Assembly: GCF_014203735.1 (NCBI RefSeq)
Contig: NZ_JACHJQ010000005.1
Span: 62,001-126,000 of the forward strand
From: Actinophytocola algeriensis
GTDB lineage: Bacteria > Actinomycetota > Actinomycetes > Mycobacteriales > Pseudonocardiaceae
Reading direction: 5' to 3'
Length of the DNA stretch: 64,000 bases
Shown: positions 1-64,000 of the stretch, piece after piece
Position numbering within the stretch: position 1 is the stretch's first letter
Layout of the letters: each line of letters begins with the position of its first letter
Position numbers and translations under genes: made by a program
The notes under the pieces: generated by a model
The model's database searches: none
Told to the model about the DNA's origin: nothing
What the model saw: only the letters and a program-made list of their open reading frames with translations

Positions 1-1
1 C

Positions 2-976
2 AAACTGATCGCGGAGGCGTGGGACGCGGGCGGGCTCTACCAGGTGGGCAGCTTCCCGGACTACTGCCGGTGGTCGGAGTGGAACGGGCGCTACCGGGAC
101 GCGATCCGCCGGTTCCTCAAGGGGGAGCCGGGCACGGTCAGCGAGATGGCCGACCGGATCGTCGGATCACCAGACATGTACCTGCGGCGCGGCCCGGTGG
201 CGTCGGTCAACTTCGTGACCTCGCACGACGGGTTCACGCTGCACGACCTGGTCGCCTACAACGACAAGCACAACGAGGCCAACGGCGAGCACGGCGCGGA
301 CGGCGACAACGCCAACCACTCGTGGAACTGCGGGCACGAGGGCCCATCGGCCGACCCCGGGGTGCTGGCGCTGCGGCGCAGGCAGATGCGCAACGCGCTG
401 GTGCTGCTGCTGACGAGCCACGGCGTGCCGATGCTGCTCGCGGGGGACGAGGTCGCCCGCACCCAGCACGGCAACAACAACGCCTACTGCCACGACAGCG
501 AGCTGTCGTGGTTCGACTGGCACGGCCTCGCGGCGAACGCCGACCTGCTGCGCTTCACCCGGCGCGCCATCGCGTTCCGGCACGCGCATCCGGTGCTGCG
601 CAGGCGCTGGCACGCCTCCGGCCACGCGCACGGCGCGCTGTTCCCGGACGTGAGCTGGCACGGCGTGCGCGCGTGGACCCCGGACTGGTCGGCGCACGGC
701 AGGCTGCTGGCGGTCATGTTCCACGCCGAGTCGACCGGCGCCGCGGAGGGCGCGCCGGACACCGTGTACGTGGCCGCGAACGCGCACTGGGAGGGCCACG
801 ACCTCGAGCTGCCCGGCCTGCCCGCCCACCTGGCGTGGCACCTGTTCGCGGACACCCACAGCGAGCCGTACGCGGCGGAGCCCGGCGCCGAGCCGCGGCT
901 CGGCGACCAGGAACGGGTCCACATCGGACCGAGGACGGTGCTCGTGCTGGTGGCGCGGGAGCCGGGAGGGAGTTGA
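2..976 (+). CDS. glgX: Glycogen debranching enzyme GlgX, C-terminal part
   Basis: This is the 3' part of a GH13 debranching enzyme (isoamylase/GlgX type), which hydrolyses alpha-1,6 branches of limit dextrins in cytoplasmic glycogen turnover. The reading frame is open from the first bases, so the start lies outside the window. Visible family features are the segment GSFPDYCRWSEWNGRYRD, the conserved FVTSHDGFTLHDLV block that carries the catalytic-site His-Asp, and the MLLAGDEVARTQHGNNNAYC segment after it. A beta-sandwich C-terminal domain follows to the stop. The stop codon lies two bases before the start of the STAS gene, so the two may be cotranscribed, although the functions look unrelated. 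Confidence 0.93.
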   Translation, partial: KLIAEAWDAGGLYQVGSFPDYCRWSEWNGRYRDAIRRFLKGEPGTVSEMADRIVGSPDMYLRRGPVASVNFVTSHDGFTLHDLVAYNDKHNEANGEHGADGDNANHSWNCGHEGPSADPGVLALRRRQMRNALVLLLTSHGVPMLLAGDEVARTQHGNNNAYCHDSELSWFDWHGLAANADLLRFTRRAIAFRHAHPVLRRRWHASGHAHGALFPDVSWHGVRAWTPDWSAHGRLLAVMFHAESTGAAEGAPDTVYVAANAHWEGHDLELPGLPAHLAWHLFADTHSEPYAAEPGAEPRLGDQERVHIGPRTVLVLVAREPGGS

Positions 977-978
977 CC

Positions 979-1302
979 ATGGAGTTCCAGGGGAAGATGC
1001 ACGCGGAGAACGGTGTCGCCACCATCCGGCTGATCGGCGAGGTGGACTCGCGGTCCGCGCACCGGCTCAACGAGCTGATCGTCGCGGCGGCCGGCCGGAC
1101 CCCCCGGCGGCTGGTGCTGCTCGCCGAGGATCTCACCTACCTGTCCTCCGCCGGGCTGCGCTCGCTGGTGTTCGCGCACCAGAAGATGGGGCGCGACGTG
1201 GAGATCGTACTCGTCGGCGTGCGGCCGGAGGTGGCGGAGACCATCCGGCTCACCGGGTTTGACCGCAGCATCGTGATGCAGGAGGCGGTGGAGGAACGAT
1301 GA
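979..1302 (+). CDS. STAS-domain anti-sigma factor antagonist
   Basis: A 107-residue single STAS domain of the SpoIIAA/RsbV class. In partner switching such a protein binds the kinase/anti-sigma factor when unphosphorylated and so frees a sigma factor. The phosphorylation site is visible as YLSSAGLRSL with Ser56/Ser57. The ATG at 979 follows GGGAGG at good spacing and gives a normal STAS length. It overlaps the next gene by four bases (ATGA). Order STAS, HATPase kinase, phosphatase is a complete switch, but no sigma factor gene is seen next to it, so the target is unknown. Confidence 0.9.
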   Translation: MEFQGKMHAENGVATIRLIGEVDSRSAHRLNELIVAAAGRTPRRLVLLAEDLTYLSSAGLRSLVFAHQKMGRDVEIVLVGVRPEVAETIRLTGFDRSIVMQEAVEER

Positions 1303-1745
1303 TCGCCGTGCGAGCCCGTGGCATCGACGAACTCGGTGTCATGATCCCCGCCATCGTGGACCGGCTCGCACGTGCGACGGGGCTGACGCACAGCCAGGCC
1401 TACCGCCTGCGGCTGGCAACCGAGGAGATCACCACCAACATCGTGACGCACGGGTACGGCGGCCGGGGCGGCACGGTCGACATCGACGCCGGGTACGACG
1501 AGGTCTGGGCGTGGGTGCGGATCGAGGACGACGCGCCCGGGTTCGACCCGACCACCTACGAGGTGGTGCCCCGGCTGACCGCGGATCCCGGCTGGCCCCC
1601 GCTCGGCGGTTTCGGGCTGTTCCTCGCACTGTCCAGTGTGGACCGGCTGGAGCACGCCCGCGTCGAGGGCCGCAACCGCAACCTGCTCAAGATCCGGCGC
1701 TCGGGAGGAACTGATGAGGAAGCCATGCGTGCTTATCGTGGCTGA
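1299..1745 (+). CDS. Anti-sigma regulatory factor, RsbW-like serine kinase (HATPase)
   Basis: A 148-residue GHKL-type ATPase domain. The N-box is seen as RLATEEITTNIVTHGYG near residues 36-52, and a G2-like glycine segment (GGFGLFL) near 105-111. Proteins of this kind phosphorylate the STAS partner and hold a sigma factor. Its ATG overlaps the STAS stop (ATGA), and its 3' end overlaps the start of the phosphatase gene by 32 bases. This overlap argues for translational coupling of all three genes. The G1 box appears as EDDAPGF rather than the textbook DxGxG, which is common in this family. Confidence 0.88.
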   Translation: MIAVRARGIDELGVMIPAIVDRLARATGLTHSQAYRLRLATEEITTNIVTHGYGGRGGTVDIDAGYDEVWAWVRIEDDAPGFDPTTYEVVPRLTADPGWPPLGGFGLFLALSSVDRLEHARVEGRNRNLLKIRRSGGTDEEAMRAYRG

Positions 1746-2964
1746 CGAGGCGGCCGGGACCACACAGCTGCCGGGACTGGCGCCCGCACTGTCCGATGGC
1801 GGGTTCGACGTGCGCACGGCCACCGAGGACGAGGTGCTGGCCTCGGACGAGCCGGACGGCCCGGACGGGTTGCTGGTGTCCGCCTCGCTCGGCCTGCAGC
1901 GGGTCGCGATGCTCGCCCGCCGGTTCGCGCACCTGCCGGCTCCGCCGACGACCATCGTGTTCCCGCAGGACGACCTCGACGCACTCGAGGCGTGCGTGCG
2001 GGGCGGCTTCGACTACATCATGCCGCCGTTCCTGCCGAGCCTGCTGCGCAGCAGGATGAGCTCCTGCTGGGAACGCGGTCAGCTGGCTGGCGCCGTCGAG
2101 GACATGGCGGCCGAGGCCAGCCTGCGCGCCTACGAGCGGGACCTCGCGATCGCGCACGAGATCCAGTCCGGTTTCCTGCCGGAGAAGCTGCCCGCGCCGC
2201 ATGGCTGGGACGTCGCGTCCCGGTTCCGCCCCGCGCGGCAGGTGGCAGGCGACTTCTACGACGGGTTCGAGCTGGTCGACGGGCGCAGGCTGGGTTTCGT
2301 GGTGGCCGACGTGTGTGACAAGGGCGTCGGTGCCGCGCTGTTCATGGCGCTGATCCGCACCCTGTTGCGGCACACCGCGGAGCACACCGGCACGGCGAGC
2401 GGGTCCGGCGACGACCTCCCGCCCGCACCGGGCTCGATGAACATGGCCGAGGCGGGCGCGTCCCTGTCGCCGATGCTGTCGGTGGGCGCGGGCCCGCTGG
2501 TACAGGCGGTGGTGGCGACCAACCGCTACCTGACCCGCAACCACCTGCGGCAGGGGTACTTCGCCACGCTCATCTTCGGCGTGCTCGACCCCGCGTCCGG
2601 CGCACTGCTGTACATCAACGGCGGGCACAACCCGGCCGTGCTGCAGCGTGCCGACGGCAGCCACACGCTGCTCCCCCCGACCGGCCCGGCCGTCGGCATG
2701 ATGCTGCACAGCTCCTACGCGCTCGGCCACGCGAGCCTGGAGCGGGGCGACACGCTGCTGCTGTACACCGACGGTGTGGTGGAGGCCCGCGCGACCGGTG
2801 GAACACTGTTCGGCATGGAACGGCTGCTCACGGCGCTGAGTGGCCCGGTGAAATCCGCGGAGACCGTGCTTTCCGGCATCGACAAGGCATTGCGGGTGCA
2901 CGTCGGAGGAGCGGAACAGTCCGACGACATCACCATGCTCGCATTGCACCGAAGTGCGGTCTGA
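1714..2964 (+). CDS. PP2C/SpoIIE-type phosphatase with receiver-like N-terminus
   Basis: 416 residues. Residues about 1-130 resemble a degenerate response-regulator receiver (MRKPCVLIVADE, later GGFDYIMPPF). Residues about 150-415 are a SpoIIE/RsbU phosphatase. Metal-binding aspartates are visible in AGDFYDG, VADVCDKG, YTDGVVEA and SDDITML. It would dephosphorylate the STAS protein encoded just upstream and so release the sigma factor. The ATG at 1714 is preceded by GGGAGGAA. An in-frame start further upstream would sit inside the kinase gene without a ribosome site, so it was not used. Confidence 0.9.
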   Translation: MRKPCVLIVADEAAGTTQLPGLAPALSDGGFDVRTATEDEVLASDEPDGPDGLLVSASLGLQRVAMLARRFAHLPAPPTTIVFPQDDLDALEACVRGGFDYIMPPFLPSLLRSRMSSCWERGQLAGAVEDMAAEASLRAYERDLAIAHEIQSGFLPEKLPAPHGWDVASRFRPARQVAGDFYDGFELVDGRRLGFVVADVCDKGVGAALFMALIRTLLRHTAEHTGTASGSGDDLPPAPGSMNMAEAGASLSPMLSVGAGPLVQAVVATNRYLTRNHLRQGYFATLIFGVLDPASGALLYINGGHNPAVLQRADGSHTLLPPTGPAVGMMLHSSYALGHASLERGDTLLLYTDGVVEARATGGTLFGMERLLTALSGPVKSAETVLSGIDKALRVHVGGAEQSDDITMLALHRSAV

Positions 2965-3041
2965 CCCGGGTGCCGGAAGCGGTAGCCGCCCGTACCATGG
3001 TGGAATGACCTCGCGGGCAGGCCGGTGTTCGACAATCTGGG

Positions 3042-3848
3042 GTGCATTTGTCGACCGACGGCGGTAGGCGGGAACTCGCCAGGTTCCTGCGCAGCAGGAG
3101 GGAGCGCATCGCTCCATCCGAGGTCGGGCTGCCCGCGGGACCCCGGCGCCGCACGCAGGGGCTGCGGCGCGAAGAGGTCGCCGTCCTGGCCGGCGTCAGC
3201 CCGACCTGGTACACCTACCTCGAGCAGGCCCGCGGCATCCAGCCGTCACGAGAGGTGCTGGACAGCCTGGCCAGGGTGCTGCGGCTGACCGAGGACGAGC
3301 GCCGCTACGTGCACAGCCTGGCGCACGGCAGTGTCATCCAGACCTCGCCGCTGGACGGCGAAATCCCCGCCATCGACCTGATCAAGCAGGTCGTCGCGTT
3401 GTTCGAGGAAAGCCCGTATCCGGTGTACGCCGTGAACCTCTACTGCGATCTGCTGGCGTGGAACCAGGCCGCGACCGAGTGGTACGACGACTGGGGTGCG
3501 CTCCCGCCCGAGGAGCGCAACATCCTGCGGTGGATGCTGGTCTCACCGGTGGCCCGCATCCGGCTGGTGGACTGGGAGGACGACGCCAAGGACATCGTGG
3601 CCCGGTGGCGCGCCGAGAGCGGCAAGCATGCCGCCGACCCGGTGTTGCGGGAACGGATCTCGGAGCTTGCCCACCTCAGTCCAGAGTTCCGCTCCTGGTG
3701 GGGCCAGTTCCGCGTGGTGGAGCACAGATCAAAAGTTCGCCGGTTCCGGCACAAGATACTCGGCCACCAGGTGATGCGGATCGTTCCCATGAACTCGGTG
3801 GAGATCATTCCGGTGGTAGTCGTGCCACATATCCCTGTTATGGCGTAA
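3042..3848 (+). CDS. XRE-family regulator with MmyB-type ligand domain
   Basis: 268 residues. An N-terminal helix-turn-helix is seen around LRREEVAVLAGVSPTWYTYL (about residues 43-62). It is followed by an MmyB-like PAS-type domain (FEESPYPVYAVNLYCDLLAWN and later segments), the usual build of this large actinobacterial family. The gene starts with GTG. It lies between the partner-switch genes and the PKS, in the same direction as the PKS and 262 bases before it. A role as local regulator of the PKS region is possible but not shown. Codon use is like that of its neighbours, slightly less GC-rich near the 3' end. Confidence 0.9.
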   Translation: MHLSTDGGRRELARFLRSRRERIAPSEVGLPAGPRRRTQGLRREEVAVLAGVSPTWYTYLEQARGIQPSREVLDSLARVLRLTEDERRYVHSLAHGSVIQTSPLDGEIPAIDLIKQVVALFEESPYPVYAVNLYCDLLAWNQAATEWYDDWGALPPEERNILRWMLVSPVARIRLVDWEDDAKDIVARWRAESGKHAADPVLRERISELAHLSPEFRSWWGQFRVVEHRSKVRRFRHKILGHQVMRIVPMNSVEIIPVVVVPHIPVMA

Positions 3849-4010
3849 TCTGGCGCCGGCAAACCGTTTCGACATAAATCGGGAACCCCGCCACGACCTC
3901 TTGCGGCGCCGGCTCCGGCCGCAGGTCGGTTGCGCGGCGCACCACCCGGCGTCGGCCGCTGGAGTCGACTTGTCGCCTCGAGCGAATTCCGTGTACTTCG
4001 TTAGCTGTCA

Positions 4011-4039
4011 TTGACCGCGCGTTCAGCGCCGGGCAATCT
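4011..4039 (+). promoter_or_regulatory. Possible promoter before the PKS gene
   Basis: TTGACC at 4011 and CAATCT at 4034 are spaced by 17 bases, which resembles a housekeeping actinobacterial promoter. The -10 match is weak. The stretch 3849-4110 has no gene and is visibly less GC-rich than the surrounding DNA, as expected of a regulatory region. Confidence 0.25.
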
Positions 4040-4110
4040 TCCACTTGTCATCTGCAGCCGATGGCCTTGGTATCCGGCTCCGTTCCGTCCGCAGTTATTC
4101 GGGAGACGAC

Positions 4111-7100
4111 ATGATGCAACCTCAGCGTAACGAGCGCACCGGCAACCTCCCCGTGGCGATTGTCGGTGTCGCGTGCCGCCTCCCAGGCGCGCCTAACGTG
4201 CAAGAGTTCTGGAAGCTACTGACCGCCGCCCGTCACACGATCGCCGAACCCTCGCCGGAAAGGCGTAGAACATTTCTTGGACAAATTCCAGAACGTGGCG
4301 GGTTCCTCGACAGTATAGACAGTTTCGACGCGTCGTTCTTCGGTTTATCGCCGTTCGAGGCGCTCCGGATCGACCCGCATCACCGGCTCATGCTGGAAAC
4401 CGTGTGGGAGGCATTGGAGGACGCAGGCCTGCCGCCGGACCAGCTGGCCGGAAGCCGGACCGGCGTGTATACGAGCTGGTTTGGCGGGCATTACTGGCAG
4501 CTGTTGCACGAGGCCGGCGTGAGTGACGTACACGCCTACCTGGGCTCGCACCGGTCGTCGGCACCCGCCGGGCGGATCGCTCACCTGCTCGACCTCCGGG
4601 GTCCGGCGATGGGGACCGAGGCGCACTGCGCGTCGTCGCTGGTCGCCGTGCACCACGCGCGCCGGGCGTTGGAGGCGGGGGAGATCGAGATGGCCATCGT
4701 CGGGGGAGTGAACCTGCTGTTACGCCCGGACGAGCGCGCCGGTCTTGCCGACGCGGGCATCATCTCGCCGACCTACCGCAGCCGTTTCGGCGATGAGGAC
4801 GCGGACGGGTACGTACCGGCCGAGGGCGCGGTCACCCTCATCCTCAAGCCGCTCGACGACGCGATCGCCGCGGGCGACCCGGTCTACGCCACGATCCTCG
4901 GCAGCGGTGTGTGCAGCAACGGCAGGCAGGCGCTGTCCGCCAGTTCGACCGGCGTCGCCGGTCAGGAGGACCTGCTGCGCATGACCCTGCGGGAGGCGGG
5001 TCTGTCGCCCGCCGACATCGACTACGTGGAGGCGCACGGCCCAGGAACGGCACAAGGCGACGTCGTCGAGCTCACGGCGCTCGGCAACGTCCTCGGTGAG
5101 GGGCGCGAGGCCGGCCGGCCCTGCCTGGTCGGCTCGGTCAAGTCGAACATCGGCCACGCCGAGGCCGCCGCCGGGATGGCCGGGTTGCTGAAGACCGCGC
5201 TGGCCCTGCGGTACCGCACCATCCCCGCGACACTGCACGTGCGTCAGCCCATCTCCCTCCTCGCCGCGGACGACGCGCCGATCGAGCTCGCCCGGTACAC
5301 CCAGGCGTGGCCCGACCGGGGGGTGCCTGCCGTTGCCGGGGTCACCGCACTGGGCATGTTCGGGATCGGCGCGCACGTCATCCTTGGCGAAGCCCCACCG
5401 GTCACGCCGCCGTCCCGCCCCGCCGTCGACCGGGCCATGCTGCTCCCACTGTCGGCGGAGGATCCCGCGGCGCTCGCCGGGCTGGCGTCGGCCTACGCGG
5501 ACACCCTTGCCATGGCGCGAAACCCGGAGGACGTCTGCTACAGCGCAGGCGCCCACCGCACCCACCTGTCGCACCGCGTCGCCGTCGCCGCCGCCGACCG
5601 GCGCACGCTGGTCGAGAGGCTGCGCAGGCTGGCCGACCGGCGGCGCATTGGCGAGGTGGCAGGCAAGCCGGCGCGGGTGGTGTTCGTGTTCTCCGGGCAG
5701 GGCTCGCAGTGGCACGGCATGGCGCGGGAGTTGCTCGAGACCGAGCCGGTCTTCGCGCGGTCCATGCGGGAGTGCGACGAGCTGATCCGAGCGGAAGGCG
5801 GCTGGTCGCTGCTCGACCTGCTGGCCGGTGAGACGCCCATGACCGGCGACGACCGGGTCCAGCCTGCCCTGTGGGCGATCCAGGTCGGCCTGGCGAGGAT
5901 GTGGCGGCACTGGGGGATCGAGCCCGATCTGGTCATCGGGCACAGCATGGGCGAGATCGCGGCGGCGACCACCGCGGGAGCGCTGACGCCCCGGGACGGC
6001 GCCGCGGTGATCTGCCGGCGCAGCGTGCTGGTCGGCACCCTGCGGGAGCCGGGCGCGATGGTGGCGGTCGCGATCGGTGAGCACGAGGCGAACGAAGCGA
6101 TCGGCGAGTACGCCGACCAGGTGAGCGTGGCAGTGGTGAACAGCGGCTGGTCCACCGTGCTGGCCGGTACCCAGGACGCCGTCGACACCGTCGTCGCGCC
6201 GCTGCGCGAGCGCGGCGTGCACTGCAGGCCGGTCCGGACCAACTACGCGTCGCACTCGCCCAACGTCGAGCCGCTTCGCGATGGTCTGGTCAGTGCGCTC
6301 GCCGACGTGTGCCCTCGGGCGGGCGACGTGCCGATGCACTCGACCGCGCTGGACCGCGAGGTACGTGGTGACGAGCTCGACGCCCAGTACTGGATGTCGA
6401 ACCTGCGGGAGCCCGTGCGCTTCGCCTCAGCGGTGCGCGCCGTCCTCGCCGACGAGGTGCCGACGCTGTTCGTCGAGATGAGCCCGCATCCGTTGCTGGT
6501 CCCGGCGATCGACGACGAGATCGCCGCGTGCGAGGCCGACTTCGCGACGGCCGTGCCGTCGCTGGTCCGCGATGTGCCGGCCGGCGAGTCGATGCGGGTC
6601 GCGCTGGGCGCCGCCTACGAGCGGGGCCGGGTGCCGGACTGGAGCCGCCTGTACGACAGTGGTCAGAGGGTCTCGCTGCCGACCTACCCATGGCAGCGCA
6701 CGCGGTTCTGGTTCAGCCCGCCTGCGCAGGCGCCGGTTCGCCAGGTCCAATCGCCTCCGCCGCCCCAGGAGCCGCCGCCCCAGGAGCCGCCGACCCTGGT
6801 GCCGCCGACCCTGGTGCCGCCGACCCTGGTGGCACCGGCGCTGGTGGCACCGGCGCTGGCCGAGCAGATCGCGTCCCGGGCGGCCGAGATCCTCGCGGCG
6901 CCGATCGATTCGATCGACACCGCTGCTCCGCTCCATGTCGCCGGCATGGACTCGGTGCTGGCCGCCAGGCTGTGCCTGCGGCTGAAGCAGGAGCTGGACC
7001 TGCGTGTGCCCTACGCCGACCTCATCGAGGACCGGTCCCTGCTCGAGGTCGCCGAAGAACTGTGCGGTAAGGCCGCGCGAGCCGAGTCGGCCGAGCTGGC

Positions 7101-7122
7101 GGACCTGAGCCTGGCCCACTGA
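4111..7122 (+). CDS. Type I polyketide synthase, single module KS-AT-ACP
   Basis: 1003 residues from the ATG at 4111, which follows GGGAGA. The ketosynthase (about 12-425) has Cys173, His309 and His349. The acyltransferase (about 545-835) has GQGSQWHG and GHSMG with Ser612, and the YASH motif at 712-715, which in characterised ATs goes with methylmalonyl-CoA. The post-AT linker YPWQRTRFW is present. A Pro-rich repeated linker precedes an ACP with GMDS, Ser948 being the phosphopantetheine site. There are no KR, DH, ER or TE domains. The KS is unusual: the nucleophile sits in EAHCASSL instead of the standard TACSSSL, HGTGT is HGPGT, and the C-terminal GGTNAH is GIGAH. It could be an iterative or single-extension enzyme. 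Confidence 0.93.
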   Translation: MMQPQRNERTGNLPVAIVGVACRLPGAPNVQEFWKLLTAARHTIAEPSPERRRTFLGQIPERGGFLDSIDSFDASFFGLSPFEALRIDPHHRLMLETVWEALEDAGLPPDQLAGSRTGVYTSWFGGHYWQLLHEAGVSDVHAYLGSHRSSAPAGRIAHLLDLRGPAMGTEAHCASSLVAVHHARRALEAGEIEMAIVGGVNLLLRPDERAGLADAGIISPTYRSRFGDEDADGYVPAEGAVTLILKPLDDAIAAGDPVYATILGSGVCSNGRQALSASSTGVAGQEDLLRMTLREAGLSPADIDYVEAHGPGTAQGDVVELTALGNVLGEGREAGRPCLVGSVKSNIGHAEAAAGMAGLLKTALALRYRTIPATLHVRQPISLLAADDAPIELARYTQAWPDRGVPAVAGVTALGMFGIGAHVILGEAPPVTPPSRPAVDRAMLLPLSAEDPAALAGLASAYADTLAMARNPEDVCYSAGAHRTHLSHRVAVAAADRRTLVERLRRLADRRRIGEVAGKPARVVFVFSGQGSQWHGMARELLETEPVFARSMRECDELIRAEGGWSLLDLLAGETPMTGDDRVQPALWAIQVGLARMWRHWGIEPDLVIGHSMGEIAAATTAGALTPRDGAAVICRRSVLVGTLREPGAMVAVAIGEHEANEAIGEYADQVSVAVVNSGWSTVLAGTQDAVDTVVAPLRERGVHCRPVRTNYASHSPNVEPLRDGLVSALADVCPRAGDVPMHSTALDREVRGDELDAQYWMSNLREPVRFASAVRAVLADEVPTLFVEMSPHPLLVPAIDDEIAACEADFATAVPSLVRDVPAGESMRVALGAAYERGRVPDWSRLYDSGQRVSLPTYPWQRTRFWFSPPAQAPVRQVQSPPPPQEPPPQEPPTLVPPTLVPPTLVAPALVAPALAEQIASRAAEILAAPIDSIDTAAPLHVAGMDSVLAARLCLRLKQELDLRVPYADLIEDRSLLEVAEELCGKAARAESAELADLSLAH
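6757..6856 (+). repeat. In-frame Pro-rich microrepeats in the PKS linker
   Basis: Between AT and ACP, 15-base units recur: CCGCCGCCCCAGGAG twice, CCGCCGACCCTGGTG three times, then GCACCGGCGCTGGTG twice. They encode PPQEP, PPTLV and APALV units. They form a flexible linker and look like recent slippage expansion, so copy number may differ between strains. Confidence 0.85.
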
Positions 7123-7180
7123 CCTGGTCCACGACCTACCGACCCGGCCGGGCTCGTTCGCCTCCTGAAGTGGCGATGGC

Positions 7181-7222
7181 ACGAACGGTCCGTGCAGCAC
7201 ACGTGCTGAACGGACCGTTCGT
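7181..7222. terminator. Perfect inverted repeat between convergent genes
   Basis: A 13-base arm at 7181-7193 (ACGAACGGTCCGT) is exactly complementary to 7210-7222, with a further CAGCAC/GTGCTG pairing inside the loop. It lies between the PKS stop and the stop of the opposite-strand ATPase gene, so it likely ends transcription in both directions. There is no T run, as is usual in these genomes. Confidence 0.7.
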
Positions 7223-7225
7223 TCC

Positions 7226-8695
7226 CTATCCCAGGACCTCGGGGACGGGGGCGAGCTGCCGCTTGGCGAGCAGGGCGTCGAAGGCCACGGCCACGGACCA
7301 GCCACAGCCGCGCCTGCCCGCGTGGAAGTCCGCCGCCTCGGCGGTCGCCTCGCTGATGCGGCCGGCGAGGAGCAGGGCGTCGATCAGGCACGCGGTGAGG
7401 TACGGCGCGAACCACGGCAGCTCGCCGCGCAGGCAGTCTGCGACGGCGAGCGCACGGCGCAGGTGGGACACCGCTTCGCTCGCCCGGCCGGCGGCCTGTG
7501 CGGCGACCGCCTGCGCGGCGCGGGAGAACAGCGCTGTCTCCCGGTCGTCGCCGGGGTCGGCAAGGTCCGGCGCCGCGGTGGACGTCCCGGTGACGGCGAG
7601 CAGCCACGCGCGGCAGGCCAGGAGCCGCTCGCGGTGGCGGGTGTCGAGGTGGGCCGCGTCCACCAGCAACGCGTCCGCGACGGCTACCTGGCGCTGCCCG
7701 AGCCCGGCGACCATCGCCCTGGTCATCACGACGCGGGGCGAGTCGTCGGTGCCCGCGTGGGTGTCGAGCACCTGGCGGCTCGCGGCGACCTGGCCGCGCA
7801 ACAGCAGCACCATGGCCCAGACCGGCGCCACCAGGCCACCGAGCCCCTGCCACGCCGCCAGCCTGCACAGCTCGTCGACCTGGTCGAGGACCAGCTCCCG
7901 CCAGGCCGTGGCGACCGCCTCGGTCACGTGCCCGGTGACCGGCTCCCCGGCCAGGTGGCTCGGCGGCGGTGGTGCACTCGCCGGTTCGCCACGCCGCGCA
8001 GGCACGTGCACCGCGGGGGCCAGCTGGTGCACCCCGTCGTGCGGCACCAGCGCGTCGGCCAGCCGGTCGCGGACCACCATGCCGTGCAGGAGCCCTGGGT
8101 TGCCGCCGGTCGACGCGTGCACGGCCGCCGCGGTCGCCGACCGGACCGGCCCGCCGAGCGCGTCGGCGAGGATCCTGGACACGTCGTCCGGGGACAGCGG
8201 CGGCAGCCGGAGCGTGCTGGTGCCCAGGTCGTACCGCAGGCAGTCCAGCGGGTCCGGGCCGTGCGGCAGCGCGCCGGTGCCCGCCGCCGTCACGAGCACC
8301 AGCGCGCCGTACGCGCCCCGCAGGTGGCGTAAGACCCGCATGGAGTGCGGATCGGCCAGGTGCGCGTCGTCGAAGGCGATCACGGGCCTGCGCCCGGACA
8401 GCCGCCCGGCGATCTCGTCGGCCGCGCCGGTGACGTCGTTGTCCGGTGAGCTCGAGTGGATGAAGCCGGGGGGCAGCAGCCCGCGCAGCGCGGCGAACGG
8501 CTTCTGCCCGGCCGGTTCGAGGCGCAGCACGACGTCGTTCTCGGCGAGCGGTGCCCTGCCCAGAGCCTCGGTGAGCAGTCTGCTCCGGCCCATGCCCGGT
8601 GGGCCGAACAGCATGACGGGGCCCGGCCGGGACTCGGTGAACACCGTGCGGATCCGGTCCAGCTGCTCGGTCCTGCCGACGAAGGGCCATGCCAT
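7226..8695 (-). CDS. LuxR/MalT-like STAND ATPase without HTH
   Basis: 489 residues. The N-terminus FVGRTEQLDRI followed by a P-loop (GPPGMGRSRLL, about residues 31-41) and the ADD-like AFDDAHLAD segment is the typical opening of large LuxR-family (LAL) regulators. A helical, TPR-like C-terminal half follows. Two things are odd: the Walker A lysine is arginine (GMGRS), and the protein stops without the C-terminal LuxR helix-turn-helix. It could be a truncated regulator or an adaptor that binds another regulator. The ATG follows GGAGGTGG. It is transcribed toward the PKS and away from the membrane-protein operon. Confidence 0.82.
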   Translation of the reverse strand: MAWPFVGRTEQLDRIRTVFTESRPGPVMLFGPPGMGRSRLLTEALGRAPLAENDVVLRLEPAGQKPFAALRGLLPPGFIHSSSPDNDVTGAADEIAGRLSGRRPVIAFDDAHLADPHSMRVLRHLRGAYGALVLVTAAGTGALPHGPDPLDCLRYDLGTSTLRLPPLSPDDVSRILADALGGPVRSATAAAVHASTGGNPGLLHGMVVRDRLADALVPHDGVHQLAPAVHVPARRGEPASAPPPPSHLAGEPVTGHVTEAVATAWRELVLDQVDELCRLAAWQGLGGLVAPVWAMVLLLRGQVAASRQVLDTHAGTDDSPRVVMTRAMVAGLGQRQVAVADALLVDAAHLDTRHRERLLACRAWLLAVTGTSTAAPDLADPGDDRETALFSRAAQAVAAQAAGRASEAVSHLRRALAVADCLRGELPWFAPYLTACLIDALLLAGRISEATAEAADFHAGRRGCGWSVAVAFDALLAKRQLAPVPEVLG

Positions 8696-8890
8696 GCCGC
8701 CACCTCCAACAGTGAAGAGATCTGACTTTTACCGTCGGTGCCGGAGCGCTGCCGGGTCAATCGCCAACTGACTAAGTGTGGTGATCACGCAGAAGCTGGT
8801 ACTTCGAGTACCCCCACAACCACGTTCTGGGTACTTGCCGCCCGCCGGGTGATGGTTGATCCGCACGGAACGAACGGGCGGAGGAACCGC

Positions 8891-9919
8891 ATGGTCGGCA
8901 TGATCGCAGCCGCGGCAGGCGGCACGTTGCTCGCGGCCTGCTGGCTGAGCGTGGCACGCGCGGTCTTCACACAGGGCCAGGAGCCGCCGCGTGCGGCGAG
9001 GTGGAGCATTCGTCTGACGGCTGGGGCGCTCACCCCGGTCGCGGTGCGGCTCGGGGCCGCGCGACGGGAACGGCTGCTGGCGCTGTGCGCGCCACTGGCC
9101 CTGTTCCTCATGTTCGCCGCCTGGTTCACCGGCGGCACGACGGGTTTCGTGCTGCTCGCGGTGGCGGCGGAGGTGATCCGCCCGGAGGCCGGGGACATCG
9201 GCGCCATGCTCGCGTTCGAGCTGGCAGGCCCGGCGCGGCTGTACGCCATCGCGGCCGCGGTGTCCGGTGCGCTGCTCGTCGGCGTGTTCGCGGTGTACGT
9301 GGCCAGGATCGCGGCCGCCCACGGCCGCCGGGAGGCGCTCGTCGCACGGCTGTCGGCCCACGCGAGGGAGCCCTCCGACGCCGAGCGGGTGATCGCCACC
9401 TACGTCCGGTCCGACTCCCGCGCCCAGCTCGACACCTGGTACGGCGAGTGGGCGGCCTGGCTCTCCGACGTGCGCTGCACGCACGGCGGCCACCCGTCGC
9501 TCGTGTACTTCCGGTCGTCGGGCCCGCTGTCGTGGCTGGAGGCCGCGGTGATCGCGCTGGACGCGGCCGCGCTGGTCGAGGCCACCGCGCCGGACTGGGC
9601 CCCGCCGAACACGCAGGTGCTGCTGGAGACGGGCGCCGGCTGCCTGCAGCGGATCGCGGCGGGCATGGGCATCGCCGTCCCCCGGTCGGTGGTCAGCCTG
9701 CACGGCCGTGAGCAGCGCGGGTTCGCCGACACGATCGAAACGACCCTGTTCGCCGGTCTTCCGGTGGCACGCACGGAACGTTTGGCATGGGAGGTCTTCC
9801 AGCAGGAGCGCACCAGGTACGCGCCGTACGCGGCGGCAGTCGCCGCGCGGCTTCAGTACGGGCCGGACGCCGGCGGGACAGCTGCGGTGATCACGGCGGA
9901 GCAGAGTGGGGGACGGTAA
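8891..9919 (+). CDS. Membrane protein of unknown function (paralogue A)
   Basis: 342 residues from the ATG at 8891, which follows GGAGGAACC. About three hydrophobic segments are visible in the first half (around residues 3-25, 58-85 and 105-130), then a soluble domain. I do not recognise the family. It is clearly related to the protein at 22517-23488: both share CAPLAL, a W..WL.D.R.TH.G.P segment, VVSL.GRE.R.F and RTRYAPY. Its stop is two bases before the start of the DDE-protein gene, so the two are probably one operon together with the histidine kinase. Confidence 0.8.
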   Translation: MVGMIAAAAGGTLLAACWLSVARAVFTQGQEPPRAARWSIRLTAGALTPVAVRLGAARRERLLALCAPLALFLMFAAWFTGGTTGFVLLAVAAEVIRPEAGDIGAMLAFELAGPARLYAIAAAVSGALLVGVFAVYVARIAAAHGRREALVARLSAHAREPSDAERVIATYVRSDSRAQLDTWYGEWAAWLSDVRCTHGGHPSLVYFRSSGPLSWLEAAVIALDAAALVEATAPDWAPPNTQVLLETGAGCLQRIAAGMGIAVPRSVVSLHGREQRGFADTIETTLFAGLPVARTERLAWEVFQQERTRYAPYAAAVAARLQYGPDAGGTAAVITAEQSGGR

Positions 9920-9921
9920 CG

Positions 9922-11127
9922 ATGACCATCGGTCTCGACACGATTTCCGTGAGGAACGAGTCCACGAACCTGGCCGGGTTCTGCCGGGACAGGCTGTCGC
10001 CGCTGGCCAGGTCCGACCAGCGCAGGTGGGGCGAGGTGTACGTGCGCGGGCTGGTCACCGTGCCCGGTCGCAAGTCCATCCGGCGCATCTGCGACACCGT
10101 GGTCGGCGCCCGCGCCGACCAGTGCCTGCAGCAGTTCGTCAACCAGAGCACCTGGCAGTGGGAACCGGTCCGGCGCAACCTCGCCGAGCACGTCACCGCC
10201 GAGATCGCGCCGAGGGCGTGGGTGGTGCGCGACGCCGTGTTCCCGAAGAACGGCGCGAACTCGGTCGGCGTCGCCAGCCGGTACGTGTCCGCGGCCGGGC
10301 GCACGCTCAACTGCCAGGTCGGTCTCACGGTGATGCTCGCTGGCGACTCGGCGGGCGTCCCGGTGAACTGGCGGCTGCTGTTACCCCGGTGCTGGGACGA
10401 CGACGAGCGCCGCCGCGACCGCGCGCACGTGCCGCCGACGCAACGGCACCGCCCGCGCTGGCAGGTCATGATCGAGGCGGTCGAGGAGATGCGGCACGGC
10501 TGGGGTCTCGCCCCGGCACCGGTGATCGCGGACGTCGCCGACCAGCAGGACGTCGAGCCGCTGCTGCGGGCCCTCGAGGAACGCGGCCTCGGCTACCTGC
10601 TGCGGGTCGGGCAGCACGTGCCCGCGTGGTCGTCCCGCGTCGGCAACAACCGGGTGCTCACCGTCGGCGAGCTGGCGCTCCTGGCCGTGCGCCCGGCGGC
10701 GAGGACCCTGAACTGGCAGATCCGCACCGAGGCACGCGCGGCCGCCACCCGGTTCGTCGCCTCGCCCGTGCCGTGCGAGGCGGACGCGCCGCGGCTGGGC
10801 CACAACGTGCGGCTGGTCCGCCGGTTCCAGCCGGCCCGCCACCTGCTCGCCCAGTGGACGGTCGGGCGGAACCGGCCGAGGGCGACCTGGCTGACCAACC
10901 TCAACGTCGCGCGGCTGCCGCAGCTGATCGACCTGGTGAAGCTCGACGGGGTGGCGGCCGAGCACCTCGGGCGCATGCAGGACGACGTCGGCCTGCGGCA
11001 CTTCGAGGGCCGCTCGTACCGCGGCTGGCACCACCACGTCACCCTCGCCTCCATCGCCTACGCCTACCGCCTCGGGCGGGAGATGGAAGAGAGCCGGGAA
11101 GACCTGCGGATCCGACCTTATGTCTAG
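9922..11127 (+). CDS. IS701-like DDE protein, probably not an active transposase
   Basis: 401 residues. The fold and motifs are those of IS701-type DDE enzymes: VVRDAVFPKNG (residues 101-111), VIADVADQQD with Asp204, and FEGRSYRGWHHH with Glu362. In active relatives, as I recall them, the first motif reads like IDETGFPKKG; here the position of the first Asp looks like Arg103. No terminal inverted repeats or target duplications were found. The gene sits two bases after a membrane-protein gene and overlaps a histidine kinase gene by eight bases, so it behaves like an operon member. A domesticated regulator or DNA-binding role is an inference. Confidence 0.8.
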   Translation: MTIGLDTISVRNESTNLAGFCRDRLSPLARSDQRRWGEVYVRGLVTVPGRKSIRRICDTVVGARADQCLQQFVNQSTWQWEPVRRNLAEHVTAEIAPRAWVVRDAVFPKNGANSVGVASRYVSAAGRTLNCQVGLTVMLAGDSAGVPVNWRLLLPRCWDDDERRRDRAHVPPTQRHRPRWQVMIEAVEEMRHGWGLAPAPVIADVADQQDVEPLLRALEERGLGYLLRVGQHVPAWSSRVGNNRVLTVGELALLAVRPAARTLNWQIRTEARAAATRFVASPVPCEADAPRLGHNVRLVRRFQPARHLLAQWTVGRNRPRATWLTNLNVARLPQLIDLVKLDGVAAEHLGRMQDDVGLRHFEGRSYRGWHHHVTLASIAYAYRLGREMEESREDLRIRPYV

Positions 11128-12571
11128 AACCCGCGACCGGACGGTCGAGGCGCTGCGGCGGATCGAGCTGTTCGCCGGGCTCACGGACGACGAGCTCGGC
11201 TGGCTCGCCGACGCCGGGAAGCCGGTCACCCTCGCCGACGGCGAGATCCTGTTCGAGGACGGGCAGCAGGCCGAGTACTTCTACGTGCTGCTGACGGGCG
11301 AGCTGCTGATCAGCAAGCTCGTCGGCGGGTGGGTCGAGGTCGTCGGCAGGCACTCGGCGGACGCGGCCGAGGCCGTGCCGAGCGCGGCGACACCGGGCGC
11401 GGAGCCCGAGAAACCGGTCGCCGCGCACCAGTTCACCGGCGAGCTGCCGATGCTCGCCGGCGGCGGCTACGTCGCGCGGGGCACCGCCGTCGGCCGCACC
11501 GAACTGCTGGCCTACGACCAGGAGACGTTCCTGGAGATGATCGTCCGCTGCCCGCGGGTGTGCCGGGTGCTGCTGCCGGTGCTGGCGTGGCGGATCCGGT
11601 CCTACGAGCTGCAGGCGGGCAGGCGGGCCCTGCTCGACGGGCTCAGTGTGCTGGCCGCGGGGCTGGCGCACGAGCTGAACAACCCGACCGCCGCGCTCGT
11701 GCGGGCGGCGCGGGAGCTGGGTGAGTCGGTGCGTGCGCTCACCGGGTCGGCCGTCCGGTGGGGCAGGCTCGCCGCCGACGGCGAGGGCGCCCGGATCGAC
11801 GAGCTGGCGGCGCGGATCCGCGCCAGGACCGGCCCCCGCGACCCGTTCGAGGCGGACCGGACCATGGACGCGCTCGCGGACGAGCTGGCGTCACACGGGG
11901 TGCCGGGGGCGGACGAGCTGGCCGCGGTCCTCGCCGAGGGCGGCGTCGAACCCGGCGACCTCGCCGGGTTCGCCTGCCACGTGCGGGAGTGCGCACTGCC
12001 CGCCGCCGTCGGCTGGCTGGCGCACGTGCTGCGCGCCGAGGCGCTCGTCGCCGACGTGGCGGAGACGAGCGGGCGGATCGCGATGCTGGTGCGGGACACC
12101 AAGTCGTACAGTGACCTGGACCGCGCGCCGCAGCGTGCGGTCGACCTGACCGAGGGCCTCGACGCGACGCTCGCCATGTACGCGGCGCGGCTCGACGGCG
12201 TCCGCGTGTGCCGCGACTACGCACCGGACCTGCCGCCGGTGACCGTGTACCCGAGCGAGCTGAACCAGGTGTGGGCCAACCTGGTCGACAACGCGATCGA
12301 CGCGATGGGCGGCGAGGGGGTGCTGAGCATCCGGACCCGGCGCGAGGACCGGTACGCCGTCGTGGAGATCCGCGACGACGGCCCGGGGATCCCGGCCGCC
12401 ACGATCGATATGCTGTTCCAGCCCTTCTTCACCACCAAGGACATCGGCAAGGGCACCGGGCTGGGGCTGCATCTGAGCCACGGCATCGTGACCACCCGGC
12501 ACCGGGGTTCGATCAGCGTGACGTCCGTGCCCGGCGACACCTGCTTCACCGTGTGCCTGCCGGCTGAGTGA
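11120..12571 (+). CDS. Sensor histidine kinase with cyclic-nucleotide-binding-type domain
   Basis: 483 residues. Residues about 15-150 resemble a cNMP-binding (CAP_ED) domain, with LFAGLTDDELGWLA at the start and a short low-complexity insertion near residues 78-95. The phosphoacceptor box is AGLAHELNNP with His184. The ATPase boxes are clear: NLVDNAIDAM, DDGPGIP, FQPFFTTK and GKGTGLGL. No membrane segment is seen, so it should be soluble. No response regulator lies next to it. It overlaps the DDE-protein gene by eight bases, which suggests coupled translation. Confidence 0.9.
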   Translation: MSRTRDRTVEALRRIELFAGLTDDELGWLADAGKPVTLADGEILFEDGQQAEYFYVLLTGELLISKLVGGWVEVVGRHSADAAEAVPSAATPGAEPEKPVAAHQFTGELPMLAGGGYVARGTAVGRTELLAYDQETFLEMIVRCPRVCRVLLPVLAWRIRSYELQAGRRALLDGLSVLAAGLAHELNNPTAALVRAARELGESVRALTGSAVRWGRLAADGEGARIDELAARIRARTGPRDPFEADRTMDALADELASHGVPGADELAAVLAEGGVEPGDLAGFACHVRECALPAAVGWLAHVLRAEALVADVAETSGRIAMLVRDTKSYSDLDRAPQRAVDLTEGLDATLAMYAARLDGVRVCRDYAPDLPPVTVYPSELNQVWANLVDNAIDAMGGEGVLSIRTRREDRYAVVEIRDDGPGIPAATIDMLFQPFFTTKDIGKGTGLGLHLSHGIVTTRHRGSISVTSVPGDTCFTVCLPAE

Positions 12572-12629
12572 TCACCAGTACCGCTGGACGTATGATCGGT
12601 TACCCAGGCCTGGCGATGGAGCGAGCGAC

Positions 12630-13721
12630 GTGACCGACCTTCTGTCTGCCGTGGACGAAGTGGGTACGCCGGCCTATGTCTACGACCTCGCCGAGATCCG
12701 CGTCAGCAGGCAGCGGCTCCGGGCCGTGCTGCCGGGCCGCACCGGCCTGTACTACTCGCTGACGGCCAACCCGCATCCCGAGCTGCTGCGCGAGATCCGC
12801 GCAGGCGACGTGCTGCCCGCGGTGCGCTCGCCCGGTGAGCTGGACGCCGCGCTCGTCGCGGGCTGGGCGGCGCGGGACGTCCTCTACTCGGGCCCGGCCC
12901 GGCGGGACACCGACCTGGACTGGGCGCTGCGGCTCGGGGTGCGGACCTTCACGGTGGACTCGGAAGCGGCGCTGGACCAGCTGTCCCGCCGCGCCGCCGG
13001 GCACCGGGAACCGGTGGACTGCCTGCTGCGGGTGAACACCTCCGCGCTCGCCAGGGCAGGCGCGGACCCGGACTTCGTGCTGTCGCAGCCGGCCGGGTTC
13101 GCCGGTGGCGGGGCCGCGCGGGTCGTCGGGCTGCACGTGTGCACGGACTCCGATGTGGACAGTACGGCCGAACTGGCGGGCCGGCTGGTCGCGGCGCTCG
13201 CCGGGCACGGGGTGGTGGTCGAGCGGATCGGTTTCACCGGTGCCGCACCGGGCCTGGCGGAACGGTTCATGACCCGGTCCCAGGTTTCGTTCGAAGTGGA
13301 CAGTGAGCTGGTCGGGGTGGCCGGCACGCTCGTCACGGCCGTGCTCGACGTCCGGGTCGCGGCCGGGCAGCAGGTGGTGGTGCTGGAGTCCGGCGCGAAC
13401 CACGCCGGCCTGTTCGCGGGCAGGCGCCGCAGATCGCTCTCGCCGCGGCTGGTCTCCCGGGCACCGAGGGGCGGACTCGTCGACACCGTCCTGTTCGGTC
13501 CGCAGGAGATCCCGCTCGACGTGTGGGCGCCCTCGGTGCGGCTGCCCCGGTTGCGGCCGGGCGACGTGCTGGCCGTGCCGGACACCGGCGCCTGGGGTGT
13601 GACGGCGGGCCTGGTCGCGTTCGGTGCGCCCGACATGCCGGCGGAGGTGGTGATCGACCGCGACGACCCGGACGCGGACGTCGTGCACGTCTCCCGCCTC
13701 TCGGTGACGAGGTATCCGTAG
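12630..13721 (+). CDS. PLP-decarboxylase-fold protein lacking lysine
   Basis: 363 residues with the layout of fold-type III decarboxylases (LysA/ornithine decarboxylase): the N-terminal TPAYVYDL, YSLTANPHPELL, SPGELDAAL, GLHVC, and a C-terminal barrel with GDVLAVPDTGAWG. The segment that normally reads Y-A-L-K-A-N and holds the PLP lysine is YSLTAN, with Thr45. The whole predicted protein contains no lysine at all. The usual Cys of the C-terminal GPxCxSxD motif also appears as Gln (GPQEIPLD). It therefore cannot be a standard PLP enzyme. The GTG start follows GGAG. It opens the biosynthetic operon. Confidence 0.85.
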   Translation: MTDLLSAVDEVGTPAYVYDLAEIRVSRQRLRAVLPGRTGLYYSLTANPHPELLREIRAGDVLPAVRSPGELDAALVAGWAARDVLYSGPARRDTDLDWALRLGVRTFTVDSEAALDQLSRRAAGHREPVDCLLRVNTSALARAGADPDFVLSQPAGFAGGGAARVVGLHVCTDSDVDSTAELAGRLVAALAGHGVVVERIGFTGAAPGLAERFMTRSQVSFEVDSELVGVAGTLVTAVLDVRVAAGQQVVVLESGANHAGLFAGRRRRSLSPRLVSRAPRGGLVDTVLFGPQEIPLDVWAPSVRLPRLRPGDVLAVPDTGAWGVTAGLVAFGAPDMPAEVVIDRDDPDADVVHVSRLSVTRYP

Positions 13722-13793
13722 CCGGCTCCGCAACTAACGGAGTCCGGGCGTGATGTTCGCCGCCACCGCGGTGGCGCCCCGAGAATCGACCCC

Positions 13794-14435
13794 GTGATCG
13801 TTCCGTCCCCCCGGTTCTGCGTCCTGCTCGGGCCCGACTACGCGGGCAAGTCGTCGGTGCTCGCCGAGTTCGCCCGCACGGCGGCGCCGTGGCGGTGCGT
13901 GTCGGTCGACGACGACGGCCTCGCGCCGGAGCACCGGTTGCTCGCCGACCTGCGGCGCCGCCTCGCCCGCGATGTGCTGCCCGGGCTCGGTTCCGCGTAC
14001 TCCGACGACTTCCTCGCGGGACTGTTGCAACTGGCCGTGCTGCACCTGCGCGACCGGGTGCTCGCCGCGGGCAATGCACCGGTCGTCGTCGACTCCTACT
14101 ACTACAAGATCCTCGCCAAGTGCCGTCTCGCCGGTGTCCGCGAGAACCCGATGTTCGCGTGGTGGCGCACTTTTCCCCGCCCGGCACGGGTGATCTGGCT
14201 GGACGTCGCGCCGGGAACCGCGTGGCGGCGGTGCGGCGATGGCGCGGGGACCAACCCGCTGGAGTACTACGGCGACCGTCCCGGCTGGCCGGGGTTCGAG
14301 GAGTACCAGACGGATCTGCGCAAAGTGATGCTCGACGAGACCGACCGGCTGCCGGTCACGGTCGTCGCCGAACAGGACAGTGTCGCGCGGACCGCGGCGA
14401 TGGTGGGGGAGGTGCTGGCCGATGAGCTCGGATGA
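13794..14435 (+). CDS. P-loop kinase-like protein (thymidylate-kinase fold)
   Basis: 213 residues. The Walker A motif is GPDYAGKSS (residues 13-21), close to that of thymidylate and other nucleoside-phosphate kinases. The segment VVVDSYYYKILAK resembles the DRYY region of these kinases, and VIWLDVAP a later strand. A substrate cannot be named from the sequence. It starts with GTG, 72 bases after the PLP-fold gene, and its end overlaps the GH3 gene by 14 bases, so the next protein is made by coupled translation. A role in activating or phosphorylating a pathway intermediate is possible. Confidence 0.75.
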   Translation: MIVPSPRFCVLLGPDYAGKSSVLAEFARTAAPWRCVSVDDDGLAPEHRLLADLRRRLARDVLPGLGSAYSDDFLAGLLQLAVLHLRDRVLAAGNAPVVVDSYYYKILAKCRLAGVRENPMFAWWRTFPRPARVIWLDVAPGTAWRRCGDGAGTNPLEYYGDRPGWPGFEEYQTDLRKVMLDETDRLPVTVVAEQDSVARTAAMVGEVLADELG

Positions 14436-16101
14436 CGAGCGCACCCGGGCCTACCGCGAGCGCGTGTTCGCCGAACGCGCCCGGTTGCGGACGGCGTTGC
14501 GGGACTGCGCGGGCCACCAGCACGCCGTGCTGTCGGAGCTGTTGGCGCACAACGCCGACACCGAGTTCGGCCGCGAGCACGGCTTCGGTCGCGTCCGCAC
14601 CATGGACGAGTTCCGCAAGGCCGTCCCGGTCCGGGACTACGCGGGCCTCTCGCCGTGGATCGAGCGGACGGCGACCGGTGTGCCCGGCGTGCTCACCGCC
14701 GACGAACCGGTCGTGTACTTCACCTCCAGCGGGAGCACCGGCGAACACAAGAAGATCCCGGTGACCGCGCGCTTCATGCGCACCACCTTCTTCCCGTTCT
14801 TCTACGCGGCGTGGGCACCGCTCACCGAGCACTTCCCCGGCGCGGGCCTGGAAACGGTGCTGAACCTCAAGCACGACCCGGTGCCGAGGGTCGCGACGAC
14901 CGCCTCCGGCAGGCCGCACCTCGGCGCGAGCCAGGTCGACTTCGGCACCGCGTTCGGCGAACCGCTGTCCGCGGAACCGGGCTCGGCGGCGCCGTGGGCC
15001 GAGCTGCCGGCCGGCGTCGACGCGGGCGACCACCTGGAGAAGGCCTACCAGCGGCTGCGGCTCGCCGTGGCGGGCGACGTGCGCGGTGTCATCGGCATCA
15101 ACCCGGCCGCGGTCGCCGCGCTGCCCTTCCAGCTGCGGGAGTGGTGGCCGCGCATCGTCAAGGAGATCCACGACGGGACCCCCGGCATTGCGCCGGATCC
15201 GGTGCGCGCCAGGGAACTCGAGCACCTCGCCGCCCGCGTCGGGCAGGTGCTGCCCGCGCACGTCTGGCCGAACCTGCGGTCGGTGTTCTGCTGGACCAGC
15301 GGCCTCGCCTCGCTCTACCTCCCGAGGCTGCGCGAGGAACTGGGCACCGGGGTGAGCGTGCTGCCCGCGCCGGTCGCGGCGTCGGAGTCCCCGGTCGCCG
15401 TCACCCTCGACCGGCACCCGTGCGCGGGCAGCCCGGTCGTGACCGCCGCGGTGTACGAGTTCGTGCCCGCCGACGAGGACGCCGACAAGGTCACTGGCGA
15501 CGGCGCCACCACCCTGGAGCTGCCCGACCTCGAGGTGGGGCAGGAATACCACGTGATCGTCAGCCACGTCGGCGGGCTGTACCGGTACGCGCTCGGCGAC
15601 GTGGTGCGGGTGGTCGACACCGACGGCGGCGTGCCCCGGCTCGCCTACGCGGGGCGCGGCGGGCTGTCGAACGCCCACGGGGAACGGCTGCGGGAGGCGC
15701 ACGTCGTGCGAGCGCTTGCCACGGCACTGCACGCCGGCGGCCTCGAGGTCCGCAACGCGACGTGCCGTGCGGGCGAACTGGCCCGCTACGAGTTCGCCTG
15801 CGCGCCGTGGCGGTCGTGGAGCTACGTCGAGGCCGACAAGCTGGCCGCGCGGCTGGACGCCGCGCTCGTCGCCGAGTCACCCGGCTACCGGGCCGCACGC
15901 GCGGCGGGGCGGCTCGCGCCGCTGGTCGTGTGCTGCGTCGACGGCGAGGCGTTCCTCCGCGAGTGGCACGACCGGGTGCGCGGCGGGGTCCGGCCGGCGC
16001 AGGCGAAGGACCGCGTGTTCTGGCGTGACGACGACAGCTGGCGCCGCCTCATCGGTGCGGCGCCGGCCTGGCACGGAGAGGACGAGCATGCCCAGGCTTG
16101 A
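14422..16101 (+). CDS. GH3-family acyl-adenylate/amido synthetase
   Basis: 559 residues. The ATP-binding motif TSSGSTGEHKKIP (from about residue 101) and the YRYALGDVVRV segment near the C-terminal third are typical of GH3 proteins. Plant members activate a carboxylate as an acyl adenylate and join it to an amino acid. Bacterial members in gene clusters are poorly characterised. Here it may join the PKS-derived acid, or another acid, to an amine. The ATG at 14422 follows GGGGGAGG. It overlaps both neighbours (14 bases each side), which places it firmly in the operon. Confidence 0.9.
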   Translation: MSSDDERTRAYRERVFAERARLRTALRDCAGHQHAVLSELLAHNADTEFGREHGFGRVRTMDEFRKAVPVRDYAGLSPWIERTATGVPGVLTADEPVVYFTSSGSTGEHKKIPVTARFMRTTFFPFFYAAWAPLTEHFPGAGLETVLNLKHDPVPRVATTASGRPHLGASQVDFGTAFGEPLSAEPGSAAPWAELPAGVDAGDHLEKAYQRLRLAVAGDVRGVIGINPAAVAALPFQLREWWPRIVKEIHDGTPGIAPDPVRARELEHLAARVGQVLPAHVWPNLRSVFCWTSGLASLYLPRLREELGTGVSVLPAPVAASESPVAVTLDRHPCAGSPVVTAAVYEFVPADEDADKVTGDGATTLELPDLEVGQEYHVIVSHVGGLYRYALGDVVRVVDTDGGVPRLAYAGRGGLSNAHGERLREAHVVRALATALHAGGLEVRNATCRAGELARYEFACAPWRSWSYVEADKLAARLDAALVAESPGYRAARAAGRLAPLVVCCVDGEAFLREWHDRVRGGVRPAQAKDRVFWRDDDSWRRLIGAAPAWHGEDEHAQA

Positions 16102-16948
16102 CGCGATCGAGCGCACCGCACTGCTGACCGCCGCCATCCGCGCGGCGGAGAGCAGGAGACCGGACCGGCTCTACGACGACCCGTACGCGGCGGCGTTCGC
16201 CGGTGACGTCGGGCCGGAGCTGCTGGCCGAGGTGCGGTCGGTGACCTTCCCCTCAGGCAGGGCCAGGACGTTGCCCAGCACCCCGGACTACAACGCCATC
16301 CGCACGCGGTTCTTCGACGAGTACCTCACCGCGGCGGTCCGCGACCCGGCCGTGGAGCAGGTCGTGATCGCGCCGGTCGGCATGGACGCCAGGGCCTTCC
16401 GGCTCCCGTGGCCGCGCCGGATCCGCCTGTTCGAGGTCGACCGGCCGGTCGTGCTGTCGGTCAAGGACGACGTGCTCGGCGACCCGCCGTGTGCGGTGGA
16501 CCGCCGCCAGGTCGGCGTCGACCTGCGTGCCGACGACTGGACCGACAGGCTCCTCGCCGCGGGCTACGACCCGGCGGCGCCGTCGGTCTGGCTCCTGGAG
16601 GGGCTGCTCTACTACATCCCGGAACCGGACGTGCACCGGATTCTCGACGGGGTGCGGGCGATGACCGCGCCCGGCAGCCTGGTCGCCGCGGACGTGGTCA
16701 ACGGCGCCGCGCTGCGCCTGCCGACCATGCGCGGGCTGCTGGACGTGTTCGCGGGCTGGGGCTGCCCGTGGCTGTTCGGCACCGACGAGCCGGAGGCGCT
16801 GTTCGCCGCCCACGGCGTCGCCGCGACCGCCGTCCAGCCCGGCGAGCCCGCCGCCGACTACGGCCGCTGGCCCGACCCGGTGCCGCCACGCGAGGAGACC
16901 GAGGTGCGGCGCGTGTTCTTCGTCCACGGCTTACGCACCGGCGATTGA
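16088..16948 (+). CDS. SAM-dependent methyltransferase, LCMT/TIGR00027 type
   Basis: 286 residues. The SAM-binding region is IAPVGMDARAFRLPWP followed by FEVDRP, and the later LLEGLLYYIPEPDV segment is typical of this family of leucine carboxyl methyltransferase-like enzymes. The usual GAG start of the glycine loop reads APVG. Family members in clusters often O-methylate polyketide or other hydroxyl or carboxyl groups. The ATG follows GGAGAGGACG and overlaps the GH3 stop by 14 bases. The FAD enzyme gene follows after ten bases. Confidence 0.88.
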   Translation: MPRLDAIERTALLTAAIRAAESRRPDRLYDDPYAAAFAGDVGPELLAEVRSVTFPSGRARTLPSTPDYNAIRTRFFDEYLTAAVRDPAVEQVVIAPVGMDARAFRLPWPRRIRLFEVDRPVVLSVKDDVLGDPPCAVDRRQVGVDLRADDWTDRLLAAGYDPAAPSVWLLEGLLYYIPEPDVHRILDGVRAMTAPGSLVAADVVNGAALRLPTMRGLLDVFAGWGCPWLFGTDEPEALFAAHGVAATAVQPGEPAADYGRWPDPVPPREETEVRRVFFVHGLRTGD

Positions 16949-16958
16949 GGGGGCGACG

Positions 16959-18350
16959 ATGTCGGACGTGGTAGCCGTCGCCGGAGGCGGTGTCGCGGGG
17001 CTCGCCGCCGCGCTCGCCCTGGCCGGGGCCGGACACCGAGTGGTGGTGCTGGAACGCGGGGTGGCACCGCCGGACGGCCCGCCGGGGGAGGCCGGACAGA
17101 TCTGGCGGCGGCCGACCGCGCCGAGCTTCCCGCACGCGCACACGCTGACCTCGCTCGGGGTGTCCGTCCTGCTCGACCGTGCGCCGGAGGTGGTCGCGGC
17201 GGCACTGGACGCGGGTGCCGTCATGGTCGACCTGACCCGCGCGAAACCACCGGAGCGGGCCGGGGCCGCCGAAACGAGGCAGGGCGACGCCGCGCTGCTC
17301 GCACTCGCCTGCCGCCGCCCGACGCTGGAAACCGTGCTGTACCGGGTGGTGCGGGACCTGCCGGGCGTCGAGATCCGCCACGACGTGCGGGTCGACGGGG
17401 TCACCCTCGTCGCGGACCGGGTCACCGGCGTGGTCACCGACCGGGGTGAGCGGATCGCCGCCGGCCTCGTGGTGGACGCGTCCGGACGGCGGGCGCTGGG
17501 CCGGTCCTGGCTCGCCGGGCACGGGATCACGATGCGGCCCGACGTGCACAGCCCGTCCAACATGCGGGGCTTCTCCCGCTTCTACCGCAGGCTCGGGCAG
17601 ACCGCGACGCTGAACCGGGGCAACGCCGAGGGTGTGCTCGGCGACCACTACGCCGCCGTGCTGCACCCGGGGGACAACGGCACGTTCTCGATCGCGCTCG
17701 AGACCCTGGCCGAGGACCGGACCATGCGGGTGCTGCGCGACCCGGCCGCGTTCACGGCCGTCGCCAAGGCGACGCCCGGTGTCGCCGACTGGCTGGGACC
17801 GGGCATGTCCGAGCCGATCACCGAGGTGCGTGCGATCACCTGCCCGCCCAACGCGTTGCGCACCCTGGCCGTGGCGCCGCCGGTCACCGGGCTGGTGCCG
17901 GTCGGCGACGCCGCGGCGACCACCAACCCGCTGTACGGCCGGGGCATGTCGCTGGCGTTCGCGCACGCTTTCCGGCTCGGTGACCTGCTCGCGGCGGGGG
18001 ACGTGGGGCGCGCCGCGACGGGCGGGCTCGCGGCGGACCTGGTGCTGCCGTGGTTCCGGCTGGCCGTCGCGGACGACGAGGAACGGATCGGGCACTGGCG
18101 GGCCGCGTTGCACGGCTGGGCGCCGCCACCACGCCCGCCCCGGCTCACCATGCGCACTATCGCCCGCGTCGCCGGCCGCGACGCCGACGTCTGGCGGGGG
18201 CTCGTCCGGGTCCTCATGGGACTGTCGCAACCGGACAGCGTGCTCGCCGACCCGGTGTTCGCGGACCGGGTGTACCGGCTGCTCGCCGACGAGGCCGCGC
18301 CGTCGGCCATGCCCACCCGCGCCGACCTGCTCGCGGCGGTGGCTTCATGA
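16959..18350 (+). CDS. FAD-dependent oxidoreductase (hydroxylase/halogenase-like)
   Basis: 463 residues. The N-terminal Rossmann motif is AGGGVAGLAAALALAGAGH (residues 8-26), with an acidic strand end VVVLERG. The second FAD motif is VGDAAATTNPLYGRGMS with Asp317. This is the group-A flavin monooxygenase layout, also shared by geranylgeranyl reductases and flavin halogenases. The WxWxIP motif of tryptophan halogenases is not seen, so a hydroxylase or dehydrogenase is more likely. Its TGA overlaps the next ATG (ATGA). Substrate unknown. Confidence 0.87.
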   Translation: MSDVVAVAGGGVAGLAAALALAGAGHRVVVLERGVAPPDGPPGEAGQIWRRPTAPSFPHAHTLTSLGVSVLLDRAPEVVAAALDAGAVMVDLTRAKPPERAGAAETRQGDAALLALACRRPTLETVLYRVVRDLPGVEIRHDVRVDGVTLVADRVTGVVTDRGERIAAGLVVDASGRRALGRSWLAGHGITMRPDVHSPSNMRGFSRFYRRLGQTATLNRGNAEGVLGDHYAAVLHPGDNGTFSIALETLAEDRTMRVLRDPAAFTAVAKATPGVADWLGPGMSEPITEVRAITCPPNALRTLAVAPPVTGLVPVGDAAATTNPLYGRGMSLAFAHAFRLGDLLAAGDVGRAATGGLAADLVLPWFRLAVADDEERIGHWRAALHGWAPPPRPPRLTMRTIARVAGRDADVWRGLVRVLMGLSQPDSVLADPVFADRVYRLLADEAAPSAMPTRADLLAAVAS

Positions 18351-19480
18351 CCGCCGTCCTGACGCCCACCGTCCTGCTGGCACCGGTCACCGTGACCCCG
18401 ACCAAGCCGCTCGGGCCCAGCCACCTGAAGGGTCTGCTGTGGACGGACGTGATGTTCCGGGCCACCCGGGTGCGCACCGGCGCCGCCTACCGCTACAGCC
18501 CGACCACCTACCACACCTGCGAGCAGACCTCGGGGTTCTGGGAGTACCTCGACCGCACGGTCGGCGACACCGACTACTCCGGCTGCTCGGAGGAGGAGAT
18601 CGGCGAGCTGTACGTCGCCTACCGGGCCGAGGCCCGCCGGGCGCCCTTCGCGGCGTGCCTGCCCTACGTCGAGGCCGTCGAACGGCACGGCTGGGTGCAT
18701 CCCGCCAGCGCCCGGGTCCTGGAGCTGTGGGCCGGTCACTACCGGGCGCTCGGCATGCACGATCCGGGGCTCACGGCCGACCAGCCGCCCGGGCTGGACC
18801 TCGACGCCGCCGTCGACCGGCTGTCCGCTGTGGACATGTGCCTCGACCTGCGTGAGCACGGCGGGCCGGTGTACCTCGACGCGACCAGGTACGGCCTGGC
18901 GCTGCGGCGGATCGTCGCCGAGGACGGCAGGCCGAACTACCTCGCCTGCGCGCTGCGCGAGCTGGTCGCGCTCGCGGGCGAGCACGACGAGGTCGTCCTG
19001 CTGTACGACGCCGGGCTGGAGGCGGACTACCTGCTGCTGCACCGGGTGCTCGACCGGCTCGGCACCACCGTGCGCCGCGTCGCGCTCGGCCGGGTGCCGA
19101 TCGACGGCCGGATCACCTCGGCCCGGCACGGGGACTGGCGCGGGCACACCGTCGGCGCGATCCTCGCCACGCTCGGCCAGGACCACGACCAGGCCGCGCT
19201 GCGGCTGGGGCTGCGGCTGTACTTCATCGCCGTGCTCGGGCAGGGCGCGGGCGACGAGTTCCGCTGGGACGTGCTGCGGCGCAGCGTCCGGCGCGCGGAA
19301 CGCCTGCTGGCACACGGAACCGAACCCGGCGCCGAGCCCGACCCCACGCCGCTCGCCGAGGTGCTCGACCGGCACCGGGGCGACCACGGCTACGTCGACC
19401 CCTACCGGCTCGCGGCCGGCCTGCTCGTGCGGCACGGGCCCGGCCCGTCGCCGGAACTGCTCGCGGAGGTGTTCACGTGA
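18347..19480 (+). CDS. Protein of unknown family in biosynthetic operon
   Basis: 377 residues. I do not recognise the family with confidence. It has a conserved-looking N-terminal motif (TYHTCEQTSGFWEYLD) and a DEVVLLYDAGLEADYLLLHRVLDRLG segment around residues 215-240 that looks like a nucleotide- or ligand-binding Rossmann-like strand-loop. No signal peptide or membrane segment is visible. It starts in an ATGA overlap with the FAD enzyme and ends in a GTGA overlap with the next gene, which makes it an integral part of the pathway. It might belong to one of the DUF families seen in actinobacterial clusters, but I cannot name one safely. Confidence 0.7.
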   Translation: MTAVLTPTVLLAPVTVTPTKPLGPSHLKGLLWTDVMFRATRVRTGAAYRYSPTTYHTCEQTSGFWEYLDRTVGDTDYSGCSEEEIGELYVAYRAEARRAPFAACLPYVEAVERHGWVHPASARVLELWAGHYRALGMHDPGLTADQPPGLDLDAAVDRLSAVDMCLDLREHGGPVYLDATRYGLALRRIVAEDGRPNYLACALRELVALAGEHDEVVLLYDAGLEADYLLLHRVLDRLGTTVRRVALGRVPIDGRITSARHGDWRGHTVGAILATLGQDHDQAALRLGLRLYFIAVLGQGAGDEFRWDVLRRSVRRAERLLAHGTEPGAEPDPTPLAEVLDRHRGDHGYVDPYRLAAGLLVRHGPGPSPELLAEVFT

Positions 19481-20190
19481 CCCTCACCCAGGAGGTGCTC
19501 CGCCACCAGGTGGCCGACCGGATCCGGGCCGCCCGGCCGGACCTCGGGGGCGGGGAGATCTCCCTGCCCGGCATGCGGGCCGAGGTGGCGGCGCCCACCG
19601 AGTCCGGGACGGCGGTCGTGTGCGTGCTGCGACGGCTCGACCTGCCCACGTTCATCGCGGGCACGTGCGCGTTCGCCGCCGCCCTGCCCGCCGAGCGGGT
19701 CGCGGACTGGCGCCGCGCGTTCACCAGGACGATCTTCCTGGCGGGCAACCCCGGCAACCTGCGTGACCGGTTCTCCTTCCACCACGCCGATCCGGGCGGC
19801 ACGATCGCGTGGACCGCGCCCGCGACGCTGCGCGAGCACGCCCCGCTGCGCAGGCTGCTGCGGCTGTTCGACGGCGGGGGCGCGCTGCCGCCCGCGGTGG
19901 CGGTGCGGGTGCCGGGACCGGACGTCCGGCCCTCGGCGCACCCCGCCGGGCACGACCTGTACCTCGCGAGCACCGGCGTCACGGTCGGCGAGAGCCTGGT
20001 GCACCTCGGGCACCTGCTGGCGGAGGCGGTGTTCGACGGGCTGATCGCGGGGGGCGACCGGCTGGCCGTGTGGCCGGTGCCCTGCCTCGTCGGGCTGACC
20101 GGTCCGTACGAGGCACTGCGGGTCGGCGCGGACCCGCACGACCCGGACCGGCTGCGTGCGTACGCCGCGCTCGTCAGGAGCGGGTCGTGA
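19477..20190 (+). CDS. Protein of unknown family, AfsA-like or DUF6182-like at best
   Basis: 237 residues, no recognised catalytic motif. Visible features are RLDLPTFIAGTCAFAAALP around residues 50-68, FLAGNPGNLRDRFSFHH near 90, and VTVGESLVHLGHLLAEAVFDGL near 170. No signal peptide or membrane helix is apparent. The start is a GTG overlapping the previous stop (GTGA), and the end overlaps the next GTG in the same way. DUF6182 is a guess from memory of cluster gene neighbourhoods, not a search result. Confidence 0.65.
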   Translation: MTLTQEVLRHQVADRIRAARPDLGGGEISLPGMRAEVAAPTESGTAVVCVLRRLDLPTFIAGTCAFAAALPAERVADWRRAFTRTIFLAGNPGNLRDRFSFHHADPGGTIAWTAPATLREHAPLRRLLRLFDGGGALPPAVAVRVPGPDVRPSAHPAGHDLYLASTGVTVGESLVHLGHLLAEAVFDGLIAGGDRLAVWPVPCLVGLTGPYEALRVGADPHDPDRLRAYAALVRSGS

Positions 20191-20810
20191 CGGCCCCGCC
20201 GATCCGGTTCGGTTACCACGGCTCGCTGCGGGCGGCGCACGCGATCGTGGCGGACGCGGGACACCCGGTCGAGCGGTTCTCCTTCGCCGAGTACGACATC
20301 ACCGCCCCGTTCCGGGCGCTGCGCGACGGCGACCTCGACCTGATGATCGTCAAGTTCGGGCGCTCCGAGCCGGACCTGGCGTACAGCGCCACCGTCGCCA
20401 CCGAGGACCGCGTCGCCCTGCTCGGCGCGCACCACCCGCTCGCGGGCCGGACCTCGGTCAGCGTCGAGGAACTCGCCGACTACGAGGCCTTCCGCTGCCC
20501 CGGCACGTTCCCGCTCGACGTCTGGGACGAGGTGGTGCCGCCGCGTACCCCGGCCGGGCGGCCGATCCGCCGCCGCCACGAGCTGACCGGCACCGGCACG
20601 GTGATGGCGACGGTCACGCGGACTGACGCGGTGCACCTGTCGCTGCGCTCGCTCGCCGACGTCGCGTCGGCCGCGGTGCGCGTCGTCGGGGTCCACGACC
20701 TGCCACCGGCGCCGGTGCGGCTCGCCCGGCGCCGCGGCCACACACCGGACCACGTCATGGAGTTCGTCCGCGACGCCGAGGCGGCCGCGGTGCGGAGGGA
20801 GGCGTCGTGA
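20187..20810 (+). CDS. Free LysR-type effector-binding domain (no HTH)
   Basis: 207 residues. The protein begins IRFGYHGSLRAAHAI, like the first strand of a LysR substrate-binding domain, and contains the domain's middle segments FRALRDGDLDLMIVKFG and RVALLGAHHPLAGR. The roughly 85-residue N-terminal winged helix of LysR regulators is absent, and nothing upstream in any frame supplies it because the previous gene ends in a GTGA overlap. It may be a ligand-binding partner of another regulator, or an enzyme derived from a periplasmic-binding fold. Confidence 0.75.
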   Translation: MTAPPIRFGYHGSLRAAHAIVADAGHPVERFSFAEYDITAPFRALRDGDLDLMIVKFGRSEPDLAYSATVATEDRVALLGAHHPLAGRTSVSVEELADYEAFRCPGTFPLDVWDEVVPPRTPAGRPIRRRHELTGTGTVMATVTRTDAVHLSLRSLADVASAAVRVVGVHDLPPAPVRLARRRGHTPDHVMEFVRDAEAAAVRREAS

Positions 20811-21583
20811 ACGTTCCTGTGGTGCTGCTGCACGCGCTCGCCACGACCTCGGCGATGTGGTGCGCCCAGACCGACGCGCTGCGCAGGCTGGGACACCCGG
20901 TGCTCGCCCCGGACCTGCGCGGGCACGGCAGCGCCCCGCTCGGCACGGCCGAGCCGTCCCTGGACGTGCTCGCCGACGACCTGGCCCGCGCGCTCGACCG
21001 GCACGGGTTCGGCCGCGCGGTGCTCGCCGGCTCGTCCATGGGCGGGTACGTCGCGCTCGCGTTCCTGCGCCGCCACCCCGAGCGGGTCAGCGGGCTCGCC
21101 CTGCTCGGCACCCGGGCCACGGCCGACGAGCCGGGCACGGCCGCCGCCCGTCTCGCGTTCGCGGCGCGGATCGGCGACCCGGCACTGCGCCCCGGGCTGC
21201 TGGCCGCGACCACGCCACGTCTCGTCGGCGCCACCACCAGGGCCACCCGCCGCGCCGTGCTGGCCGAGGTGACCGCGATGGCCGACGCCGCCGACCCGGC
21301 CGGGGTGGCCTGGGCGCAACGGGCGATCGCGGCGCGGCCGGACTCCGTCGCCCTGCTCCGCTCGGCGGCCGTGCCCGCCGTGGTGATCGCGGGCGCCGAG
21401 GACGAGCTGGTCGCCATCTCCGAGGCGGAGCTGATGGCGGTCGCGCTGCCCGGCGGACGGCTGGTGGTGGTGCCGGGAGCCGGGCACCTGACGCCGGTGG
21501 AGGCGCGCTGCGCGGTGATGGCCGCGCTCACCGACCTGATCGCACGGGCCGCGGCGCGGCCCGCAATGGAGGTTTCGGCATGA
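20807..21583 (+). CDS. Alpha/beta hydrolase
   Basis: 258 residues. The triad is visible: Ser77 in GSSMGGY, Asp199 in AGAEDELV and His227 in GAGHLTPVE. The oxyanion-side segment is VLLHALATTSAMW and the DLRGHGSA strand follows. The closest functional classes are 3-oxoadipate enol-lactonase and C-C bond or ester hydrolases. As the PKS has no thioesterase, this enzyme is a candidate for product release or for lactone or ester hydrolysis. Start and stop are in GTGA and ATGA overlaps with the neighbours. Confidence 0.88.
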   Translation: MNVPVVLLHALATTSAMWCAQTDALRRLGHPVLAPDLRGHGSAPLGTAEPSLDVLADDLARALDRHGFGRAVLAGSSMGGYVALAFLRRHPERVSGLALLGTRATADEPGTAAARLAFAARIGDPALRPGLLAATTPRLVGATTRATRRAVLAEVTAMADAADPAGVAWAQRAIAARPDSVALLRSAAVPAVVIAGAEDELVAISEAELMAVALPGGRLVVVPGAGHLTPVEARCAVMAALTDLIARAAARPAMEVSA

Positions 21584-22416
21584 CCGTGACATGGGGCCAT
21601 ACCTCGTCCACCGGACTGGACTTCACCGAGTCGTCCATCGTGGACGCACACTTCGCGGCGTGCCGGGGCGAGTACCTCGGGTTGCTGGACGCGGTCGGCA
21701 TCGAGCCGGGCTGGCACGTGCTGGACGCGGGCTGCGGCCCCGGCGGGTTCCTGCCCGCGCTCGCCGACCTGGTCGGCCCGCTGGGCCGGGTGTCCGCCAT
21801 CGACCTCGCCGACGAGCACGTGCCGGTCGCCACCCGGCAGGCGGCCGGGGCGCTCTGCCCGGTCGAGGTCCGGCAGGGCAGCCTGCTGCGGTTGCCGTAC
21901 GAGGACGCCACGTTCGACGCGGTGTGGTGCGCCAACACCGTGCAGTACCTGGACGACGACGAGCTGGCGGTCGCGCTCGCCGAGCTGTGCCGGGTGGTGC
22001 GCGACGGTGGCGTGGTCGCGATCAAGGACCTGGACGCGACGCTGGTCACCGCCCGCCCCGGCGACCCGTTCCTGTTCACCGACTTCTTCCGGCTCGCCGC
22101 GGACGAGCACGGGTACGCGCGGCAGCTGCTGCGGACCCGGGAGCTGTACCGGTGGCTCGAGGACGCGGGTGTCACCGCGCTGCGGCAGTGGACAGTCCTG
22201 ATCGAACACCACGCGCCGTTCTCCCGTGCCGCGCAGCGGTTCTACCGGTCGGCGTGCGCCACGATCGCCGACCAGGCCGTCCGGCTCGGCGCGCCGGGCG
22301 ACTGGCAGGCGTTCCGCGACCCGGACGGGCCCGGCCACCCCTTCGACGACCCGAGGGCGTACCTGAGCGAGGGCAACGTGCTCGCGGTCGGAGTCGTCCG
22401 CCGTGGGGCGCGGTGA
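21580..22416 (+). CDS. Class I SAM-dependent methyltransferase
   Basis: 278 residues. Motif I is VLDAGCGPGGFLPAL (about residues 47-61), then an acidic strand (VSAIDLADEHV) and CANTVQYLDDDEL, as in UbiE/COQ5-like methyltransferases. A C-terminal helical part of about 100 residues could hold the substrate. It starts in an ATGA overlap with the hydrolase gene and is the last coupled gene of the operon. With the TIGR00027-type enzyme there are two methyl transfers available in the pathway. Confidence 0.9.
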   Translation: MTVTWGHTSSTGLDFTESSIVDAHFAACRGEYLGLLDAVGIEPGWHVLDAGCGPGGFLPALADLVGPLGRVSAIDLADEHVPVATRQAAGALCPVEVRQGSLLRLPYEDATFDAVWCANTVQYLDDDELAVALAELCRVVRDGGVVAIKDLDATLVTARPGDPFLFTDFFRLAADEHGYARQLLRTRELYRWLEDAGVTALRQWTVLIEHHAPFSRAAQRFYRSACATIADQAVRLGAPGDWQAFRDPDGPGHPFDDPRAYLSEGNVLAVGVVRRGAR

Positions 22417-22516
22417 CCTGGAACTGGGAATACCACCACAAGTTCGCTCTGTCTGCGCACCGGATGTGCTGGCAGGCTGGTCTGAACGGACGACCTGAGA
22501 CACGGGTGGTGGTCAG

Positions 22517-23488
22517 GTGATCGACGTGATCGCACTCGGTTGTGGCGCCGCGCTGGCTGTGACGGCCTGGCTGTCCGTGCTGCGCACCGTGTTCGTCCCG
22601 CGCTCGCGCTCGTCGCTGCTGATGCGCACCGTCGTCGGCGGTACGTGGTGGCTGGGGTCCCGGGCGGCGCACCGGCTGCCGAGGGCCACCGGCGAGAAGG
22701 TGATGGAGCTGTGCGCGCCCCTCGCGCTGTACGTGGCCGCGGCGTGCTGGCTGGCCGCCACACTCGGCGGGTTCGCGCTGATGGCGCCCGTGCTCGCCGG
22801 GGTGCCGCACACGTGGGACGGCCTTTCCGGGTTCCTGCTGCTGCGCACCGGAAGCCTGCTCGCGGTCGGCGCGTGGGTGTCGGTGGCGCTGGTGCTGATG
22901 TCGTTCGTCCTGCACCTGTTCCGGGTCACCTCGGCGTACAGCCGTCGCGAGCTGGTGGTGGCGCGGATGTCGATCCGGGCCGCCACGGCCACGGAGGCCG
23001 AGCAGATCCTGGCGGAACACCTGCGGCTCGGCTCCCGCGACCACCTCGACGGGCTGTTCGCGCGGTGGACCGAGTGGCTGGCCGACATCCGCGCCACCCA
23101 CACCGGCTACCCGGCGCTCACCATCTACCGCCCGGCCACCGACCTGTGCTGGCTGGACGCCGCGGTGCTGGTCCTCGACGCGGCCGCGCTCACCGAGGCG
23201 GTCGCGCCGCAGTGGGCGCCGCCCAGTGCCCGGTCGGTGCTGGAGGCGGGGGCGGAGTGCTTTCCCGCGCTCGCGCGGCAGGTGGGGCTGCGCCTGCCGC
23301 GTCCCGTGGTGAGTCTGGAGGGCCGGGAGGAGCGTGATTTCGACCTGACGTTGAAGGTCGCTGTCGACGCCGGGTTGCCGCAGGAACACGACGCGCTGGA
23401 GGCGTGGCCGGTGTTCCAGGACTGGCGGACCCGGTACGCGCCGTACGTGATGGCGATGAATCTGCGGCTGTGCTACTCCGTGCCCTGA
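22517..23488 (+). CDS. Membrane protein of unknown function (paralogue B)
   Basis: 323 residues, GTG start. Hydrophobic segments lie at about residues 2-27, 57-82 and 108-137, followed by a soluble region. It matches the protein at 8891-9919 in order and spacing of motifs: CAPLAL, ARWTEWLADIRATHTGYP, PVVSLEGREERDF and RTRYAPY. Family not recognised. It lies 100 bases after the methyltransferase gene and so may belong to the operon or be separate. The pair of paralogues brackets the packed operon, which suggests a duplication or a shared role such as sensing or export. Confidence 0.8.
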   Translation: MIDVIALGCGAALAVTAWLSVLRTVFVPRSRSSLLMRTVVGGTWWLGSRAAHRLPRATGEKVMELCAPLALYVAAACWLAATLGGFALMAPVLAGVPHTWDGLSGFLLLRTGSLLAVGAWVSVALVLMSFVLHLFRVTSAYSRRELVVARMSIRAATATEAEQILAEHLRLGSRDHLDGLFARWTEWLADIRATHTGYPALTIYRPATDLCWLDAAVLVLDAAALTEAVAPQWAPPSARSVLEAGAECFPALARQVGLRLPRPVVSLEGREERDFDLTLKVAVDAGLPQEHDALEAWPVFQDWRTRYAPYVMAMNLRLCYSVP

Positions 23489-23510
23489 AGCCGCTTTTCG
23501 GGACGTGGCC

Positions 23511-23541
23511 CGGTGTGATGAAGGGGCCCTTCATCACACCG
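23511..23541. terminator. Perfect hairpin after membrane protein gene
   Basis: A 15-base arm CGGTGTGATGAAGGG at 23511-23525 pairs exactly with 23527-23541 around one base. It directly follows the membrane-protein stop and overlaps the first unit of the 30-bp repeat array. It probably terminates transcription from the left. Confidence 0.75.
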
Positions 23542-23697
23542 AGCGCAACGAAGGAGCCCTTCATCGCGCCGGGTGTTACGAAGGGGTCCTTCATCGCATC
23601 GAGCGCAACGAAGGGGTCCTTCATCACGCCGAGCGCAACGAAGGGGTCCTTCATCACGCCGGGTGTTACGAAGGGGTCCTTCATCGCATCGAGCGCA
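23518..23697. repeat. Six tandem 30-bp palindrome-bearing units
   Basis: Six units of exactly 30 bases start at 23518, 23548, 23578, 23608, 23638 and 23668. Each holds GAAGG-N3-CCTTC, a small inverted repeat, and an alternating tail (GAGCGCA or GGGTGTT). The period is a multiple of three, so all frames stay open and give decapeptide-repeat ORFs on both strands, which I regard as spurious. The array sits between two convergent genes. A related array is at 34728-34817. Confidence 0.92.
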
Positions 23698-23712
23698 ACG
23701 CGACCGACGTCG

Positions 23713-24444
23713 TCAACCGCGGGGAGGCGGGCCCGCGCCTTCCGCGTGGTTGAACTCGTAGCCGACGCGTTCCGGGCCGCCGTCCACGAAATCGGTGATG
23801 ACGCTGGGGTTGGCGTGGATGTTCACCATCACCGCGCGGTCCGTGCCGACATTCGTGAAGGTGTGCGGGATGTGCGCCGGGACGACGCACACCTCGTCCG
23901 GTCCGGTGGTGCGCACGGTGCCGTCGGCCTCCAGTTCCACGCGGCCGTTGAGGGTGACGAAAACCTCCTCGTAGGGGTGCACGTGGCGTTTCGGGCCCGC
24001 GCCCGGTGGGAGGTCGACGATGAACGCGGAAACGGTGATGCCGTCGCCGTGTTTGCTGCCGTCGAAAATGCGCGCCATGATCTCGCCGTCCAGCCGGACG
24101 GATGGGAGGTCGGCCATCTTCACGATCTGCATCTCTGGTCCTTTCGTGTCCGGCTCGACCAGCTGATAGCTGCCGGAGGACACCGTCGGGATGTCGACGG
24201 CGGCCAGGAACGCCTGGGTTTCCGGTGCGGAGAAGAAGGCGTCCACGGTGGCCTTCGCGTCCCCGGCGGTGGCCCAGTGCACGGAGACGAACCACTCGCC
24301 GTCCGAGGACAGTGCGGTCTCCCGTGACACGAAACCGGGGCGCAGCGCCATGTAGCCGGTTTCGACCTCGTGGTTGAGCCTGCGGAACTCGGACTCGCCG
24401 ACTCCGTCGCGCAGCTTGAACCGGATCGTCTCGATCGTACTCAT
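23713..24444 (-). CDS. Small-barrel (Dabb/ABM-like) plus cupin fusion protein
   Basis: 243 residues from the ATG at 24444, which follows GAGGTG. Residues about 1-100 form an antibiotic-monooxygenase-like domain starting STIETIRFKLRDGV. The same domain recurs at the C-terminus of the FAD oxidase at 27727-29460. Residues about 108-240 are a cupin: GPKRHVHPYEEVFVTLNG and VVPAHIPHTFTN hold the metal-binding His/Glu set. A ring-cleaving or isomerising role on an aromatic or polyketide-like substrate is possible. It is divergent from the ThDP enzyme gene, with a strong palindrome between them. Confidence 0.85.
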   Translation of the reverse strand: MSTIETIRFKLRDGVGESEFRRLNHEVETGYMALRPGFVSRETALSSDGEWFVSVHWATAGDAKATVDAFFSAPETQAFLAAVDIPTVSSGSYQLVEPDTKGPEMQIVKMADLPSVRLDGEIMARIFDGSKHGDGITVSAFIVDLPPGAGPKRHVHPYEEVFVTLNGRVELEADGTVRTTGPDEVCVVPAHIPHTFTNVGTDRAVMVNIHANPSVITDFVDGGPERVGYEFNHAEGAGPPPRG

Positions 24445-24536
24445 GAAACACCTCAAGGATTTGTCGGAGACTTCCGCCCGATACGCGAGTCAAGCAGGCG
24501 CACCGGTGCGCGGCCAAGTACGGGAATCGGGTTCGC

Positions 24537-24556
24537 GGCGACTTGTACAAGTCGCC
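24537..24556. promoter_or_regulatory. 20-bp perfect palindrome, candidate operator
   Basis: GGCGACTTGT at 24537-24546 is followed at once by its exact reverse complement at 24547-24556. It lies in the 264-base gap between the divergent barrel-cupin and ThDP-enzyme genes, 152 bases before the latter's start. This is the size and symmetry of a TetR- or GntR-type operator. No regulator gene lies next to it. Confidence 0.55.
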
Positions 24557-24708
24557 TGCCGGTTACGTCGGATTGCCGGAGTGACACCGTTTCCCCGCCG
24601 ACTTAACGACGTCGTCCGGAACGTCGTCCGCGTGCTGTCGGTCCGATATCGGCGTGGCTAGCTTCGAACCGAGACGGTTTTCGCGCCCGATGAAGGAGGG
24701 TTTTCACC

Positions 24709-26349
24709 GTGGCAACGCAAGAAAACAACAGGTCCGTTCGGGACGCGACCTTGGACCTCCTCCGGGAACTGGGGATGACCACGATCTTCAGCAACCCGAG
24801 CCACACCGAGATGAAGCTGTTCGAGGCCTGGCCCGACGACTTCCGGTTCGTGATGGGGCTGCAGGAGGCGGCCGTCGTCGGCATGGCGGACGGCTACGCG
24901 CAGGCGACCGGCACGCCGTCGCTGGTGATGATCAACGGCGGCCCAGGGCTCGGCAACGCGATGGGTTCGGTGTACACGGCGGCGAGCGCGCACACGCCGA
25001 TGGTGATCCTCGGCGGGCAGCAGGCGCGGAAGATGCTGCAGGGCGAACCGTTCCTGCACGCGAAGAACGCCACCCAGCTCCCGCAGCCCTACATCAAGTG
25101 GGCCGCCGAACCCGCCCGCCCGCAGGACGTGCCCGCGCTGCTCGCCAAGGCGTACAACATCGCCAAGCAGCACCCGCAGGGCCCGACGTTCGTCGCGGTG
25201 CCGGAGGACGACTGGGTGCGTCCCGCAGGCCCGCCGGTGAAGGTGCGGACCGTGGAGGCCGCCGTGGTGCCGAACCCGGCCGTGCTGGCCAGGCTGGCCG
25301 ACGAGCTGAACGCGGCCGAGCGCCCGGCGCTGGTCGCCGGGCCCGCGGTCGACGCGCAGGGCGCCAGGTACGAGCTGGTGCGGCTGGCCGAGAAGCTGGG
25401 CGCCACCGTGTACGGGAGCCCGGTGTGGCCGAGGGCCAGCTTCCCGGAGAGCCACCCGCAGTTCGCCGGTGTGCTGCCGCCCATCCCGGAGATGATCGCG
25501 GAGCGGCTGGGCGCCCACGACGTGGTCGCGATCCTCGGGAGCCCGGCGTTCACGCTGTTCACCTCGGCCGACCTGTTCTCCACCGCCGACGCCGAGCTGG
25601 ACACCAGCCCGCTGCCCGGACTGCCGGAGGGCACCCGGTTCCTGCACGTCACCGACGACCCGGAGGCGGCGTCCTGGTCGATGGCGGACGCCGCCTACGT
25701 GTGCCCGCCGGGCCTGGCGGTCAAGCAGCTGGTGCCGCTGGCGCGGCAACGGAACGGGGTGGCGGCCCCGGTGCAGAAGCCGACCTACCCGGTGCCCCAG
25801 GCGTCGGAGCCGCTCACCCAGGCCTACCTGTTCCACCTGCTGTCGCAGGAACTGCCGGAGGACGCGGTCCTGTTCGAGGAGCTGCCGATCGCGCGGGCCG
25901 ACTTCCACGAGCAGATCCCGCTCGGCCCGTCCAACGGGTACTACGCCACCGCGAGCGGTGCGCTCGGGTTCCCGTTCGCGGGTGCGGTCGGCTACGCGCT
26001 CGCCCGCCCCGACCGCCGTGCCGTGGTCGTCGTGGGGGAGGGGTCCGCGCAGTACACGCTGCACGCGCTGTGGACGGCCGCCCGGCACAAGCTGCCGGTC
26101 ACGTTCGTCATCCCGAACAACTCCGGGTACCTGTCGCTGAAGTACTACCTGGCCGACCAGGAGGCCTGGCACGTCGGCTGGGACCTGTCCGATGTGGACA
26201 TGGCGCAGCTTGCGCAGGGCTTCGGCTGCCCGGCGGAACGGATCACCTCACCGGACGGCCTGCGTGACTCGCTGAAGAAGGCGCTCGCCGCGGACGGACC
26301 GGTGCTGCTCGACGTCGTCGTCGAGGACCCGGGGTTGTTCCGACTCTGA
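24709..26349 (+). CDS. Benzoylformate-decarboxylase-like ThDP enzyme
   Basis: 546 residues. The ThDP-activating Glu53 is in GLQEAAVVGMADGYA. The diphosphate/Mg site begins VVGEGSAQ (443-446) and ends PNNSGY. Segments NAMGSVYTAASAHTP and PQGPTFVAVPEDDW match benzoylformate decarboxylases, which convert an aryl-2-keto acid to an aldehyde. Compared from memory with the Pseudomonas enzyme, the two active-site histidines (His70 and His281) appear to be Asn and Phe here, so the reaction may differ, for example a carboligation or another 2-keto acid. The GTG start follows GAAGGAGG. Confidence 0.87.
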   Translation: MATQENNRSVRDATLDLLRELGMTTIFSNPSHTEMKLFEAWPDDFRFVMGLQEAAVVGMADGYAQATGTPSLVMINGGPGLGNAMGSVYTAASAHTPMVILGGQQARKMLQGEPFLHAKNATQLPQPYIKWAAEPARPQDVPALLAKAYNIAKQHPQGPTFVAVPEDDWVRPAGPPVKVRTVEAAVVPNPAVLARLADELNAAERPALVAGPAVDAQGARYELVRLAEKLGATVYGSPVWPRASFPESHPQFAGVLPPIPEMIAERLGAHDVVAILGSPAFTLFTSADLFSTADAELDTSPLPGLPEGTRFLHVTDDPEAASWSMADAAYVCPPGLAVKQLVPLARQRNGVAAPVQKPTYPVPQASEPLTQAYLFHLLSQELPEDAVLFEELPIARADFHEQIPLGPSNGYYATASGALGFPFAGAVGYALARPDRRAVVVVGEGSAQYTLHALWTAARHKLPVTFVIPNNSGYLSLKYYLADQEAWHVGWDLSDVDMAQLAQGFGCPAERITSPDGLRDSLKKALAADGPVLLDVVVEDPGLFRL

Positions 26350-26362
26350 CACGCAGAAGACG

Positions 26363-26390
26363 GGCGGCCGCGCGGGTGCGGCCGCCTTCT
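26363..26390 (+). terminator. Hairpin after ThDP enzyme gene
   Basis: GGCGGCCGC at 26363-26371 pairs with 26378-26386 around six bases and is followed by TTCTTCATT. It lies 14 bases after the ThDP enzyme stop and before the MFS gene, so the MFS gene may have reduced read-through or its own promoter. Confidence 0.65.
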
Positions 26391-26417
26391 TCATTCGCCG
26401 ACCCAGGGGGTTTGTCC

Positions 26418-27662
26418 ATGACGATTGCCAGTTGGCCGAAGGAGGCCGTGGCCGGCCGGGAACGAGAACGTCCCGTCGTGCCACGCCGTGGCGCGGCCGC
26501 CATCGTGGCGTTCGTGGCGGTCCTGCTGCCCGCCGCGTCGACGGTCCCGTCCCCGATCTACGTGGTGTACCAGCGGGAGTGGCAGTTCCCCGACTCGATG
26601 ATCACCGTCGTGTTCGGGGTGTACTGCCTGTCGGTCCTGGTGAGCATGCTGCTGTTCGGCTCGCTGTCCGACCTGGCCGGGCGCCGTCCGGTGATCCTGC
26701 TCGCGGTCGCCGCGGTGGCACTCGCGACCGTCGTCTTCCTGTTCGCGGAAGGACTTCCGTGGCTGGTCGCCGCGCGCGTGGTGCAGGGGTTCGGCGGCGG
26801 CATCGGGGCGAGCGCGCTCGCGGCCGCACTGCTCGAGCTGGCGCCGGCGGGTGCGCGGTGGCGGGGTGCGCTGAACGGCAGCGTCACGCCCGTCATCGGG
26901 ATCGGTGCCGGCGCGCTCGGTTCCGGGATGCTGGTCGAGTACGGGCCCTCGCCGACCCGGCTGCCCTACGTGATCCTGCTCGTGCTGCTCGTCGTCGCCG
27001 CGGCCGGCATCGCGCTCGTCCCGGAGACCGCACCCTGCGGCGCCGGCGCGAGCTGCCGGTTCACGTTGGCGCCACGGCGGATCCACGTGCCGGCGCCCGC
27101 CCGGCGCGCGTTCGCGGTGCTGTCGTCGGCGATCGTGGCGGTGTGGGCGGTCGGCGGGCTCTACATGGCACTGGGACCGTCGGTCGCGGTGGCGGTGCTG
27201 GGCAGTGAGAGCCAGGCGCTCGGCGGCACGGTCATCGCGGTACTCGCGGGCAGCGCGGCGGTGGCGCAGGTGAGCTGCCGCCGGGTGGCGCCGCGGCCCC
27301 AGCTCACGGCAGGCGCGGCGGCGCAACTGGCCGGGCTCGTCGGCGTGCAGGCGTCCCTGCTGGCCGGCTCGCAGTCCGCGTTCCTGCTCGGCACGGTGGT
27401 GCTGGGCTTCGGCTGGGGCTGCTCGAACATGGCGGCGTTCCGGCTCGCCAGCGCCCTCGCGACACCGGAGCGGCTCGGCGAGGTCGTCGCGGCCATCAAC
27501 ATCGTCGCCTACCTCGGCACGGTCGTGCCGACCGTGGCGGCGGGGATCGCCACCACGCAGATCGGCCTGCTCGGCGCGACCGCCCTGCTGATCGCCCTGG
27601 TCGGCTCGCTCGTGCTGGCGTCCGTCGCGGGACTGCGGTACCTCCCCGCCTCGGCACAGTAG
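26418..27662 (+). CDS. MFS transporter
   Basis: 414 residues with twelve apparent hydrophobic segments. The MFS motif A between helices 2 and 3 is GSLSDLAGRRPVIL. The N-terminus PSPIYVVYQ and the helix-4 segment RVVQGFGGGIGASAL are typical of drug-efflux-type MFS proteins. The ATG follows CAGGGGG. It is 68 bases after the ThDP enzyme and is probably cotranscribed in part, so it may export the product made in this region. Confidence 0.88.
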   Translation: MTIASWPKEAVAGRERERPVVPRRGAAAIVAFVAVLLPAASTVPSPIYVVYQREWQFPDSMITVVFGVYCLSVLVSMLLFGSLSDLAGRRPVILLAVAAVALATVVFLFAEGLPWLVAARVVQGFGGGIGASALAAALLELAPAGARWRGALNGSVTPVIGIGAGALGSGMLVEYGPSPTRLPYVILLVLLVVAAAGIALVPETAPCGAGASCRFTLAPRRIHVPAPARRAFAVLSSAIVAVWAVGGLYMALGPSVAVAVLGSESQALGGTVIAVLAGSAAVAQVSCRRVAPRPQLTAGAAAQLAGLVGVQASLLAGSQSAFLLGTVVLGFGWGCSNMAAFRLASALATPERLGEVVAAINIVAYLGTVVPTVAAGIATTQIGLLGATALLIALVGSLVLASVAGLRYLPASAQ

Positions 27663-27680
27663 GTCCCCCGTACCACAAAG

Positions 27681-27711
27681 GGAGGGCGCTCACGGATCGT
27701 GAGCGCCCTCC
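27681..27711. terminator. Bidirectional terminator hairpin
   Basis: A 13-base arm GGAGGGCGCTCAC at 27681-27693 pairs exactly with 27699-27711 around five bases, followed by TT. It separates the convergent MFS and FAD-oxidase genes. Confidence 0.85.
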
Positions 27712-27726
27712 TTGTCGCGTGTGCGG

Positions 27727-29460
27727 TCAGACCCTCGGGCCCGGCACCAGCGCGTAGCTGCCGGACTCGACCGTGCCGGTGTCCACGGCACCGAGGAAGC
27801 CCTGGGTCTCGGGTGCCGAGAAGAACGACCCCATCGTGGCCCTGGCGTCCTCCTCGCTGGCCCAGTGCACGACCACCAGGTACTCGCCGTCGGCGCTCTG
27901 CGAGGTCTGCCGGGACAGGAAACCTGGCCGCAGCGCCATGTACTCGTCCTGCACCCGCTGGTTGAGCACGCGGAACTCGGCGTCCCGTACGCCGTCGCGC
28001 AGCTTGAACCTGATGGTCTCGACGGTGGGGCAGGTGCCGTTGTGGCCGGGGGCGTGCCCGTTCTGGCCGAGCGCGGCGGTGTCCGGGCGCACCGAGGCCA
28101 CCGCGTTGAACACGCCGTCCGGGTCGTAGCGGTCGGCGACGGCCAGCAGCCGTGCCGCGTTGGGTCCGAACGCGACGGTGACGCGCTCCTGCTCGTCCGT
28201 GCCGAGGAGGTTGGGGTACCCGCCGGGGAGCGCGTGCTGCGCGAGGTCCGCCGACAGGTCCCGCGCCCAGTGCCGGTGCGCGGCACCGCCGTCGTCGCAC
28301 GTGGCGGGTTCCCAGGCGGCGCAGATCTCCACCAGCAGGTGGTCGCGGCGCAACGCGAACGCGGTGTCCGCCGGGGCGACGCGGGTGGCCGCGCCGTGGA
28401 AGTTGTGCAGGAACAGGCCGGTGAACGGGGACGTCACCCGCGACATCGCGTCGACGATGATGTCGATCGCGTCGTCGGTGAGGGCCGGCACCCACCGGGT
28501 GCGCATCTCGTTGTGCCTGCCGTCCACGATGCTGGGGTCGAAGAGGCTGAGCACGTCCGGATAGGACATCACGTCGACCTGTCCGGACACCGGCGTGCCC
28601 AGTCCGCGCACCCGCGCCACCCACGGCTCCGCCTCCCGCGCGTCCCCGCACCACACCGGGAGCAGGAACAGCAGCGGCACGCCGTCCGGGCCGCCGAAGA
28701 ACCCGGCCATGATCGTCAGGTCGTCCGGGGCCGCGCTGATCAGCTCCTGGTAGCGGTGGAGCACCGCGGCCGCCTGCGAGAGCGGGAAGAGCAGCAGCCC
28801 GGCCTGCACCGTGGACACCGGGTGCAGCCGGAACCGTGCCTCGGTGACGATGCCGAAGTTGCCGCCACCACCCCGCAGCGCCCAGTACAGGTCGGGGTTC
28901 TCGGTCTCGCTCGCGGTGACCTTCCCGCTGTCGGCGAGCACGACGTCGGCGCTGATCAGGTTGTCGCTCGCGAGCCCGTGGCGGCCGCCGAGGAGCCCGT
29001 AGCCACCACCGAGCGTCAGGCCGGTGAGGCCGACCTTGTTGATCACTCCGGTGACCGGCGCCAGGCCGTGCGGGCGGGCGGCGGCGAGCACCTCGCCTGC
29101 CCGCGCGGCGCCCTGCACGGACGCGGTCGCGGTCTCCGGGTCGACGCGCACCCGCCGCATCGCGCCGAGGTCGATGACCAGTCCGCCGTCGCGGAGCGCG
29201 CGGCCTGCCCAGTCGTGCCCGCCGCCGAGCACCGACAGCGGCAGCCCGTACCGGCGGGCGCAGCGCACCGCGGCCATGACGTCCAGGTCGTCGACACAGC
29301 GGGCGATCACCGCGGGCCTGCGGTCGACGGTGCCGTTCCAGATCCGCCGCACGCTGTCGTATTCGTGGTCCGATTCCACCAGGGCGGGGCCGCGCATCGT
29401 CAACCGCAACTCGCGCACGGCGTCTGTCGTCGTCGAGGGCAAGGACGTGGCGAGTGACAT
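27727..29460 (-). CDS. BBE-type FAD oxidase with C-terminal small-barrel domain
   Basis: 577 residues. The FAD_binding_4 domain shows LSVLGGGHDWAGR, where His82 is the usual site of covalent flavin attachment, then GGGYGLLGGRHGLASDNL. The berberine-bridge C-terminal element DRYDPDGVFNAV lies near residue 460. The last 100 residues, starting ETIRFKLRDGV, are a small alpha/beta barrel like the N-terminal domain of the cupin fusion at 23713-24444. Such oxidases oxidise sugars, alkaloids or polyketides with O2. No Sec or Tat signal is obvious. The ATG follows GAGGAGAACC. Confidence 0.88.
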   Translation of the reverse strand: MSLATSLPSTTTDAVRELRLTMRGPALVESDHEYDSVRRIWNGTVDRRPAVIARCVDDLDVMAAVRCARRYGLPLSVLGGGHDWAGRALRDGGLVIDLGAMRRVRVDPETATASVQGAARAGEVLAAARPHGLAPVTGVINKVGLTGLTLGGGYGLLGGRHGLASDNLISADVVLADSGKVTASETENPDLYWALRGGGGNFGIVTEARFRLHPVSTVQAGLLLFPLSQAAAVLHRYQELISAAPDDLTIMAGFFGGPDGVPLLFLLPVWCGDAREAEPWVARVRGLGTPVSGQVDVMSYPDVLSLFDPSIVDGRHNEMRTRWVPALTDDAIDIIVDAMSRVTSPFTGLFLHNFHGAATRVAPADTAFALRRDHLLVEICAAWEPATCDDGGAAHRHWARDLSADLAQHALPGGYPNLLGTDEQERVTVAFGPNAARLLAVADRYDPDGVFNAVASVRPDTAALGQNGHAPGHNGTCPTVETIRFKLRDGVRDAEFRVLNQRVQDEYMALRPGFLSRQTSQSADGEYLVVVHWASEEDARATMGSFFSAPETQGFLGAVDTGTVESGSYALVPGPRV

Positions 29461-29704
29461 GTGGTTCTCCTCGGTTCGGTTTCACGGCACCGAATTGGTA
29501 GTCCTCTCGCAGGAATATCCCCGCGTACCGGCGACGGCGGCAAGGCGCGGGCGCGGGGTCGCCGGGACTCCGTGAAATACCCGGCGGCCGCGGCGCACCG
29601 TGCGGCCGACCTGACGTAGTGCGGCATTTCTTCCGCGCCGAGATGAGCGAATGGAAAACCGTCGGTAGCGTCGCGTGGGGTATGCGTACAGAAAGGTCAG
29701 GTAG

Positions 29705-31123
29705 GTGAGCGTGACGACGTCCGGCACACTTCGGCTCTCCCAGCCGGCCGGGCGGTGGGTCATGGTCGCCACCGCCCTCGGCGCGGGGCTGGTCCTGCTC
29801 GAGACCACCGTGGTCAACGTGGCGTTGCCCGCCATCGGGAGCGACCTCGGCGCGTCGCTCACCGGGCTGCAGTGGTCCGTCAACGCGTTCACCCTGACCC
29901 TGTCCGGGTTCATCCTGCTCGGCGGTGCCCTCGGGGACCGCTTCGGGCGCAGGCGGATCTACCTCGTCGGGATGGCCTGGTTCGCGGTCGCGTCGCTGCT
30001 GTGCGGGCTCGCCGACGACGTCGGGTGGCTCATCGCCGCGCGGGCCCTGCAGGGCATCGGCGGCGCCCTGCTCGTCCCGGGCTCGCTCGCGCTCATCCAG
30101 GAGTCGTTCCACCCCGATGACCGGGCCAGGGCGGTCGGCGCGTGGTCCGGGCTGAGCGGGGTCGCGGGTGCCGCGGGCCCGCTGGTCGGCGGCTGGCTCG
30201 TCGACGTCGCGAACTGGCGCTGGGCGTTCTTCGTCAACATCCCCGTCGCGGTGGTGGTGTCGGTGCTGCTGGTCCGGCACGTGCCGGAGAGCCGGGACGC
30301 GGGCCCGCCGCGCCGGTTCGACCTCGCCGGGGGACTGCTGGCCGCGGTCGGGCTCGGCGGGGTGACCTACGCGCTCACCGAGGCGGCGACGGCAGGCTGG
30401 CCGGTGGTGGCCGCCGCGATCGTCGGTGTGGTGGCGATCAGTGTGTTCCTGCAGGTCGAGCGGCGCAGCCGCGAGCCGATGCTGCCGCTCGGGCTGTTCT
30501 CCTCCCGCGACTTCTCCGCCGCGAACCTGGCCTCGTTCTTCTTCTACGGCGCGGTGGCCGGGCTCTTCTTCCTGCTGCCGATCCAGCTCCAGGTCGCCGT
30601 CGGATACTCACCGCTGGGTGCCGGGCTGGCGCTGCTGCCCGCCACCGTGCTGGTGCTCGTGCTGTCCGCCCGCGCTGGCGCGCTCACCGCCCGCACCGGT
30701 GCCCGGCTGCTGCTGTCGGCCGGCTCGCTGGTGTGCGTCGCAGCGCTGCTCCTGGCGCTCCGCATCGCGCCCGGCGCGTGGTACCTCACCGACGTGCTCC
30801 CGACCGTCGCGCTCATCGGCATCGGGATCTCGCTGATCACCCCGGCGATCAGCACCACCGTCCTCGGCGCGGTGCCCGAGGAGCGCACGGGCATCGCGAG
30901 CGCGGTGAACAACGGGGTCGCGCGGACCGCGGGCCTGGTGGCGGTGGCCGCGCTGCCGGTCATCGCAGGCCTGCCGCAGGACGCCACCGAGGACCCCGCG
31001 GCCCTGAACGACGGGTTCGTCATCTCGATGCTGGTCTGCGCGGGTCTCTTCCTGGCCGGTGGCGTGACCACCTGGTTCGGCGTCCGGCGGCACGACAAGG
31101 CCCGGCCACCCCGGGTGGGGTGA
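29705..31123 (+). CDS. MFS transporter, DHA2 (EmrB/QacA) type
   Basis: 472 residues and about fourteen hydrophobic segments, as in the DHA2 drug/proton antiporters. Motifs visible are LLETTVVNVALPAIG in helix 1, LGDRFGRRRIY (motif A) and GAAGPLVGGWLVD (motif C). The likely role is export of a small molecule across the cytoplasmic membrane. It is divergent from the FAD oxidase, with 244 bases between them that must hold both promoters. No TetR-type regulator is adjacent, which is unusual for this transporter type. Confidence 0.9.
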   Translation: MSVTTSGTLRLSQPAGRWVMVATALGAGLVLLETTVVNVALPAIGSDLGASLTGLQWSVNAFTLTLSGFILLGGALGDRFGRRRIYLVGMAWFAVASLLCGLADDVGWLIAARALQGIGGALLVPGSLALIQESFHPDDRARAVGAWSGLSGVAGAAGPLVGGWLVDVANWRWAFFVNIPVAVVVSVLLVRHVPESRDAGPPRRFDLAGGLLAAVGLGGVTYALTEAATAGWPVVAAAIVGVVAISVFLQVERRSREPMLPLGLFSSRDFSAANLASFFFYGAVAGLFFLLPIQLQVAVGYSPLGAGLALLPATVLVLVLSARAGALTARTGARLLLSAGSLVCVAALLLALRIAPGAWYLTDVLPTVALIGIGISLITPAISTTVLGAVPEERTGIASAVNNGVARTAGLVAVAALPVIAGLPQDATEDPAALNDGFVISMLVCAGLFLAGGVTTWFGVRRHDKARPPRVG

Positions 31124-31148
31124 ACCGGGCCTCGAACGTCTCGCCTGC

Positions 31149-32288
31149 TCAGCTCACGGGCGCGGGCGCCTTGACGGCCTTGTCCGGTTTCTTCCTCGGC
31201 TTGCTGAAGCGGCGCATCATCGGTCGTTCGACCAGTGTGTAGAGCAACCAGCCGAACAGCAGGGACAGCGCGAACGTGACGGCGATGAGCCCGATCGACA
31301 CGAGCGTGCCGCGTGCGTGCTCGGCGCCGGGGTGGGTCACCAGCCCGATCGGCCCGTACTCGAAGACCAGGATGTGCACCAGGTAGAACGCGAAGGACAC
31401 CTCGCCGAGCCACACCATCGTCCTGGTCGCGAACACCGACCGCTGCCCCGTGATGTCCGCGACCGCACCCGCGGCGACGACGAGCCCGAGCGGCAGCACC
31501 ACCGGGGCCACCAGGCCCCAGGAGTCCGGGAGCGCGACCTGCAGCACGTACGCGAGCCCGAGCAACAGGAACGCGTGGCCCCTGCTCATGCCGATCCAGC
31601 GTCCCTTTTGGACGATCAGCGCCATCACGATGCCCATCACGAACTCGAAGAGCCGCGACGCGGGCATGAAATAGGTGAACCAGTACTTCCACCAGGACAC
31701 CGGCTGGAAGGGCGCCACCGGGTCCTCCGGCAGCAGCTGGGAGATCAGCGGCACCACCCAGACCGCGACCGCGACGAGGCCCGCGGCCGTCCACAGCCGC
31801 GCGGCCGGGATCTTGCGCAGCCACAGCAGCAGCAACGGGAAGGACAGGTAGAACAGCAGCTCACAGGCGAGCGACCAGCTAGGGCCGTTCGTGCCCATCA
31901 TCACGCCGAAGCTCGGTGACCAGCTCTGCACCAGGAACAGGCTCGGCAGCGTGTTCCCGGCGTTGATCGCGGTGCCCGCCCAGATCATCAGCGACAGTCC
32001 GGCGAGCCAGGTGACGAAGTGGTTGGGGTAGATCTTCACTAATCGCCTGCGGTAGAAGCGGGCGGTGGTGTCGTCGGGTCGTGCCGTCCAGGTCAGGATG
32101 AACCCGCTCAGCACGAAGAAGAAGCTCACCCCGAGATAGCCGGATCTGCTCAGGTACGTGTTGAGGAAGTCGCTGAGTTCGGCGTCCGCGAACAGTCTCG
32201 CCGCGGCGACGTGGGTGACGAAAACCAGCACAGCCGCGATGATTCGCATTCCCGTCAGTGACGGCAGCCGAGAAGTCTTGTCAATCAT
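31149..32288 (-). CDS. Membrane acyltransferase (OafA/acyltransferase 3 family)
   Basis: 379 residues with about ten hydrophobic segments. LPSLTGMRIIAAVLVFVTHV with the catalytic-type His near residue 26, then GVSFFFVLSGFIL, FYRRRLVKIYPNHF and NGPSWSLACELLFYL are the hallmarks of this family. Members move acyl groups onto sugars, lipids or antibiotics at the membrane. The ATG at 32288 was chosen because it starts the first recognised family segment; the long upstream extension is low in hydrophobicity and unlike the family. The C-terminal tail is Lys-rich. It converges with the DHA2 gene, 25 bases apart. Confidence 0.88.
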   Translation of the reverse strand: MIDKTSRLPSLTGMRIIAAVLVFVTHVAAARLFADAELSDFLNTYLSRSGYLGVSFFFVLSGFILTWTARPDDTTARFYRRRLVKIYPNHFVTWLAGLSLMIWAGTAINAGNTLPSLFLVQSWSPSFGVMMGTNGPSWSLACELLFYLSFPLLLLWLRKIPAARLWTAAGLVAVAVWVVPLISQLLPEDPVAPFQPVSWWKYWFTYFMPASRLFEFVMGIVMALIVQKGRWIGMSRGHAFLLLGLAYVLQVALPDSWGLVAPVVLPLGLVVAAGAVADITGQRSVFATRTMVWLGEVSFAFYLVHILVFEYGPIGLVTHPGAEHARGTLVSIGLIAVTFALSLLFGWLLYTLVERPMMRRFSKPRKKPDKAVKAPAPVS

Positions 32289-32527
32289 AGGACGGAATTC
32301 CACAGTATGACCTCGGTGGGAGGCCAGAACGCCGCCCGCACTCTGTGATGTCGGTGGTGGGCGCGGACTTGACGAAGTACCGGTAATCGCGCTGCGCCGT
32401 GGGAAAGGAGTTGCCAGAGTGCACTCGGAATCCCGTCCCGGCTTGTTCAGCCGTGCCCGAATTTGGTGTCGTCGACACAGGTGGACGGCCGCGTCGACCG
32501 TGCGCACGAGGAGAAAAGAGAGTGGAA

Positions 32528-33751
32528 ATGAGTTCCCCGCCGACGCCGGAGCAGACTCGATCCAGGGGAAGTCTGGTGCTCCTGATCCTGTTCCTCGGCA
32601 CCTTCACGATGGGCAGTGCGGAACTCCTCGTCGTCGGGGTGCTGAACCTCATCGCCGAGGACGCCGCGGTGTCGATCAGCGCCACCGGCAACCTGGTCAC
32701 CGCGTACGCACTGGGGCAGGCGATCGGCGGGCCCCTGCTCACCGCGCTCACCGTCCGCTACAGCAGGCGGCTCGTGCTGCAGGTGGCGATGGCGGTGTAC
32801 GTCGCCGCGACCGCACTGATCGCGGTCAGCTCCGACTTCGGGCTGCTGCTGGCCGCCCGCGCGGTGACCGGCGCGCTTCAGGGCCTGTTCGTGGCGGTGG
32901 CCATCACGATCGGCATCAGCGTCGTGGCACCGGAGCGGATGGGCCGGGCCATGTCGGTGGTGATCGGCGGCTTCGCGGTGTCCACCGCGTTCGGCGTCCC
33001 GCTGGGCACACTCGTCGGTCAGCTGGTCGGCTGGCGCGGCGGCTTCTTCGGCGTGGTCCTGGTCGGCGTGCTGGTCCTGGCCGCGACACTCGTGTTCATC
33101 CCCAGGATCGAGGCCTCCGGCACGACCGGCATGCGCTCGCAGGTCCGCCACGCACTGCACCCGAGGGTCGTGGCGGTGCTGGGCTTCGCGGTGCTGCTGT
33201 TCGCGGGCCAGTTCGCCGTGCTGACCTACATGGAGCCGTACCTGGGTGACATCGTCGGCATCTCCGGCGGCCTCGTCAGCGCGTTCCTCCTGGTGTTCGG
33301 CATCACCAACGCACTGGGCACGTTCGCGGGCGGCAGACTGGCCGACCGCAACGCGACGCTGACGATGGTGGCGTGCTGCCTGGCGCTGGTGGTCGCACTG
33401 GGCGCACTCAGCTTCGCCGGTTCCGCTGCGGTGCTCACGGCGTTCCTCCTGGGAGTGTGGGGCCTGGCCGGCTTCGCGGCGGTGCCGTCGGTGCAGTACC
33501 GGGTGACGGCCCTGGCAGGGCCTGGCCGCGACCTGGCCGCGTCACTGCCGGCGTCCGCACTGAACGCGGGCATCGCGATCGGCGCGCTGGTGGGCGGCCT
33601 GACGGTGTCCGGCGCAGGCCTGGACGCCATAGCCGTGACAGGCGCGATCATCTGTGCCGCCGCGGTCCCGGTCGCGTGGGCCACCGGCTTCCTGAAGACA
33701 CCGGTGGTGCCCGCGGAGACCGACCCGCAGACAGTCCCCGCACACACGTGA
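32528..33751 (+). CDS. MFS transporter, AraJ/sugar-efflux type
   Basis: 407 residues, twelve apparent membrane segments. TMGSAELLVVGVLN in helix 1 and GNLVTAYALGQAIGGP are typical of the AraJ/NepI/Cml-type MFS subgroup of efflux proteins. A GTG at 32522 is an alternative start two codons earlier. It is divergent from the acyltransferase and 25 bases before an SDR gene that reads in the same direction, so transporter and SDR are probably one transcript. Confidence 0.88.
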   Translation: MSSPPTPEQTRSRGSLVLLILFLGTFTMGSAELLVVGVLNLIAEDAAVSISATGNLVTAYALGQAIGGPLLTALTVRYSRRLVLQVAMAVYVAATALIAVSSDFGLLLAARAVTGALQGLFVAVAITIGISVVAPERMGRAMSVVIGGFAVSTAFGVPLGTLVGQLVGWRGGFFGVVLVGVLVLAATLVFIPRIEASGTTGMRSQVRHALHPRVVAVLGFAVLLFAGQFAVLTYMEPYLGDIVGISGGLVSAFLLVFGITNALGTFAGGRLADRNATLTMVACCLALVVALGALSFAGSAAVLTAFLLGVWGLAGFAAVPSVQYRVTALAGPGRDLAASLPASALNAGIAIGALVGGLTVSGAGLDAIAVTGAIICAAAVPVAWATGFLKTPVVPAETDPQTVPAHT

Positions 33752-33776
33752 TTTCCAACCGATGAAAGGGTGAACC

Positions 33777-34559
33777 ATGTCCGGTGAGCTCAAAGGAAAG
33801 CGAGCCCTCGTCACGGGCGGCACACGAGGAATCGGCCTGGGCATCGTAGAACGGTTCCTGGAGGAAGGCGCGACCGTCGTCACCCTGGCACGAAACCCGG
33901 CGCCCCACCTCCCACCGGAAGCCACACTGGTACGAGCCGACCTGAGCACCCTGGACGGCGTCCAGTACGCGGCGAACGAGGCACTGTCGGTACTCGGCGG
34001 CCTCGACATCCTGGTGAACAACGCGGGCGGCACGGAAAGCGGCGCCCGCCCGTACATCAACGGAATATCGTCGATCCCGGACGAGCTGTGGGTGGACGTC
34101 ATGAAGACGCACTACCTGGCCGCGGTCCGCCTGGACCGCGCGGTCCTCCCGGGCATGATCGAACAGGGCGGCGGCTCGATCATCGAGATCGTCTCGAACT
34201 CCGCCCGCCGCCCGATCCCGCCACTGCTGCACTACACCGCGGCGAAGGCGGCACTGGCCAACTACGCCAAGGGCCTGGCAACGGAGGTGGCACCGCACGG
34301 CGTACGCGTGAACAGCGTCTCACCGGGCCTGACGAAAACGCCGAGCATCGACGGCGTGGTGGGCGCCATCGCCGGTGACACCGGCCAGGACCCACAAGAC
34401 GTCCGAAAGATGCTGGTGGAACTGGAAAGCGCCCCACTCAGGGGCGAAAGCGCCCCGGAAGACGTGGCGAACGTGGTCGTCTTCCTGGCCTCTGACCGCG
34501 CTTCCCGAGTAACGGGCGCCAACTACCTGGTGGACGCGGGCTCACTGTCGGAGGTGTGA
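33777..34559 (+). CDS. Short-chain dehydrogenase/reductase
   Basis: 260 residues, normal SDR length. The cofactor motif is TGGTRGIGLG (about residues 13-22), the NNAGG segment is near residue 80, and the active site has Ser142-region EIVSNSARRPIP and the Y-x3-K motif HYTAAKAALANYAKG. The C-terminal VTGANYLVDAG is the classical SDR end. It uses NAD(P)H to reduce or oxidise a carbonyl or alcohol; substrate unknown. Codon third positions drift to more A than in neighbours near the 3' end. Confidence 0.9.
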   Translation: MSGELKGKRALVTGGTRGIGLGIVERFLEEGATVVTLARNPAPHLPPEATLVRADLSTLDGVQYAANEALSVLGGLDILVNNAGGTESGARPYINGISSIPDELWVDVMKTHYLAAVRLDRAVLPGMIEQGGGSIIEIVSNSARRPIPPLLHYTAAKAALANYAKGLATEVAPHGVRVNSVSPGLTKTPSIDGVVGAIAGDTGQDPQDVRKMLVELESAPLRGESAPEDVANVVVFLASDRASRVTGANYLVDAGSLSEV

Positions 34560-34567
34560 CAGCGGAA

Positions 34568-34607
34568 AGAGAACCGGCCGGAGGAGCAATCCTCCGGCCG
34601 GTTCTCT
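34568..34607. terminator. Strong hairpin after SDR gene
   Basis: An 18-base arm at 34568-34585 pairs exactly with 34590-34607 around a GCAA tetraloop, nine bases after the SDR stop. This is a textbook stable stem-loop terminator for a GC-rich actinomycete. Confidence 0.88.
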
Positions 34608-34727
34608 GTGCGCGAGCGAGTGCAATGTCGTGAGGGTGCCGACAGGACGCGCCGCCTGGATGCACGGATGGTCGAGCCGCGTCTTCCTGCCTCGCGCCCG
34701 CACCGGGCCTGGCCTTGGCCCGGCGTG

Positions 34728-34817
34728 ACGAAGGGGTCCTTCATCACGCGGGGCGTTACGAAGGGGTCCTTCATCACGCCGGGCGTTACGAAGGGGTCCT
34801 TCATCACGCCGGGCGCC
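34728..34817. repeat. Three tandem 30-bp palindrome-bearing units
   Basis: Units of 30 bases start at 34728, 34758 and 34788, each with GAAGGGGTCCTTC and a GGGCGTT-like tail. They match the array at 23518-23697 closely. This array also lies between two convergent genes and ends in a long perfect hairpin. Confidence 0.92.
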
Positions 34818-34863
34818 ACGAAAGGCCCTTCGGGACGTTGAGCGTCCCGAAGGGCCTTTCGTG
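34817..34863. terminator. 21-bp perfect hairpin at end of repeat array
   Basis: The arm at 34817-34837, starting CACGAAAGGCCCTTCGGG, pairs exactly with 34843-34863 around TTGAG. It could end transcripts from either side. Confidence 0.85.
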
Positions 34864-35073
34864 GCATCGTCCGCACAGCGACCAGGGCGCCAGCCCACCC
34901 CGCCGCAGGCAGACCACCGAAAAGAGTCCCTGCCAAAGAACCGAAGATGCCAACCGAAGAGCCATCCCAGAGACCTGCCTCTCCGGCGAGGAGGCCCGTC
35001 CGGCAGGACGCCCGTCCGGCGAGGACAAAACCACACCGAGCAGAACGACCGGCGAGGACAACCACACCGTGCA
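34864..35073. other. Remainder of a 514-base gap without a gene
   Basis: The gap between the SDR stop and the GlcG/HbpS stop holds the two hairpins and three repeats listed separately. In this last part I see no reading frame with a ribosome site or family match and no further symmetry. It is richer in A and C on the plus strand than its surroundings. Confidence 0.6.
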
Positions 35074-35490
35074 CTAAACCGAAGAAGGAACCTCAACCAG
35101 AGCAGCGAGCCCGGCAGCGGCGATGATCTCGTCCTCGCCGCGAGCGCTGCCGGAAACCCCGACAGCACCGACGACAGAACCGCCCAGCGAGATCGGCAGC
35201 GCACCGGGCAGCAACGAGAACCCGGGCCGGTTGGACAACCCGGCGAGCACAGCCGGATCAGCGGAGGCGAACTCCGCCAGAGCCTGGGTGGACATGCCGT
35301 AGCCGGCGGCGGTGGCCGCCTTGTCCACGGCCAGCGATGTGGTGGCGAACGTCGCGGCGTCCATGCGCACCAGTGCCTTGAGGTTCCCGCCACTGTCGAC
35401 GACGGCGACGCACACCCCCGCTCCGAGCGACTCGGCGTGCGCGATCGCGGCGTCGACGACACGACGGGCTTCGACGGCGGAAATGGTCAT
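35074..35490 (-). CDS. GlcG/HbpS-family protein
   Basis: 138 residues. The family pattern is clear: ARRVVDAAIAHAESLG, CVAVVDSGGNLKALVRMDAA, TSLAVDKAATA and GAVGVSGS. HbpS of Streptomyces binds haem; GlcG-like proteins occur in many catabolic operons, and some act as isomerase- or cofactor-binding proteins. No signal peptide is seen, so it should be cytoplasmic. The ATG follows AAGGAGG. It is the last gene of a five-gene minus-strand operon, 69 bases after the SnoaL gene. Confidence 0.87.
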   Translation of the reverse strand: MTISAVEARRVVDAAIAHAESLGAGVCVAVVDSGGNLKALVRMDAATFATTSLAVDKAATAAGYGMSTQALAEFASADPAVLAGLSNRPGFSLLPGALPISLGGSVVGAVGVSGSARGEDEIIAAAGLAALVEVPSSV

Positions 35491-35559
35491 GACTACCTCC
35501 TTGAAAGGGGAAAGACCCGGGCGGCAGCCGCCACCCGGGTCGATCCGGTCCACCACGGT

Positions 35560-35988
35560 TCAGGCCCGCGGCGCGTACGCCACCGCGGCGATGCCGAACT
35601 CCACCCCGGCGATGATCGGGTCGAAGTACTCCCAGTACTCACGAACCAGACCGGAGGCGTCGAACTTGAAGATGCCGAGGTAGTTGTTCAGGTACCGGCG
35701 ACCGCCGACGAGCACGCACTCCGAGTCGAACCTGGCGAACACGGTGTCGTCGGCCTCCCACGTCTCCCTGATCGGGAAACTCAGGCTGTCGAACATCGAC
35801 GGCATGCCCTTCCACCGGTCGTAGATCGCTGCCTTGCCGACGAGGTGCCGGGGGAACATCCGCGTGCCGAACGGGTAGTACTGCGCGCCTTCGTCGGCCC
35901 ACAGCTCCATCCAGTCGTCGATGTTCCGCTCCTCCAGCAACCGGAGGAACGTCCCCACCGTCGAGACGTTGCGGCTAGGGGCACCCAT
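35560..35988 (-). CDS. SnoaL/NTF2-like protein
   Basis: 142 residues in the size and pattern of SnoaL-like NTF2-fold proteins: TFLRLLEERNIDDWMELWADEGAQYYPFG at the start and YWEYFDPIIAG near the end. Such proteins act as polyketide cyclases, ketosteroid isomerases or dehydratases. Its start lies one base after the stop of the EthD gene, so translation is coupled. It pairs with the SnoaL-type domain in the first gene of the operon. Confidence 0.88.
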   Translation of the reverse strand: MGAPSRNVSTVGTFLRLLEERNIDDWMELWADEGAQYYPFGTRMFPRHLVGKAAIYDRWKGMPSMFDSLSFPIRETWEADDTVFARFDSECVLVGGRRYLNNYLGIFKFDASGLVREYWEYFDPIIAGVEFGIAAVAYAPRA

Positions 35989-35989
35989 G

Positions 35990-36673
35990 TCAACGCGCCT
36001 GTGGCCCGATGACCCAGTGCTCGGTGAACAGCAACCGGTGAACGTACTTCGGCTCGGCGATCGAGAACAGATCCTCTTCCGCACGAGCGAACTCCGGCGA
36101 CGAGAGCGCCGCGGCGACGGCGTCGGCGTCGTCGAAGTACAACTGGTAGGCGGCGTCGAGCACAGCCTCACCGATGCCGTAGTAGCCATCCGAGGTGAAG
36201 CCCTGCAGATACCGGCGCAACCCGGGCACCTCGGCCATCAGCTCGGCGTGCTTGCCGAGGCTGCGCTCACGGAACTCCTTGAGCGGCAACCCTTCCCGGC
36301 GCTTGGCCAGCACGATCATCTTGACGCCGCCGGTGCCCGGCCGCACCTCGTGCGCGAACGTGTCCAGCACGACCGTCCGCCAGAACGCCGCCCACTTGGG
36401 CTCGTCCAACCGGGCACCCTGGAGGAACTCGTCGGTCTGCAGCGACGCCAGCTGCTCTTCCACGTTCTCGAGCCAGATCTCGGCGACCCCGCTCCACAAC
36501 GGCTCGGCTCCGGGGTCCTCGCCAGGGAAGGGGATCCGCTTGTCGATCAGGTACTTGCGAATCTGCGGGATCTTGCTCGCGTACTCGACCGCGTGCACGT
36601 CGAGCCAGTAGTCCTGGAACTCCCGCTCGGTCATGCCAGGCTTCGGCGCGGCGAAAATGAGCTGGTGAATCAT
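35990..36673 (-). CDS. Tandem EthD-domain protein
   Basis: 227 residues made of two EthD-type dimeric alpha/beta-barrel domains. The first (about 1-105) starts IHQLIFAAPKPGMTEREFQDY. The second (about 117-225) starts VKMIVLAKRREGLPLKEFRE and has a matching GKHAELMAEVPGLRRY helix. Single EthD domains usually dimerise; here one chain may form a complete barrel. EthD-like proteins assist ether degradation or act on polyketides, so the exact reaction is open. It lies 28 bases after the muconolactone-isomerase-like gene. Confidence 0.87.
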   Translation of the reverse strand: MIHQLIFAAPKPGMTEREFQDYWLDVHAVEYASKIPQIRKYLIDKRIPFPGEDPGAEPLWSGVAEIWLENVEEQLASLQTDEFLQGARLDEPKWAAFWRTVVLDTFAHEVRPGTGGVKMIVLAKRREGLPLKEFRERSLGKHAELMAEVPGLRRYLQGFTSDGYYGIGEAVLDAAYQLYFDDADAVAAALSSPEFARAEEDLFSIAEPKYVHRLLFTEHWVIGPQAR

Positions 36674-36701
36674 GATGCTCCCTGTCCGTTCTGGCGGATC
36701 C

Positions 36702-37010
36702 TCAGACCTGGTAACGCTTCTTGACGTCGTCGGCGAAGCCGAGGTAGTCGCGCAGCGGCCACACTTCCTCGAACTCCAGGTACTCGCGCATCGGCAGCCT
36801 GCCGAGCGCGGTGCGGTCCAGCTCCTCCGCGTCGGGGGAGTCGATGATCGCGATGACGCGCTTCTGCGCGGCCACCTTCCAGATGCCGACGCAGAAACCG
36901 GAGTCGACGGTGTCCTGCGCGTGCTCGGCCTCCTCCTGCTCGATCTCCCACAGCTCGTCGAGCGTGATCCGGCCTTCGTGGTTCCACTTCATCTGCACGT
37001 AGAACAGCAT
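36702..37010 (-). CDS. Muconolactone-isomerase-like protein
   Basis: 102 residues. The start MLFYVQMKWN and the end EVWPLRDY match the muconolactone delta-isomerase family (usually 90-100 residues), which moves a double bond in beta-ketoadipate ring catabolism. No other beta-ketoadipate gene is present, so the substrate is probably another lactone or cyclic intermediate. The ATG follows GAGGAGG. The gene starts 16 bases after the SnoaL-ankyrin gene. Confidence 0.85.
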   Translation of the reverse strand: MLFYVQMKWNHEGRITLDELWEIEQEEAEHAQDTVDSGFCVGIWKVAAQKRVIAIIDSPDAEELDRTALGRLPMREYLEFEEVWPLRDYLGFADDVKKRYQV

Positions 37011-37026
37011 TGGAGTACCTCCTCGG

Positions 37027-38469
37027 TCAGGACTTCGCGCGGATGGCGCCGGTCAGCGGGTGGTCGTCCCCGAACACCTCGACCGCGAGGTCGAGCGGGG
37101 TCTTCCCGTCGTGTCCCACCAGATCGAGCCGCGCGCCTGCCTCGATGACGGCCCGCGCGCACTCCTCGTAGCCGTGCCACAGCGCGTCGTGCAGCGGCGT
37201 GTACCCGTTGGTGGCGCCCTGGAAGTCGAGGTTCACCCCGGGCCAGGCGGCGATCATCGTCGTCAGCTCGACGTGTCCGTTGTAGACGGCCTTGTGCAGC
37301 GGGACGGCGCCGAACGTCGGCTCGGTGGCGTTGACGTCCGCGCCCGCGGACAGCAGCAGCCGCGCGATCTCGGTGTGCCCGTCCCGGGACGCGACCAGGA
37401 GCGGGGTGTGCCCGTCGTTGAACCCGTTGACGATGGGGAACACCTCGTCGATCTCGGCGCCGTCGGCGATCAGCGCGCGCACGCTGTCGACCTCGCCCGC
37501 GCTGACCGCCGCCATCAGCTTCTGCGTGGCCACCTGTTCCTCGTCGGAGGCGATGCGCGCGTTCAGGTACTTCTCCGCGAGCAGCAGGCGGTCCTTGCCG
37601 ATGGTGTTCACGTTCAGCTCGTAGGCGAAGTGCTCCTTCAGCGAGAAGCCGTAGTGCGTGCTGAGGTTCAGCCCGGCGCCCGCGTCGAGCAGGTACTTCG
37701 CGACCTCGGGGAACTTGAACCACAGCGCGTCCATCAGCGGGGTGTGCCCGGTCGTCGGGGCGACCGCGTCGACGAACGCGCCCGCCTCGACCAGCGTCCG
37801 CACCACGTCGAGGCTGCCGCCCTGGCACGCCTTGTGCAGTGCGGTCGCGCCTGCGCCGCTGTCGGCGGTGAACACGTCCGCGCCGCGACCGACGAGCAGG
37901 TCGGTCATCGGCGCGTCGGCGCGCCCAGCGGCGATCATCAGCGCGGTCAGGCCGCTCGCCGGGTCCCGGTGGTTGACGTCCGCGCCGAAGTCGAGTACCT
38001 CGGAAACCGTTGCGTGGTCACCGTTCCAGGCGGCGGCGATCAACCGCCCGTTCGCGTCCGAGGTGAAGGCCGCGATCTCCCCGTTGGGGTCGAAGTACAC
38101 CTTCCACCGCACGATCCGGCCCGTGTCGTCGACGACCATCTCGTGCGCGTCGAGGATCTCGAACTCCTGGCGGGTCCGCGTGTGCGCGGCCCTGGTGTAG
38201 ATGGTCGCGATCGCGGTGTCGCCGTCGGCGCGCAGCCCGCGCATCGCGTAGTCCAGCACCTCGGTGGTCTCCGCGCGGACGGCGAACGCCTGCCGCACCT
38301 CGTCGACGCCGTGGTGCACCCCGAGATAGGGGATGACCCGGTTCCACTCGTCGCGCGGGAGGTCGAACTCGATGTCCGGAGAGAGCAGCGCCAACGCCGA
38401 GTCGAGGTCGCCGTTCTCGAGGCTGGAGAAGTACTTCTCCACCACCTGCCTGGTTTGTTCCGTACTCAT
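37027..38469 (-). CDS. SnoaL-like domain fused to ankyrin repeats
   Basis: 480 residues from the ATG at 38469, which follows GGGAGGAA. Residues about 1-130 form a SnoaL/NTF2-type domain (VVEKYFSSLENGDLDSALALL, then WKVYFDPNGEIAAF). Residues about 140-480 hold about eight ankyrin repeats, for example GHTPLLVASRDGHTEIARLL and GYTPLHDALWHGYEECA. I know of no described protein with this order. It is the first gene of the operon, so it may scaffold the small enzymes encoded after it. No signal peptide or membrane segment. Confidence 0.88.
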   Translation of the reverse strand: MSTEQTRQVVEKYFSSLENGDLDSALALLSPDIEFDLPRDEWNRVIPYLGVHHGVDEVRQAFAVRAETTEVLDYAMRGLRADGDTAIATIYTRAAHTRTRQEFEILDAHEMVVDDTGRIVRWKVYFDPNGEIAAFTSDANGRLIAAAWNGDHATVSEVLDFGADVNHRDPASGLTALMIAAGRADAPMTDLLVGRGADVFTADSGAGATALHKACQGGSLDVVRTLVEAGAFVDAVAPTTGHTPLMDALWFKFPEVAKYLLDAGAGLNLSTHYGFSLKEHFAYELNVNTIGKDRLLLAEKYLNARIASDEEQVATQKLMAAVSAGEVDSVRALIADGAEIDEVFPIVNGFNDGHTPLLVASRDGHTEIARLLLSAGADVNATEPTFGAVPLHKAVYNGHVELTTMIAAWPGVNLDFQGATNGYTPLHDALWHGYEECARAVIEAGARLDLVGHDGKTPLDLAVEVFGDDHPLTGAIRAKS

Positions 38470-38541
38470 CAGGAATTCCTCCCGCGCCTTGTCGGCGGCT
38501 CCGGTCCGTGCGCCATTCCTTGGCAATTGCGCCAGCCGGAC

Positions 38542-38570
38542 CCGCCCCCGGGCAAAGGATCCGGGGGCGG
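38542..38570. terminator. Hairpin in the gap between operon and P450
   Basis: CCGCCCCCGG at 38542-38551 pairs with 38561-38570 around nine bases. It lies upstream of the SnoaL-ankyrin gene and beyond the P450 terminator. It may be a second terminator or a regulatory stem in the leader. Confidence 0.45.
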
Positions 38571-38640
38571 CGGGGGTGACAACGTCAAGTGGTGCGCGGA
38601 CTTCGGGAGGTCGGCCGTGCGCGGGAGGAAGCGAGCACGG

Positions 38641-38672
38641 CGAAGCCCCCGCGCCGTGGCGCGGGGGCTTCG
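38641..38672 (-). terminator. Terminator of the P450 gene
   Basis: A 15-base arm at 38641-38655 (CGAAGCCCCCGCGCC) pairs with 38658-38672 around two bases. It begins 12 bases past the P450 stop on the minus strand. Confidence 0.8.
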
Positions 38673-38684
38673 GTCACACCACGG

Positions 38685-40043
38685 TCAGGAGGACGACCGG
38701 CCGCGGGGCACGAGCCGGACGCGGATCGGCTTCTCCGGGCCCAGCGTCAGCAGCGGCCGGGGGACGACCGGGTCCTGCGACTCCAGCTCGAGGCGGTAGC
38801 GCTGCAACGTGCTCGCGATGACGAGCAGCATCTCGGTCATCGCGAACTGGTTGCCGATGCACAGGTGCGGGCCGGAGCCGAACGGGAGGTAGGCGCTGCG
38901 GTCGCGTTTCGCGACCTCGTCGGCGGTGAACCGCTCCGGGCGGAACTCCTCCGGCTCGTCCCAGAACTCCGGGTGCCGGTGCGCGTGGTACGGGCTGAAG
39001 AAGATGTCGGTGCCCGCGGGGACGCGGAACCCGCCGATCTCGTCCTCCTCCAGCGAGCGCCGCGACGCCAGCCACTGCTGCGGGTACAGCCGCTGCACCT
39101 CGTCGAGCACGGAGCGGGTGTAGGTCAGCTTGCTGCAGTCGGCGAGGGTCGGCGGCCTGCCGTCCAGCTCGTCGTCGATCTCGCGCAGCACCCGCTGCTG
39201 GACCTCGGGGTGCATGCCGAGCCGGTACCAGGTCCACGTGAGGACGTTCGCGCCCGTCTCGTGGCCTGCCCACAGCATGATCATGACCTGGTCGCGCAGC
39301 TGCTCGTCGGTGAGACGGGCGCCGGTCTCCTCGTCCTCGGTCATGATCAGCATCGACAGCAGGTCACCCCGGTCCACCTGGTCGGTCAGGTGCTGGGTGA
39401 TCACGTAGTCGATGATCTCCTCGACGACCGCCCGGTTCGCCCAGTACCGCCGGTGGCCCGCCGTCGGCACGGACAGCGGCAGCAACGGGAACTGCATCCA
39501 CGCGCCGAGTTCGTGGTCGACGGTGTCGATGGCCGTGGCGAAGCGGTCGCAGACCTCGCCCTCCTCCAGCGCGAACAGCGCCCGCGCGACGACCCGCAAC
39601 GTCAGGCTGCGCATCTCGGGTGCGGTGTCGATGACCTCGCCTGCCGCGGCCTTCTCGTCCCACCGCTCGAGCCGGGCCTGGATCACGGCCAGCATGTGCT
39701 CGGCCATGGTCGCGACGCGCTGGTAGTGGAACGACGGCTGCATCAGCCGTCGCATCGAGCGCCACTCCTCACCGCCCTCGACGGTGGCGAGCCCGCGGCC
39801 GAACAGGGTGCGGGACATCTTGTACGGCATGGAGCTGCGGTCGTAGGCCCCGGCCTTCTGCTGCAGCACCCGCCGGATGTGGTGCGGATGGCGCAACAGG
39901 ATGATCCGGTTGGCGGCCAGCCGGAACGACGCGACGTCACCGTGGGTGTCCAGCACGTTGGTGAGGAAGGCGAGTGGGGCCTTCTGGTAGGTCAGCATCG
40001 TGCGGACGAAGTTGGCCGGGCCGGGTGGGGTGGGAAGCGGCAC
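38685..40043 (-). CDS. Cytochrome P450
   Basis: 452 residues. The haem loop is FGSGPHLCIGNQ with Cys395, the I-helix has AGHETGA, and the K-helix ExxR is in DEVQRLYPQ. The sequence is of the CYP4/CYP102-like E-class type rather than the usual bacterial B class. It needs redox partners that are not encoded nearby. The GTG at 40043 was chosen because AGGA lies upstream and the protein then begins with the usual Pro-rich membrane-free start PLPTPPGP. It is divergent from the conservon, with 126 bases between them. Confidence 0.9.
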   Translation of the reverse strand: MPLPTPPGPANFVRTMLTYQKAPLAFLTNVLDTHGDVASFRLAANRIILLRHPHHIRRVLQQKAGAYDRSSMPYKMSRTLFGRGLATVEGGEEWRSMRRLMQPSFHYQRVATMAEHMLAVIQARLERWDEKAAAGEVIDTAPEMRSLTLRVVARALFALEEGEVCDRFATAIDTVDHELGAWMQFPLLPLSVPTAGHRRYWANRAVVEEIIDYVITQHLTDQVDRGDLLSMLIMTEDEETGARLTDEQLRDQVMIMLWAGHETGANVLTWTWYRLGMHPEVQQRVLREIDDELDGRPPTLADCSKLTYTRSVLDEVQRLYPQQWLASRRSLEEDEIGGFRVPAGTDIFFSPYHAHRHPEFWDEPEEFRPERFTADEVAKRDRSAYLPFGSGPHLCIGNQFAMTEMLLVIASTLQRYRLELESQDPVVPRPLLTLGPEKPIRVRLVPRGRSSS

Positions 40044-40169
40044 GGCAGTCGATCCTGCCAGAGCGACTCGCGCTCGCGAGGGCCGTTTGGTCGAATCCGC
40101 TCCGATGTTTGCCCCGTCCAGTATCTTGCCTACTTGCTCCTTCGGTGGCCGCCGAGCGTGAGGACCGAC

Positions 40170-41630
40170 ATGCCAGCACGAGAGCCCGTCCCGCAAGAGC
40201 ACCGGTCCATGACCGACGTGCTGCTCTGCCTCCTACTCACCATGGCCGTCACGGCAGGCGTGACGCTGTGGGTGACGTTCCAGGTCGCCGAGGAGGACAG
40301 ACTGGTCGTCGCCGTGTCCGCGGGTGCGATGGCCCTGGGGCTCTGCATCGCGCTGACGTTCACCACCTACCGCGCGATCCGCGCGCGGCGGACCGTCGCA
40401 CGCCTGCGCACGCTGGAGAACGGCCTTGCCAGGCTGGTGGGGGAGGTCCTGCCGAAGGCCGCGGCCCGGGTGCGCGACGGCGCCTCCGCCGACACGGTCC
40501 TCGCCGAGCTGGCGCCGACGGCCGCCGACGTGCCGGGGAAGCTCCTCGGCGCCGTGGTCCGGGAGATCGGCGTGAGCGAGCGGCAGCGGTCGGCCGCGAT
40601 GGCCGCGTGCGCGAACGCCGCGGGCCGGGTGCAGGCCATGGCGACGAGCATGCTCGCCGACCTCCGCGAGATGGAGGGCCGCCACGCCGAGAACGTGCTG
40701 GGCGACCTGCTGAAGCTCGACCACAGCACCGCGCAGACCGGCCGCCTCGCCGACAGCATCGCGGTGCTCACCGGTGCGCGCTCGGGCCGCCGCTGGACCA
40801 AGCCGATCGTGATGGAGTCCATCCTGCGTGGCGCGATGGGCCGGATCCAGGCGTACCAACGGGTCCAGGTCCACTCGAGCAGCACGGCCGCGGTCGTCGG
40901 CTACGCCGCGGAGGACGTGATGCACGCGCTCGCCGAGCTGATGGACAACGCGACCCGGTTCTCCGCGCCGTCGGAAGAGGTGCACGTCTACGTCGAGGAG
41001 CTGCACACCGGCGTCGTGGTCACCATCGAGGACGGCGGGCTCGGCATGAAACCGCAGGCACTCGCGCGGGCGGAGTCGGCCGTGTCCACCGACGGGCCGC
41101 TGGACCTCGCGAAGGTGCCCGGCACGCGGCTCGGCCTGGTGGTCGTGGGCTCGCTCGCGCGCAAGCACAAGCTGCAGGTGTACTTCCGGCCGTCGTCGCG
41201 GGGCGGCACCGGCGTGGTGATCCGCATCCCGCAGCAGCTCGTGATCCACCCGCGTGCGGACGCGCCCGCCACGGCGCGCACCGACTCGCGGACCGCCGGG
41301 TCCGTCCGGGCGGGGAGCGGGGACACCGCGACCGCCACCGGGGCCACGGCGACCACCACGACCAGGGCGCCCGTCACCACCGCCACCGCGGTGCTGGACT
41401 CGGCGCCGCCACCTACCGAGGACACCGTGGAACTGCCAGAACTACCGGAACTGCCCAAGCGGCCACGTGGGCAGACGCTCGCCGCCGCCGTCCGTGCGAC
41501 GGAGGCGAAACGCAAACCCGGGGAACGCACCGAGAAGAGGACCGACATCGGCGCGCGCTTCAGCGCTTTCCAGCAGGGCCGCCGATCCACCACGCCAGAC
41601 CAGTCCGCTGGAGAGGAAGACTCGTTATGA
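40170..41630 (+). CDS. cvnA: Conservon histidine-kinase-like protein CvnA
   Basis: 486 residues. Two hydrophobic segments lie near residues 15-37 and 43-62, then a coiled region, and a GHKL ATPase domain with ALAELMDNATRFSAP, EDGGLGMKP and LGLVVVGSLARKH. The C-terminal 110 residues are low-complexity Thr/Ala-rich and basic. This is the first protein of a conservon, the actinobacterial membrane complex with a Roadblock protein, a DUF742 protein and a small GTPase. Its stop overlaps the next ATG (ATGA). The ATG follows GAGGA. Confidence 0.9.
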   Translation: MPAREPVPQEHRSMTDVLLCLLLTMAVTAGVTLWVTFQVAEEDRLVVAVSAGAMALGLCIALTFTTYRAIRARRTVARLRTLENGLARLVGEVLPKAAARVRDGASADTVLAELAPTAADVPGKLLGAVVREIGVSERQRSAAMAACANAAGRVQAMATSMLADLREMEGRHAENVLGDLLKLDHSTAQTGRLADSIAVLTGARSGRRWTKPIVMESILRGAMGRIQAYQRVQVHSSSTAAVVGYAAEDVMHALAELMDNATRFSAPSEEVHVYVEELHTGVVVTIEDGGLGMKPQALARAESAVSTDGPLDLAKVPGTRLGLVVVGSLARKHKLQVYFRPSSRGGTGVVIRIPQQLVIHPRADAPATARTDSRTAGSVRAGSGDTATATGATATTTTRAPVTTATAVLDSAPPPTEDTVELPELPELPKRPRGQTLAAAVRATEAKRKPGERTEKRTDIGARFSAFQQGRRSTTPDQSAGEEDSL

Positions 41631-42046
41631 CCATGGCGACCGACGCCAACCTCACCTGGATGCTGGAGAGCCTGGTGGAGCAGACCGCGGGCGCCACGCA
41701 CGCGCTGGTGCTCTCCAGAGACGGGCTCAAGCTCTGCCACACGTCCGGGATGTCGATCGACCAGGCCGACCAGCTGTCCGCGATCGCGGCGGGCGTGCAG
41801 GCGCTGTCCCAGGGCGCCTCCGTCGAGTTCGGGGACGGCACCGGCGGGGTGCGGCACTCGATGACCGAGTTCCACGGCGGCATCCTGTTCATCGTCGAGG
41901 CCGGTGAGGGCGCCCACCTGGCCGTGGTCGCGGCCGAGGACGCCGACGTCGGGCTGATCGGCCACCGGATGAACGAGCTGGTGGAACAGATCGGCGCCTT
42001 CCTGATCGCGCCGCCCCGGCAGCCAGAGCGCACCCAGCAGGCATGA
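41627..42046 (+). CDS. cvnB: Roadblock/LC7 protein CvnB
   Basis: 139 residues, one Roadblock/LC7 domain (LVEQTAGATHALVLSRDGL, later GILFIVEAGEGAHLAVVA). In conservons this type of protein is thought to act on the GTPase partner as a regulator. ATGA overlap with cvnA and overlap with the next ATG fix its place in the operon. Confidence 0.92.
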   Translation: MTMATDANLTWMLESLVEQTAGATHALVLSRDGLKLCHTSGMSIDQADQLSAIAAGVQALSQGASVEFGDGTGGVRHSMTEFHGGILFIVEAGEGAHLAVVAAEDADVGLIGHRMNELVEQIGAFLIAPPRQPERTQQA

Positions 42047-42405
42047 TCCGCCGCGAGCTCGACAACGAGGAGCCGGACCGGCTCTACACCGTCACCCGCG
42101 GGCGCAGCGTCGCGGACGACCCCCACCTCGACATCGTCACGCTGATCGTCGCCGCCGCCGACCCCGCGCCGGGCATGCAGTCCGAGCACGCCAGGATCCT
42201 GCGCGCGTGCCGCGCTCCGGTCGCCGTCGTGGAGATCTCCGCCGACCTCGGGCTGCCGGTCGGCGTGGTGAAGATCCTCCTGTCCGACCTGCTGCGGGCC
42301 GGCAAGATCACCGCCCGCCACCCGTCGTCGTCGGCGCGCGCCCGCACGCAGCTGCCCGACACCGCTCTCCTGAAGAAGGTGCTCGTTGGACTCCACAAGC
42401 TCTGA
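42043..42405 (+). CDS. cvnC: DUF742 protein CvnC
   Basis: 120 residues, the usual size of DUF742 proteins. The opening LYTVTRGRS and the helix-turn-helix-like AVVEISADLGLPVGVVKILLSDLL are the recognised features. In conservons it binds the other components; a winged-helix DNA-contact role has been suggested for the fold but is not shown here. Overlaps cvnB by four bases and the GTPase gene by 20 bases. Confidence 0.92.
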   Translation: MIRRELDNEEPDRLYTVTRGRSVADDPHLDIVTLIVAAADPAPGMQSEHARILRACRAPVAVVEISADLGLPVGVVKILLSDLLRAGKITARHPSSSARARTQLPDTALLKKVLVGLHKL

Positions 42406-42991
42406 GCCCCGCGTGCCGCTGGCCGGCACGGTGACCGAGGGCCTGAAGATCGTGATCGTCGGCGGGTTCGGCGTCGGCAAGACGACCATGGTCCGCGCGG
42501 TGAGCGAGATCCGGCCGCTGTCAACCGAGGAGACGATGACCCAGGCGGGGGAGGGCATCGACCACCCCGGTCTCGCCGACGGCAAGACCACCACGACCGT
42601 CGCGTTCGACTTCGGCCGCATCAGCCTGGACGACCAGATGGTGCTCTACCTGTTCGGCGCGCCCGGCCAGGAACGGTTCTGGTTCGTGTGGGACCGGTTG
42701 TTCTCCGGCACGCTCGGCGCGGTGGTCCTCGTGGACACCCGCAGGCTCGCCGACTCCTGGTACGCCATCGACCGGCTCGAACACCACCGGACGCCGTTCA
42801 TCGTGGCACGCAACAACTTCCCGGGTTCCACGCACAGCATCGAGGACGTGCGGGACGCGTTGTCGCTGCCGGACGACGTGCCGCTGATCGACTGCGACGC
42901 CCGCGACCGCGCGTCGGCGAAGAAGGTGCTGATCACCCTGGTGGACCACCTCTACGAGCTGAGCACCGCCAAGGAGGCCGTCCTGTCATGA
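42386..42991 (+). CDS. cvnD: Conservon GTP-binding protein CvnD
   Basis: 201 residues. P-loop GGFGVGKTTM, then the switch-II-like FGAPGQERFWF in place of the DTAGQ of Ras-type GTPases, and DARDRASAKKVL near the end. It is the GTPase of the conservon. A TTG at 42386 after GAAGAAGG is the likely start, giving MDSTSSEP; a GTG at 42413 is the alternative. The ATGA overlap with the P450 gene follows. Confidence 0.9.
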   Translation: MDSTSSEPRVPLAGTVTEGLKIVIVGGFGVGKTTMVRAVSEIRPLSTEETMTQAGEGIDHPGLADGKTTTTVAFDFGRISLDDQMVLYLFGAPGQERFWFVWDRLFSGTLGAVVLVDTRRLADSWYAIDRLEHHRTPFIVARNNFPGSTHSIEDVRDALSLPDDVPLIDCDARDRASAKKVLITLVDHLYELSTAKEAVLS

Positions 42992-44202
42992 CCGACGTCG
43001 TGCGCCGCACCGAAGCGGTTCCGCTGTACGGGGACCGGTACCAGACCGACCCCGCCGGGTTGTACGCGGAGATCCGCGAGACGCACGGGCCGGTCGCGCC
43101 CGTGCTGCTGGAGGGCGACATCCCGGCGTGGTTCGTGTGCGGGTACCGGGAGCTGCACCAGGTCACCACCGACGCCGCGCTGTTCGCGCGGGACACGCGG
43201 CGGTGGAACGCGTGGGAGACCGTGCCGGACGACTGGCCGCTGCTGCCGCACCTGGTGCACAACCCGTCGGTCATGTTCACCGAGGGCCCGGAGCACCGCA
43301 GACGCGCCGGTGCCCTGTCCGACGCGCTCGAGTCGGTGGACCAGTTCGAGCTGGCGAACCAGTGCGAGCGCATCGCCGACCAGATGATCGACCGGTTCGC
43401 GGGCGCGGGCGAGGCCGAGCTGATGGGCCAGTACGCGTCGCGGATCCCGCTGAGTGCCACGGCGATGATGTGCGGGGTGCCCGAGTCGGAGGCCAGGATC
43501 CTCGTCGACGACGTGATGGGCGCGCTGAACTCGTCGATGGCGAACCAGATGGCCGTGTACGGCCGCATGCAGGAGGAGATGCAGCGGCTCGTCGACCGCA
43601 AGCGCGCGCTGCCCGGCGTGGACGTGCCGTCGCACCTGCTGGCCGACCCCGCGAACCTGGGGGACGAGGAGATCCTGTCGGACCTGCTCGTGGTGCTGCT
43701 GCAGGCGCACCAGCAGACGACGAACTGGATCGGCAACACGATCGGCCTGATGCTGACCGACGAGCGGCTGGCGGTCACGCTGTCCGGTGGCCGGTCCAGC
43801 GTCGGCGACGCGCTCAACGAGGTGCTGTGGCACGACACCCCGACGCAGAACTACCTGGGCCGCGTCGCCACCCGCGACACCCGCCTCGGCGGGCAGCGGA
43901 TCCGGGCGGGTGACCTGCTGGTGCTCGGCCTGGCCGCCGCCAACGCCGACCCGCAGGTCAAGCCCGAGGGCACGGCGGGCACGGCGGGCAACCGGGCGAT
44001 GATGTCGTTCGGCCACGGCGAGCACGGCTGCCCCTACCCGGCGCCGGAGCTCGCCGAGATCATCGCGAAGACCAGCGTCGAGGTGCTGATCGACCGGCTG
44101 CCCGATCTGGTGCTGTCCGAGGAGCTCGAATGGCGCTCGTCGGTGTGGACCCGCGGCCTGGTCCGGCTCCCGGTGACCTTCACCCCGACGTACGTGCCCT
44201 GA
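42988..44202 (+). CDS. cvnE: CYP157-like P450, CvnE, without ExxR arginine
   Basis: 404 residues. The haem-ligand region is FGHGEHGCPYPAPELAE with Cys348. The K-helix reads NEVLWHD, so the normally invariant ExxR is E278-x-x-W281. The I-helix is also atypical (LLQAHQQTTNW instead of AGxxT). This matches what is known of the CYP157 family of streptomycete conservons, in which the Arg is missing. The enzyme is expected to sit on the conservon complex; its substrate is unknown. It starts in an ATGA overlap with cvnD. Confidence 0.92.
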   Translation: MTDVVRRTEAVPLYGDRYQTDPAGLYAEIRETHGPVAPVLLEGDIPAWFVCGYRELHQVTTDAALFARDTRRWNAWETVPDDWPLLPHLVHNPSVMFTEGPEHRRRAGALSDALESVDQFELANQCERIADQMIDRFAGAGEAELMGQYASRIPLSATAMMCGVPESEARILVDDVMGALNSSMANQMAVYGRMQEEMQRLVDRKRALPGVDVPSHLLADPANLGDEEILSDLLVVLLQAHQQTTNWIGNTIGLMLTDERLAVTLSGGRSSVGDALNEVLWHDTPTQNYLGRVATRDTRLGGQRIRAGDLLVLGLAAANADPQVKPEGTAGTAGNRAMMSFGHGEHGCPYPAPELAEIIAKTSVEVLIDRLPDLVLSEELEWRSSVWTRGLVRLPVTFTPTYVP

Positions 44203-44217
44203 GCCGCTCGCGGGCCG

Positions 44218-44391
44218 TCAGGTGGCCGGCGCTTCCACGGTCTCCTGTGGAATCGCGGTCTCGACGTCCTCGGCGTCCACAGTCGTCTGCGGCGCCGGGA
44301 GGCTCGGTTCCACGGTGGCGGTCAGTGGGCTGGGATCGGTGGCGAACCGCTCGCGGCAACGGGCCGCCAACCGTCGACTTCCAACAGTCAT
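44218..44391 (-). CDS. 57-residue peptide after O-methyltransferase gene
   Basis: A short gene with a clear ribosome site (GAGGAG, eight bases before the ATG at 44391). The product is basic at the N-terminus (VGSRRLAARCRERF) and then Pro/Thr/Glu-rich, with one Cys. No signal peptide or membrane helix is seen. It lies 45 bases after the O-methyltransferase gene in the same direction, so the two are probably one transcript. It could be a ribosomally made peptide precursor or a small accessory protein. It resembles nothing I can name. Confidence 0.6.
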   Translation of the reverse strand: MTVGSRRLAARCRERFATDPSPLTATVEPSLPAPQTTVDAEDVETAIPQETVEAPAT

Positions 44392-44436
44392 GGCAACTCT
44401 CCTCGTCCGTCCCATGACTACCCCGATCGCGGGAGT

Positions 44437-45483
44437 TCATCCCTTCGTTCCCACCGTCGCGTCGAACCGGAACTCGAGGAGGCTGCGGCCGCCGGACACC
44501 GTGGTCATCGTGTCGAGGACCAGTCCGTGCGCGGCGGCGAGCGTGCGGAACTCGTCGGCCCGGCGTTCGCGGCCGCCGTAGAGGGTGAGCATGACGAGGT
44601 CGATCCCGGTGCTCGCGTGCTCGCCGCCCACCGGTTCCACGACGAGCACGCGGCTCGCGGGGGTGGCGGCCTCGACGCACCGGGACAGGATCCGGTCGGC
44701 GTGCTCGTCGTCCCAGTCGTGGAGGATGTCGACCATCAGGTAGGCGTCCGCGCCCGCCGGGAGCGGGTCGAAGAAGCTGCCCGCGGTCACCTCGGCCCGG
44801 TCGCCGAGGCCTGCGTCGGCGAAGGTCTGCCGGGCGTCGGCCGCGGTGGGGGCGAGGTCGAGGAGGTGGCCGCGCAGCCGTGGGTTGGCGGTGAGGATGG
44901 CGGCGAGCAGGTGGCCCCGGCCGCCGCCGACGTCGACCAGGGTGCCGAAGCGGGACCAGTCGAACCCGGCGACGATCTGCGGGACCTCGTCGCGGAGCCG
45001 CCGGGTCATCTGCCGGTCGAACGACGCCCGCAGGTGGGGGTGCTCGGCGAGGTCGGCCCAGAAGTCCTGGCCGTAGCGGCGTGAGTAGGCCTCCTGGCCG
45101 GTCGTGACGCTGTGGGCCAGCTCGACGAGCGCCAGCTCACCTCGGCCGCCCGCGGTGTCGAGGTGCAGGAGGGTGGCCAGCATGTTCCCGGCGTCGGCGC
45201 GGAGGTGCGCGCCGAACGCGGTGGTCCGGTAGCCGGTGGCGGTCCGTTCGACCACGCCGAGGGTCGTGAGGTGGTTCAGCAGCAGCGTGAGGCCGACCGC
45301 CGAGACGTCGAGCTCGGGTGCCAGGCGGGCGGGATCGTCACCGTCACCGGCCAGCCGCTCCGGCAGGCCCAGGGTGACCGCGACCCGCAGGGCCATCGGG
45401 GTGGCCAGTCCGGCCAGGCGGGAGAGTTCTGCGATGGCGTTCTCGTTGTGCACCACGACGATCCACGGTGCCAGGTCTGTCAA
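44437..45483 (-). CDS. O-methyltransferase (acetylserotonin/hydroxyneurosporene type)
   Basis: 348 residues. An N-terminal winged-helix dimerisation domain (LAGLATPMALRVAVTLGLPERL) is followed by the SAM fold with LVDVGGGRGHLLAAIL, LLDLAPTAADA and MVDILHDWDDEHADRIL, in which the His-Asp pair is the usual catalytic region. Such enzymes methylate aromatic hydroxyls of polyketides and carotenoids. The start is uncertain: a TTG at 45483 lacks a good ribosome site, but later GTG codons would trim the first helix only. It converges with the CYP157-like gene and the 57-residue peptide gene. Confidence 0.88.
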   Translation of the reverse strand: MTDLAPWIVVVHNENAIAELSRLAGLATPMALRVAVTLGLPERLAGDGDDPARLAPELDVSAVGLTLLLNHLTTLGVVERTATGYRTTAFGAHLRADAGNMLATLLHLDTAGGRGELALVELAHSVTTGQEAYSRRYGQDFWADLAEHPHLRASFDRQMTRRLRDEVPQIVAGFDWSRFGTLVDVGGGRGHLLAAILTANPRLRGHLLDLAPTAADARQTFADAGLGDRAEVTAGSFFDPLPAGADAYLMVDILHDWDDEHADRILSRCVEAATPASRVLVVEPVGGEHASTGIDLVMLTLYGGRERRADEFRTLAAAHGLVLDTMTTVSGGRSLLEFRFDATVGTKG

Positions 45484-45494
45484 CCGGGATCCGG

Positions 45495-45535
45495 CACGGC
45501 CGCACCGCGACCCCCCGGGTCGCGGTGCGGCCGTG
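45495..45535 (-). terminator. Terminator of the S1 protease gene
   Basis: An 18-base arm at 45495-45512 pairs exactly with 45518-45535 around five bases of a C/G loop. It begins 11 bases past the protease stop on the minus strand, and lies just before the O-methyltransferase start. Confidence 0.85.
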
Positions 45536-45545
45536 TTCGCTCTCG

Positions 45546-46559
45546 TCAGCCGGTCACGAGGCTGAGGCCGTACGCGGACAGGATCGGGTTCACCGGCTGG
45601 AAGTAGCAGGTGGCCGAGTTGCCGCCGGACACGACGCCCTGGGCCTGGTCGCCCGCGATGAACGCGCCACCGGAGTCACCCGGCTGGCACAACGCGTCCG
45701 TCGCGGTGAGGCCGGACACCGAGCCCTCCGGGTAGTTCACGGTCTGGTTCTTCGCGCCGATGCTGCCCTGGGTGACACCGGTGGTGGAGCCGGACTTGCT
45801 GACCGCCGCGCCGGTCTCGGCCTCCGTCGACCCAGCGACGGCGCCGACGCCGCTCACCTGGCCGACCGGGTTCCAGTCGCCGCTGGTCTGCACCCAGGCG
45901 TAGTCGGCGCCCGGGAACTGGGAGCCGCCCCACGAGCCGAGCGCGGCACCGTCCTTCGACAGCGCGCCGCCGCCGGTCAGCGCCTCGCAGTGGCCCGCGG
46001 TCACGAAGCCGCCGCCCACGGAGAAACCGACCGAGCAGCGGGACGACCCGATGTTGTACGCCTCGCCGCCCTGGATGTCGGCGAACAGCCGTGGCCGGTC
46101 CGCCGACTCGGTGATGCGGACGTCGGTCACCCCGGCGGCCGCGGCGAACGCGCGCCCTTCTTCCGCCGTGCCCGGCAGCACGGTCATGTTGACCGCGTTG
46201 TTCCGCACGTCGACGCCCCACACGGTCACCGAGTCGGGTGCCGTGGCCTCGGCCGCGTTCATGCCGGCCACCATCGTGTCCAGGTCGGCCTCGCTGTGCC
46301 GCACGACCTTCGCGACCGCGCCCGCGGCGGCGACCTCCCCGGCCCGTGCCGCGTCGGTGACCGCGACGACGAGGTTCCCGTTCTCCAGCCACGAGCCACC
46401 GAAGTCGGCGCCGAGGTCCGTGCTCAGCACGTCGGCGGTCCTGGCCAGTGCCATGTCGTCCACGGCGGGAGCCGCGGTCGCGGTGCCGCCGAGCGGCACC
46501 GCGAGGGCGAGTGCCGTCAGCCCGGCGCTCGCGAGCAGGGCGGTTTTCCTTGTGGTCAC
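45546..46559 (-). CDS. Secreted S1-family protease, streptogrisin/alpha-lytic type
   Basis: 337 residues. A signal peptide (RKTALLASAGLTALALAVPLGG, cleaved near residue 29) is followed by an alpha-lytic type pro-region, then a mature chymotrypsin-like domain from about residue 155. The triad is seen as His in TAGHCEAL, Asp in GADYAWV and Ser in PGDSGGAF. It should be exported, self-process and digest extracellular protein. The GTG follows AAGGAG. A TATAAC hexamer on the minus strand near 46625-46630 could be its -10 element. A strong terminator follows. Confidence 0.93.
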   Translation of the reverse strand: MTTRKTALLASAGLTALALAVPLGGTATAAPAVDDMALARTADVLSTDLGADFGGSWLENGNLVVAVTDAARAGEVAAAGAVAKVVRHSEADLDTMVAGMNAAEATAPDSVTVWGVDVRNNAVNMTVLPGTAEEGRAFAAAAGVTDVRITESADRPRLFADIQGGEAYNIGSSRCSVGFSVGGGFVTAGHCEALTGGGALSKDGAALGSWGGSQFPGADYAWVQTSGDWNPVGQVSGVGAVAGSTEAETGAAVSKSGSTTGVTQGSIGAKNQTVNYPEGSVSGLTATDALCQPGDSGGAFIAGDQAQGVVSGGNSATCYFQPVNPILSAYGLSLVTG

Positions 46560-46775
46560 GGTCGTCTCCTTCGCAGGGTGCGCAGAGCGCTTGGTCGGGT
46601 GAGACGGTCGACCGGTCCAATCCGTTATAACGTCGCGTATCCGCCCGGGACAAGATCTGTGGCCGGAGACCAGACGAAAGTAGTGTCGCCGGCTACGCCC
46701 GCGTTCCGGGGCCGCCACGCGTCTCCGGTCCATTGAGGACAGAGACGTGCGGCGCCCGTGCGAGGGGCCACGACC

Positions 46776-47378
46776 TCACAGCCAGTCGTGCTCGCGTGCG
46801 TAGCGCGCCGCCTCGTGGCGGGTGCGGGTCTGGGTCTTCTGCATCGCGTTGGAGAGGTAGTTGCGCACCGTGCCCTCCGCGAGGTGGAGCTGTGTCGCGA
46901 TGTCCGCGACCGAGTACCCCTCGCGGGTCGCCCGCAGCACGTCGATCTCCCGGTCGGTGAGCGGGCAGTCGTCGACGACGGCGAGCGCGGAGACGTCCGG
47001 GTCGATCCACCGCTTGCCTTCGTGCAGGGTCGCGACGACCGACGCGATGTGCGCGGGCTCGGCCGACTTGCTGACGAAGCCCTGGACGCCGAGCTTGAGC
47101 GCCTTGCGGAGCACCCCGGGCCGCGCGTGGCGGGTCAGCATGAGGATGACCTGCTCCGGCCGTTCCCCGCGGATCTCCGCGACCGCGCCGAGTCCGTCCA
47201 CATTGGGCATCTCCAGGTCGATGACGAGCACGTCGGGCCGGTGTGCCAGCGTGGCCCGCACGGCCGCCGCGCCGTCCTCCGCCTCGGCGAGCACGGTGAT
47301 CTCACCCTCGAGCGGGAGCAGCGCGGCCATCGCCTTGCGGAGGAGGGCCTCGTCGTCGGCCAGCACCACGGTGGTCAC
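46776..47378 (-). CDS. NarL/LuxR-type response regulator
   Basis: 200 residues. The receiver has Asp-Asp near residues 8-9 and phospho-acceptor Asp54 in DVLVIDLEMPNVDG. The LuxR helix-turn-helix covers about 133-190 (LTDREIDVLRATREGYSVADIA). Its GTG overlaps the stop of the histidine kinase gene (GTGA), so the two form a pair of the DesK/DesR type. The divergent ABC exporter genes are the likely target. Confidence 0.93.
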   Translation of the reverse strand: MTTVVLADDEALLRKAMAALLPLEGEITVLAEAEDGAAAVRATLAHRPDVLVIDLEMPNVDGLGAVAEIRGERPEQVILMLTRHARPGVLRKALKLGVQGFVSKSAEPAHIASVVATLHEGKRWIDPDVSALAVVDDCPLTDREIDVLRATREGYSVADIATQLHLAEGTVRNYLSNAMQKTQTRTRHEAARYAREHDWL

Positions 47379-48505
47379 CGGTTCTCCCGGGGGTGCGGGA
47401 ACGCCGCGGCCGTTCGGAAACGTCCGTCCTCCTGTGCCACCGTCAGTTCCCCTCCGTTGTCCGCCACCCGCTGCCGCAGGGTCGCCAGTCCCCTGAGCTC
47501 GGGCAGCGGGGTGTCCGGTACGCCGTCGTTGACGATGGTGATCCCCGCCTCCGACAGGGTGATGCGCACCTGCGTGGCGTCCGCGTGCCGCAGGATGTTG
47601 GTCGTCGTCTCCCGGAGGACCTGGCCCAGCAGCTCGCCGGCCCGAGTGTCCACTTCGGCCGGCCGGTCTGCGCGCACGCGGATGCCGGCCGCCTCGAAGA
47701 GGTTCTTCGCGTTCTCCAGCTCCACGGACAGGTTGAGCCGCCGCTGCGCGTAGGCGAGTTCCTTGGTCTGCTTGATGGTGTCGCCGACCAGCGCGTGGAT
47801 CTCCCGCAGCTCGCCGGCCGCCCGGTCGGCGTCGGAGCGCACCAGCTTCTCCGCCAGCGCGACCTTGAGCTTCACCACGTGCAGCGTGTGGCCCTGGATG
47901 TCGTGCAGCTCGCTCGCGAACCGGATGCGCTCCCGCGCGACGGCCAGCTCCGCCTCGTGTTCCCGCGCCTCCTCCAGCTCCGCCAGGAGGTCGTAGAACC
48001 GCTGGTTCGCGAACATGAACCCGAGCGTCAGCACCGCGACACCGCCGGGGATCAGCACGAACTGGAGCAGCTCGTCCGATGTGTCCTCATGGGACACCAG
48101 GAGCCGCACCGCGCCCACCCCGGCGACGTAGGCGACCAGGCCGAGCGCCGCCACGATCCGGTGGCGCGGCAGCTGCGGGACGACGAGCGGCCCCACGATG
48201 GTGAGGCCGTAGAACGCCGTCCCGCTGTCGGCCACCAGCGTGCCGAACAGCCACACCGCCGCCGTGACGGCCAGGCAGGGGACCGCGACCCCCAGCAGGC
48301 CGCCCATCGCCCACCGCACCACGGCCACGATCGCCGTCCCCACGCCCACGACGAGGACGACGGCCTCCCACCACGTGTCGGAGTCGACCACCACCAGCAG
48401 TATCCCGACCGGGAGCAACGTCACGAGCTGGGTGGTGATGTCCAGCCTGCGCATCCGGTCACGCGTCGCCTCGGTGCGCTCGGACAGCTCGCTGGACGGG
48501 CTCAT
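47375..48505 (-). CDS. Sensor histidine kinase (HisKA_3, DesK-like)
   Basis: 376 residues. Four to six membrane segments occupy about residues 22-170, a dimerisation helix follows with the H-box FASELHDIQGH (His201), and the ATPase domain includes VLRETTTNILRHADA and ELRGLATLRQRVADNGG. Without an extracellular domain, it probably senses the membrane, as DesK does. Cognate regulator follows in a GTGA overlap. Confidence 0.92.
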   Translation of the reverse strand: MSPSSELSERTEATRDRMRRLDITTQLVTLLPVGILLVVVDSDTWWEAVVLVVGVGTAIVAVVRWAMGGLLGVAVPCLAVTAAVWLFGTLVADSGTAFYGLTIVGPLVVPQLPRHRIVAALGLVAYVAGVGAVRLLVSHEDTSDELLQFVLIPGGVAVLTLGFMFANQRFYDLLAELEEAREHEAELAVARERIRFASELHDIQGHTLHVVKLKVALAEKLVRSDADRAAGELREIHALVGDTIKQTKELAYAQRRLNLSVELENAKNLFEAAGIRVRADRPAEVDTRAGELLGQVLRETTTNILRHADATQVRITLSEAGITIVNDGVPDTPLPELRGLATLRQRVADNGGELTVAQEDGRFRTAAAFPHPRENR

Positions 48506-48546
48506 GCCGCCAGGGTAGAGGCCCGTCGCGCGCGGTCACCAGTGAC

Positions 48547-48597
48547 GCCACGTCATGTCCGCGACCGCGAAACGTCATGCCGAAGAGGTGACGTGGC
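48547..48597. promoter_or_regulatory. Inverted repeat before the ABC exporter, candidate regulator site
   Basis: GCCACGTCA at 48547-48555 and TGACGTGGC at 48589-48597 are exact reverse complements, and ACGTCATG occurs again at 48572-48579. The sites lie in the 133-base gap between the divergent kinase and ABC genes. They may be contacts of the NarL-type regulator; spacing and half-site number fit, but nothing proves it. Confidence 0.45.
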
Positions 48598-48638
48598 CGC
48601 ACTGCCGGTCCGGCGCCGCGACGGCTGAGATCAGTGGC

Positions 48639-49520
48639 ATGACCTCTGCACCCGTCATCGACGTCGAACGACTGAACCTGTCCTATGGCGACTTCCACGC
48701 CGTGCGGGACCTGACCTTCCACGTGCGGCGCGGCGAGTTCTACGCGCTGCTCGGCACCAACGGCGCCGGGAAGACCTCGACCCTGGAGATCATCGAGGGC
48801 CACCGCACGGCCACCTCGGGAGCCGTGCGGGTCTTCGGGCAGAGCCCGCGCGCCCGGCGCGCGGTGCGGCCGAGGATGGGGATCATGTTGCAGGAGAGCG
48901 GGTTCTCACCGGACCTGACGGTGCGCGAGTCGGTCCGGTTGATCGGGCGGCTCACCGAACGCACGGACCAGGTCGACCGCGTGCTCGGGGTCGTCGACCT
49001 CACGCACAAGGCGGGCACGAAGGTGTCCCAGCTGTCCGGCGGCGAGAAGCGCAGGCTGGACTTCGCCACCGCGGTGTACGGCACGCCGGAGCTGATCTTC
49101 CTGGACGAACCCACCACCGGTCTGGACATCCAGTCCCGGGACGACCTGTGGGACGCCGTGGACCGGCTGCGCGAGGACGGGTCCACCGTCGTGCTCACCA
49201 CGCACTACCTCGAAGAGGCCCAGCAGCGCGCCGACCGCATCGGTCTCATGCACAAGGGCACCTTCCACCGGGAAGGGACCGTCGCCGACCTGACGCGGAC
49301 GCTCCCGTCGGTCATCCGCTTCACCCTTCCCGTGCCCGCTCCCGTGCTGCCGCTGCAGGCCACGCGCAAGAACGACGGGAAGTTCGTCGTGGAGACCTTC
49401 GCGCTGAACAAGGACCTCCACACCCTGCTCGGCTGGGCGCAGGACAACGCGGTGGACCTGCGCGACCTGGAGGCCGGGCCGACCCGGCTCGACGACGTCT
49501 TCCGCGCCATCGGCAACTGA
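48639..49520 (+). CDS. ABC transporter ATP-binding protein
   Basis: 293 residues. Walker A GTNGAGKTS, signature LSGGEKRRLDFA and Walker B LIFLDEPTTGLD are all intact, with the H-loop in VVLTTHYLEEA. It is of the drug/lipid exporter (DrrA/NatA) group, with the C-terminal extension of that group. The ATG at 48639 begins the first strand; upstream codons look non-coding. With the permease encoded 27 bases downstream it makes a two-component exporter. Confidence 0.93.
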   Translation: MTSAPVIDVERLNLSYGDFHAVRDLTFHVRRGEFYALLGTNGAGKTSTLEIIEGHRTATSGAVRVFGQSPRARRAVRPRMGIMLQESGFSPDLTVRESVRLIGRLTERTDQVDRVLGVVDLTHKAGTKVSQLSGGEKRRLDFATAVYGTPELIFLDEPTTGLDIQSRDDLWDAVDRLREDGSTVVLTTHYLEEAQQRADRIGLMHKGTFHREGTVADLTRTLPSVIRFTLPVPAPVLPLQATRKNDGKFVVETFALNKDLHTLLGWAQDNAVDLRDLEAGPTRLDDVFRAIGN

Positions 49521-49547
49521 ACTCCCCTACCGGACAAGGACATTCCC

Positions 49548-50267
49548 ATGCTCACCATCGCGTTCAGCGAACTGGTCCAGATCTTCCGCAACCGGCTCGT
49601 GCTCGTCACGAGCCTCGTCATCCCCGTGGCCGTCAGCGCGTTCTTCGTCAGCAGGCACGAGGTGTTCGCGGAGCTGGGCGGCCTCGGCTACATCGCGGCG
49701 GTGGTCGTGTTCACCGTGGCGGCGTTCGGCCTCTACACCACCACCGTGACCACCCTGGCCTCCCGCAGGCAGAACCTCTTCCTCAAACGACTGCGTTCCA
49801 CCGCCGCGAGCGACGCGGGCATCCTCTCCGGACTGCTCCTCCCCATCACCGTCATCACGCTGGTCCAGGTGACCGCGATACTCGCCGTGTTCGCCGGGGT
49901 CACCGGCACCCCGGCCAACGTCCCGCTGCTGGTGGCGGCCGTCGCCGCGACGGTGGTGATGATGCTGGGCCTCGGGCTGGCCACGGCAGGGCTGACGAAC
50001 TCACCCGAGCACGCGCAGGTGACCACGCTGCCCATCAGCATCGGCACCATCGCCGTGGCCAGCTGGGTGGGCCTCACCGGCACCGAGGAGCTGACGCTGC
50101 TCAAGCGCCTGCTGCCCGGCGGTGCGGCCACCGAATTGGTCGGCAACGCCTGGGACGGCGGCGTCGCGGTGCCGGACTCCCTCGTACTGCTGGCACCCAC
50201 CCTGGGCTGGGTCGTCGTCGCCGTGGCGCTGGCGTCCCGCTTCTTCCGCTGGGAACCCCGCCGTTGA
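49548..50267 (+). CDS. ABC-2 type permease
   Basis: 239 residues and about six hydrophobic segments (near 18-37, 42-65, 90-115, 120-145, 155-178 and 207-230). The start FSELVQIFRNRLVLVTSLVIPV is typical of ABC-2 permeases. It pairs with the ATPase just upstream. Control is probably by the divergent kinase/regulator pair. Substrate unknown. Confidence 0.9.
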   Translation: MLTIAFSELVQIFRNRLVLVTSLVIPVAVSAFFVSRHEVFAELGGLGYIAAVVVFTVAAFGLYTTTVTTLASRRQNLFLKRLRSTAASDAGILSGLLLPITVITLVQVTAILAVFAGVTGTPANVPLLVAAVAATVVMMLGLGLATAGLTNSPEHAQVTTLPISIGTIAVASWVGLTGTEELTLLKRLLPGGAATELVGNAWDGGVAVPDSLVLLAPTLGWVVVAVALASRFFRWEPRR

Positions 50268-50375
50268 CGGTTCACCGTTTCGTGTACTGGGGCGAGGTCC
50301 ACCGAGCGTCGCGGCCACCGGCTGTCGATCATCGAACGCGTGCCGCCCCACGATGGTGTCCGGAAAGGACAGACA

Positions 50376-51026
50376 ATGGCAACCACCGTTACCGGACAGT
50401 TCCGCCGCGACCGCTTGTCCGATCCGGACACCGTGCGCGCCGCGATCACGGACGTCTGGTCCGGCCGGCCGGTGATCGTCGTCGACGAGGACCGGGAGGA
50501 CGAGGGACACCTGATCATGGCCGCCGAGCACGCCACGGCGCACGCGCTCGCGTTCTACCTGCGGCACACGAGCGGGCTGATCTGCGCGCCGATGGCACCG
50601 GAGGTCGCGGACCGGCTGCGCCTGCGGCAGATGGTCGACGACAACGAGGATCCGGCCGGCACGGCGTACACCGTGTCCGTCGACGCCGCGGCCGGCATCG
50701 AGTCCGGCATCTCCGCGGCGGACCGCGCCTGCACCCTCCGGCTCCTCGCGGATCCCGCCACCACGGCGGAGATGGTGCGCAGGCCCGGGCACGTGTTCCC
50801 CCTGCGCGCCAACGCGGGCGGCCTCGCAGGGCGCCGCGGCCACACCGAGGCCGCGGTGGCGCTGGTGCGCCTGTCCGGTCTCGCGCCGGTCGCACTGATC
50901 AGCGCTGTGTGCGACGACGACGGGAGCGTCGCCCGGCTGCCCCAGCTGCGTGCGCTGGCAGGCAGGCACTGGCTGAACGTCGTGTCCATCGACCAGATCG
51001 TCGCGTTCGCGCCGCCCGCGCTCTGA
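50376..51026 (+). CDS. RibB-like 3,4-dihydroxybutanone-phosphate synthase, degenerate
   Basis: 216 residues, the RibB fold without the GCHII domain. Conserved elements are VDEDREDEG, RHTSGLICAPM, GISAADRA and RRGHTEAAV. Two usually conserved positions differ: the Asp after EDEG is His (EGHLIMAAE), and the Glu of the ICE-type motif near the C-terminus is Ala (LISAVCDDDG). The family makes the four-carbon unit of riboflavin; whether this one can is doubtful. It stands alone, without other rib genes, after a presumed ribosome site AAAGGAC. Confidence 0.85.
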   Translation: MATTVTGQFRRDRLSDPDTVRAAITDVWSGRPVIVVDEDREDEGHLIMAAEHATAHALAFYLRHTSGLICAPMAPEVADRLRLRQMVDDNEDPAGTAYTVSVDAAAGIESGISAADRACTLRLLADPATTAEMVRRPGHVFPLRANAGGLAGRRGHTEAAVALVRLSGLAPVALISAVCDDDGSVARLPQLRALAGRHWLNVVSIDQIVAFAPPAL

Positions 51027-51058
51027 TGCGCGCCCGGTGCGCGGTAGTCCTCGTGCGG

Positions 51059-51532
51059 TCAGGCGATCCGTCCGCTCAGCCCACCGCGGCTGTGTCCACT
51101 GTGTCCACGGGGCCTCTCGTACAGGACGGTGTCGAGGTCGTCGAGACCGGTCGCCCGGCGCAGCGGGACCGGTTCGAGGTGACCGACGCGGTGGTCGTCC
51201 TCCCGCAGCGCGGTGACGAAGCGGGCCACGTGCCGGGGCGGCGGGACGACGGTGGTGCCGCCGAGGTGGCGGAGGACGGTGAGACCGTCCGACGGGGACT
51301 CGATCGCGGCGGACCAGCCGTGGACCTCGTCCCAGAGCAGGGCGACGTCGTGGTCGGGGTAGCCGGGCAGCCGCTCGTCGAGGGCCACGTAGGCCGAGAC
51401 GGGGGTGTCGTGGTCGACGGTGCAGGACTCGAGGCCGACGCCCAGTGCGGTCGTGACGTCGGTGAGGTAGGCGCGCAGCGCGGTGAGCGCGGGGTGGGGG
51501 TATCCGGTGGGGATGTCGAGTGACGCGGTCAC
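51059..51532 (-). CDS. DUF6292-like protein
   Basis: 157 residues. The pattern of an N-terminal Y-rich helix (ALRAYLTDVTTALGVGLE), an aspartate-rich middle (DHDVALLWDEVHGWSAAIE) and GGTTVVPPPRHVARFV near residue 95 recalls DUF6292 proteins, which are common in Pseudonocardiaceae and of unknown function. The GTG start lacks a clear ribosome site. It converges with the RibB-like gene, 32 bases apart, and follows hsp18 in the same direction. Confidence 0.72.
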   Translation of the reverse strand: MTASLDIPTGYPHPALTALRAYLTDVTTALGVGLESCTVDHDTPVSAYVALDERLPGYPDHDVALLWDEVHGWSAAIESPSDGLTVLRHLGGTTVVPPPRHVARFVTALREDDHRVGHLEPVPLRRATGLDDLDTVLYERPRGHSGHSRGGLSGRIA

Positions 51533-51547
51533 GGTGGGTCTCCCGTG

Positions 51548-51588
51548 CGGGAAGGGACCGGCGATGCCGGTGCACCGGTCCCTTCCCG
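51548..51588 (-). terminator. Terminator of hsp18
   Basis: CGGGAAGGGACCGG at 51548-51561 pairs with 51575-51588 around 13 bases. It begins 10 bases past the hsp18 stop on the minus strand. Confidence 0.8.
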
Positions 51589-51598
51589 GGTCGGTCCG

Positions 51599-52042
51599 TC
51601 AGGCCTGGATCTCTTTGCGGTCCTCGCGGGTGCCCGCGATCTCGATGCGCCTCGGCTTGGCCTTCTCGGCGACCGGGATCCGCACGGTCAGGACCCCCGC
51701 CGAGTAGTCGGCGGAGATGTGGTCGGTGTCGAGGGTGTCGCCGAGGAAGAGCTGGCGGGAGAAGACGCCGAGCGGGCGTTCGGTGACCTGCATCTGCACG
51801 TCGTCACCGCCGGGGAGAGGCCTGCGCTCGGCCTTGACGGTCAGCACGTTGCGTTCGATGTCGACCTCGATCGCCGAGGGGTCGACGCCGGGCAGGTCGA
51901 AACAGACGACGAACTCGTTGCCGGCGCGGTAGGCGTCCATCGGCATCGCGGCCGGCTTGGACCAGGTTCCGGGGGTTGCGGTGCCCAGTACCTGCTGGGC
52001 GAACCGGTCCAGCTCACGGAACGGGTCGGTGCGCATCAACAT
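51599..52042 (-). CDS. hsp18: Hsp20-family small heat-shock protein
   Basis: 147 residues. The alpha-crystallin domain is visible from about residue 38: [32 protein letters not shown] and the C-terminal [20 protein letters not shown]. Such proteins form large oligomers that hold unfolded proteins. The ATG follows AGGAGG. The exact RheA-type operator lies between this gene and the divergent rheA-like gene, so heat induction by release of RheA is likely. Confidence 0.93.
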
Positions 52043-52098
52043 CGGTGTCCACCTCCTGGCTGTCGGGTCTGGTGTCAACACGCACCACAGTTCTAACA

Positions 52099-52117
52099 TG
52101 TCATCGAAAGGATGACA
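52099..52117. promoter_or_regulatory. RheA operator between hsp18 and rheA-like gene
   Basis: TGTCATC-GAAAG-GATGACA is an exact match to the operator reported for the temperature-sensing repressor RheA of Streptomyces albus (TGTCATC, five bases, GATGACA). A half-like GGATGACA occurs again at 52136-52143, just before the rheA-like ATG. It lies between the two divergent genes. Confidence 0.85.
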
Positions 52118-52144
52118 AGTATCAAGTCGTCGATGGGATGACAC

Positions 52145-52753
52145 ATGGACGTGGACCCGGCCAGGACCGTGCGGGATGTGCACGACGTCGTGCTGGCGGC
52201 CCGACGCGGCGACGTGGAGCCTGCCCGGCTCCTCGCCGCGCTGGCCGCGCTGCGCTCGGTGCGCGAGCAGCTCGGCGAGTGGGAACCGGAACTGATCGCG
52301 GTGGCGAGGACGGGCGGGCTCAGCTGGGCCGCGCTCGCGCCCGCGCTCGGGGTGGCGAGCAGACAGGCCGCGGAGCGGCGGTTCCTGCGGTTGCAGCCGT
52401 CCGCCACGGGGGAGCGGACGGGCGAGGCCCGTGTCGACGCGGAGCGGGACCGCCGTGCGGGCGACCGCGCGGTGGCCGACTGGGCGCGACGCAACTCGGC
52501 TGTGCTGCGGCAGGTCGCCGGCCAGGTCAGCGCCCTGACCGGCCTGGACACCGCGGCGCGCGACACCGCCGACCGGGTCGGCTCGGCCCTGGGCGACGAC
52601 GACGTCGCGACGTTGCTGCCACACCTGGCCGCCCTTCGCGGACAGCTGTCACCGGAGCACGCAGGCCTCTCCGCACGACTCGACGCGATCAGCGACCAGG
52701 CCGAGCAACTGCGCCAGGAAGCCGTCGGCAACCGCCGCACACGCAACACCTGA
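52145..52753 (+). CDS. rheA: RheA-like heat-shock transcriptional repressor
   Basis: 202 residues. A helix-turn-helix-like segment [25 protein letters not shown] lies near residues 60-84, as in proteins annotated as Hsp18 transcriptional regulators. RheA is a thermosensor that represses hsp18 and itself at low temperature. The ATG is four bases after the end of the operator region, so autoregulation is expected. Confidence 0.82.
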
Positions 52754-52759
52754 CCCGCG

Positions 52760-54895
52760 TCAGGCGGCTTCCCAGTAGACGTCGTTCGAGCGGATGGTCT
52801 CGCCGTCCAGGTCGGCGTTGACGTGGACCGTCTTCCCGATGCCCGCGTAGGCGAACTGGTTGTCGACCGCGTAGCCGTTGGCGTCCGTGGTGAACGTGTG
52901 GCCTTCGTTCGAGTAGCCCGGTTCGGTCGACTGCGGGTCCACGAAGATCTGGGCGTTCGGCGGGAACCCGACCAGCTCGACGTGCATCCACGCGCAGCCG
53001 GGCAGCGCGCCGCAGTGCTGGGTGGTCGCGGGACCGCGGCTCAGGTTGACCTTCGCGGTGGCACCGGGAGGCTGGCCCGTGATGATCGTCGCGGACTGGC
53101 CAGGCACCTGCCGCCCGGCCGGGTCCGTGGTGACCGGCGTGACCGTGATGGTCAGCTCCTGGTCGATCTGGACGTCGTTCAGCATCATCGACGTGCCGGT
53201 GACCGTCAGCTGCCGGACCCCCACGACCTCCACCACGTAGTGCAGGAGCGGGCCGGTGCCCATGTCGGCGGGCGCGGCCCAGTTCGCGGTCACGGTCGAG
53301 CCCGCGGTGTCGTTGTCCGCGGTGAGGTTCGTCGGCGCCGAGGCGGCCCGGAACGGCGGCGCCGGGATAACCGGGTTGGCCGACGCGCCGGGGCCGGTGC
53401 CCTTCGCGTTGGCCGCGGCCACGGTGAACACGTAGCTCGTGCCGTTGGCCAGACCGCCGATGTTCGCGGTCCTGGCGCCCGGGCCCGCGGTCGTCCGGCC
53501 ACCCGCCCAGGTGATCGTGTAGCCGGTGACCGGTGCGCGGTTGTCCGGGGCGGGACCCCAGTTGACCGTCGCGGTCGAGTCGCCCGCGGTCGCGTTCACG
53601 CCGGTCGGCGCACCCGGCGGGGACGCCGGGACAGCGGGTGGCGGCGGTGGCGGCGGTGGCGGCTCCCGCCGGGGCGGCGGCTGCGTCTCCTCCCGGTCCT
53701 GGGTGGGTGGTGGTTGCCGAGGTCCGGGGTCCGGGGTCCGCGTCGGCGGCTCGTTTCCTCCCCCCGGTGGCTCGCCCTGCTCGGCGCCACCGCGCGGCGG
53801 GGCCCCCTCGCCGGGTTTCCCGCCGGTGATCCGCACGTCGGTCAGCTCGCCGTCCTTGTCGACCACGACGACGTGCTCGCCTTCGGCGCCGTCCACGTAG
53901 ATGCGGTCGTCCTCACCGCGGGTGATGTGCGGGTCGCCCGTCTCGGCGGGCAGGGTCCTCGACTCCTGGGGCTGGCCCTCGCTGTCGTACGTGGTGAGCG
54001 TGTCGGATTTCTTGTCGACCACCGCGACCACCTCGCCGGTGGACACCGGGCCGTCGTAGTCGCCGTCCGGCAGCGCCACCTCGACCGGGTCGGCCACCCG
54101 GTCGTCGGCGGTGTCGACCAGGTGCATGGTGCGGCCGTCGAGGATCGCGACCCGGCCCGCGACGTCGGTGGACGCGAGCCGCGCGTCCTCGGACACGTCC
54201 ACGCCGAGGTCCCGGGCGGGGCCGAGCCCGTCGTCGGCCACCGCGTGCACGGTGTCGGCGGTGGTGTCGACGAACATGAGCCGGTCGCCGACCACGGTCA
54301 GCGCGCCGCCGTGGCCCTTGGGCAGCGCGATCGAACAGGACGGCGCCGTCGACCCGGCCGCCAGCTCGCACAGCAGCCCGGCGCTGGTCCTCGGCAGCCA
54401 CAGCGTGCCGTCGCCGGTGGCGACCGGCACACCGACCGGGCCGCCGAGCGACACCGCGATGGACGGCTCACCGAGCCGCGCGACCTTGCCTTCCTGCTGG
54501 TAGACGAGGTACGGGCCGCCCGTGGTCTCCACGCCGACCGGGATGCTCCGCGACTCGGAGGTGCGGGTCTCCTCGACCTCGAGGCTGGACTTGCCGAACT
54601 CGGTGACCCGCGAGCTGCCCACCACGTAACCGCTGGTGTCGCCCTGGTAGACCCGGTCACCGGCGCTGCCGGGGACGTCGGCCCGCGCGTCGACGTCCCC
54701 GGTCGAGCCGTCGACGTGGAAGACCGCGCCGAGCGCGGAGTTGTACACCCAGTGGCCCGGCAGCAGGAACTGCACGGCGGACACCGGGTTCGCCGCGCCG
54801 GTCACGGCGGCGACCACCGCGGCCACACACGCCACGACCACCGCCACGACCGGGAGGCGAGCACGCCACGTAGCGAGACGTGCCTTCGGAGTCAT
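52760..54895 (-). CDS. Exported protein with Pro-rich linker and FN3 domains
   Basis: 711 residues. After a basic start, a single membrane segment (LPVVAVVVACVAAVVAAVTGA, about residues 14-34) anchors or exports the protein. Residues 40-390 resemble a beta-propeller-like series of strands with GDGTLWLPR, GDRLMFVDTT and similar repeats. A Pro/Glu-rich linker follows (about 385-455), then two fibronectin type III domains (about 455-645) and a C-terminal domain with two Cys. An extracellular binding role is likely. GTG at 54901 is an alternative start; no ribosome site is visible, so a leaderless transcript is possible. Confidence 0.85.
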   Translation of the reverse strand: MTPKARLATWRARLPVVAVVVACVAAVVAAVTGAANPVSAVQFLLPGHWVYNSALGAVFHVDGSTGDVDARADVPGSAGDRVYQGDTSGYVVGSSRVTEFGKSSLEVEETRTSESRSIPVGVETTGGPYLVYQQEGKVARLGEPSIAVSLGGPVGVPVATGDGTLWLPRTSAGLLCELAAGSTAPSCSIALPKGHGGALTVVGDRLMFVDTTADTVHAVADDGLGPARDLGVDVSEDARLASTDVAGRVAILDGRTMHLVDTADDRVADPVEVALPDGDYDGPVSTGEVVAVVDKKSDTLTTYDSEGQPQESRTLPAETGDPHITRGEDDRIYVDGAEGEHVVVVDKDGELTDVRITGGKPGEGAPPRGGAEQGEPPGGGNEPPTRTPDPGPRQPPPTQDREETQPPPRREPPPPPPPPPAVPASPPGAPTGVNATAGDSTATVNWGPAPDNRAPVTGYTITWAGGRTTAGPGARTANIGGLANGTSYVFTVAAANAKGTGPGASANPVIPAPPFRAASAPTNLTADNDTAGSTVTANWAAPADMGTGPLLHYVVEVVGVRQLTVTGTSMMLNDVQIDQELTITVTPVTTDPAGRQVPGQSATIITGQPPGATAKVNLSRGPATTQHCGALPGCAWMHVELVGFPPNAQIFVDPQSTEPGYSNEGHTFTTDANGYAVDNQFAYAGIGKTVHVNADLDGETIRSNDVYWEAA

Positions 54896-54976
54896 GCCCA
54901 CACGGTAGAAGTAGTCCTCGGCGAAAGACCAATCCGTGGCAGCAACCGGACAGCCCGGTTGCGGCCACACCCGCTG

Positions 54977-55759
54977 TCAGCCGTGGGCGGCCGCGTGCTG
55001 GTCGTCGGAGTCGTAGGAGCCATCCGGGTTGAGGTGGCCCTCGTCGATGACGACCCACTCGTCGTCGCCCGTGTTGGAGGCGATCGTGACGTCGCCGTCG
55101 GGGGTGATCACGGCGGCCTCGTCGGCCTGGCCGTCGTCGTTCGTGTCGGTGAACACGTACGTCGTGCCGTCTTCGCCCGCCACCACGGCGGTGTCGTTCT
55201 TGCCGTCGCTGTCGGTGTCGTAGGTGGCCGGGCCCGCGTTCACGTCCTCGCCGGGCAGGTCGACGGTCATGTCGTCCTCGCCTGCCTCGTAGTCCGCGTC
55301 CGGGGCGTCGGTGCCGGTGCTGTCGTCCGTGCCGCCTTCCGTGCTGTCGTCCGTGTCGTCGTCCGTGTCGTCGTCCGTGTCGTCGTCCGTGTCGTCGTAG
55401 GTGCCGCCGTCGGTGCTGTCGTCGGTGCCGTCGTCCGTGCCGTCGCCGGTCGGGGTCGGCAGTGCCTCGACGTCCTCCTCGTGCCACTCGCCGGTGGTCC
55501 CGTCGTACTCGGCGCCGGTGACCACGTCGCCGTTCGCGTCGAACTCGACCGCCACGTCGGCCACCCCGTCGCCGTCGGTGTCCGCGAACGCGATCGCGCC
55601 GCCGTCTTCCGTCTCGACCACCGCGGTGTCGTTCTTGCCGTCGCCGTCGAAGTCGAAGTTCTCCTCGACGACGTACTCCTCGCCGTCGATGTCGACGGTC
55701 AGCTCGTCGTCGCTCGCGCCATCGGCGAAGTCCTCGATGTGGTCATAAGGCACGTCCAC
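54977..55759 (-). CDS. Acidic duplicated protein with DxDxDG motifs
   Basis: 260 residues, extremely acidic. Two halves match each other: TVDIDGEEY with DFDGDGKNDTAVVETEDG, and TVDLPGEDV with DSDGKNDTAVVAGEDG. Calcium-loop-like D-x-D-x-D-G motifs occur in both. Between them is a low-complexity Thr/Asp run. No signal peptide is seen. It may belong to DUF6802, but that is from memory. The GTG at 55759 follows GGAGGG. It lies before the FN3 gene in the same direction, with 81 bases between. Confidence 0.8.
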   Translation of the reverse strand: MDVPYDHIEDFADGASDDELTVDIDGEEYVVEENFDFDGDGKNDTAVVETEDGGAIAFADTDGDGVADVAVEFDANGDVVTGAEYDGTTGEWHEEDVEALPTPTGDGTDDGTDDSTDGGTYDDTDDDTDDDTDDDTDDSTEGGTDDSTGTDAPDADYEAGEDDMTVDLPGEDVNAGPATYDTDSDGKNDTAVVAGEDGTTYVFTDTNDDGQADEAAVITPDGDVTIASNTGDDEWVVIDEGHLNPDGSYDSDDQHAAAHG

Positions 55760-55955
55760 GGCCTGCCCCCTCCGGAAAAGGTGATCTGTCGCGGGGTTGG
55801 AGGGGGCGGTGGCCACTTCGGTTCCACAGAGGACACCGGTCGGTAGGCGGCGGGCCCCGGAATGTTCCTGGCGGCCGGTCGCGACCCCTCGCGGGGAGTA
55901 GGGGCCGGATGCGTGGGTACTGCCTCTGGCACGTCCCATCACGAGGAGGAACCCA

Positions 55956-58220
55956 GTGGCCCCCAAGAAGCCGGGCAAGCTCGTCAAGGCAGCCCTTGAG
56001 AAGGCGGTCGAGAAAGTCACCGAAATGGTGAACCCGCCGATTCCCGGTGCCCCGAACAGCGAGCCGCCATCCCTCGACGAACCGACCGAGCCACGTGGTC
56101 CGCTGCCGCCCAAGCACGACCAGACCGGCCCGGAGACGGTGACGCCGACGGGTGCGCCGACCGGTGCCCCCAAGCAGGCGAAGGGGCAGCAGGGCGAGTA
56201 CCTCACCACGTCGGCGGGCGCGCGGCTGTACGACACCGACCACTCGTTGAAGGCGGGGGAGCGGGGCCCGACGCTGCTGCAGGACCACCACCTGCGCGAG
56301 AAGGTCATGCACTTCGACCACGAGCGGATCCCCGAGCGGGTCGTGCACGCGCGTGGCTACGGGGCGCACGGCGTGTTCGTCGGCTACGGCAGCGCCGCGA
56401 ACGTGTGCAAGGCCGCGTTCCTCGGCGATGGGGTCGAGACCCCCGTGTTCGTGCGGTTCTCGACGGTCCTCGGGTCGCGCGGGTCGGCCGACACCGTCCG
56501 CGACACGCGGGGGTTCGCGACGAAGTTCTACACCCAGGAAGGCAACTTCGACCTGGTCGGGAACAACATCCCGGTGTTCTTCATCCAGGACGGGATCAAG
56601 TTCCCCGACGTCATCCACGCCGGCAAGCCGCACCCCGACCGGGAGATCCCGCAGGCGCAGAGCGCGCACGACACGTTCTGGGACTTCGTCTCGACGCACA
56701 CCGAGGCCACCCACCACGTCATGTGGAACATGTCCGACCGCGGCATCCCCCGGTCCTACCGGACGATGGAGGGCTTCGGCGTCCACACCTTCCGCCTCGT
56801 CAACGAGGCGGGGGAGACCGCGCTCGCGAAGTTCCACTGGAAGCCGAAGCTGGGCGTGCACTCCCTGGTGTGGGAGGAGGCGCAGATGATCAGCGGCCTC
56901 GACCCGGACTTCCACCGCCGCGACCTCGCCGACGCCATCGAGTCCGGCGCGTACCCGCAGTGGGAGCTCGGCGTCCAGGTCCTCCCGGACACGCCGCGCC
57001 AGACGTTCGAGGGCATCGACCTGCTCGACCCGACGAAGATCGTGCCGGAGGAGCTCGCACCCGTGCAGCCGATCGGGATGCTCACGCTCAACCGCAACCC
57101 CATGAACTACTTCGCGGAGACCGAGCAGGTCGCGTTCCACCTCGGGAACCTGGTGCCGGGCATCGACGTCACCGACGACCCGCTGTTCCAGGCACGGCTG
57201 TTCTCCTACCTCGACACCCAGCTGACCAGGCTCGCCGGGCCGAACTTCAACCAGATCCCGATCAACCGCCCGCACGCGCCGGTCAACGACATGTTCCGGG
57301 ACGGCTTCCACCAGCACGCGGTGCACGCCGGTGTCGCCCCGTACAAGCCGAACACCCTCGACGGCGGCAACCCCTTCGAGGCGCGCCCGGAGGACCGGCC
57401 GTTCGTGGAGGTGGCGCAACCGCTGGCGAAGTCCGTGAAGGTCCGGCAGTCGCCGACGTCGTTCTCCGACCACTACACGCAGCCGAGGCTGTTCTGGCAG
57501 AGCCTGTCACCGGTGGAGAAGGAACACGTCGTGCGTGCGTTCACCTTCGAGCTCGGCAAGTGCTACGAGCAGGCGGTCAAGGAACGCCAGCTGATGGTGC
57601 TGGCCAACGTGGACCCCGTGCTGTGCAAGGAGGTCGCGCAGGGTCTCGGGCTGCCGGCGCCGAGCGCCACCGGGCGGCCGAGGAGGGTCGTGCCGAGCCC
57701 GGCCCTGTCCCAGGTGGGGCAGACGTGGCCGACCGACGGGCGCATCATCGGGATCGTCGTCGACCCGGCCGACCTCGACGGCGTGCGGACGGTCCGGGAG
57801 ACCATCCTGGCGGCGAGCATGGTGCCGCTGCTGATCGCGCCGACCGGCGGTCCGCTCGACGCGGACAGCGGGCTCGTCGCCCAGCGTACGTTCCTCACCG
57901 CCCGGTCGGTCGAGTTCGACGCCCTGATCCTCGCGGGCAGCCCGCCGCCCGGGCCGGACGCGGTGCCCGCACGGGACGCGAAGGCGGGCGCACCGGGCGG
58001 TGCCGTCGATCCGCGCGTGGTCCTCATGGTCCAGGAGTGCCACCGCCACGCGAAGGCGATCGGTGCGTGGCGCGGTGGCCGCGCCGCGCTCGAGGCCGCC
58101 GGGTGTACCACGGGGCCTGGCATCGTGCTCGACGACGAGCCGACGAACGTGCTGACGAAGATGGCGGAACTGCTCGCCGCCCACCGCGTGTGGGAACGGT
58201 TCCCCGCGACGATCTCCTGA
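55956..58220 (+). CDS. katE: Large-subunit catalase, KatE/HPII type
   Basis: 754 residues, the large (clade 2) catalase length. Catalytic His131 is in RVVHARGYGAHG, Asn203 in LVGNNIPVFF, and the haem-ligand Tyr418 in RLFSYLDTQLTRL. The C-terminal 160 residues form the flavodoxin/GATase-like domain typical of HPII. It removes hydrogen peroxide in the cytoplasm. The first 80 residues are Lys/Pro-rich. The GTG follows GAGGAGGA. An ankyrin gene follows after 11 bases. Confidence 0.95.
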   Translation: MAPKKPGKLVKAALEKAVEKVTEMVNPPIPGAPNSEPPSLDEPTEPRGPLPPKHDQTGPETVTPTGAPTGAPKQAKGQQGEYLTTSAGARLYDTDHSLKAGERGPTLLQDHHLREKVMHFDHERIPERVVHARGYGAHGVFVGYGSAANVCKAAFLGDGVETPVFVRFSTVLGSRGSADTVRDTRGFATKFYTQEGNFDLVGNNIPVFFIQDGIKFPDVIHAGKPHPDREIPQAQSAHDTFWDFVSTHTEATHHVMWNMSDRGIPRSYRTMEGFGVHTFRLVNEAGETALAKFHWKPKLGVHSLVWEEAQMISGLDPDFHRRDLADAIESGAYPQWELGVQVLPDTPRQTFEGIDLLDPTKIVPEELAPVQPIGMLTLNRNPMNYFAETEQVAFHLGNLVPGIDVTDDPLFQARLFSYLDTQLTRLAGPNFNQIPINRPHAPVNDMFRDGFHQHAVHAGVAPYKPNTLDGGNPFEARPEDRPFVEVAQPLAKSVKVRQSPTSFSDHYTQPRLFWQSLSPVEKEHVVRAFTFELGKCYEQAVKERQLMVLANVDPVLCKEVAQGLGLPAPSATGRPRRVVPSPALSQVGQTWPTDGRIIGIVVDPADLDGVRTVRETILAASMVPLLIAPTGGPLDADSGLVAQRTFLTARSVEFDALILAGSPPPGPDAVPARDAKAGAPGGAVDPRVVLMVQECHRHAKAIGAWRGGRAALEAAGCTTGPGIVLDDEPTNVLTKMAELLAAHRVWERFPATIS

Positions 58221-58231
58221 AGGGGCCGGTC

Positions 58232-58642
58232 GTGACCGAAGCACTCACCGAGGACGAGCTCGCGTTCCTCCGCGAGATGTTCGACCTCGCCCGCGGCGGC
58301 GCCACGGAGCAGCTGGCCGCGGCGGTCGACGCGGGCATCCCGGTGAACCTCACCAACGAGGCGGGCGACACCCTGCTCATCCTGGCCGCGTACCACGACC
58401 ACCCGGACACGGTGCGCGCGCTGCTCGAGCGGGGTGCCGACACCGCGCGGGTCGACGACCGGGGACAGACTGCGCTCGGGGCGGCCGTCTTCCGCCGTTC
58501 CGAGCGGGCCGTCGCCGATCTGCTCGCCGCGGGTGCCGACCCGGCTCTCGGCGCCCGTTCCGCACTGGACATCGCGCGCTTCTTCGACCTACCGGAAATG
58601 TCGGCGCTTCTCGACACGCAAGGGGTGAACGGGACGACCTGA
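58232..58642 (+). CDS. Ankyrin-repeat protein paired with catalase
   Basis: 136 residues with two to three ankyrin repeats (GDTLLILAAYHDHPDTVRALL and GQTALGAAVFRRSERAVADLL). The GTG follows GAAGGGG. It lies 11 bases after the catalase stop. In Pseudomonas the ankyrin protein AnkB is needed for full KatB activity, so a helper role for the catalase is plausible. Confidence 0.9.
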   Translation: MTEALTEDELAFLREMFDLARGGATEQLAAAVDAGIPVNLTNEAGDTLLILAAYHDHPDTVRALLERGADTARVDDRGQTALGAAVFRRSERAVADLLAAGADPALGARSALDIARFFDLPEMSALLDTQGVNGTT

Positions 58643-58671
58643 GGTTTGAGATCAACGCTGTTGGTAACCCG

Positions 58672-59067
58672 GTGCCCGTGGACACCAGGTTGGGTGTGGC
58701 CTGTGCGCTGGTCTGTGCCACCGTGCTGGCAGGTTGCGCCGCGGAAGGCCCCCGGAACGACGCGGCGGAGACCGCGTCGCGGTTCCTGCGCGCCGCCGCG
58801 GACGGTGACACGGCGGCCGCGTGCGCACTGTTGAGCCCGCGTACCCGCGAGGACCTCGTCACCAGCGACGGTCCGTGCGAGGAGTCGTTGCCCGCCGGCG
58901 AGCTGACCGGGACGGTGGCCGGTTCGGACACGTGGTCCGAATGGGCCAAGGTCGACACCGACGCGGGTGCGTTGTTCCTGACGGAGTTCGAGTCCGGTTG
59001 GCTGGTATCGGCCGCGGGCTGTCAACCGGAGCGGGACGCGCCCTACCGCTGCCTGGTGGGGGGCTGA
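58672..59067 (+). CDS. Small lipoprotein
   Basis: 131 residues. The N-terminus has a hydrophobic stretch and the lipobox LAGC with Cys22, so it should be anchored to the outer face of the membrane. The mature part (DAAETASRFLRAAADGDTAAACALL) is like many small actinobacterial lipoproteins with an SnoaL-like helical start. Six further cysteines could form disulfides. The GTG start is not well supported; a second GTG two codons later is possible. Confidence 0.78.
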   Translation: MPVDTRLGVACALVCATVLAGCAAEGPRNDAAETASRFLRAAADGDTAAACALLSPRTREDLVTSDGPCEESLPAGELTGTVAGSDTWSEWAKVDTDAGALFLTEFESGWLVSAAGCQPERDAPYRCLVGG

Positions 59068-59068
59068 G

Positions 59069-59155
59069 ATGCGCCATCCGATCTTCGTGATCTACCTCGC
59101 CGGGGTGCTCCTCGGGTTGGCGTACTTCATCGTCGTCGGGCTGCTGCGGCTCTAG
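59069..59155 (+). CDS. 28-residue single-span membrane peptide
   Basis: A short gene starting ATG CGC CAT CCG at 59069, one base after the lipoprotein stop. The product is almost all hydrophobic (IFVIYLAGVLLGLAYFIVV) with Arg at both ends, so one membrane span. The next gene starts nine bases on, so it sits in the same transcript. Its size and position suggest a helper of a membrane complex. Confidence 0.6.
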   Translation: MRHPIFVIYLAGVLLGLAYFIVVGLLRL

Positions 59156-59164
59156 GGGGCACGG

Positions 59165-59839
59165 GTGAAACGGACTCTGCGGGACAACGGTCTTGGCATC
59201 GTCTTCGGGCTGCTGTTCCTCGGTTCGCTCGTCGGGCAGGCGATCTCGGGGCAGGCCGACTACAACAACCAGCAGGTCGTCGACGGTGGGCCGACCGTCT
59301 CGCTGGGCCAGTACGTCACCTCCAGCGACTTCGCCGTCGACGTGGCCGAGAACTGGCAGTCCGAGTACCTGCAGTTCTTCCTCTACCTCCTGCTGACCGT
59401 GTGGCTGGTCCAGCGCGGGTCGCCGGAGTCCAAGCCGCCGAGCCGGATCGGCAGGGAAACCGACGAGCAACAGGAAGTCGGCGAACACTCCACAGAGGAC
59501 TCACCGAAGTGGGCTCGCGCGGGTGGCTGGCGCACCACGGTGTTCTCCAGTTCGCTGGGGCTCGTGATGGGCGGGCTGTTCCTGCTGTCGTGGCTCGCCC
59601 AGTCCATCGCCGGGCTGGTCGTGTACAACGCCGACCAGTTCGCCGCGCACGAGGACGCGGTCGGCTGGCTGCAGTACGTCGGCAGCGCCGACTTCTGGAA
59701 CCGCACGCTGCAGAACTGGCAGTCGGAATTCCTCGCCATCGGCTCGATGGCGGTGCTCAGCATCTACCTCCGCCAGCGCGGGTCACCCGAGTCCAAACCC
59801 GTCGGCGCACCACACGTGATCACCGACGAGACCGGCTGA
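59165..59839 (+). CDS. DUF6766-like membrane protein with internal duplication
   Basis: 224 residues made of two related halves. Each has hydrophobic segments and a NWQSEYL or NWQSEFL motif, followed by a QRGSPESKP tail (LGIVFGLLFLGSLVGQAISGQ in the first, LGLVMGGLFLLSWLAQSIAG in the second). Four membrane segments are expected. It recalls DUF6766 proteins. The GTG start is close to the 28-residue peptide gene. Confidence 0.78.
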   Translation: MKRTLRDNGLGIVFGLLFLGSLVGQAISGQADYNNQQVVDGGPTVSLGQYVTSSDFAVDVAENWQSEYLQFFLYLLLTVWLVQRGSPESKPPSRIGRETDEQQEVGEHSTEDSPKWARAGGWRTTVFSSSLGLVMGGLFLLSWLAQSIAGLVVYNADQFAAHEDAVGWLQYVGSADFWNRTLQNWQSEFLAIGSMAVLSIYLRQRGSPESKPVGAPHVITDETG

Positions 59840-59858
59840 CGAGGCAGGAGGACGGCAC

Positions 59859-62210
59859 ATGGCGGAGCGGGACGCGATCACGGACCCCTGGGGCGCGCGC
59901 ACCCCGTACGGGCCGGGTGAGCGGTGGCCGGTGCGGGTCGACGGCCACCTCGCCGACGGCCTGACCGAGGACGACGTCGACCGGTGGGTGCCCACCGCGG
60001 CCGTGCTGCACTCCAACGGCGACGGCATGGAGCTCGCGGTCAGGGACGGGCGGATCGTCGGGGTCCGTGGTCGTGCGGACGACCGGGTCAACCACGGCCG
60101 CCTCGACGTCAAGGACCTGTACGGCTGGCAGGCGGGCAACAGCGCGGACCGGCTGACGACGCCACTCGTCCGCCGCGACGGTACCCTTCGACCGTCCACC
60201 TGGGACGAGGCGATGACGCGGATCACCGACCACGCCAAGGGGTTGCTCGCCGAGCAGGGGCCGAGCGCGCTGGGTTTCTACACGAGCGGTCAGTTGTTCG
60301 CCGAGGAGTACTACACCCTCGCCGCGATCGCGCACGGCGGCGTCGGCACCAACCACCTCGACGGCAACACCAGGCTGTGCACCGCGACCGCGGCGGCGGC
60401 GCTGAAGACGTCCTTCGGGTGTGACGGCCAGCCCGCGTCCTACACGGATGTCGACCACGCCGACGTGATCGCCCTGTTCGGGCACAACATGGCCGAGACG
60501 CAGTCCGTGCTGTGGACGCGCGTGCTGGACCGGCTGGCGGGTCCCAACCCGCCCGCGCTCCTGTGCGTCGACCCGAGGACCACCGAGGTCGCGAAGGCCG
60601 CGACCGTCCACCTGGCACCGATGCCCGGCACCAACCTCGCGCTGATGAACGGACTGCTGCACGAGATCCTCGCGAACGACTGGGTCGACCACGAGTTCGT
60701 GGACCGGTGCACGGTCGGGTTCGCCGACCTCGAGGCGATGGTGGCCGACTACCCGCCGGACCGGGTCGCGTCCATCTGCGGGGTGGCGGAAGGACAGCTC
60801 CGCGAAGCCGCGGCGTTGCTCGGGCACGCGGAGCGGTTGCTGTGCACGGTGTTGCAGGGGTTCTACCAGTCCCACCAGGCGTCGGCGGCGTCCGTGCAGG
60901 TGAACAACGTCGTGCTGGTGCGCGGCATGCTCGGGCGCCCGGGGTGCGGTGTGCTGCAGATGAACGGCCAGCCCACCGCCGAGAACACCAGGGAGTGCGG
61001 CGCGGACGGTGACCTGACCGGGTTCCGCAACTGGGCCAACGACGCGCACGTCGCCGAACTGGCCGACCTCTGGAACCTCGACGTCGGCCAGATCCCGCAC
61101 TACGCCCCGCCCACGCACCTCATGCAGCTGATGCGGTACGCCGAGAACGGCACCCTGCGGTTCCTGTGGGTGTCGGCCACGAACCCCGCCGTGTCGTTGC
61201 CGGAGCTGTCCCGCGTCCGGGCGGTGCTCGGGCAGGACCGGCTGTTCCTGGTGGTGCAGGACGCGTTCCTCACCGAGACCGCCGCGCTCGCCGACGTGGT
61301 GCTGCCCGCCGCGATCTGGGGTGAGAAGACCGGCACGTTCACCAACGCCGACCGCACCGTGCACCTGTCGGACAAAGCGGTCGACCCGCCCGGCGAGGCA
61401 CGTGCCGACCTCGACATCTTCCTCGACTTCGCGCGGCGCATGGGTTTCCGGGACAAGGATGGTGCGGCGTTCCCGCCGTGGCAGGACCCCGAGTCCGCGT
61501 TCGAGGCGTGGAAGAAGGCCTCCGCGGGCCGCCCGTGCGACTACACGGGACTGAGCTACGAGCTGCTCCGTGCCAGGGGCGGCGTGCAGTGGCCGTGCAA
61601 CGAGGACAACCCGGACGGCACCGAACGGCTCTACACCGACGGCAGGTTCTTCGCCGACCCCGACTACTGCGAGAGCTACGGCCGCGACCTGATCACCGGC
61701 GCCCCAGCCGAACCGGACCAGTACCGGGCCGAGAACCCCGACGGCAAGGCACTCATCAGGGCCGCCGAGTACCTGCCGCCGCACGAAACGCCCGGCGACG
61801 ACTTCCCGTTCGCGCTGATCACCGGCCGCACCATCTACCACTTCCACACCCGCACGAAGACCGGGCGCGCACCGGAACTGAACGACGCCGCACCGGACGT
61901 GTGGGTCGAGATGTCCCCCTCGGACGCGGCGGCAGCGGGCCTCGGCGAGGGTGACCTCGCCGAGGTCACCACCCCGCGCGGCGCTGTCCGCGCACGCGTG
62001 CGGATCGGCGGCATCCGCGAGGGCGTGCTGTTCCTGCCGTTCCACTACGGCTACTGGGACACGGACTCGGGCGGTGACAAGGCGGGCCGTGCCGCGAACG
62101 AGCTGACCATGACCGACTGGGACCCGGTGTCCAAGCAGCCGCTGTTCAAGACCGCCGCGGCCGCCGTCAGCCGCGTGCCCGACGAGGACACCAGGGGAGA
62201 CGTCACATGA
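59859..62210 (+). CDS. Molybdopterin oxidoreductase without N-terminal Fe-S cysteines
   Basis: 783 residues. The cofactor domains of the DMSO-reductase family are clear: TWDEAMTRITDHAKG, FGHNMAETQSVLW, MGRPGCGVLQMNGQPTAENT-type region, NPAVSLPE and ITGRTIYHFHTRTKTGR. Cys in RLCTATAAAAL may ligate molybdenum. The N-terminal segment that normally holds the [4Fe-4S] cluster as CxxCxxxC reads A48-x2-H51-x3-D55 (AAVLHSNGDGM). The cluster is therefore predicted to be absent. The ATG follows GAGG. Downstream is a coupled small protein. Confidence 0.88.
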   Translation: MAERDAITDPWGARTPYGPGERWPVRVDGHLADGLTEDDVDRWVPTAAVLHSNGDGMELAVRDGRIVGVRGRADDRVNHGRLDVKDLYGWQAGNSADRLTTPLVRRDGTLRPSTWDEAMTRITDHAKGLLAEQGPSALGFYTSGQLFAEEYYTLAAIAHGGVGTNHLDGNTRLCTATAAAALKTSFGCDGQPASYTDVDHADVIALFGHNMAETQSVLWTRVLDRLAGPNPPALLCVDPRTTEVAKAATVHLAPMPGTNLALMNGLLHEILANDWVDHEFVDRCTVGFADLEAMVADYPPDRVASICGVAEGQLREAAALLGHAERLLCTVLQGFYQSHQASAASVQVNNVVLVRGMLGRPGCGVLQMNGQPTAENTRECGADGDLTGFRNWANDAHVAELADLWNLDVGQIPHYAPPTHLMQLMRYAENGTLRFLWVSATNPAVSLPELSRVRAVLGQDRLFLVVQDAFLTETAALADVVLPAAIWGEKTGTFTNADRTVHLSDKAVDPPGEARADLDIFLDFARRMGFRDKDGAAFPPWQDPESAFEAWKKASAGRPCDYTGLSYELLRARGGVQWPCNEDNPDGTERLYTDGRFFADPDYCESYGRDLITGAPAEPDQYRAENPDGKALIRAAEYLPPHETPGDDFPFALITGRTIYHFHTRTKTGRAPELNDAAPDVWVEMSPSDAAAAGLGEGDLAEVTTPRGAVRARVRIGGIREGVLFLPFHYGYWDTDSGGDKAGRAANELTMTDWDPVSKQPLFKTAAAAVSRVPDEDTRGDVT

Positions 62211-62686
62211 AACTCGGACTGGCGCTGCGGGAACTGCACCGCGCGGAGCGCTCCCTCGCCCGCGACCTGCTCGCCGTGGCCGACCGCCACCACGTCGAGC
62301 ACGAGATCCACCACGTCGCCAACGACCTCGTCCTGTGGTCGGCGGACCACCTGAGCGGCATCGCCGACGCGGCGCGGCGGTACGACCTGGACCTCGATCC
62401 CGGCCTGCCCGGCCGGGGCCCAGGGGCGGCACTCCGCGCGAAGCTCAGCGACCTGACCGGACGGTTCGCGGCGCCGGGGCTGCTGTTGCTGGCCGACCTG
62501 CGCAGGCTGCACCGCAAGGCCGCCGGGGTCTCGCTCGACTGGGAGCTCGTCGCCCAGGGCGCGCAGGCCGTGAAGGACACCGACCTCTTGGCCCTCACGC
62601 AGAAGTGCCATCCGCAGACCCTGCGCCAGCTCACGTGGACCAACGCGATGCTCAAAACCCTGTCGCCCCAGGTGCTGGCGAGCTGA
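62207..62686 (+). CDS. Small helical protein coupled to the molybdoenzyme
   Basis: 159 residues, mostly helical and rich in His, Leu and Asp. It starts in an ATGA overlap with the molybdopterin enzyme gene. Features seen are ELHRAERSLARDLLAVADRHH and EIHHVANDLVLWSADHL. I do not recognise it. It might be a maturation or docking factor, or the electron-transfer partner that replaces a missing Fe-S subunit, but no cofactor motif is visible. Confidence 0.75.
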   Translation: MKLGLALRELHRAERSLARDLLAVADRHHVEHEIHHVANDLVLWSADHLSGIADAARRYDLDLDPGLPGRGPGAALRAKLSDLTGRFAAPGLLLLADLRRLHRKAAGVSLDWELVAQGAQAVKDTDLLALTQKCHPQTLRQLTWTNAMLKTLSPQVLAS

Positions 62687-62698
62687 GGCCGGGAGCGG

Positions 62699-63409
62699 TC
62701 ACTCCGCGAACGTGTCCGGCCGGATCCGGTGTTGCAGCACCGCCTGGGCGACCTCGGTCAGCGGCAGGTGGTGGCTGAACGCGTGGGCGCGCAGGCGCAG
62801 CATCGCGTCGTCGAGGCTGATGTCGAGCCGGCCCGCGAGCATGCCGGTGGCGATGTTCACCTCGTCGTAGTGGCCGGGGAGGTCCGCGCGGGCCCACGGC
62901 GCCACCTCGTCGCCGCCCGCGTCGGCGAGCAGCGCCGTCGTCGTCAGTGCGGCGAGGGCGACCGCGTCGGCCAGGTGCTCCGCGTCGAGTGTGGCGGGGG
63001 TGCGGCGGTACAGGTCGAGGGTGCCGAGCCAGGTCGTGCCGGCCTGCAGGGGGAACGCGAAGGCCGCGCCGACACCCGCGCTCGCCGCCTCGCCCTCGAA
63101 ACCCGGCCACTGGTGCCTGCCCGTGCCCATGTCGCCGACCAGCACCGGCTCACCGCTGGTGAAGGCGGCGACCCCGGGGCCCTCGCCCAGCGTGTACTGC
63201 AGCTCCTCCAGCTCCTCCGCCCACGCGTCGGTGGCCGCGACCAGCTGCTGCGTCCGAACCGTGGTCCGCACGGTGACCGCGGCGGCGTCGACGCCGAGCC
63301 GCTCCACGGCGACCGCGCAGACCACGCCGGCCCAGCCCGTGCCCGCCCGCTGGTCCGGCAGCCGCTCGGTGACCAGGCGCCACAGCCGCTCGTGACGTTG
63401 ATCGCCCAC
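62699..63409 (-). CDS. GAF-ANTAR transcription antiterminator
   Basis: 236 residues. A GAF domain covers about residues 30-165 (LQYTLGEGPGVAAFTSGEPVLVGDM). The C-terminus (NIATGMLAGRLDISLDDAMLRLRAHAF) is an ANTAR RNA-binding domain. Such proteins prevent termination by binding dual RNA hairpins. The GTG at 63409 follows GGAGGTGG. It converges with the small molybdoenzyme-linked gene. Confidence 0.9.
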   Translation of the reverse strand: MGDQRHERLWRLVTERLPDQRAGTGWAGVVCAVAVERLGVDAAAVTVRTTVRTQQLVAATDAWAEELEELQYTLGEGPGVAAFTSGEPVLVGDMGTGRHQWPGFEGEAASAGVGAAFAFPLQAGTTWLGTLDLYRRTPATLDAEHLADAVALAALTTTALLADAGGDEVAPWARADLPGHYDEVNIATGMLAGRLDISLDDAMLRLRAHAFSHHLPLTEVAQAVLQHRIRPDTFAE

Positions 63410-63510
63410 TGTCCGCCACCTCCACGCTTTCCGACGTGAACGCACCTGACCCCCGGCAGGGTGCATCATCGCGCATCCGGTGCCGGGCCGTCGCCCTGCT
63501 CGCGGCGGGG

Positions 63511-64000
63511 TCAGAGTTCGGGCACGTCGAGCTCGGTGTGCCGGTCGGCGAGGGTGCGTGCGAGTTCCGCGAGCTTGATGTTCAGGTCCTGTGAGGTGCG
63601 GCGCAGCAGGTCGAACGCCTCTTCGGCGTTGATGCCCCTGCGGTTCATCAGGATGCCCTTGGCCTGCCCGATGACGTCCCGGGTCTCGAGCGCCTTGCGC
63701 AGTTCCGCCTCGCGCAGCTCGGCCAGCCGGACCGCCTCGGTGTGCGCCAGGGCGAGCGAGGCGTGGGTGGCGAGGAGCAGGGCGCGGTCGCGGGTCGACT
63801 CGTCGCCGAGCTTGCCGGGCTTGCGGCAGAAGATGTTCATGGCCCCGGACATGCGCGGCGGCTTCGCGTCGGCCACCAGCGCGGTCGACAGCACGGAGAG
63901 GAAGCCGAGGTCGGCGGCGGCCGGCCCGAAACGCGGCCATTGGGGTGTGGCGGCGAGGTCTCCGCTGTGGGTGCAGGCGGTGCCCTCCTTTCGTGCGGCG
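63511..64000 (-). CDS. GAF-ANTAR regulator, cut by the window end
   Basis: The C-terminal 163 residues of a second GAF-ANTAR protein. The open frame runs to the edge of the window, so the start is outside. The end of the GAF domain (LSTALVADAKPPRMSGAMNIF) and a clear ANTAR domain (GQAKGILMNRRGINAEEAFDLL) are visible. It lies about 100 bases upstream of the other GAF-ANTAR gene on the same strand. Confidence 0.88.
   Translation of the reverse strand, partial: AARKEGTACTHSGDLAATPQWPRFGPAAADLGFLSVLSTALVADAKPPRMSGAMNIFCRKPGKLGDESTRDRALLLATHASLALAHTEAVRLAELREAELRKALETRDVIGQAKGILMNRRGINAEEAFDLLRRTSQDLNIKLAELARTLADRHTELDVPEL

Follow-up and report, generated by a model that had tools for sequence, protein, structure and literature searches.

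A probable conserved pseudoenzyme related to BtrK-type aminoacyl-ACP decarboxylases in an Actinophytocola algeriensis signalling locus

The window, by which we mean the whole stretch of 64,000 nucleotides of Actinophytocola algeriensis DNA that was analysed, carries a gene for a protein of the PLP-dependent decarboxylase fold whose catalytic centre has been lost. The gene and its surroundings comprise the following features.

9922..11127, + strand: IS701-like protein (NF033540), the gene overlapping the kinase gene, with the first catalytic Asp replaced
11120..12571, + strand: histidine kinase with a cyclic-nucleotide-binding domain (PF00027 and PF02518), 58 bp upstream of the pseudoenzyme gene
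12613..12629, + strand: start region with a Shine-Dalgarno-like GGAG before the GTG, conserved in genomes G338 and G374
12630..13721, + strand: putative lysine-free pseudoenzyme of the BtrK-type decarboxylase family, GTG start, 363 amino acids, Pfam PF02784/PF00278
13794..22416, + strand: nine-gene GH3 cassette between the pseudoenzyme gene and gene 22559, outside the conserved operon
22559..23488, + strand: putative membrane protein without a Pfam family, directly following the pseudoenzyme in G338 and G374

Orthologues of the pseudoenzyme were found in G338 (69% identical) and G374 (72%), both from another genus of the same family (Pseudonocardiaceae), and with the window's own copy these are exactly three genes among 390 family genomes. 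A search at E 1e-45 among 395 genomes of the class returned no orthologue besides the window's own, and no relatives of the product were found in viral contigs. About 20 kb in G338 and G374 are collinear with positions 1714-31120 of the window at 66-91% identity, except for a PKS gene (49%), and in both genomes the gene order is IS701-like gene, cNMP-domain histidine kinase, pseudoenzyme and membrane protein. In the three genomes 49-58 bp separate the kinase gene from the pseudoenzyme gene (58 bp in the window, about 50 bp in the other two), and a scan of this gap for promoters and terminators, which covered sigma-70-type patterns only, found nothing.

The first-pass annotation had described the product as a 363-residue protein without any lysine, and the composition of the open reading frame, read from its GTG start, confirmed this (0 of 363 residues). 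On its own, the absence of lysine is an unremarkable composition effect. Lysine makes up 1.3% of residues in the host lineage (GC 70-75%), about 2% of the proteins of 300-450 amino acids encoded at the fetched loci lack it (4 of 183), and the active relatives of the product have just 3-10 lysines each, of which several are invariant. Nor is such an absence rare in the window, since gene 26505-27659 encodes a second lysine-free protein (385 amino acids as called). Both orthologues carry one aligned lysine outside the active site, at position 273, where the window's product has Arg, so that "no lysine at all" describes composition only and the conserved trait is the loss of the active site. A migrated PLP lysine was also considered and rejected, as no position is Lys in all three proteins and 273 is the only one at which the two orthologues share a Lys.

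Both Pfam domains of the product belong to the PLP-dependent ornithine/DAP/arginine decarboxylases (PF02784, E 9e-11; PF00278, E 2e-8). The match to the LysA model TIGR01048 (90.2 bits) lies below the curated cut-off of 297.9, and that to the NCBIfam model dCO2ase_PEP1 is weak (100.7 bits against a cut-off of 478). The best sequence match in the PDB is BtrK (E 1.6e-18). Alignment with fold-type III enzymes and structure prediction yielded a fold-type III TIM barrel plus a beta-sheet domain; the AlphaFold2 model (pLDDT 88.3, pTM 0.87) indicates compatibility with this fold rather than proof of it, because active relatives were in its alignment, and for the same reason it may hide local unfolding around deletions. 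Structure comparison of the model with LysA and BtrK structures gave Z values of 34-36 over about 350 residues (34.0 over 356 residues for BtrK 7ru7). Set against the model of an active relative, the product's model has a shortened helix ahead of the GGG position and lacks most of the segment that follows. The earlier assignment to the LysA/ornithine-decarboxylase type is thus upheld for the fold by the PDB match, the model and the Z values, but the nearest kin are BtrK-type aminoacyl-ACP decarboxylases and not LysA or ODC, and the sequence relationships show descent from within the BtrK-type group.

This ancestry is mirrored in the surroundings of the nearest active relative, L040 of genome G254, whose gene lies between one for an AMP-binding ligase and one for an 84-amino-acid protein with a carrier-type GLDSMQS motif, after which acyl-CoA dehydrogenase genes follow. 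BtrK and VinO have the same arrangement of ligase, decarboxylase and carrier. Genes for an AMP-ligase and a carrier protein are absent beside the pseudoenzyme in the window, G338 and G374. BtrK, the L-glutamyl-[BtrI ACP] decarboxylase (PDB 2J66, 7RU7), shares the fold and is closest in sequence in the PDB; it has the PLP lysine, whereas the pseudoenzyme has lost the PLP centre and part of the barrel and has no ligase or ACP gene alongside. VinO, a PLP-dependent enzyme acting on an aminoacyl-ACP substrate, decarboxylates 3-methylaspartyl-VinL in vicenistatin biosynthesis (PMC11284099). By this description VinO is a functional analogue, and the ligase/ACP arrangement at L040 follows the same logic; the pseudoenzyme differs in having neither such partner genes nor the catalytic residues.

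The loss of the catalytic centre was followed residue by residue against 34 aligned near relatives, which gave 78 near-invariant columns. The altered segments are the following.

12762..12764, + strand: codon 45, the PLP-lysine position, now ACG (Thr), with Ser in both orthologues (alignments)
13026..13070, + strand: segment GLxMTGVxSQFG of the relatives, deleted or altered (alignment and column comparison)
13221..13280, + strand: glycine-rich phosphate loop in degraded form (GFTGAAP where the relatives have LGGGFxAP); the helix after it is mostly deleted
13293..13307, + strand: EVDSE (222-226) in place of ESGRY (column comparison)
13497..13514, + strand: GPQEIP (290-295) in place of GPLCTP, with Cys293 to Glu and Leu292 to Gln fixed in the three orthologues
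13587..13598, + strand: GAWG (320-323) in place of GAYG, with Tyr322 to Trp fixed in the three orthologues

All 34 near relatives keep Lys45, Cys293, Tyr322, the GGG loop and ESGR (including G224 and R225), and five more distant aligned relatives keep the PLP lysine, too. Whereas 51 of the 78 columns, mostly structural ones, are kept, 23 are lost in all three clade members, among them the PLP lysine, the GGG loop, the Gly of ESGR, the catalytic Cys and the active-site Tyr. Residue 45 lies in YSLTANPHP, which aligns with YLSLKAN of BtrK and YSLKANPHP of the relatives, bearing out the previous identification of Thr45 as the PLP-lysine position. The catalytic Cys position had been read as Gln; it is in fact Glu293, the Gln being residue 292, where the relatives have the invariant Leu of GPLCTP next to the Cys. 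In addition, GPGK of the relatives reads GPAR, and tens of residues are missing through in-frame deletions. Because the columns concerned are conserved in 34 of 34 near relatives and the loss is common to three species, the loss of the catalytic set is far beyond chance. A lysine aldimine cannot form in this product, in line with the original view. Homologues in the same gene context that keep the PLP lysine were looked for, and the two in that context (G338 and G374) lack it, in contrast to the near relatives. The same substitutions and deletions in these two independent genomes refute a sequencing or assembly error or a frameshift, an explanation in favour of which no point was found and to which we assign a negligible probability.

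A protein that has lost the aldimine might nevertheless store, deliver or sense PLP by binding it non-covalently, in the manner of a PLP homeostasis protein. Glu222, which corresponds to the residue that partners the pyridine nitrogen in ODC, is retained together with several barrel residues. The phosphate side argues otherwise: the GGG loop is deleted, Gly224 is Asp in all three proteins, Arg225 is lost in two of three (S/S/R across the clade), Tyr322 is Trp, and most phosphate contacts are gone, making PLP binding very improbable. The PLP homeostasis protein YggS/PLPHP, which is of fold-type III and apparently has no catalytic activity (PMC9601805), differs further in that it binds PLP through lysines, of which the product has none.

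In the tree, the three pseudoenzymes form one clade (support 100/100) nested within active enzymes, with L040 as its neighbour (96/84). The stem of the clade is long (0.87 changes per site; the sister has 0.27), and the branches afterwards are much shorter. Besides the gene context and the active-site losses, the G338 and G374 orthologues share the new residues E293, W322, D224 and Q292; these and A64, R91, R242 and G327 are uniform across the clade and absent from the active relatives. Pairwise dN/dS is 0.38-0.42 by NG86 and 0.11-0.15 by YN00 for two pairs, which is within the range of neighbouring genes (e.g. 0.34-0.45 for an ATPase gene), and substitutions fall mainly at third codon positions (p about 1e-5 or lower). 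The dN/dS values and the codon-position bias indicate that purifying selection maintains the gene; its rate of evolution exceeds that of most neighbouring genes. A pseudogene is not supported by dN/dS, the codon-position bias or the intact frames. We likewise consider it quite unlikely that the gene is functionless and decaying, at a stage before frameshifts appear. Such a history would fit the long stem, the deletions, the rate of evolution and the occurrence in 3 of 390 family genomes, but the gene is intact in three species down to 69% identity with dN/dS well below 1, the new residues are shared, and the start and ribosome-binding site are conserved.

As three species from two genera keep the gene intact and have lost the same residues, the product is probably a binding or regulatory protein and not an enzyme. 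We give a probability of roughly 60% to the reading that it is a conserved pseudoenzyme whose fold now serves, without catalysis, as a binding or regulatory partner. The protein descends from aminoacyl-ACP decarboxylases of BtrK type, which have PLP bound to a lysine; the whole PLP centre was lost in the ancestor of the three genes, now found in two genera of a single family, and the gene has afterwards been kept intact under purifying selection while new residues became fixed in the old pocket. What remains would be a PLP-free TIM-barrel plus beta-sheet fold that does not decarboxylate and works by binding. Selection and gene context suggest that it most likely serves as a regulatory or scaffold partner of the operon products, namely the IS701-like protein, the cNMP-domain histidine kinase and the membrane protein, and the remodelled pocket may hold a small ligand non-covalently.

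Alternatives to this mechanism, from the more to the less probable, are a PLP-free reaction of a new kind, a role as dead subunit or regulator of an active paralogue, decay, and non-covalent PLP binding. A PLP-free enzyme, with the pocket rebuilt around Glu293, Trp322, Asp224 and Gln292 as a catalytic or ligand site, would account for new residues that are identical in three orthologues and never occur in active relatives, and for the maintenance of the protein by selection. We nonetheless regard it as unlikely: the linkage of the gene is with signalling genes and not with a dedicated pathway, the deletions take away parts of the barrel around the pocket, and we know of no fold-type III decarboxylase relative that works without PLP.

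Fold-type III decarboxylases are dimers with shared active sites, and the product might accordingly be a dead subunit that tunes an active paralogue, like the trypanosomatid prozyme, or titrates the regulator of one, as antizyme inhibitor does for ODC. A potential target exists in LysA, the one strong LysA-family match in the host genome (470.9 bits), but lysA is on another contig, no BtrK-type active paralogue was found in the host genome, and none of the three genomes has a co-localised active partner; this reading, too, has a low probability. It has precedents in antizyme inhibitor, an ODC homologue of animals without decarboxylase activity (PMC3084279), and in the dead paralogues that activate enzymes in trypanosomatids, e.g. 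that of deoxyhypusine synthase (PMC3663545). Antizyme inhibitor (PDB 3BTN) is non-catalytic and of the same fold class, with Z 32 against the pseudoenzyme model, but it is eukaryotic, derived from ODC and binds antizyme, whereas the pseudoenzyme is bacterial and derives from ACP-linked decarboxylases.

Returning to the reading as a reused, non-catalytic partner, we consider the protein a conserved bacterial pseudoenzyme and not a new class of system. Conserved dead members of PLP-enzyme families are rarely described in bacteria; a search of the literature for a dead decarboxylase of the ACP-linked branch found no report, which is weak evidence of absence. The gene offers a compact test case for the passage of an enzyme fold to non-catalytic use, in that the class of the ancestor is known, close relatives stand on either side of the stem, a small number of new residues has become fixed, and candidate partners can be read off the operon. 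An automatic pipeline would wrongly label the product a decarboxylase.

The locus of the kinase, the IS701-like gene, the membrane protein, an MmyB-type regulator and a KS-AT-ACP PKS is present in nine further genomes, all of which lack the pseudoenzyme gene and have unrelated genes instead (SAM synthetase, LysR regulator, pentapeptide protein). The pseudoenzyme is hence not core to the kinase system but a lineage-specific addition to a conserved signalling/PKS locus. As to anti-phage defence, PADLOC returned no match for six genes. The gene following the kinase is that for SAM synthetase in three genomes from a different genus (L097:10837-12021, L098:10953-12143 and L096:7950-9140), with a gap of about 55 bp in two of them.

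The IS701-like protein is encoded directly upstream of the kinase in 12 genomes (in two with one gene between), with homologues in L072, L108 and L095-L103, and the host genome has no IS701-type match other than the product of 9922-11127. With two IS701 transposases as references, the first catalytic Asp (VVDETG in real IS701) was found to be Arg, Glu, Gln or Thr in the proteins compared, and because of this replacement the protein looks like a domesticated, nuclease-dead transposase. A speculative extension, to which we attach a small probability, is that of a signalling operon in which two retired enzymes, the Asp-less transposase and the PLP-less decarboxylase, would serve as non-catalytic parts beside the cNMP-domain kinase, with the decarboxylase pocket as ligand sensor.

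The membrane proteins 8738-9919 and 22559-23488, at the two ends of the operon, are paralogous (42% identical over 308 amino acids). G338 and G374 have only the second (the 22559 type) in the compared stretch, and in other genomes a single copy precedes the IS701-like gene. The KS-AT-ACP PKS 4045-7122, with EAHCASSL as its KS motif, is 49% identical to its counterparts in G338 and G374, against 66-91% for most flanking genes, which suggests gene replacement or rapid divergence.

A functional link between the pseudoenzyme and the GH3 cassette was rejected as ancestral. The cassette is absent at the pseudoenzyme site in G338 and G374 and forms a separate block in G270, G195, G319 and G182, so that a later insertion is the simplest account of it, rather than a partner set. 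Its genes encode a P-loop protein, a GH3 acyl-amido synthetase-like protein, an LCM methyltransferase, an FAD enzyme, a protein without Pfam match, a DUF6182 protein, a LysR substrate-binding domain, an alpha/beta hydrolase and a methyltransferase. Copies lie in unrelated surroundings in the four other genomes (L073, L074, L075 and L077, part in L076), with no called copy of the P-loop gene in G319. The LysR-type substrate-binding domain without a DNA-binding domain (20187-20810) is conserved within the cassette. The cassette is mobile-looking and possibly a candidate uncharacterised biosynthetic cluster.

Follow-up and report, generated by a model that had tools for sequence, protein, structure and literature searches.

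The conserved unit of the operon at positions 35074-38469 of the window (the whole 64,000-nucleotide stretch of Actinophytocola algeriensis DNA analysed here) is a trio composed of a SnoaL-ankyrin fusion, a muconolactone-isomerase-like (MIase-like) protein and a tandem EthD protein, and this trio depends on genes located outside the window. In our estimation, the chances are even that the operon supplies the isomerase/cyclase arm of a sugar-linked pathway not yet described, whose other arm would comprise GATD (a specific ThiJ-like protein), DJ-1, a TPP enzyme and an AGE-family protein. Obligate co-occurrence at the genome level, domain fusions, conserved catalytic-type residues and a conserved ankyrin groove support the pathway.

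Organization of the operon and its neighbourhood

The window ORFs defined five minus-strand genes separated by gaps of 16, 28, 1 and 69 bases (Table 1). The earlier note had described the same arrangement, and both coordinates and Pfam agreed with it. A codon-usage gene caller recovered all five genes, setting the starts of the EthD and ankyrin genes slightly further in; the upstream starts were favoured by homologues. The HbpS gene obtained a weak codon-usage score (9), yet homologues with 80-82% identity occupied the same place in loci L055 and L085. When the operon was scanned for sigma-70 promoters and terminators, none scored above shuffles. No oxygenase was present among the operon genes. 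A P450 gene lies directly upstream of the operon and was not retained beside the module in the maps of relatives; a dedicated P450 and a ferredoxin/reductase would be expected of an EthABCD ether-degradation operon.

Table 1. Coordinates of the operon genes and neighbouring features in the window
Feature	Position	Strand	Details
GlgX/isoamylase-type glycogen debranching enzyme, 3′ end	2..976	(+)	gene start left of window, G000:C5:60829
STAS protein	979-1302	(+)	Pfam; partner-switch gene beside GlgX
HATPase	1299-1745	(+)	Pfam; partner-switch gene beside GlgX
SpoIIE phosphatase	1729-2964	(+)	Pfam; partner-switch gene beside GlgX
PKS gene	4390-7122		
GH3-type protein	14422-16101		
Second TPP enzyme, benzoylformate-decarboxylase-like	24709..26349	(+)	Pfam, PDB
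EncM-like FAD oxidase	27727-29397		
MFS efflux transporter (Cmx/CmrA-like)	32576..33751	(+)	Pfam/NCBIfam; gene caller
SDR oxidoreductase	33777..34559	(+)	convergent with operon; Pfam/NCBIfam; kept at 92% in L055, L085
HbpS/GlcG-like protein, clade-specific addition	35074..35490	(-)	138 aa; Pfam HbpS-like E 4.4e-31
Second SnoaL-like protein, clade-specific addition	35560..35988	(-)	142 aa; Pfam SnoaL_2 E 1.2e-14
Tandem EthD, two ferredoxin-like barrels per chain	35990..36673	(-)	227 aa; Pfam EthD E 1.7e-18, two stretches
MIase-like protein	36702..37010	(-)	102 aa; Pfam MIase E 1.8e-13
SnoaL-ankyrin fusion	37027..38469	(-)	480 aa; Pfam SnoaL_2 E 3e-12 and ankyrin repeats E 3e-46, single protein
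P450	38685-39998	(-)	directly upstream of operon

At the left edge of the window, GlgX is the last gene of the run GATD-TPP-DJ1-AGE-STAS-GlgX (C5:55475-62976). In the A. algeriensis genome, the GATD/TPP/DJ-1/AGE half is encoded immediately to the left of the window at a distance of ~41 kb from the operon, and an unrelated PKS/GH3 stretch separates the two halves. The PKS of the window was rejected as a partner, the constant partners being other genes. The partner-switch genes beside GlgX are found likewise on a Streptomyces plasmid and partly in Deinococcus. Neighbours were counted as near the module at a distance of up to 10 kb, a range limited by contig ends. Related MFS transporters (at least 40% identity) were near it in 23/74 loci, while the second TPP enzyme (at least 60%) lay within 10 kb of the MIase gene in 18/74; we infer that this enzyme is a member of the same pathway. 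The genes for the TPP enzyme, two DJ-1 family proteins, AGE and GlgX were outside the view of the earlier note.

The conserved trio co-occurs with GATD across phyla

Relatives were collected by seeding with the MIase alone. The seeds were two peptide patterns derived from seven rows, all beside an ankyrin gene, and distant MIases were therefore missed. The resulting 74 loci corresponded to ~71 genomes (L093, L096 and L109 share one, as do L095 and L102; L050 and L051 apparently duplicate L107 and L060, their contigs being equally long) and belonged to Actinomycetota, Cyanobacteriota, Bacillota, Pseudomonadota, Nitrospirota and one Desulfarculus. The exact five-gene order, previously taken as the unit, was found in only 2/74 loci, and the five-gene set is therefore not the conserved unit. 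The second SnoaL and HbpS joined the module only in close relatives: the former, at 55% identity or more, was present in 6/74 loci and the HbpS/GlcG-like protein, at 50% or more, in 3/74, being adjacent in only 2. A haem enzyme complex was consequently rejected and a haem link is not supported, since HbpS is peripheral and, in the five clostridial loci with the core, neither HbpS nor an oxidase was identified.

The ankyrin protein was encoded in 69 loci and elsewhere in the genome for 4 more (73/74), tandem EthD in 52 and 20 (72/74), and GATD in 36 and 35 (71/74), respectively. Where EthD was remote (20 genomes), coordinates placed it beside GATD in 18. Missing members corresponded to L070 (a 6 kb contig without GATD and EthD), L092 (without GATD) and L124, whose MIase was only 49% identical and which lacked all partners. 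As background, GATD was detected in 8 out of 345 genomes of the class. MIase and EthD were both present in 2 of these 345 (A. algeriensis and one other), both GATD-positive. The other 6 of the 8 GATD-positive genomes carried GATD without MIase/EthD, indicating that the core can do without the trio. Regarding plasmids, GATD was encoded on 7 of 8 MIase records and in 14 of 72,556 overall.

GATD was accompanied by a TPP enzyme resembling benzoylformate decarboxylase, by DJ-1 and by a sugar epimerase-type protein of the AGE (N-acylglucosamine/cellobiose 2-epimerase) superfamily, and frequently also by glycogen debranching/GlgE genes. Five clostridial loci contained the set GATD-DJ1-AGE-EthD-MIase-SnoaL/ankyrin-TPP in compact form, in which a Pfam-less 502-aa protein proved to be an AGE relative (hhalign 97.9%, E 3.5e-13). 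Glucan or AGE genes occurred within the fetched stretch in 37/74 loci, GlgE-like genes in 17/74 and TreS-like genes in 11/74, and GlgE/TreS/GlgX-type genes were annotated on the NBC_00334, NBC_00464 and SAT1 plasmids. Although alpha-glucan-trehalose genes are frequent neighbours of the set, the GlgE pathway includes, to our knowledge, none of the AGE, GATD, DJ-1, TPP and barrel proteins. Pairwise distances of five families correlated with r 0.68-0.89 (32 loci), to which shared ancestry also contributes. The absence of an oxygenase, stated in the earlier note, is correct for the operon in the window but does not extend to relatives: an FAD aromatic-ring-hydroxylase-type protein was near the module in 7/74 loci, and GMC oxidases are present in an alternative form of the system.

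Folds, conserved residues and fusions

The MIase-like protein was the most conserved member, with a median amino acid identity of 87% (78 loci). It passed the Pfam MIase cut-off (50.9 bits versus 26.7) but scored only 31.2 bits against the CatC equivalog TIGR03221, below the cut-off of 130.6. Muconolactone delta-isomerase (CatC; PF02426, 1mli) is of the same family and length (profile match E 0.00047, positions 1-82); however, the constant neighbours here are sugar, TPP and DJ-1 genes and no muconate pathway. Tandem EthD passed TIGR02118 (62.2, family cut-off 30.5) in two stretches, and its model reached a pLDDT of 90.3. The VIA Z values were 16.4 for an anthrone oxidase-like protein, 13.8 for bacterial chalcone isomerase and 12.3 for methylmuconolactone methylisomerase. 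Its fold is that of the EthD/dimeric alpha-beta barrels (2ftr, 4-methylmuconolactone methylisomerase, olivetolic acid cyclase, chalcone isomerase and 5f9p). Chalcone isomerase and the anthrone oxidase-like 5f9p also share the tandem architecture, but sequence identity to the tandem-fold matches was only 6-13% among the best 20 rows. We know of none of these systems with the partner genes of the present set. The second SnoaL remained below the gathering cut-off of SnoaL PF07366 (22.4 versus 28.4) and passed the broader SnoaL_2 (55.1 versus 27), while the HbpS/GlcG-like protein passed PF03928 (108 versus 25), a family whose haem function is here a matter of name only.

Among the partners, conserved residues included Glu51 and His74 of the TPP enzyme, Glu28 and Cys125 of DJ-1 and Cys161 of GATD. 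The core TPP enzyme aligned with benzoylformate decarboxylase (BFDC) along almost the entire chain (E 1.5e-64) and kept the TPP-activating Glu and a His; the second BFDC His lacked an aligned counterpart and the neighbours formed no mandelate pathway. His389, His524 and His530 of the A. algeriensis AGE, presumably the catalytic histidines, were conserved in 35/35 rows and had counterparts in the clostridial form; the relation to solved epimerases was weak (E 9e-5).

In the SnoaL-ankyrin protein, an NTF2-like domain (1-128) is followed by some ten repeats of the ankyrin type (139-479), among which a long-helix insertion (277-315) is found. Its AlphaFold2 model had a mean pLDDT of 93.8 and a pTM of 0.75. 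Conservation was 0.88 in the predicted groove, to which Gln216, Trp250, Tyr396 and Trp431 belong, versus 0.56 at the outward positions of helix B. The best 50 Foldseek rows contained ankyrin and DARPin chains alone and were therefore uninformative on the NTF2 part. PADLOC matched the ankyrin protein to two models and none of the 8 non-ankyrin proteins to anti-phage defence models, and a defence island was rejected. The SnoaL_2 domain of the fusion and of the second SnoaL is shared with the SnoaL/SnoaL_2 cyclases (NTF2 fold), but here it is fused to ankyrin or MIase and the constant partners are other than PKS genes. SnoaL-ankyrin fusions were present in 27/69 loci and MIase-SnoaL fusions in 8/74; a DJ1-GATD fusion also occurs. 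Both SnoaL fusions, together with the strongly conserved predicted groove, support a putative physical complex. The earlier idea of an assembled complex is partly supported: the small-barrel and NTF2 proteins are functionally tied to one another, as shown by the co-occurrence of the trio in 72-73/74 even when scattered and by the fusions. The isomerisation or cyclisation chemistry suggested for the complex fits the folds.

A putative sugar-linked pathway

Since about eight enzymes co-occur across at least six phyla, often beside sugar-storage genes, they probably form one sugar-fed pathway. A sugar, often glucan- or trehalose-derived, would be isomerised by AGE, and turned into a 2-oxo or dicarbonyl intermediate, the putative substrate of the TPP enzyme and of the DJ-1 proteins with their essential Cys. 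Enol shifts or a ring closure, all redox-neutral, would follow, carried out by tandem EthD, MIase and SnoaL. The ankyrin domain would keep SnoaL in contact with an invariable partner, for which the MIase assembly is the likeliest candidate. A nearby MFS pump may export the product. No GlgX/GlgE genes were recognised next to the clostridial sets; the association with glucan genes may therefore reflect genomic context and not a chemical step. More specifically, and only tentatively, we propose a sugar pathway with eight or more proteins, redox-neutral and independent of oxygen, spanning from Clostridia to Nostoc and Streptomyces, that would convert a sugar from storage glucan into a small cyclic enolone-type product in an ankyrin-scaffolded EthD-MIase-SnoaL complex. 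In a second form of the same core, GMC oxidases and several SnoaL proteins would take the place of the complex. An anhydrofructose pathway was considered because of the glycogen genes and tautomerase-like enzymes. It stays speculative because no GH31 alpha-glucan lyase was seen among the neighbour proteins scanned with Pfam, a minority of all neighbours; judged by their titles, the papers retrieved on it from open-licence PMC did not concern bacterial clusters of the present kind.

Open-licence PMC full text, a coverage exclusive of subscription papers and preprints, yielded no description of the gene set. A set shared by at least six phyla without description in the literature searched points to a real metabolite or stress function missing from current maps. 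It would also explain the roles of proteins whose annotation stops at ankyrin, EthD, muconolactone isomerase, DJ-1 or AGE. With its seven or eight genes, the compact clostridial version brings the pathway within reach of a direct test.

Alternative explanations

The same genes could serve carbonyl damage control, DJ-1 and the TPP enzyme consuming dicarbonyls (methylglyoxal or glucosone type) from glycogen/trehalose mobilisation under stress, and EthD, MIase and SnoaL dealing with the by-products. Consistent with detoxification are the two DJ-1 family members, whose nucleophile-type Cys is conserved, the VOC and AKR genes close to the module in part of the loci and, on the Streptomyces plasmid, the STAS/SpoIIE partner-switch, antiporter and SOD genes in the vicinity of the set. 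However, three isomerase-type folds and a conserved ankyrin scaffold are not obviously needed for it, and the occurrence is sporadic, with MIase and EthD in 2/345 class genomes; we regard this explanation as rather unlikely. Mobile stress islands carrying the genes together without a common pathway would account for the sporadic distribution, the plasmid carriage and the many variable accessory genes. Such hitch-hiking appears improbable, as the families co-occur in 71-73/74 even when located in separate genome parts, neighbours are kept across phyla and several fusion combinations exist.

The Pfam names MIase and EthD and the FAD hydroxylase-type protein in 7/74 loci could indicate that the operon serves the catabolism of aromatics or of lactones such as muconolactone, or is a remnant of EthD-type ether degradation. 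We consider this very improbable, given the equivalog score of the MIase, the lack of an oxygenase among the genes identified in the five clostridial loci with the core, and the constant AGE, DJ-1 and TPP partners; a described aromatic degradation operon with the same genes, which the earlier note had named as a refutation of its own reading, was not found. Polyketide cyclases classically have the SnoaL or EthD fold, and an EncM-like FAD oxidase is encoded in the window together with a PKS module protein, so that the small enzymes might be cyclases and tailoring enzymes of that PKS cluster. This origin is equally hard to sustain: the plasmid neighbourhoods with annotation showed no PKS gene, and the association of GATD, TPP and AGE with the trio is repeated in different phyla, plasmids and clostridial genomes included.

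Distribution of the trio and of the complete operon

Re-examination of the window bore out the five genes described in the earlier note (SnoaL-ankyrin, muconolactone-isomerase-like (MIase), tandem EthD, SnoaL and HbpS/GlcG-like) and their spacing. A P450 lies upstream on the same strand, and an SDR gene and one for an MFS efflux transporter converge on the operon from its opposite side. The note's order did not hold as a general unit: among 74 loci collected from GTDB (one genome per species) by MIase pattern matches, it recurs in only two, Amycolatopsis dendrobii (L055) and A. circi (L085), both with the convergent SDR and MFS genes. The complete five-gene order is local. Full-length SnoaL-ankyrin was absent from all five same-genus genomes sampled, whose best matches were partial (E 1.8e-9 or weaker).

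The trio of SnoaL-ankyrin, MIase and EthD is more widespread. Ankyrin lay within 600 bases of MIase on the same strand in 65 of the 74 loci; EthD as well as ankyrin did so in 40. According to record titles, the hosts include Actinomycetota, Cyanobacteriota (Pleurocapsa, Paraprochloron), Clostridia, Desulfarculus, a Nitrospirae bacterium, Sphingobium and Rhodoplanes. The trio is also present on plasmids of Nostoc and Streptomyces. Of the 69 ankyrin-bearing loci, 27 had SnoaL and ankyrin in a single reading frame, while in eight of the 74 SnoaL was fused to MIase instead (Pfam was run on two of the eight). In three loci (L107, L108, L109) a second, short paralogue of SnoaL-ankyrin (48-50%, covering about residues 1-274) is found at a distance of 6-7 kb from the main copy. 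Rhizobial plasmids were common among the 95 plasmid records matched.

Structure and conservation

SnoaL-ankyrin was modelled with high confidence. With groove and outward positions chosen by DARPin numbering, position 13, facing the groove, was invariant in all six regular repeats (Gly182, Gln216, Trp250, Arg362, Tyr396, Trp431), and mean conservation was 0.88 at groove versus 0.56 at outward helix-B positions. Conservation was lower in the NTF2 part (0.56) than in the ankyrin part (0.74). The tandem EthD model matched anthrone oxidase-like 5f9p (Z 16.4, rmsd 3.3, 202 aligned), sulfur oxygenase reductase (15.7, 3.5, 219), EthD 2ftr (14.0, 2.3, 99) and bacterial chalcone isomerase (13.8, 4.4, 206); such likeness of fold is no proof of function. 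Its His27 and Glu65 were invariant in 39 aligned rows. MIase had the highest median amino-acid identity (87% versus 62-63% for EthD and ankyrin) with only a small rise at third codon positions (69 versus 60-61). This favours strong purifying selection over recent transfer.

Partner genes and co-occurrence

On a Nostoc plasmid, DJ-1, a type-1-amidotransferase-domain protein (GATD) and a TPP enzyme adjoin the trio, and these genes were again next to it in many loci. In the window's own genome they form, together with AGE and STAS, a run ending in GlgX, of which the GlgX end alone falls inside the window because the window begins at C5:62001; a set of STAS, HATPase and SpoIIE genes follows. The core TPP enzyme is benzoylformate-decarboxylase-like by sequence match, GlgX is isoamylase-like (E 2.7e-189) and AGE is weakly similar to cellobiose 2-epimerase. 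An alpha-glucan or AGE gene was present in the fetched stretch of 37/74 loci.

GATD lay inside the fetched stretch in 36 loci, and a whole-genome search of all 38 other genomes found it in 35 (61-93% identity), giving 71/74. EthD was not nearby in 22 loci and was elsewhere in the genome in 20 of those (72/74); combining coordinates from both searches, this remote EthD adjoined GATD in 18/20. Four of the five genomes whose loci lacked ankyrin held it elsewhere (73/74). L124, the sole locus lacking every partner, has an MIase just 49% identical and therefore behaves as an out-group. The background was low: GATD occurred in eight of 345 class genomes, MIase and EthD in two each (own genome counted), both GATD-positive. 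Among 72,556 plasmid records, MIase was on eight, seven of them also with GATD, and GATD on 14. In this obligate association the partners are frequently separated in the genome yet almost always present, a distribution that argues for function over joint inheritance of one operon.

In five clostridial MAG loci (L112, L116, L119, L120, L125), GATD, DJ-1, a 502-aa-type protein, EthD, MIase, SnoaL/ankyrin and TPP stand in a single run, the smallest version of the system. The 502-aa protein had no Pfam match; it is related to AGE (hhalign probability 97.9, E 3.5e-13) and retains the GHxxKxxW histidine. No glucan enzyme was identified next to these five runs, so glucan genes may act as substrate suppliers in some hosts and not be part of the chemistry.

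Six class genomes carried GATD without MIase. In five (L138, L141-L144), the TPP enzyme and DJ-1 are separated by a GMC oxidoreductase and two to four small proteins; all three small proteins of L138 are SnoaL_2, and its DJ-1 is followed by a VOC. L137 carries the core but no such insertion. Existing annotation places the GMC form on Deinococcus and Runella plasmids, and in Nostoc ATCC 53789 and Gemmobacter EthD is accompanied by two GMC genes plus two hydrolases. The layout suggests a common base of GATD, TPP, DJ-1, AGE and usually SnoaL, to which either EthD-MIase-ankyrin or GMC-multi-SnoaL would be added as alternative arms of one system.

Proposed function

Co-occurrence, fusions and residue conservation are established for the set. 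In the chemistry we propose, AGE would act on a sugar, a 2-oxo or dicarbonyl intermediate would be the substrate of the DJ-1 and TPP enzymes, and EthD, MIase and SnoaL would perform enol shifts or ring closure, with ankyrin holding SnoaL to a constant partner. In 23/74 loci MFS genes lie close to the module, which suggests export of a product or toxic intermediate. The main rival is detoxification of reactive carbonyls. The individual parts are members of known superfamilies; we regard the set as a metabolic gene cluster whose combination was not found in open-licence full-text literature, judged by title.

Other genes

The HATPase-led run beside the operon resembles a conservon; Pfam scans here covered the P450, the HATPase and the 404-aa protein, the last with no match. 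The PKS-containing stretch looks like a separate cluster. In the window the EncM-like oxidase is close to the second TPP enzyme; in L078, too, a BBE-type oxidase stands ahead of this TPP enzyme.

Coordinates of the features (window positions unless a contig or locus is named)
Feature	Position	Remarks
GATD, TPP, DJ-1, AGE, STAS, GlgX	C5:55475-62976	window's own genome
PKS module protein, GH3-type protein, AAA, DDE transposase	3042-23488	between GlgX run and operon
EncM-like FAD oxidase	27727-29397	E ~1e-85 to EncM; near second TPP enzyme
30-base tandem repeat	34718-34822	3.5 copies; between ends of SDR and operon
Five-gene operon	35074-38469	minus strand
P450 facing HATPase-led run	38685-44202	P450 minus strand; plus-strand 473-aa HATPase, then 139, 120, 192, 404 aa
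647-aa protein, annotated NADH:flavin oxidoreductase	L047 15001-16944	Planktothrix agardhii plasmid; N-terminal SnoaL-ankyrin half (41%, residues 1-274); within unrelated biosynthetic cluster
Stand-alone 343-aa ankyrin protein	L048 9998-11029	Agrobacterium; 41% identity to ankyrin half; adjoins oxidoreductase and hydrolase
Nif11-like and NHLP-type leader peptide genes	L148 15471-16131; L147 5929-6645	near GMC oxidases, Nostoc versions of the system
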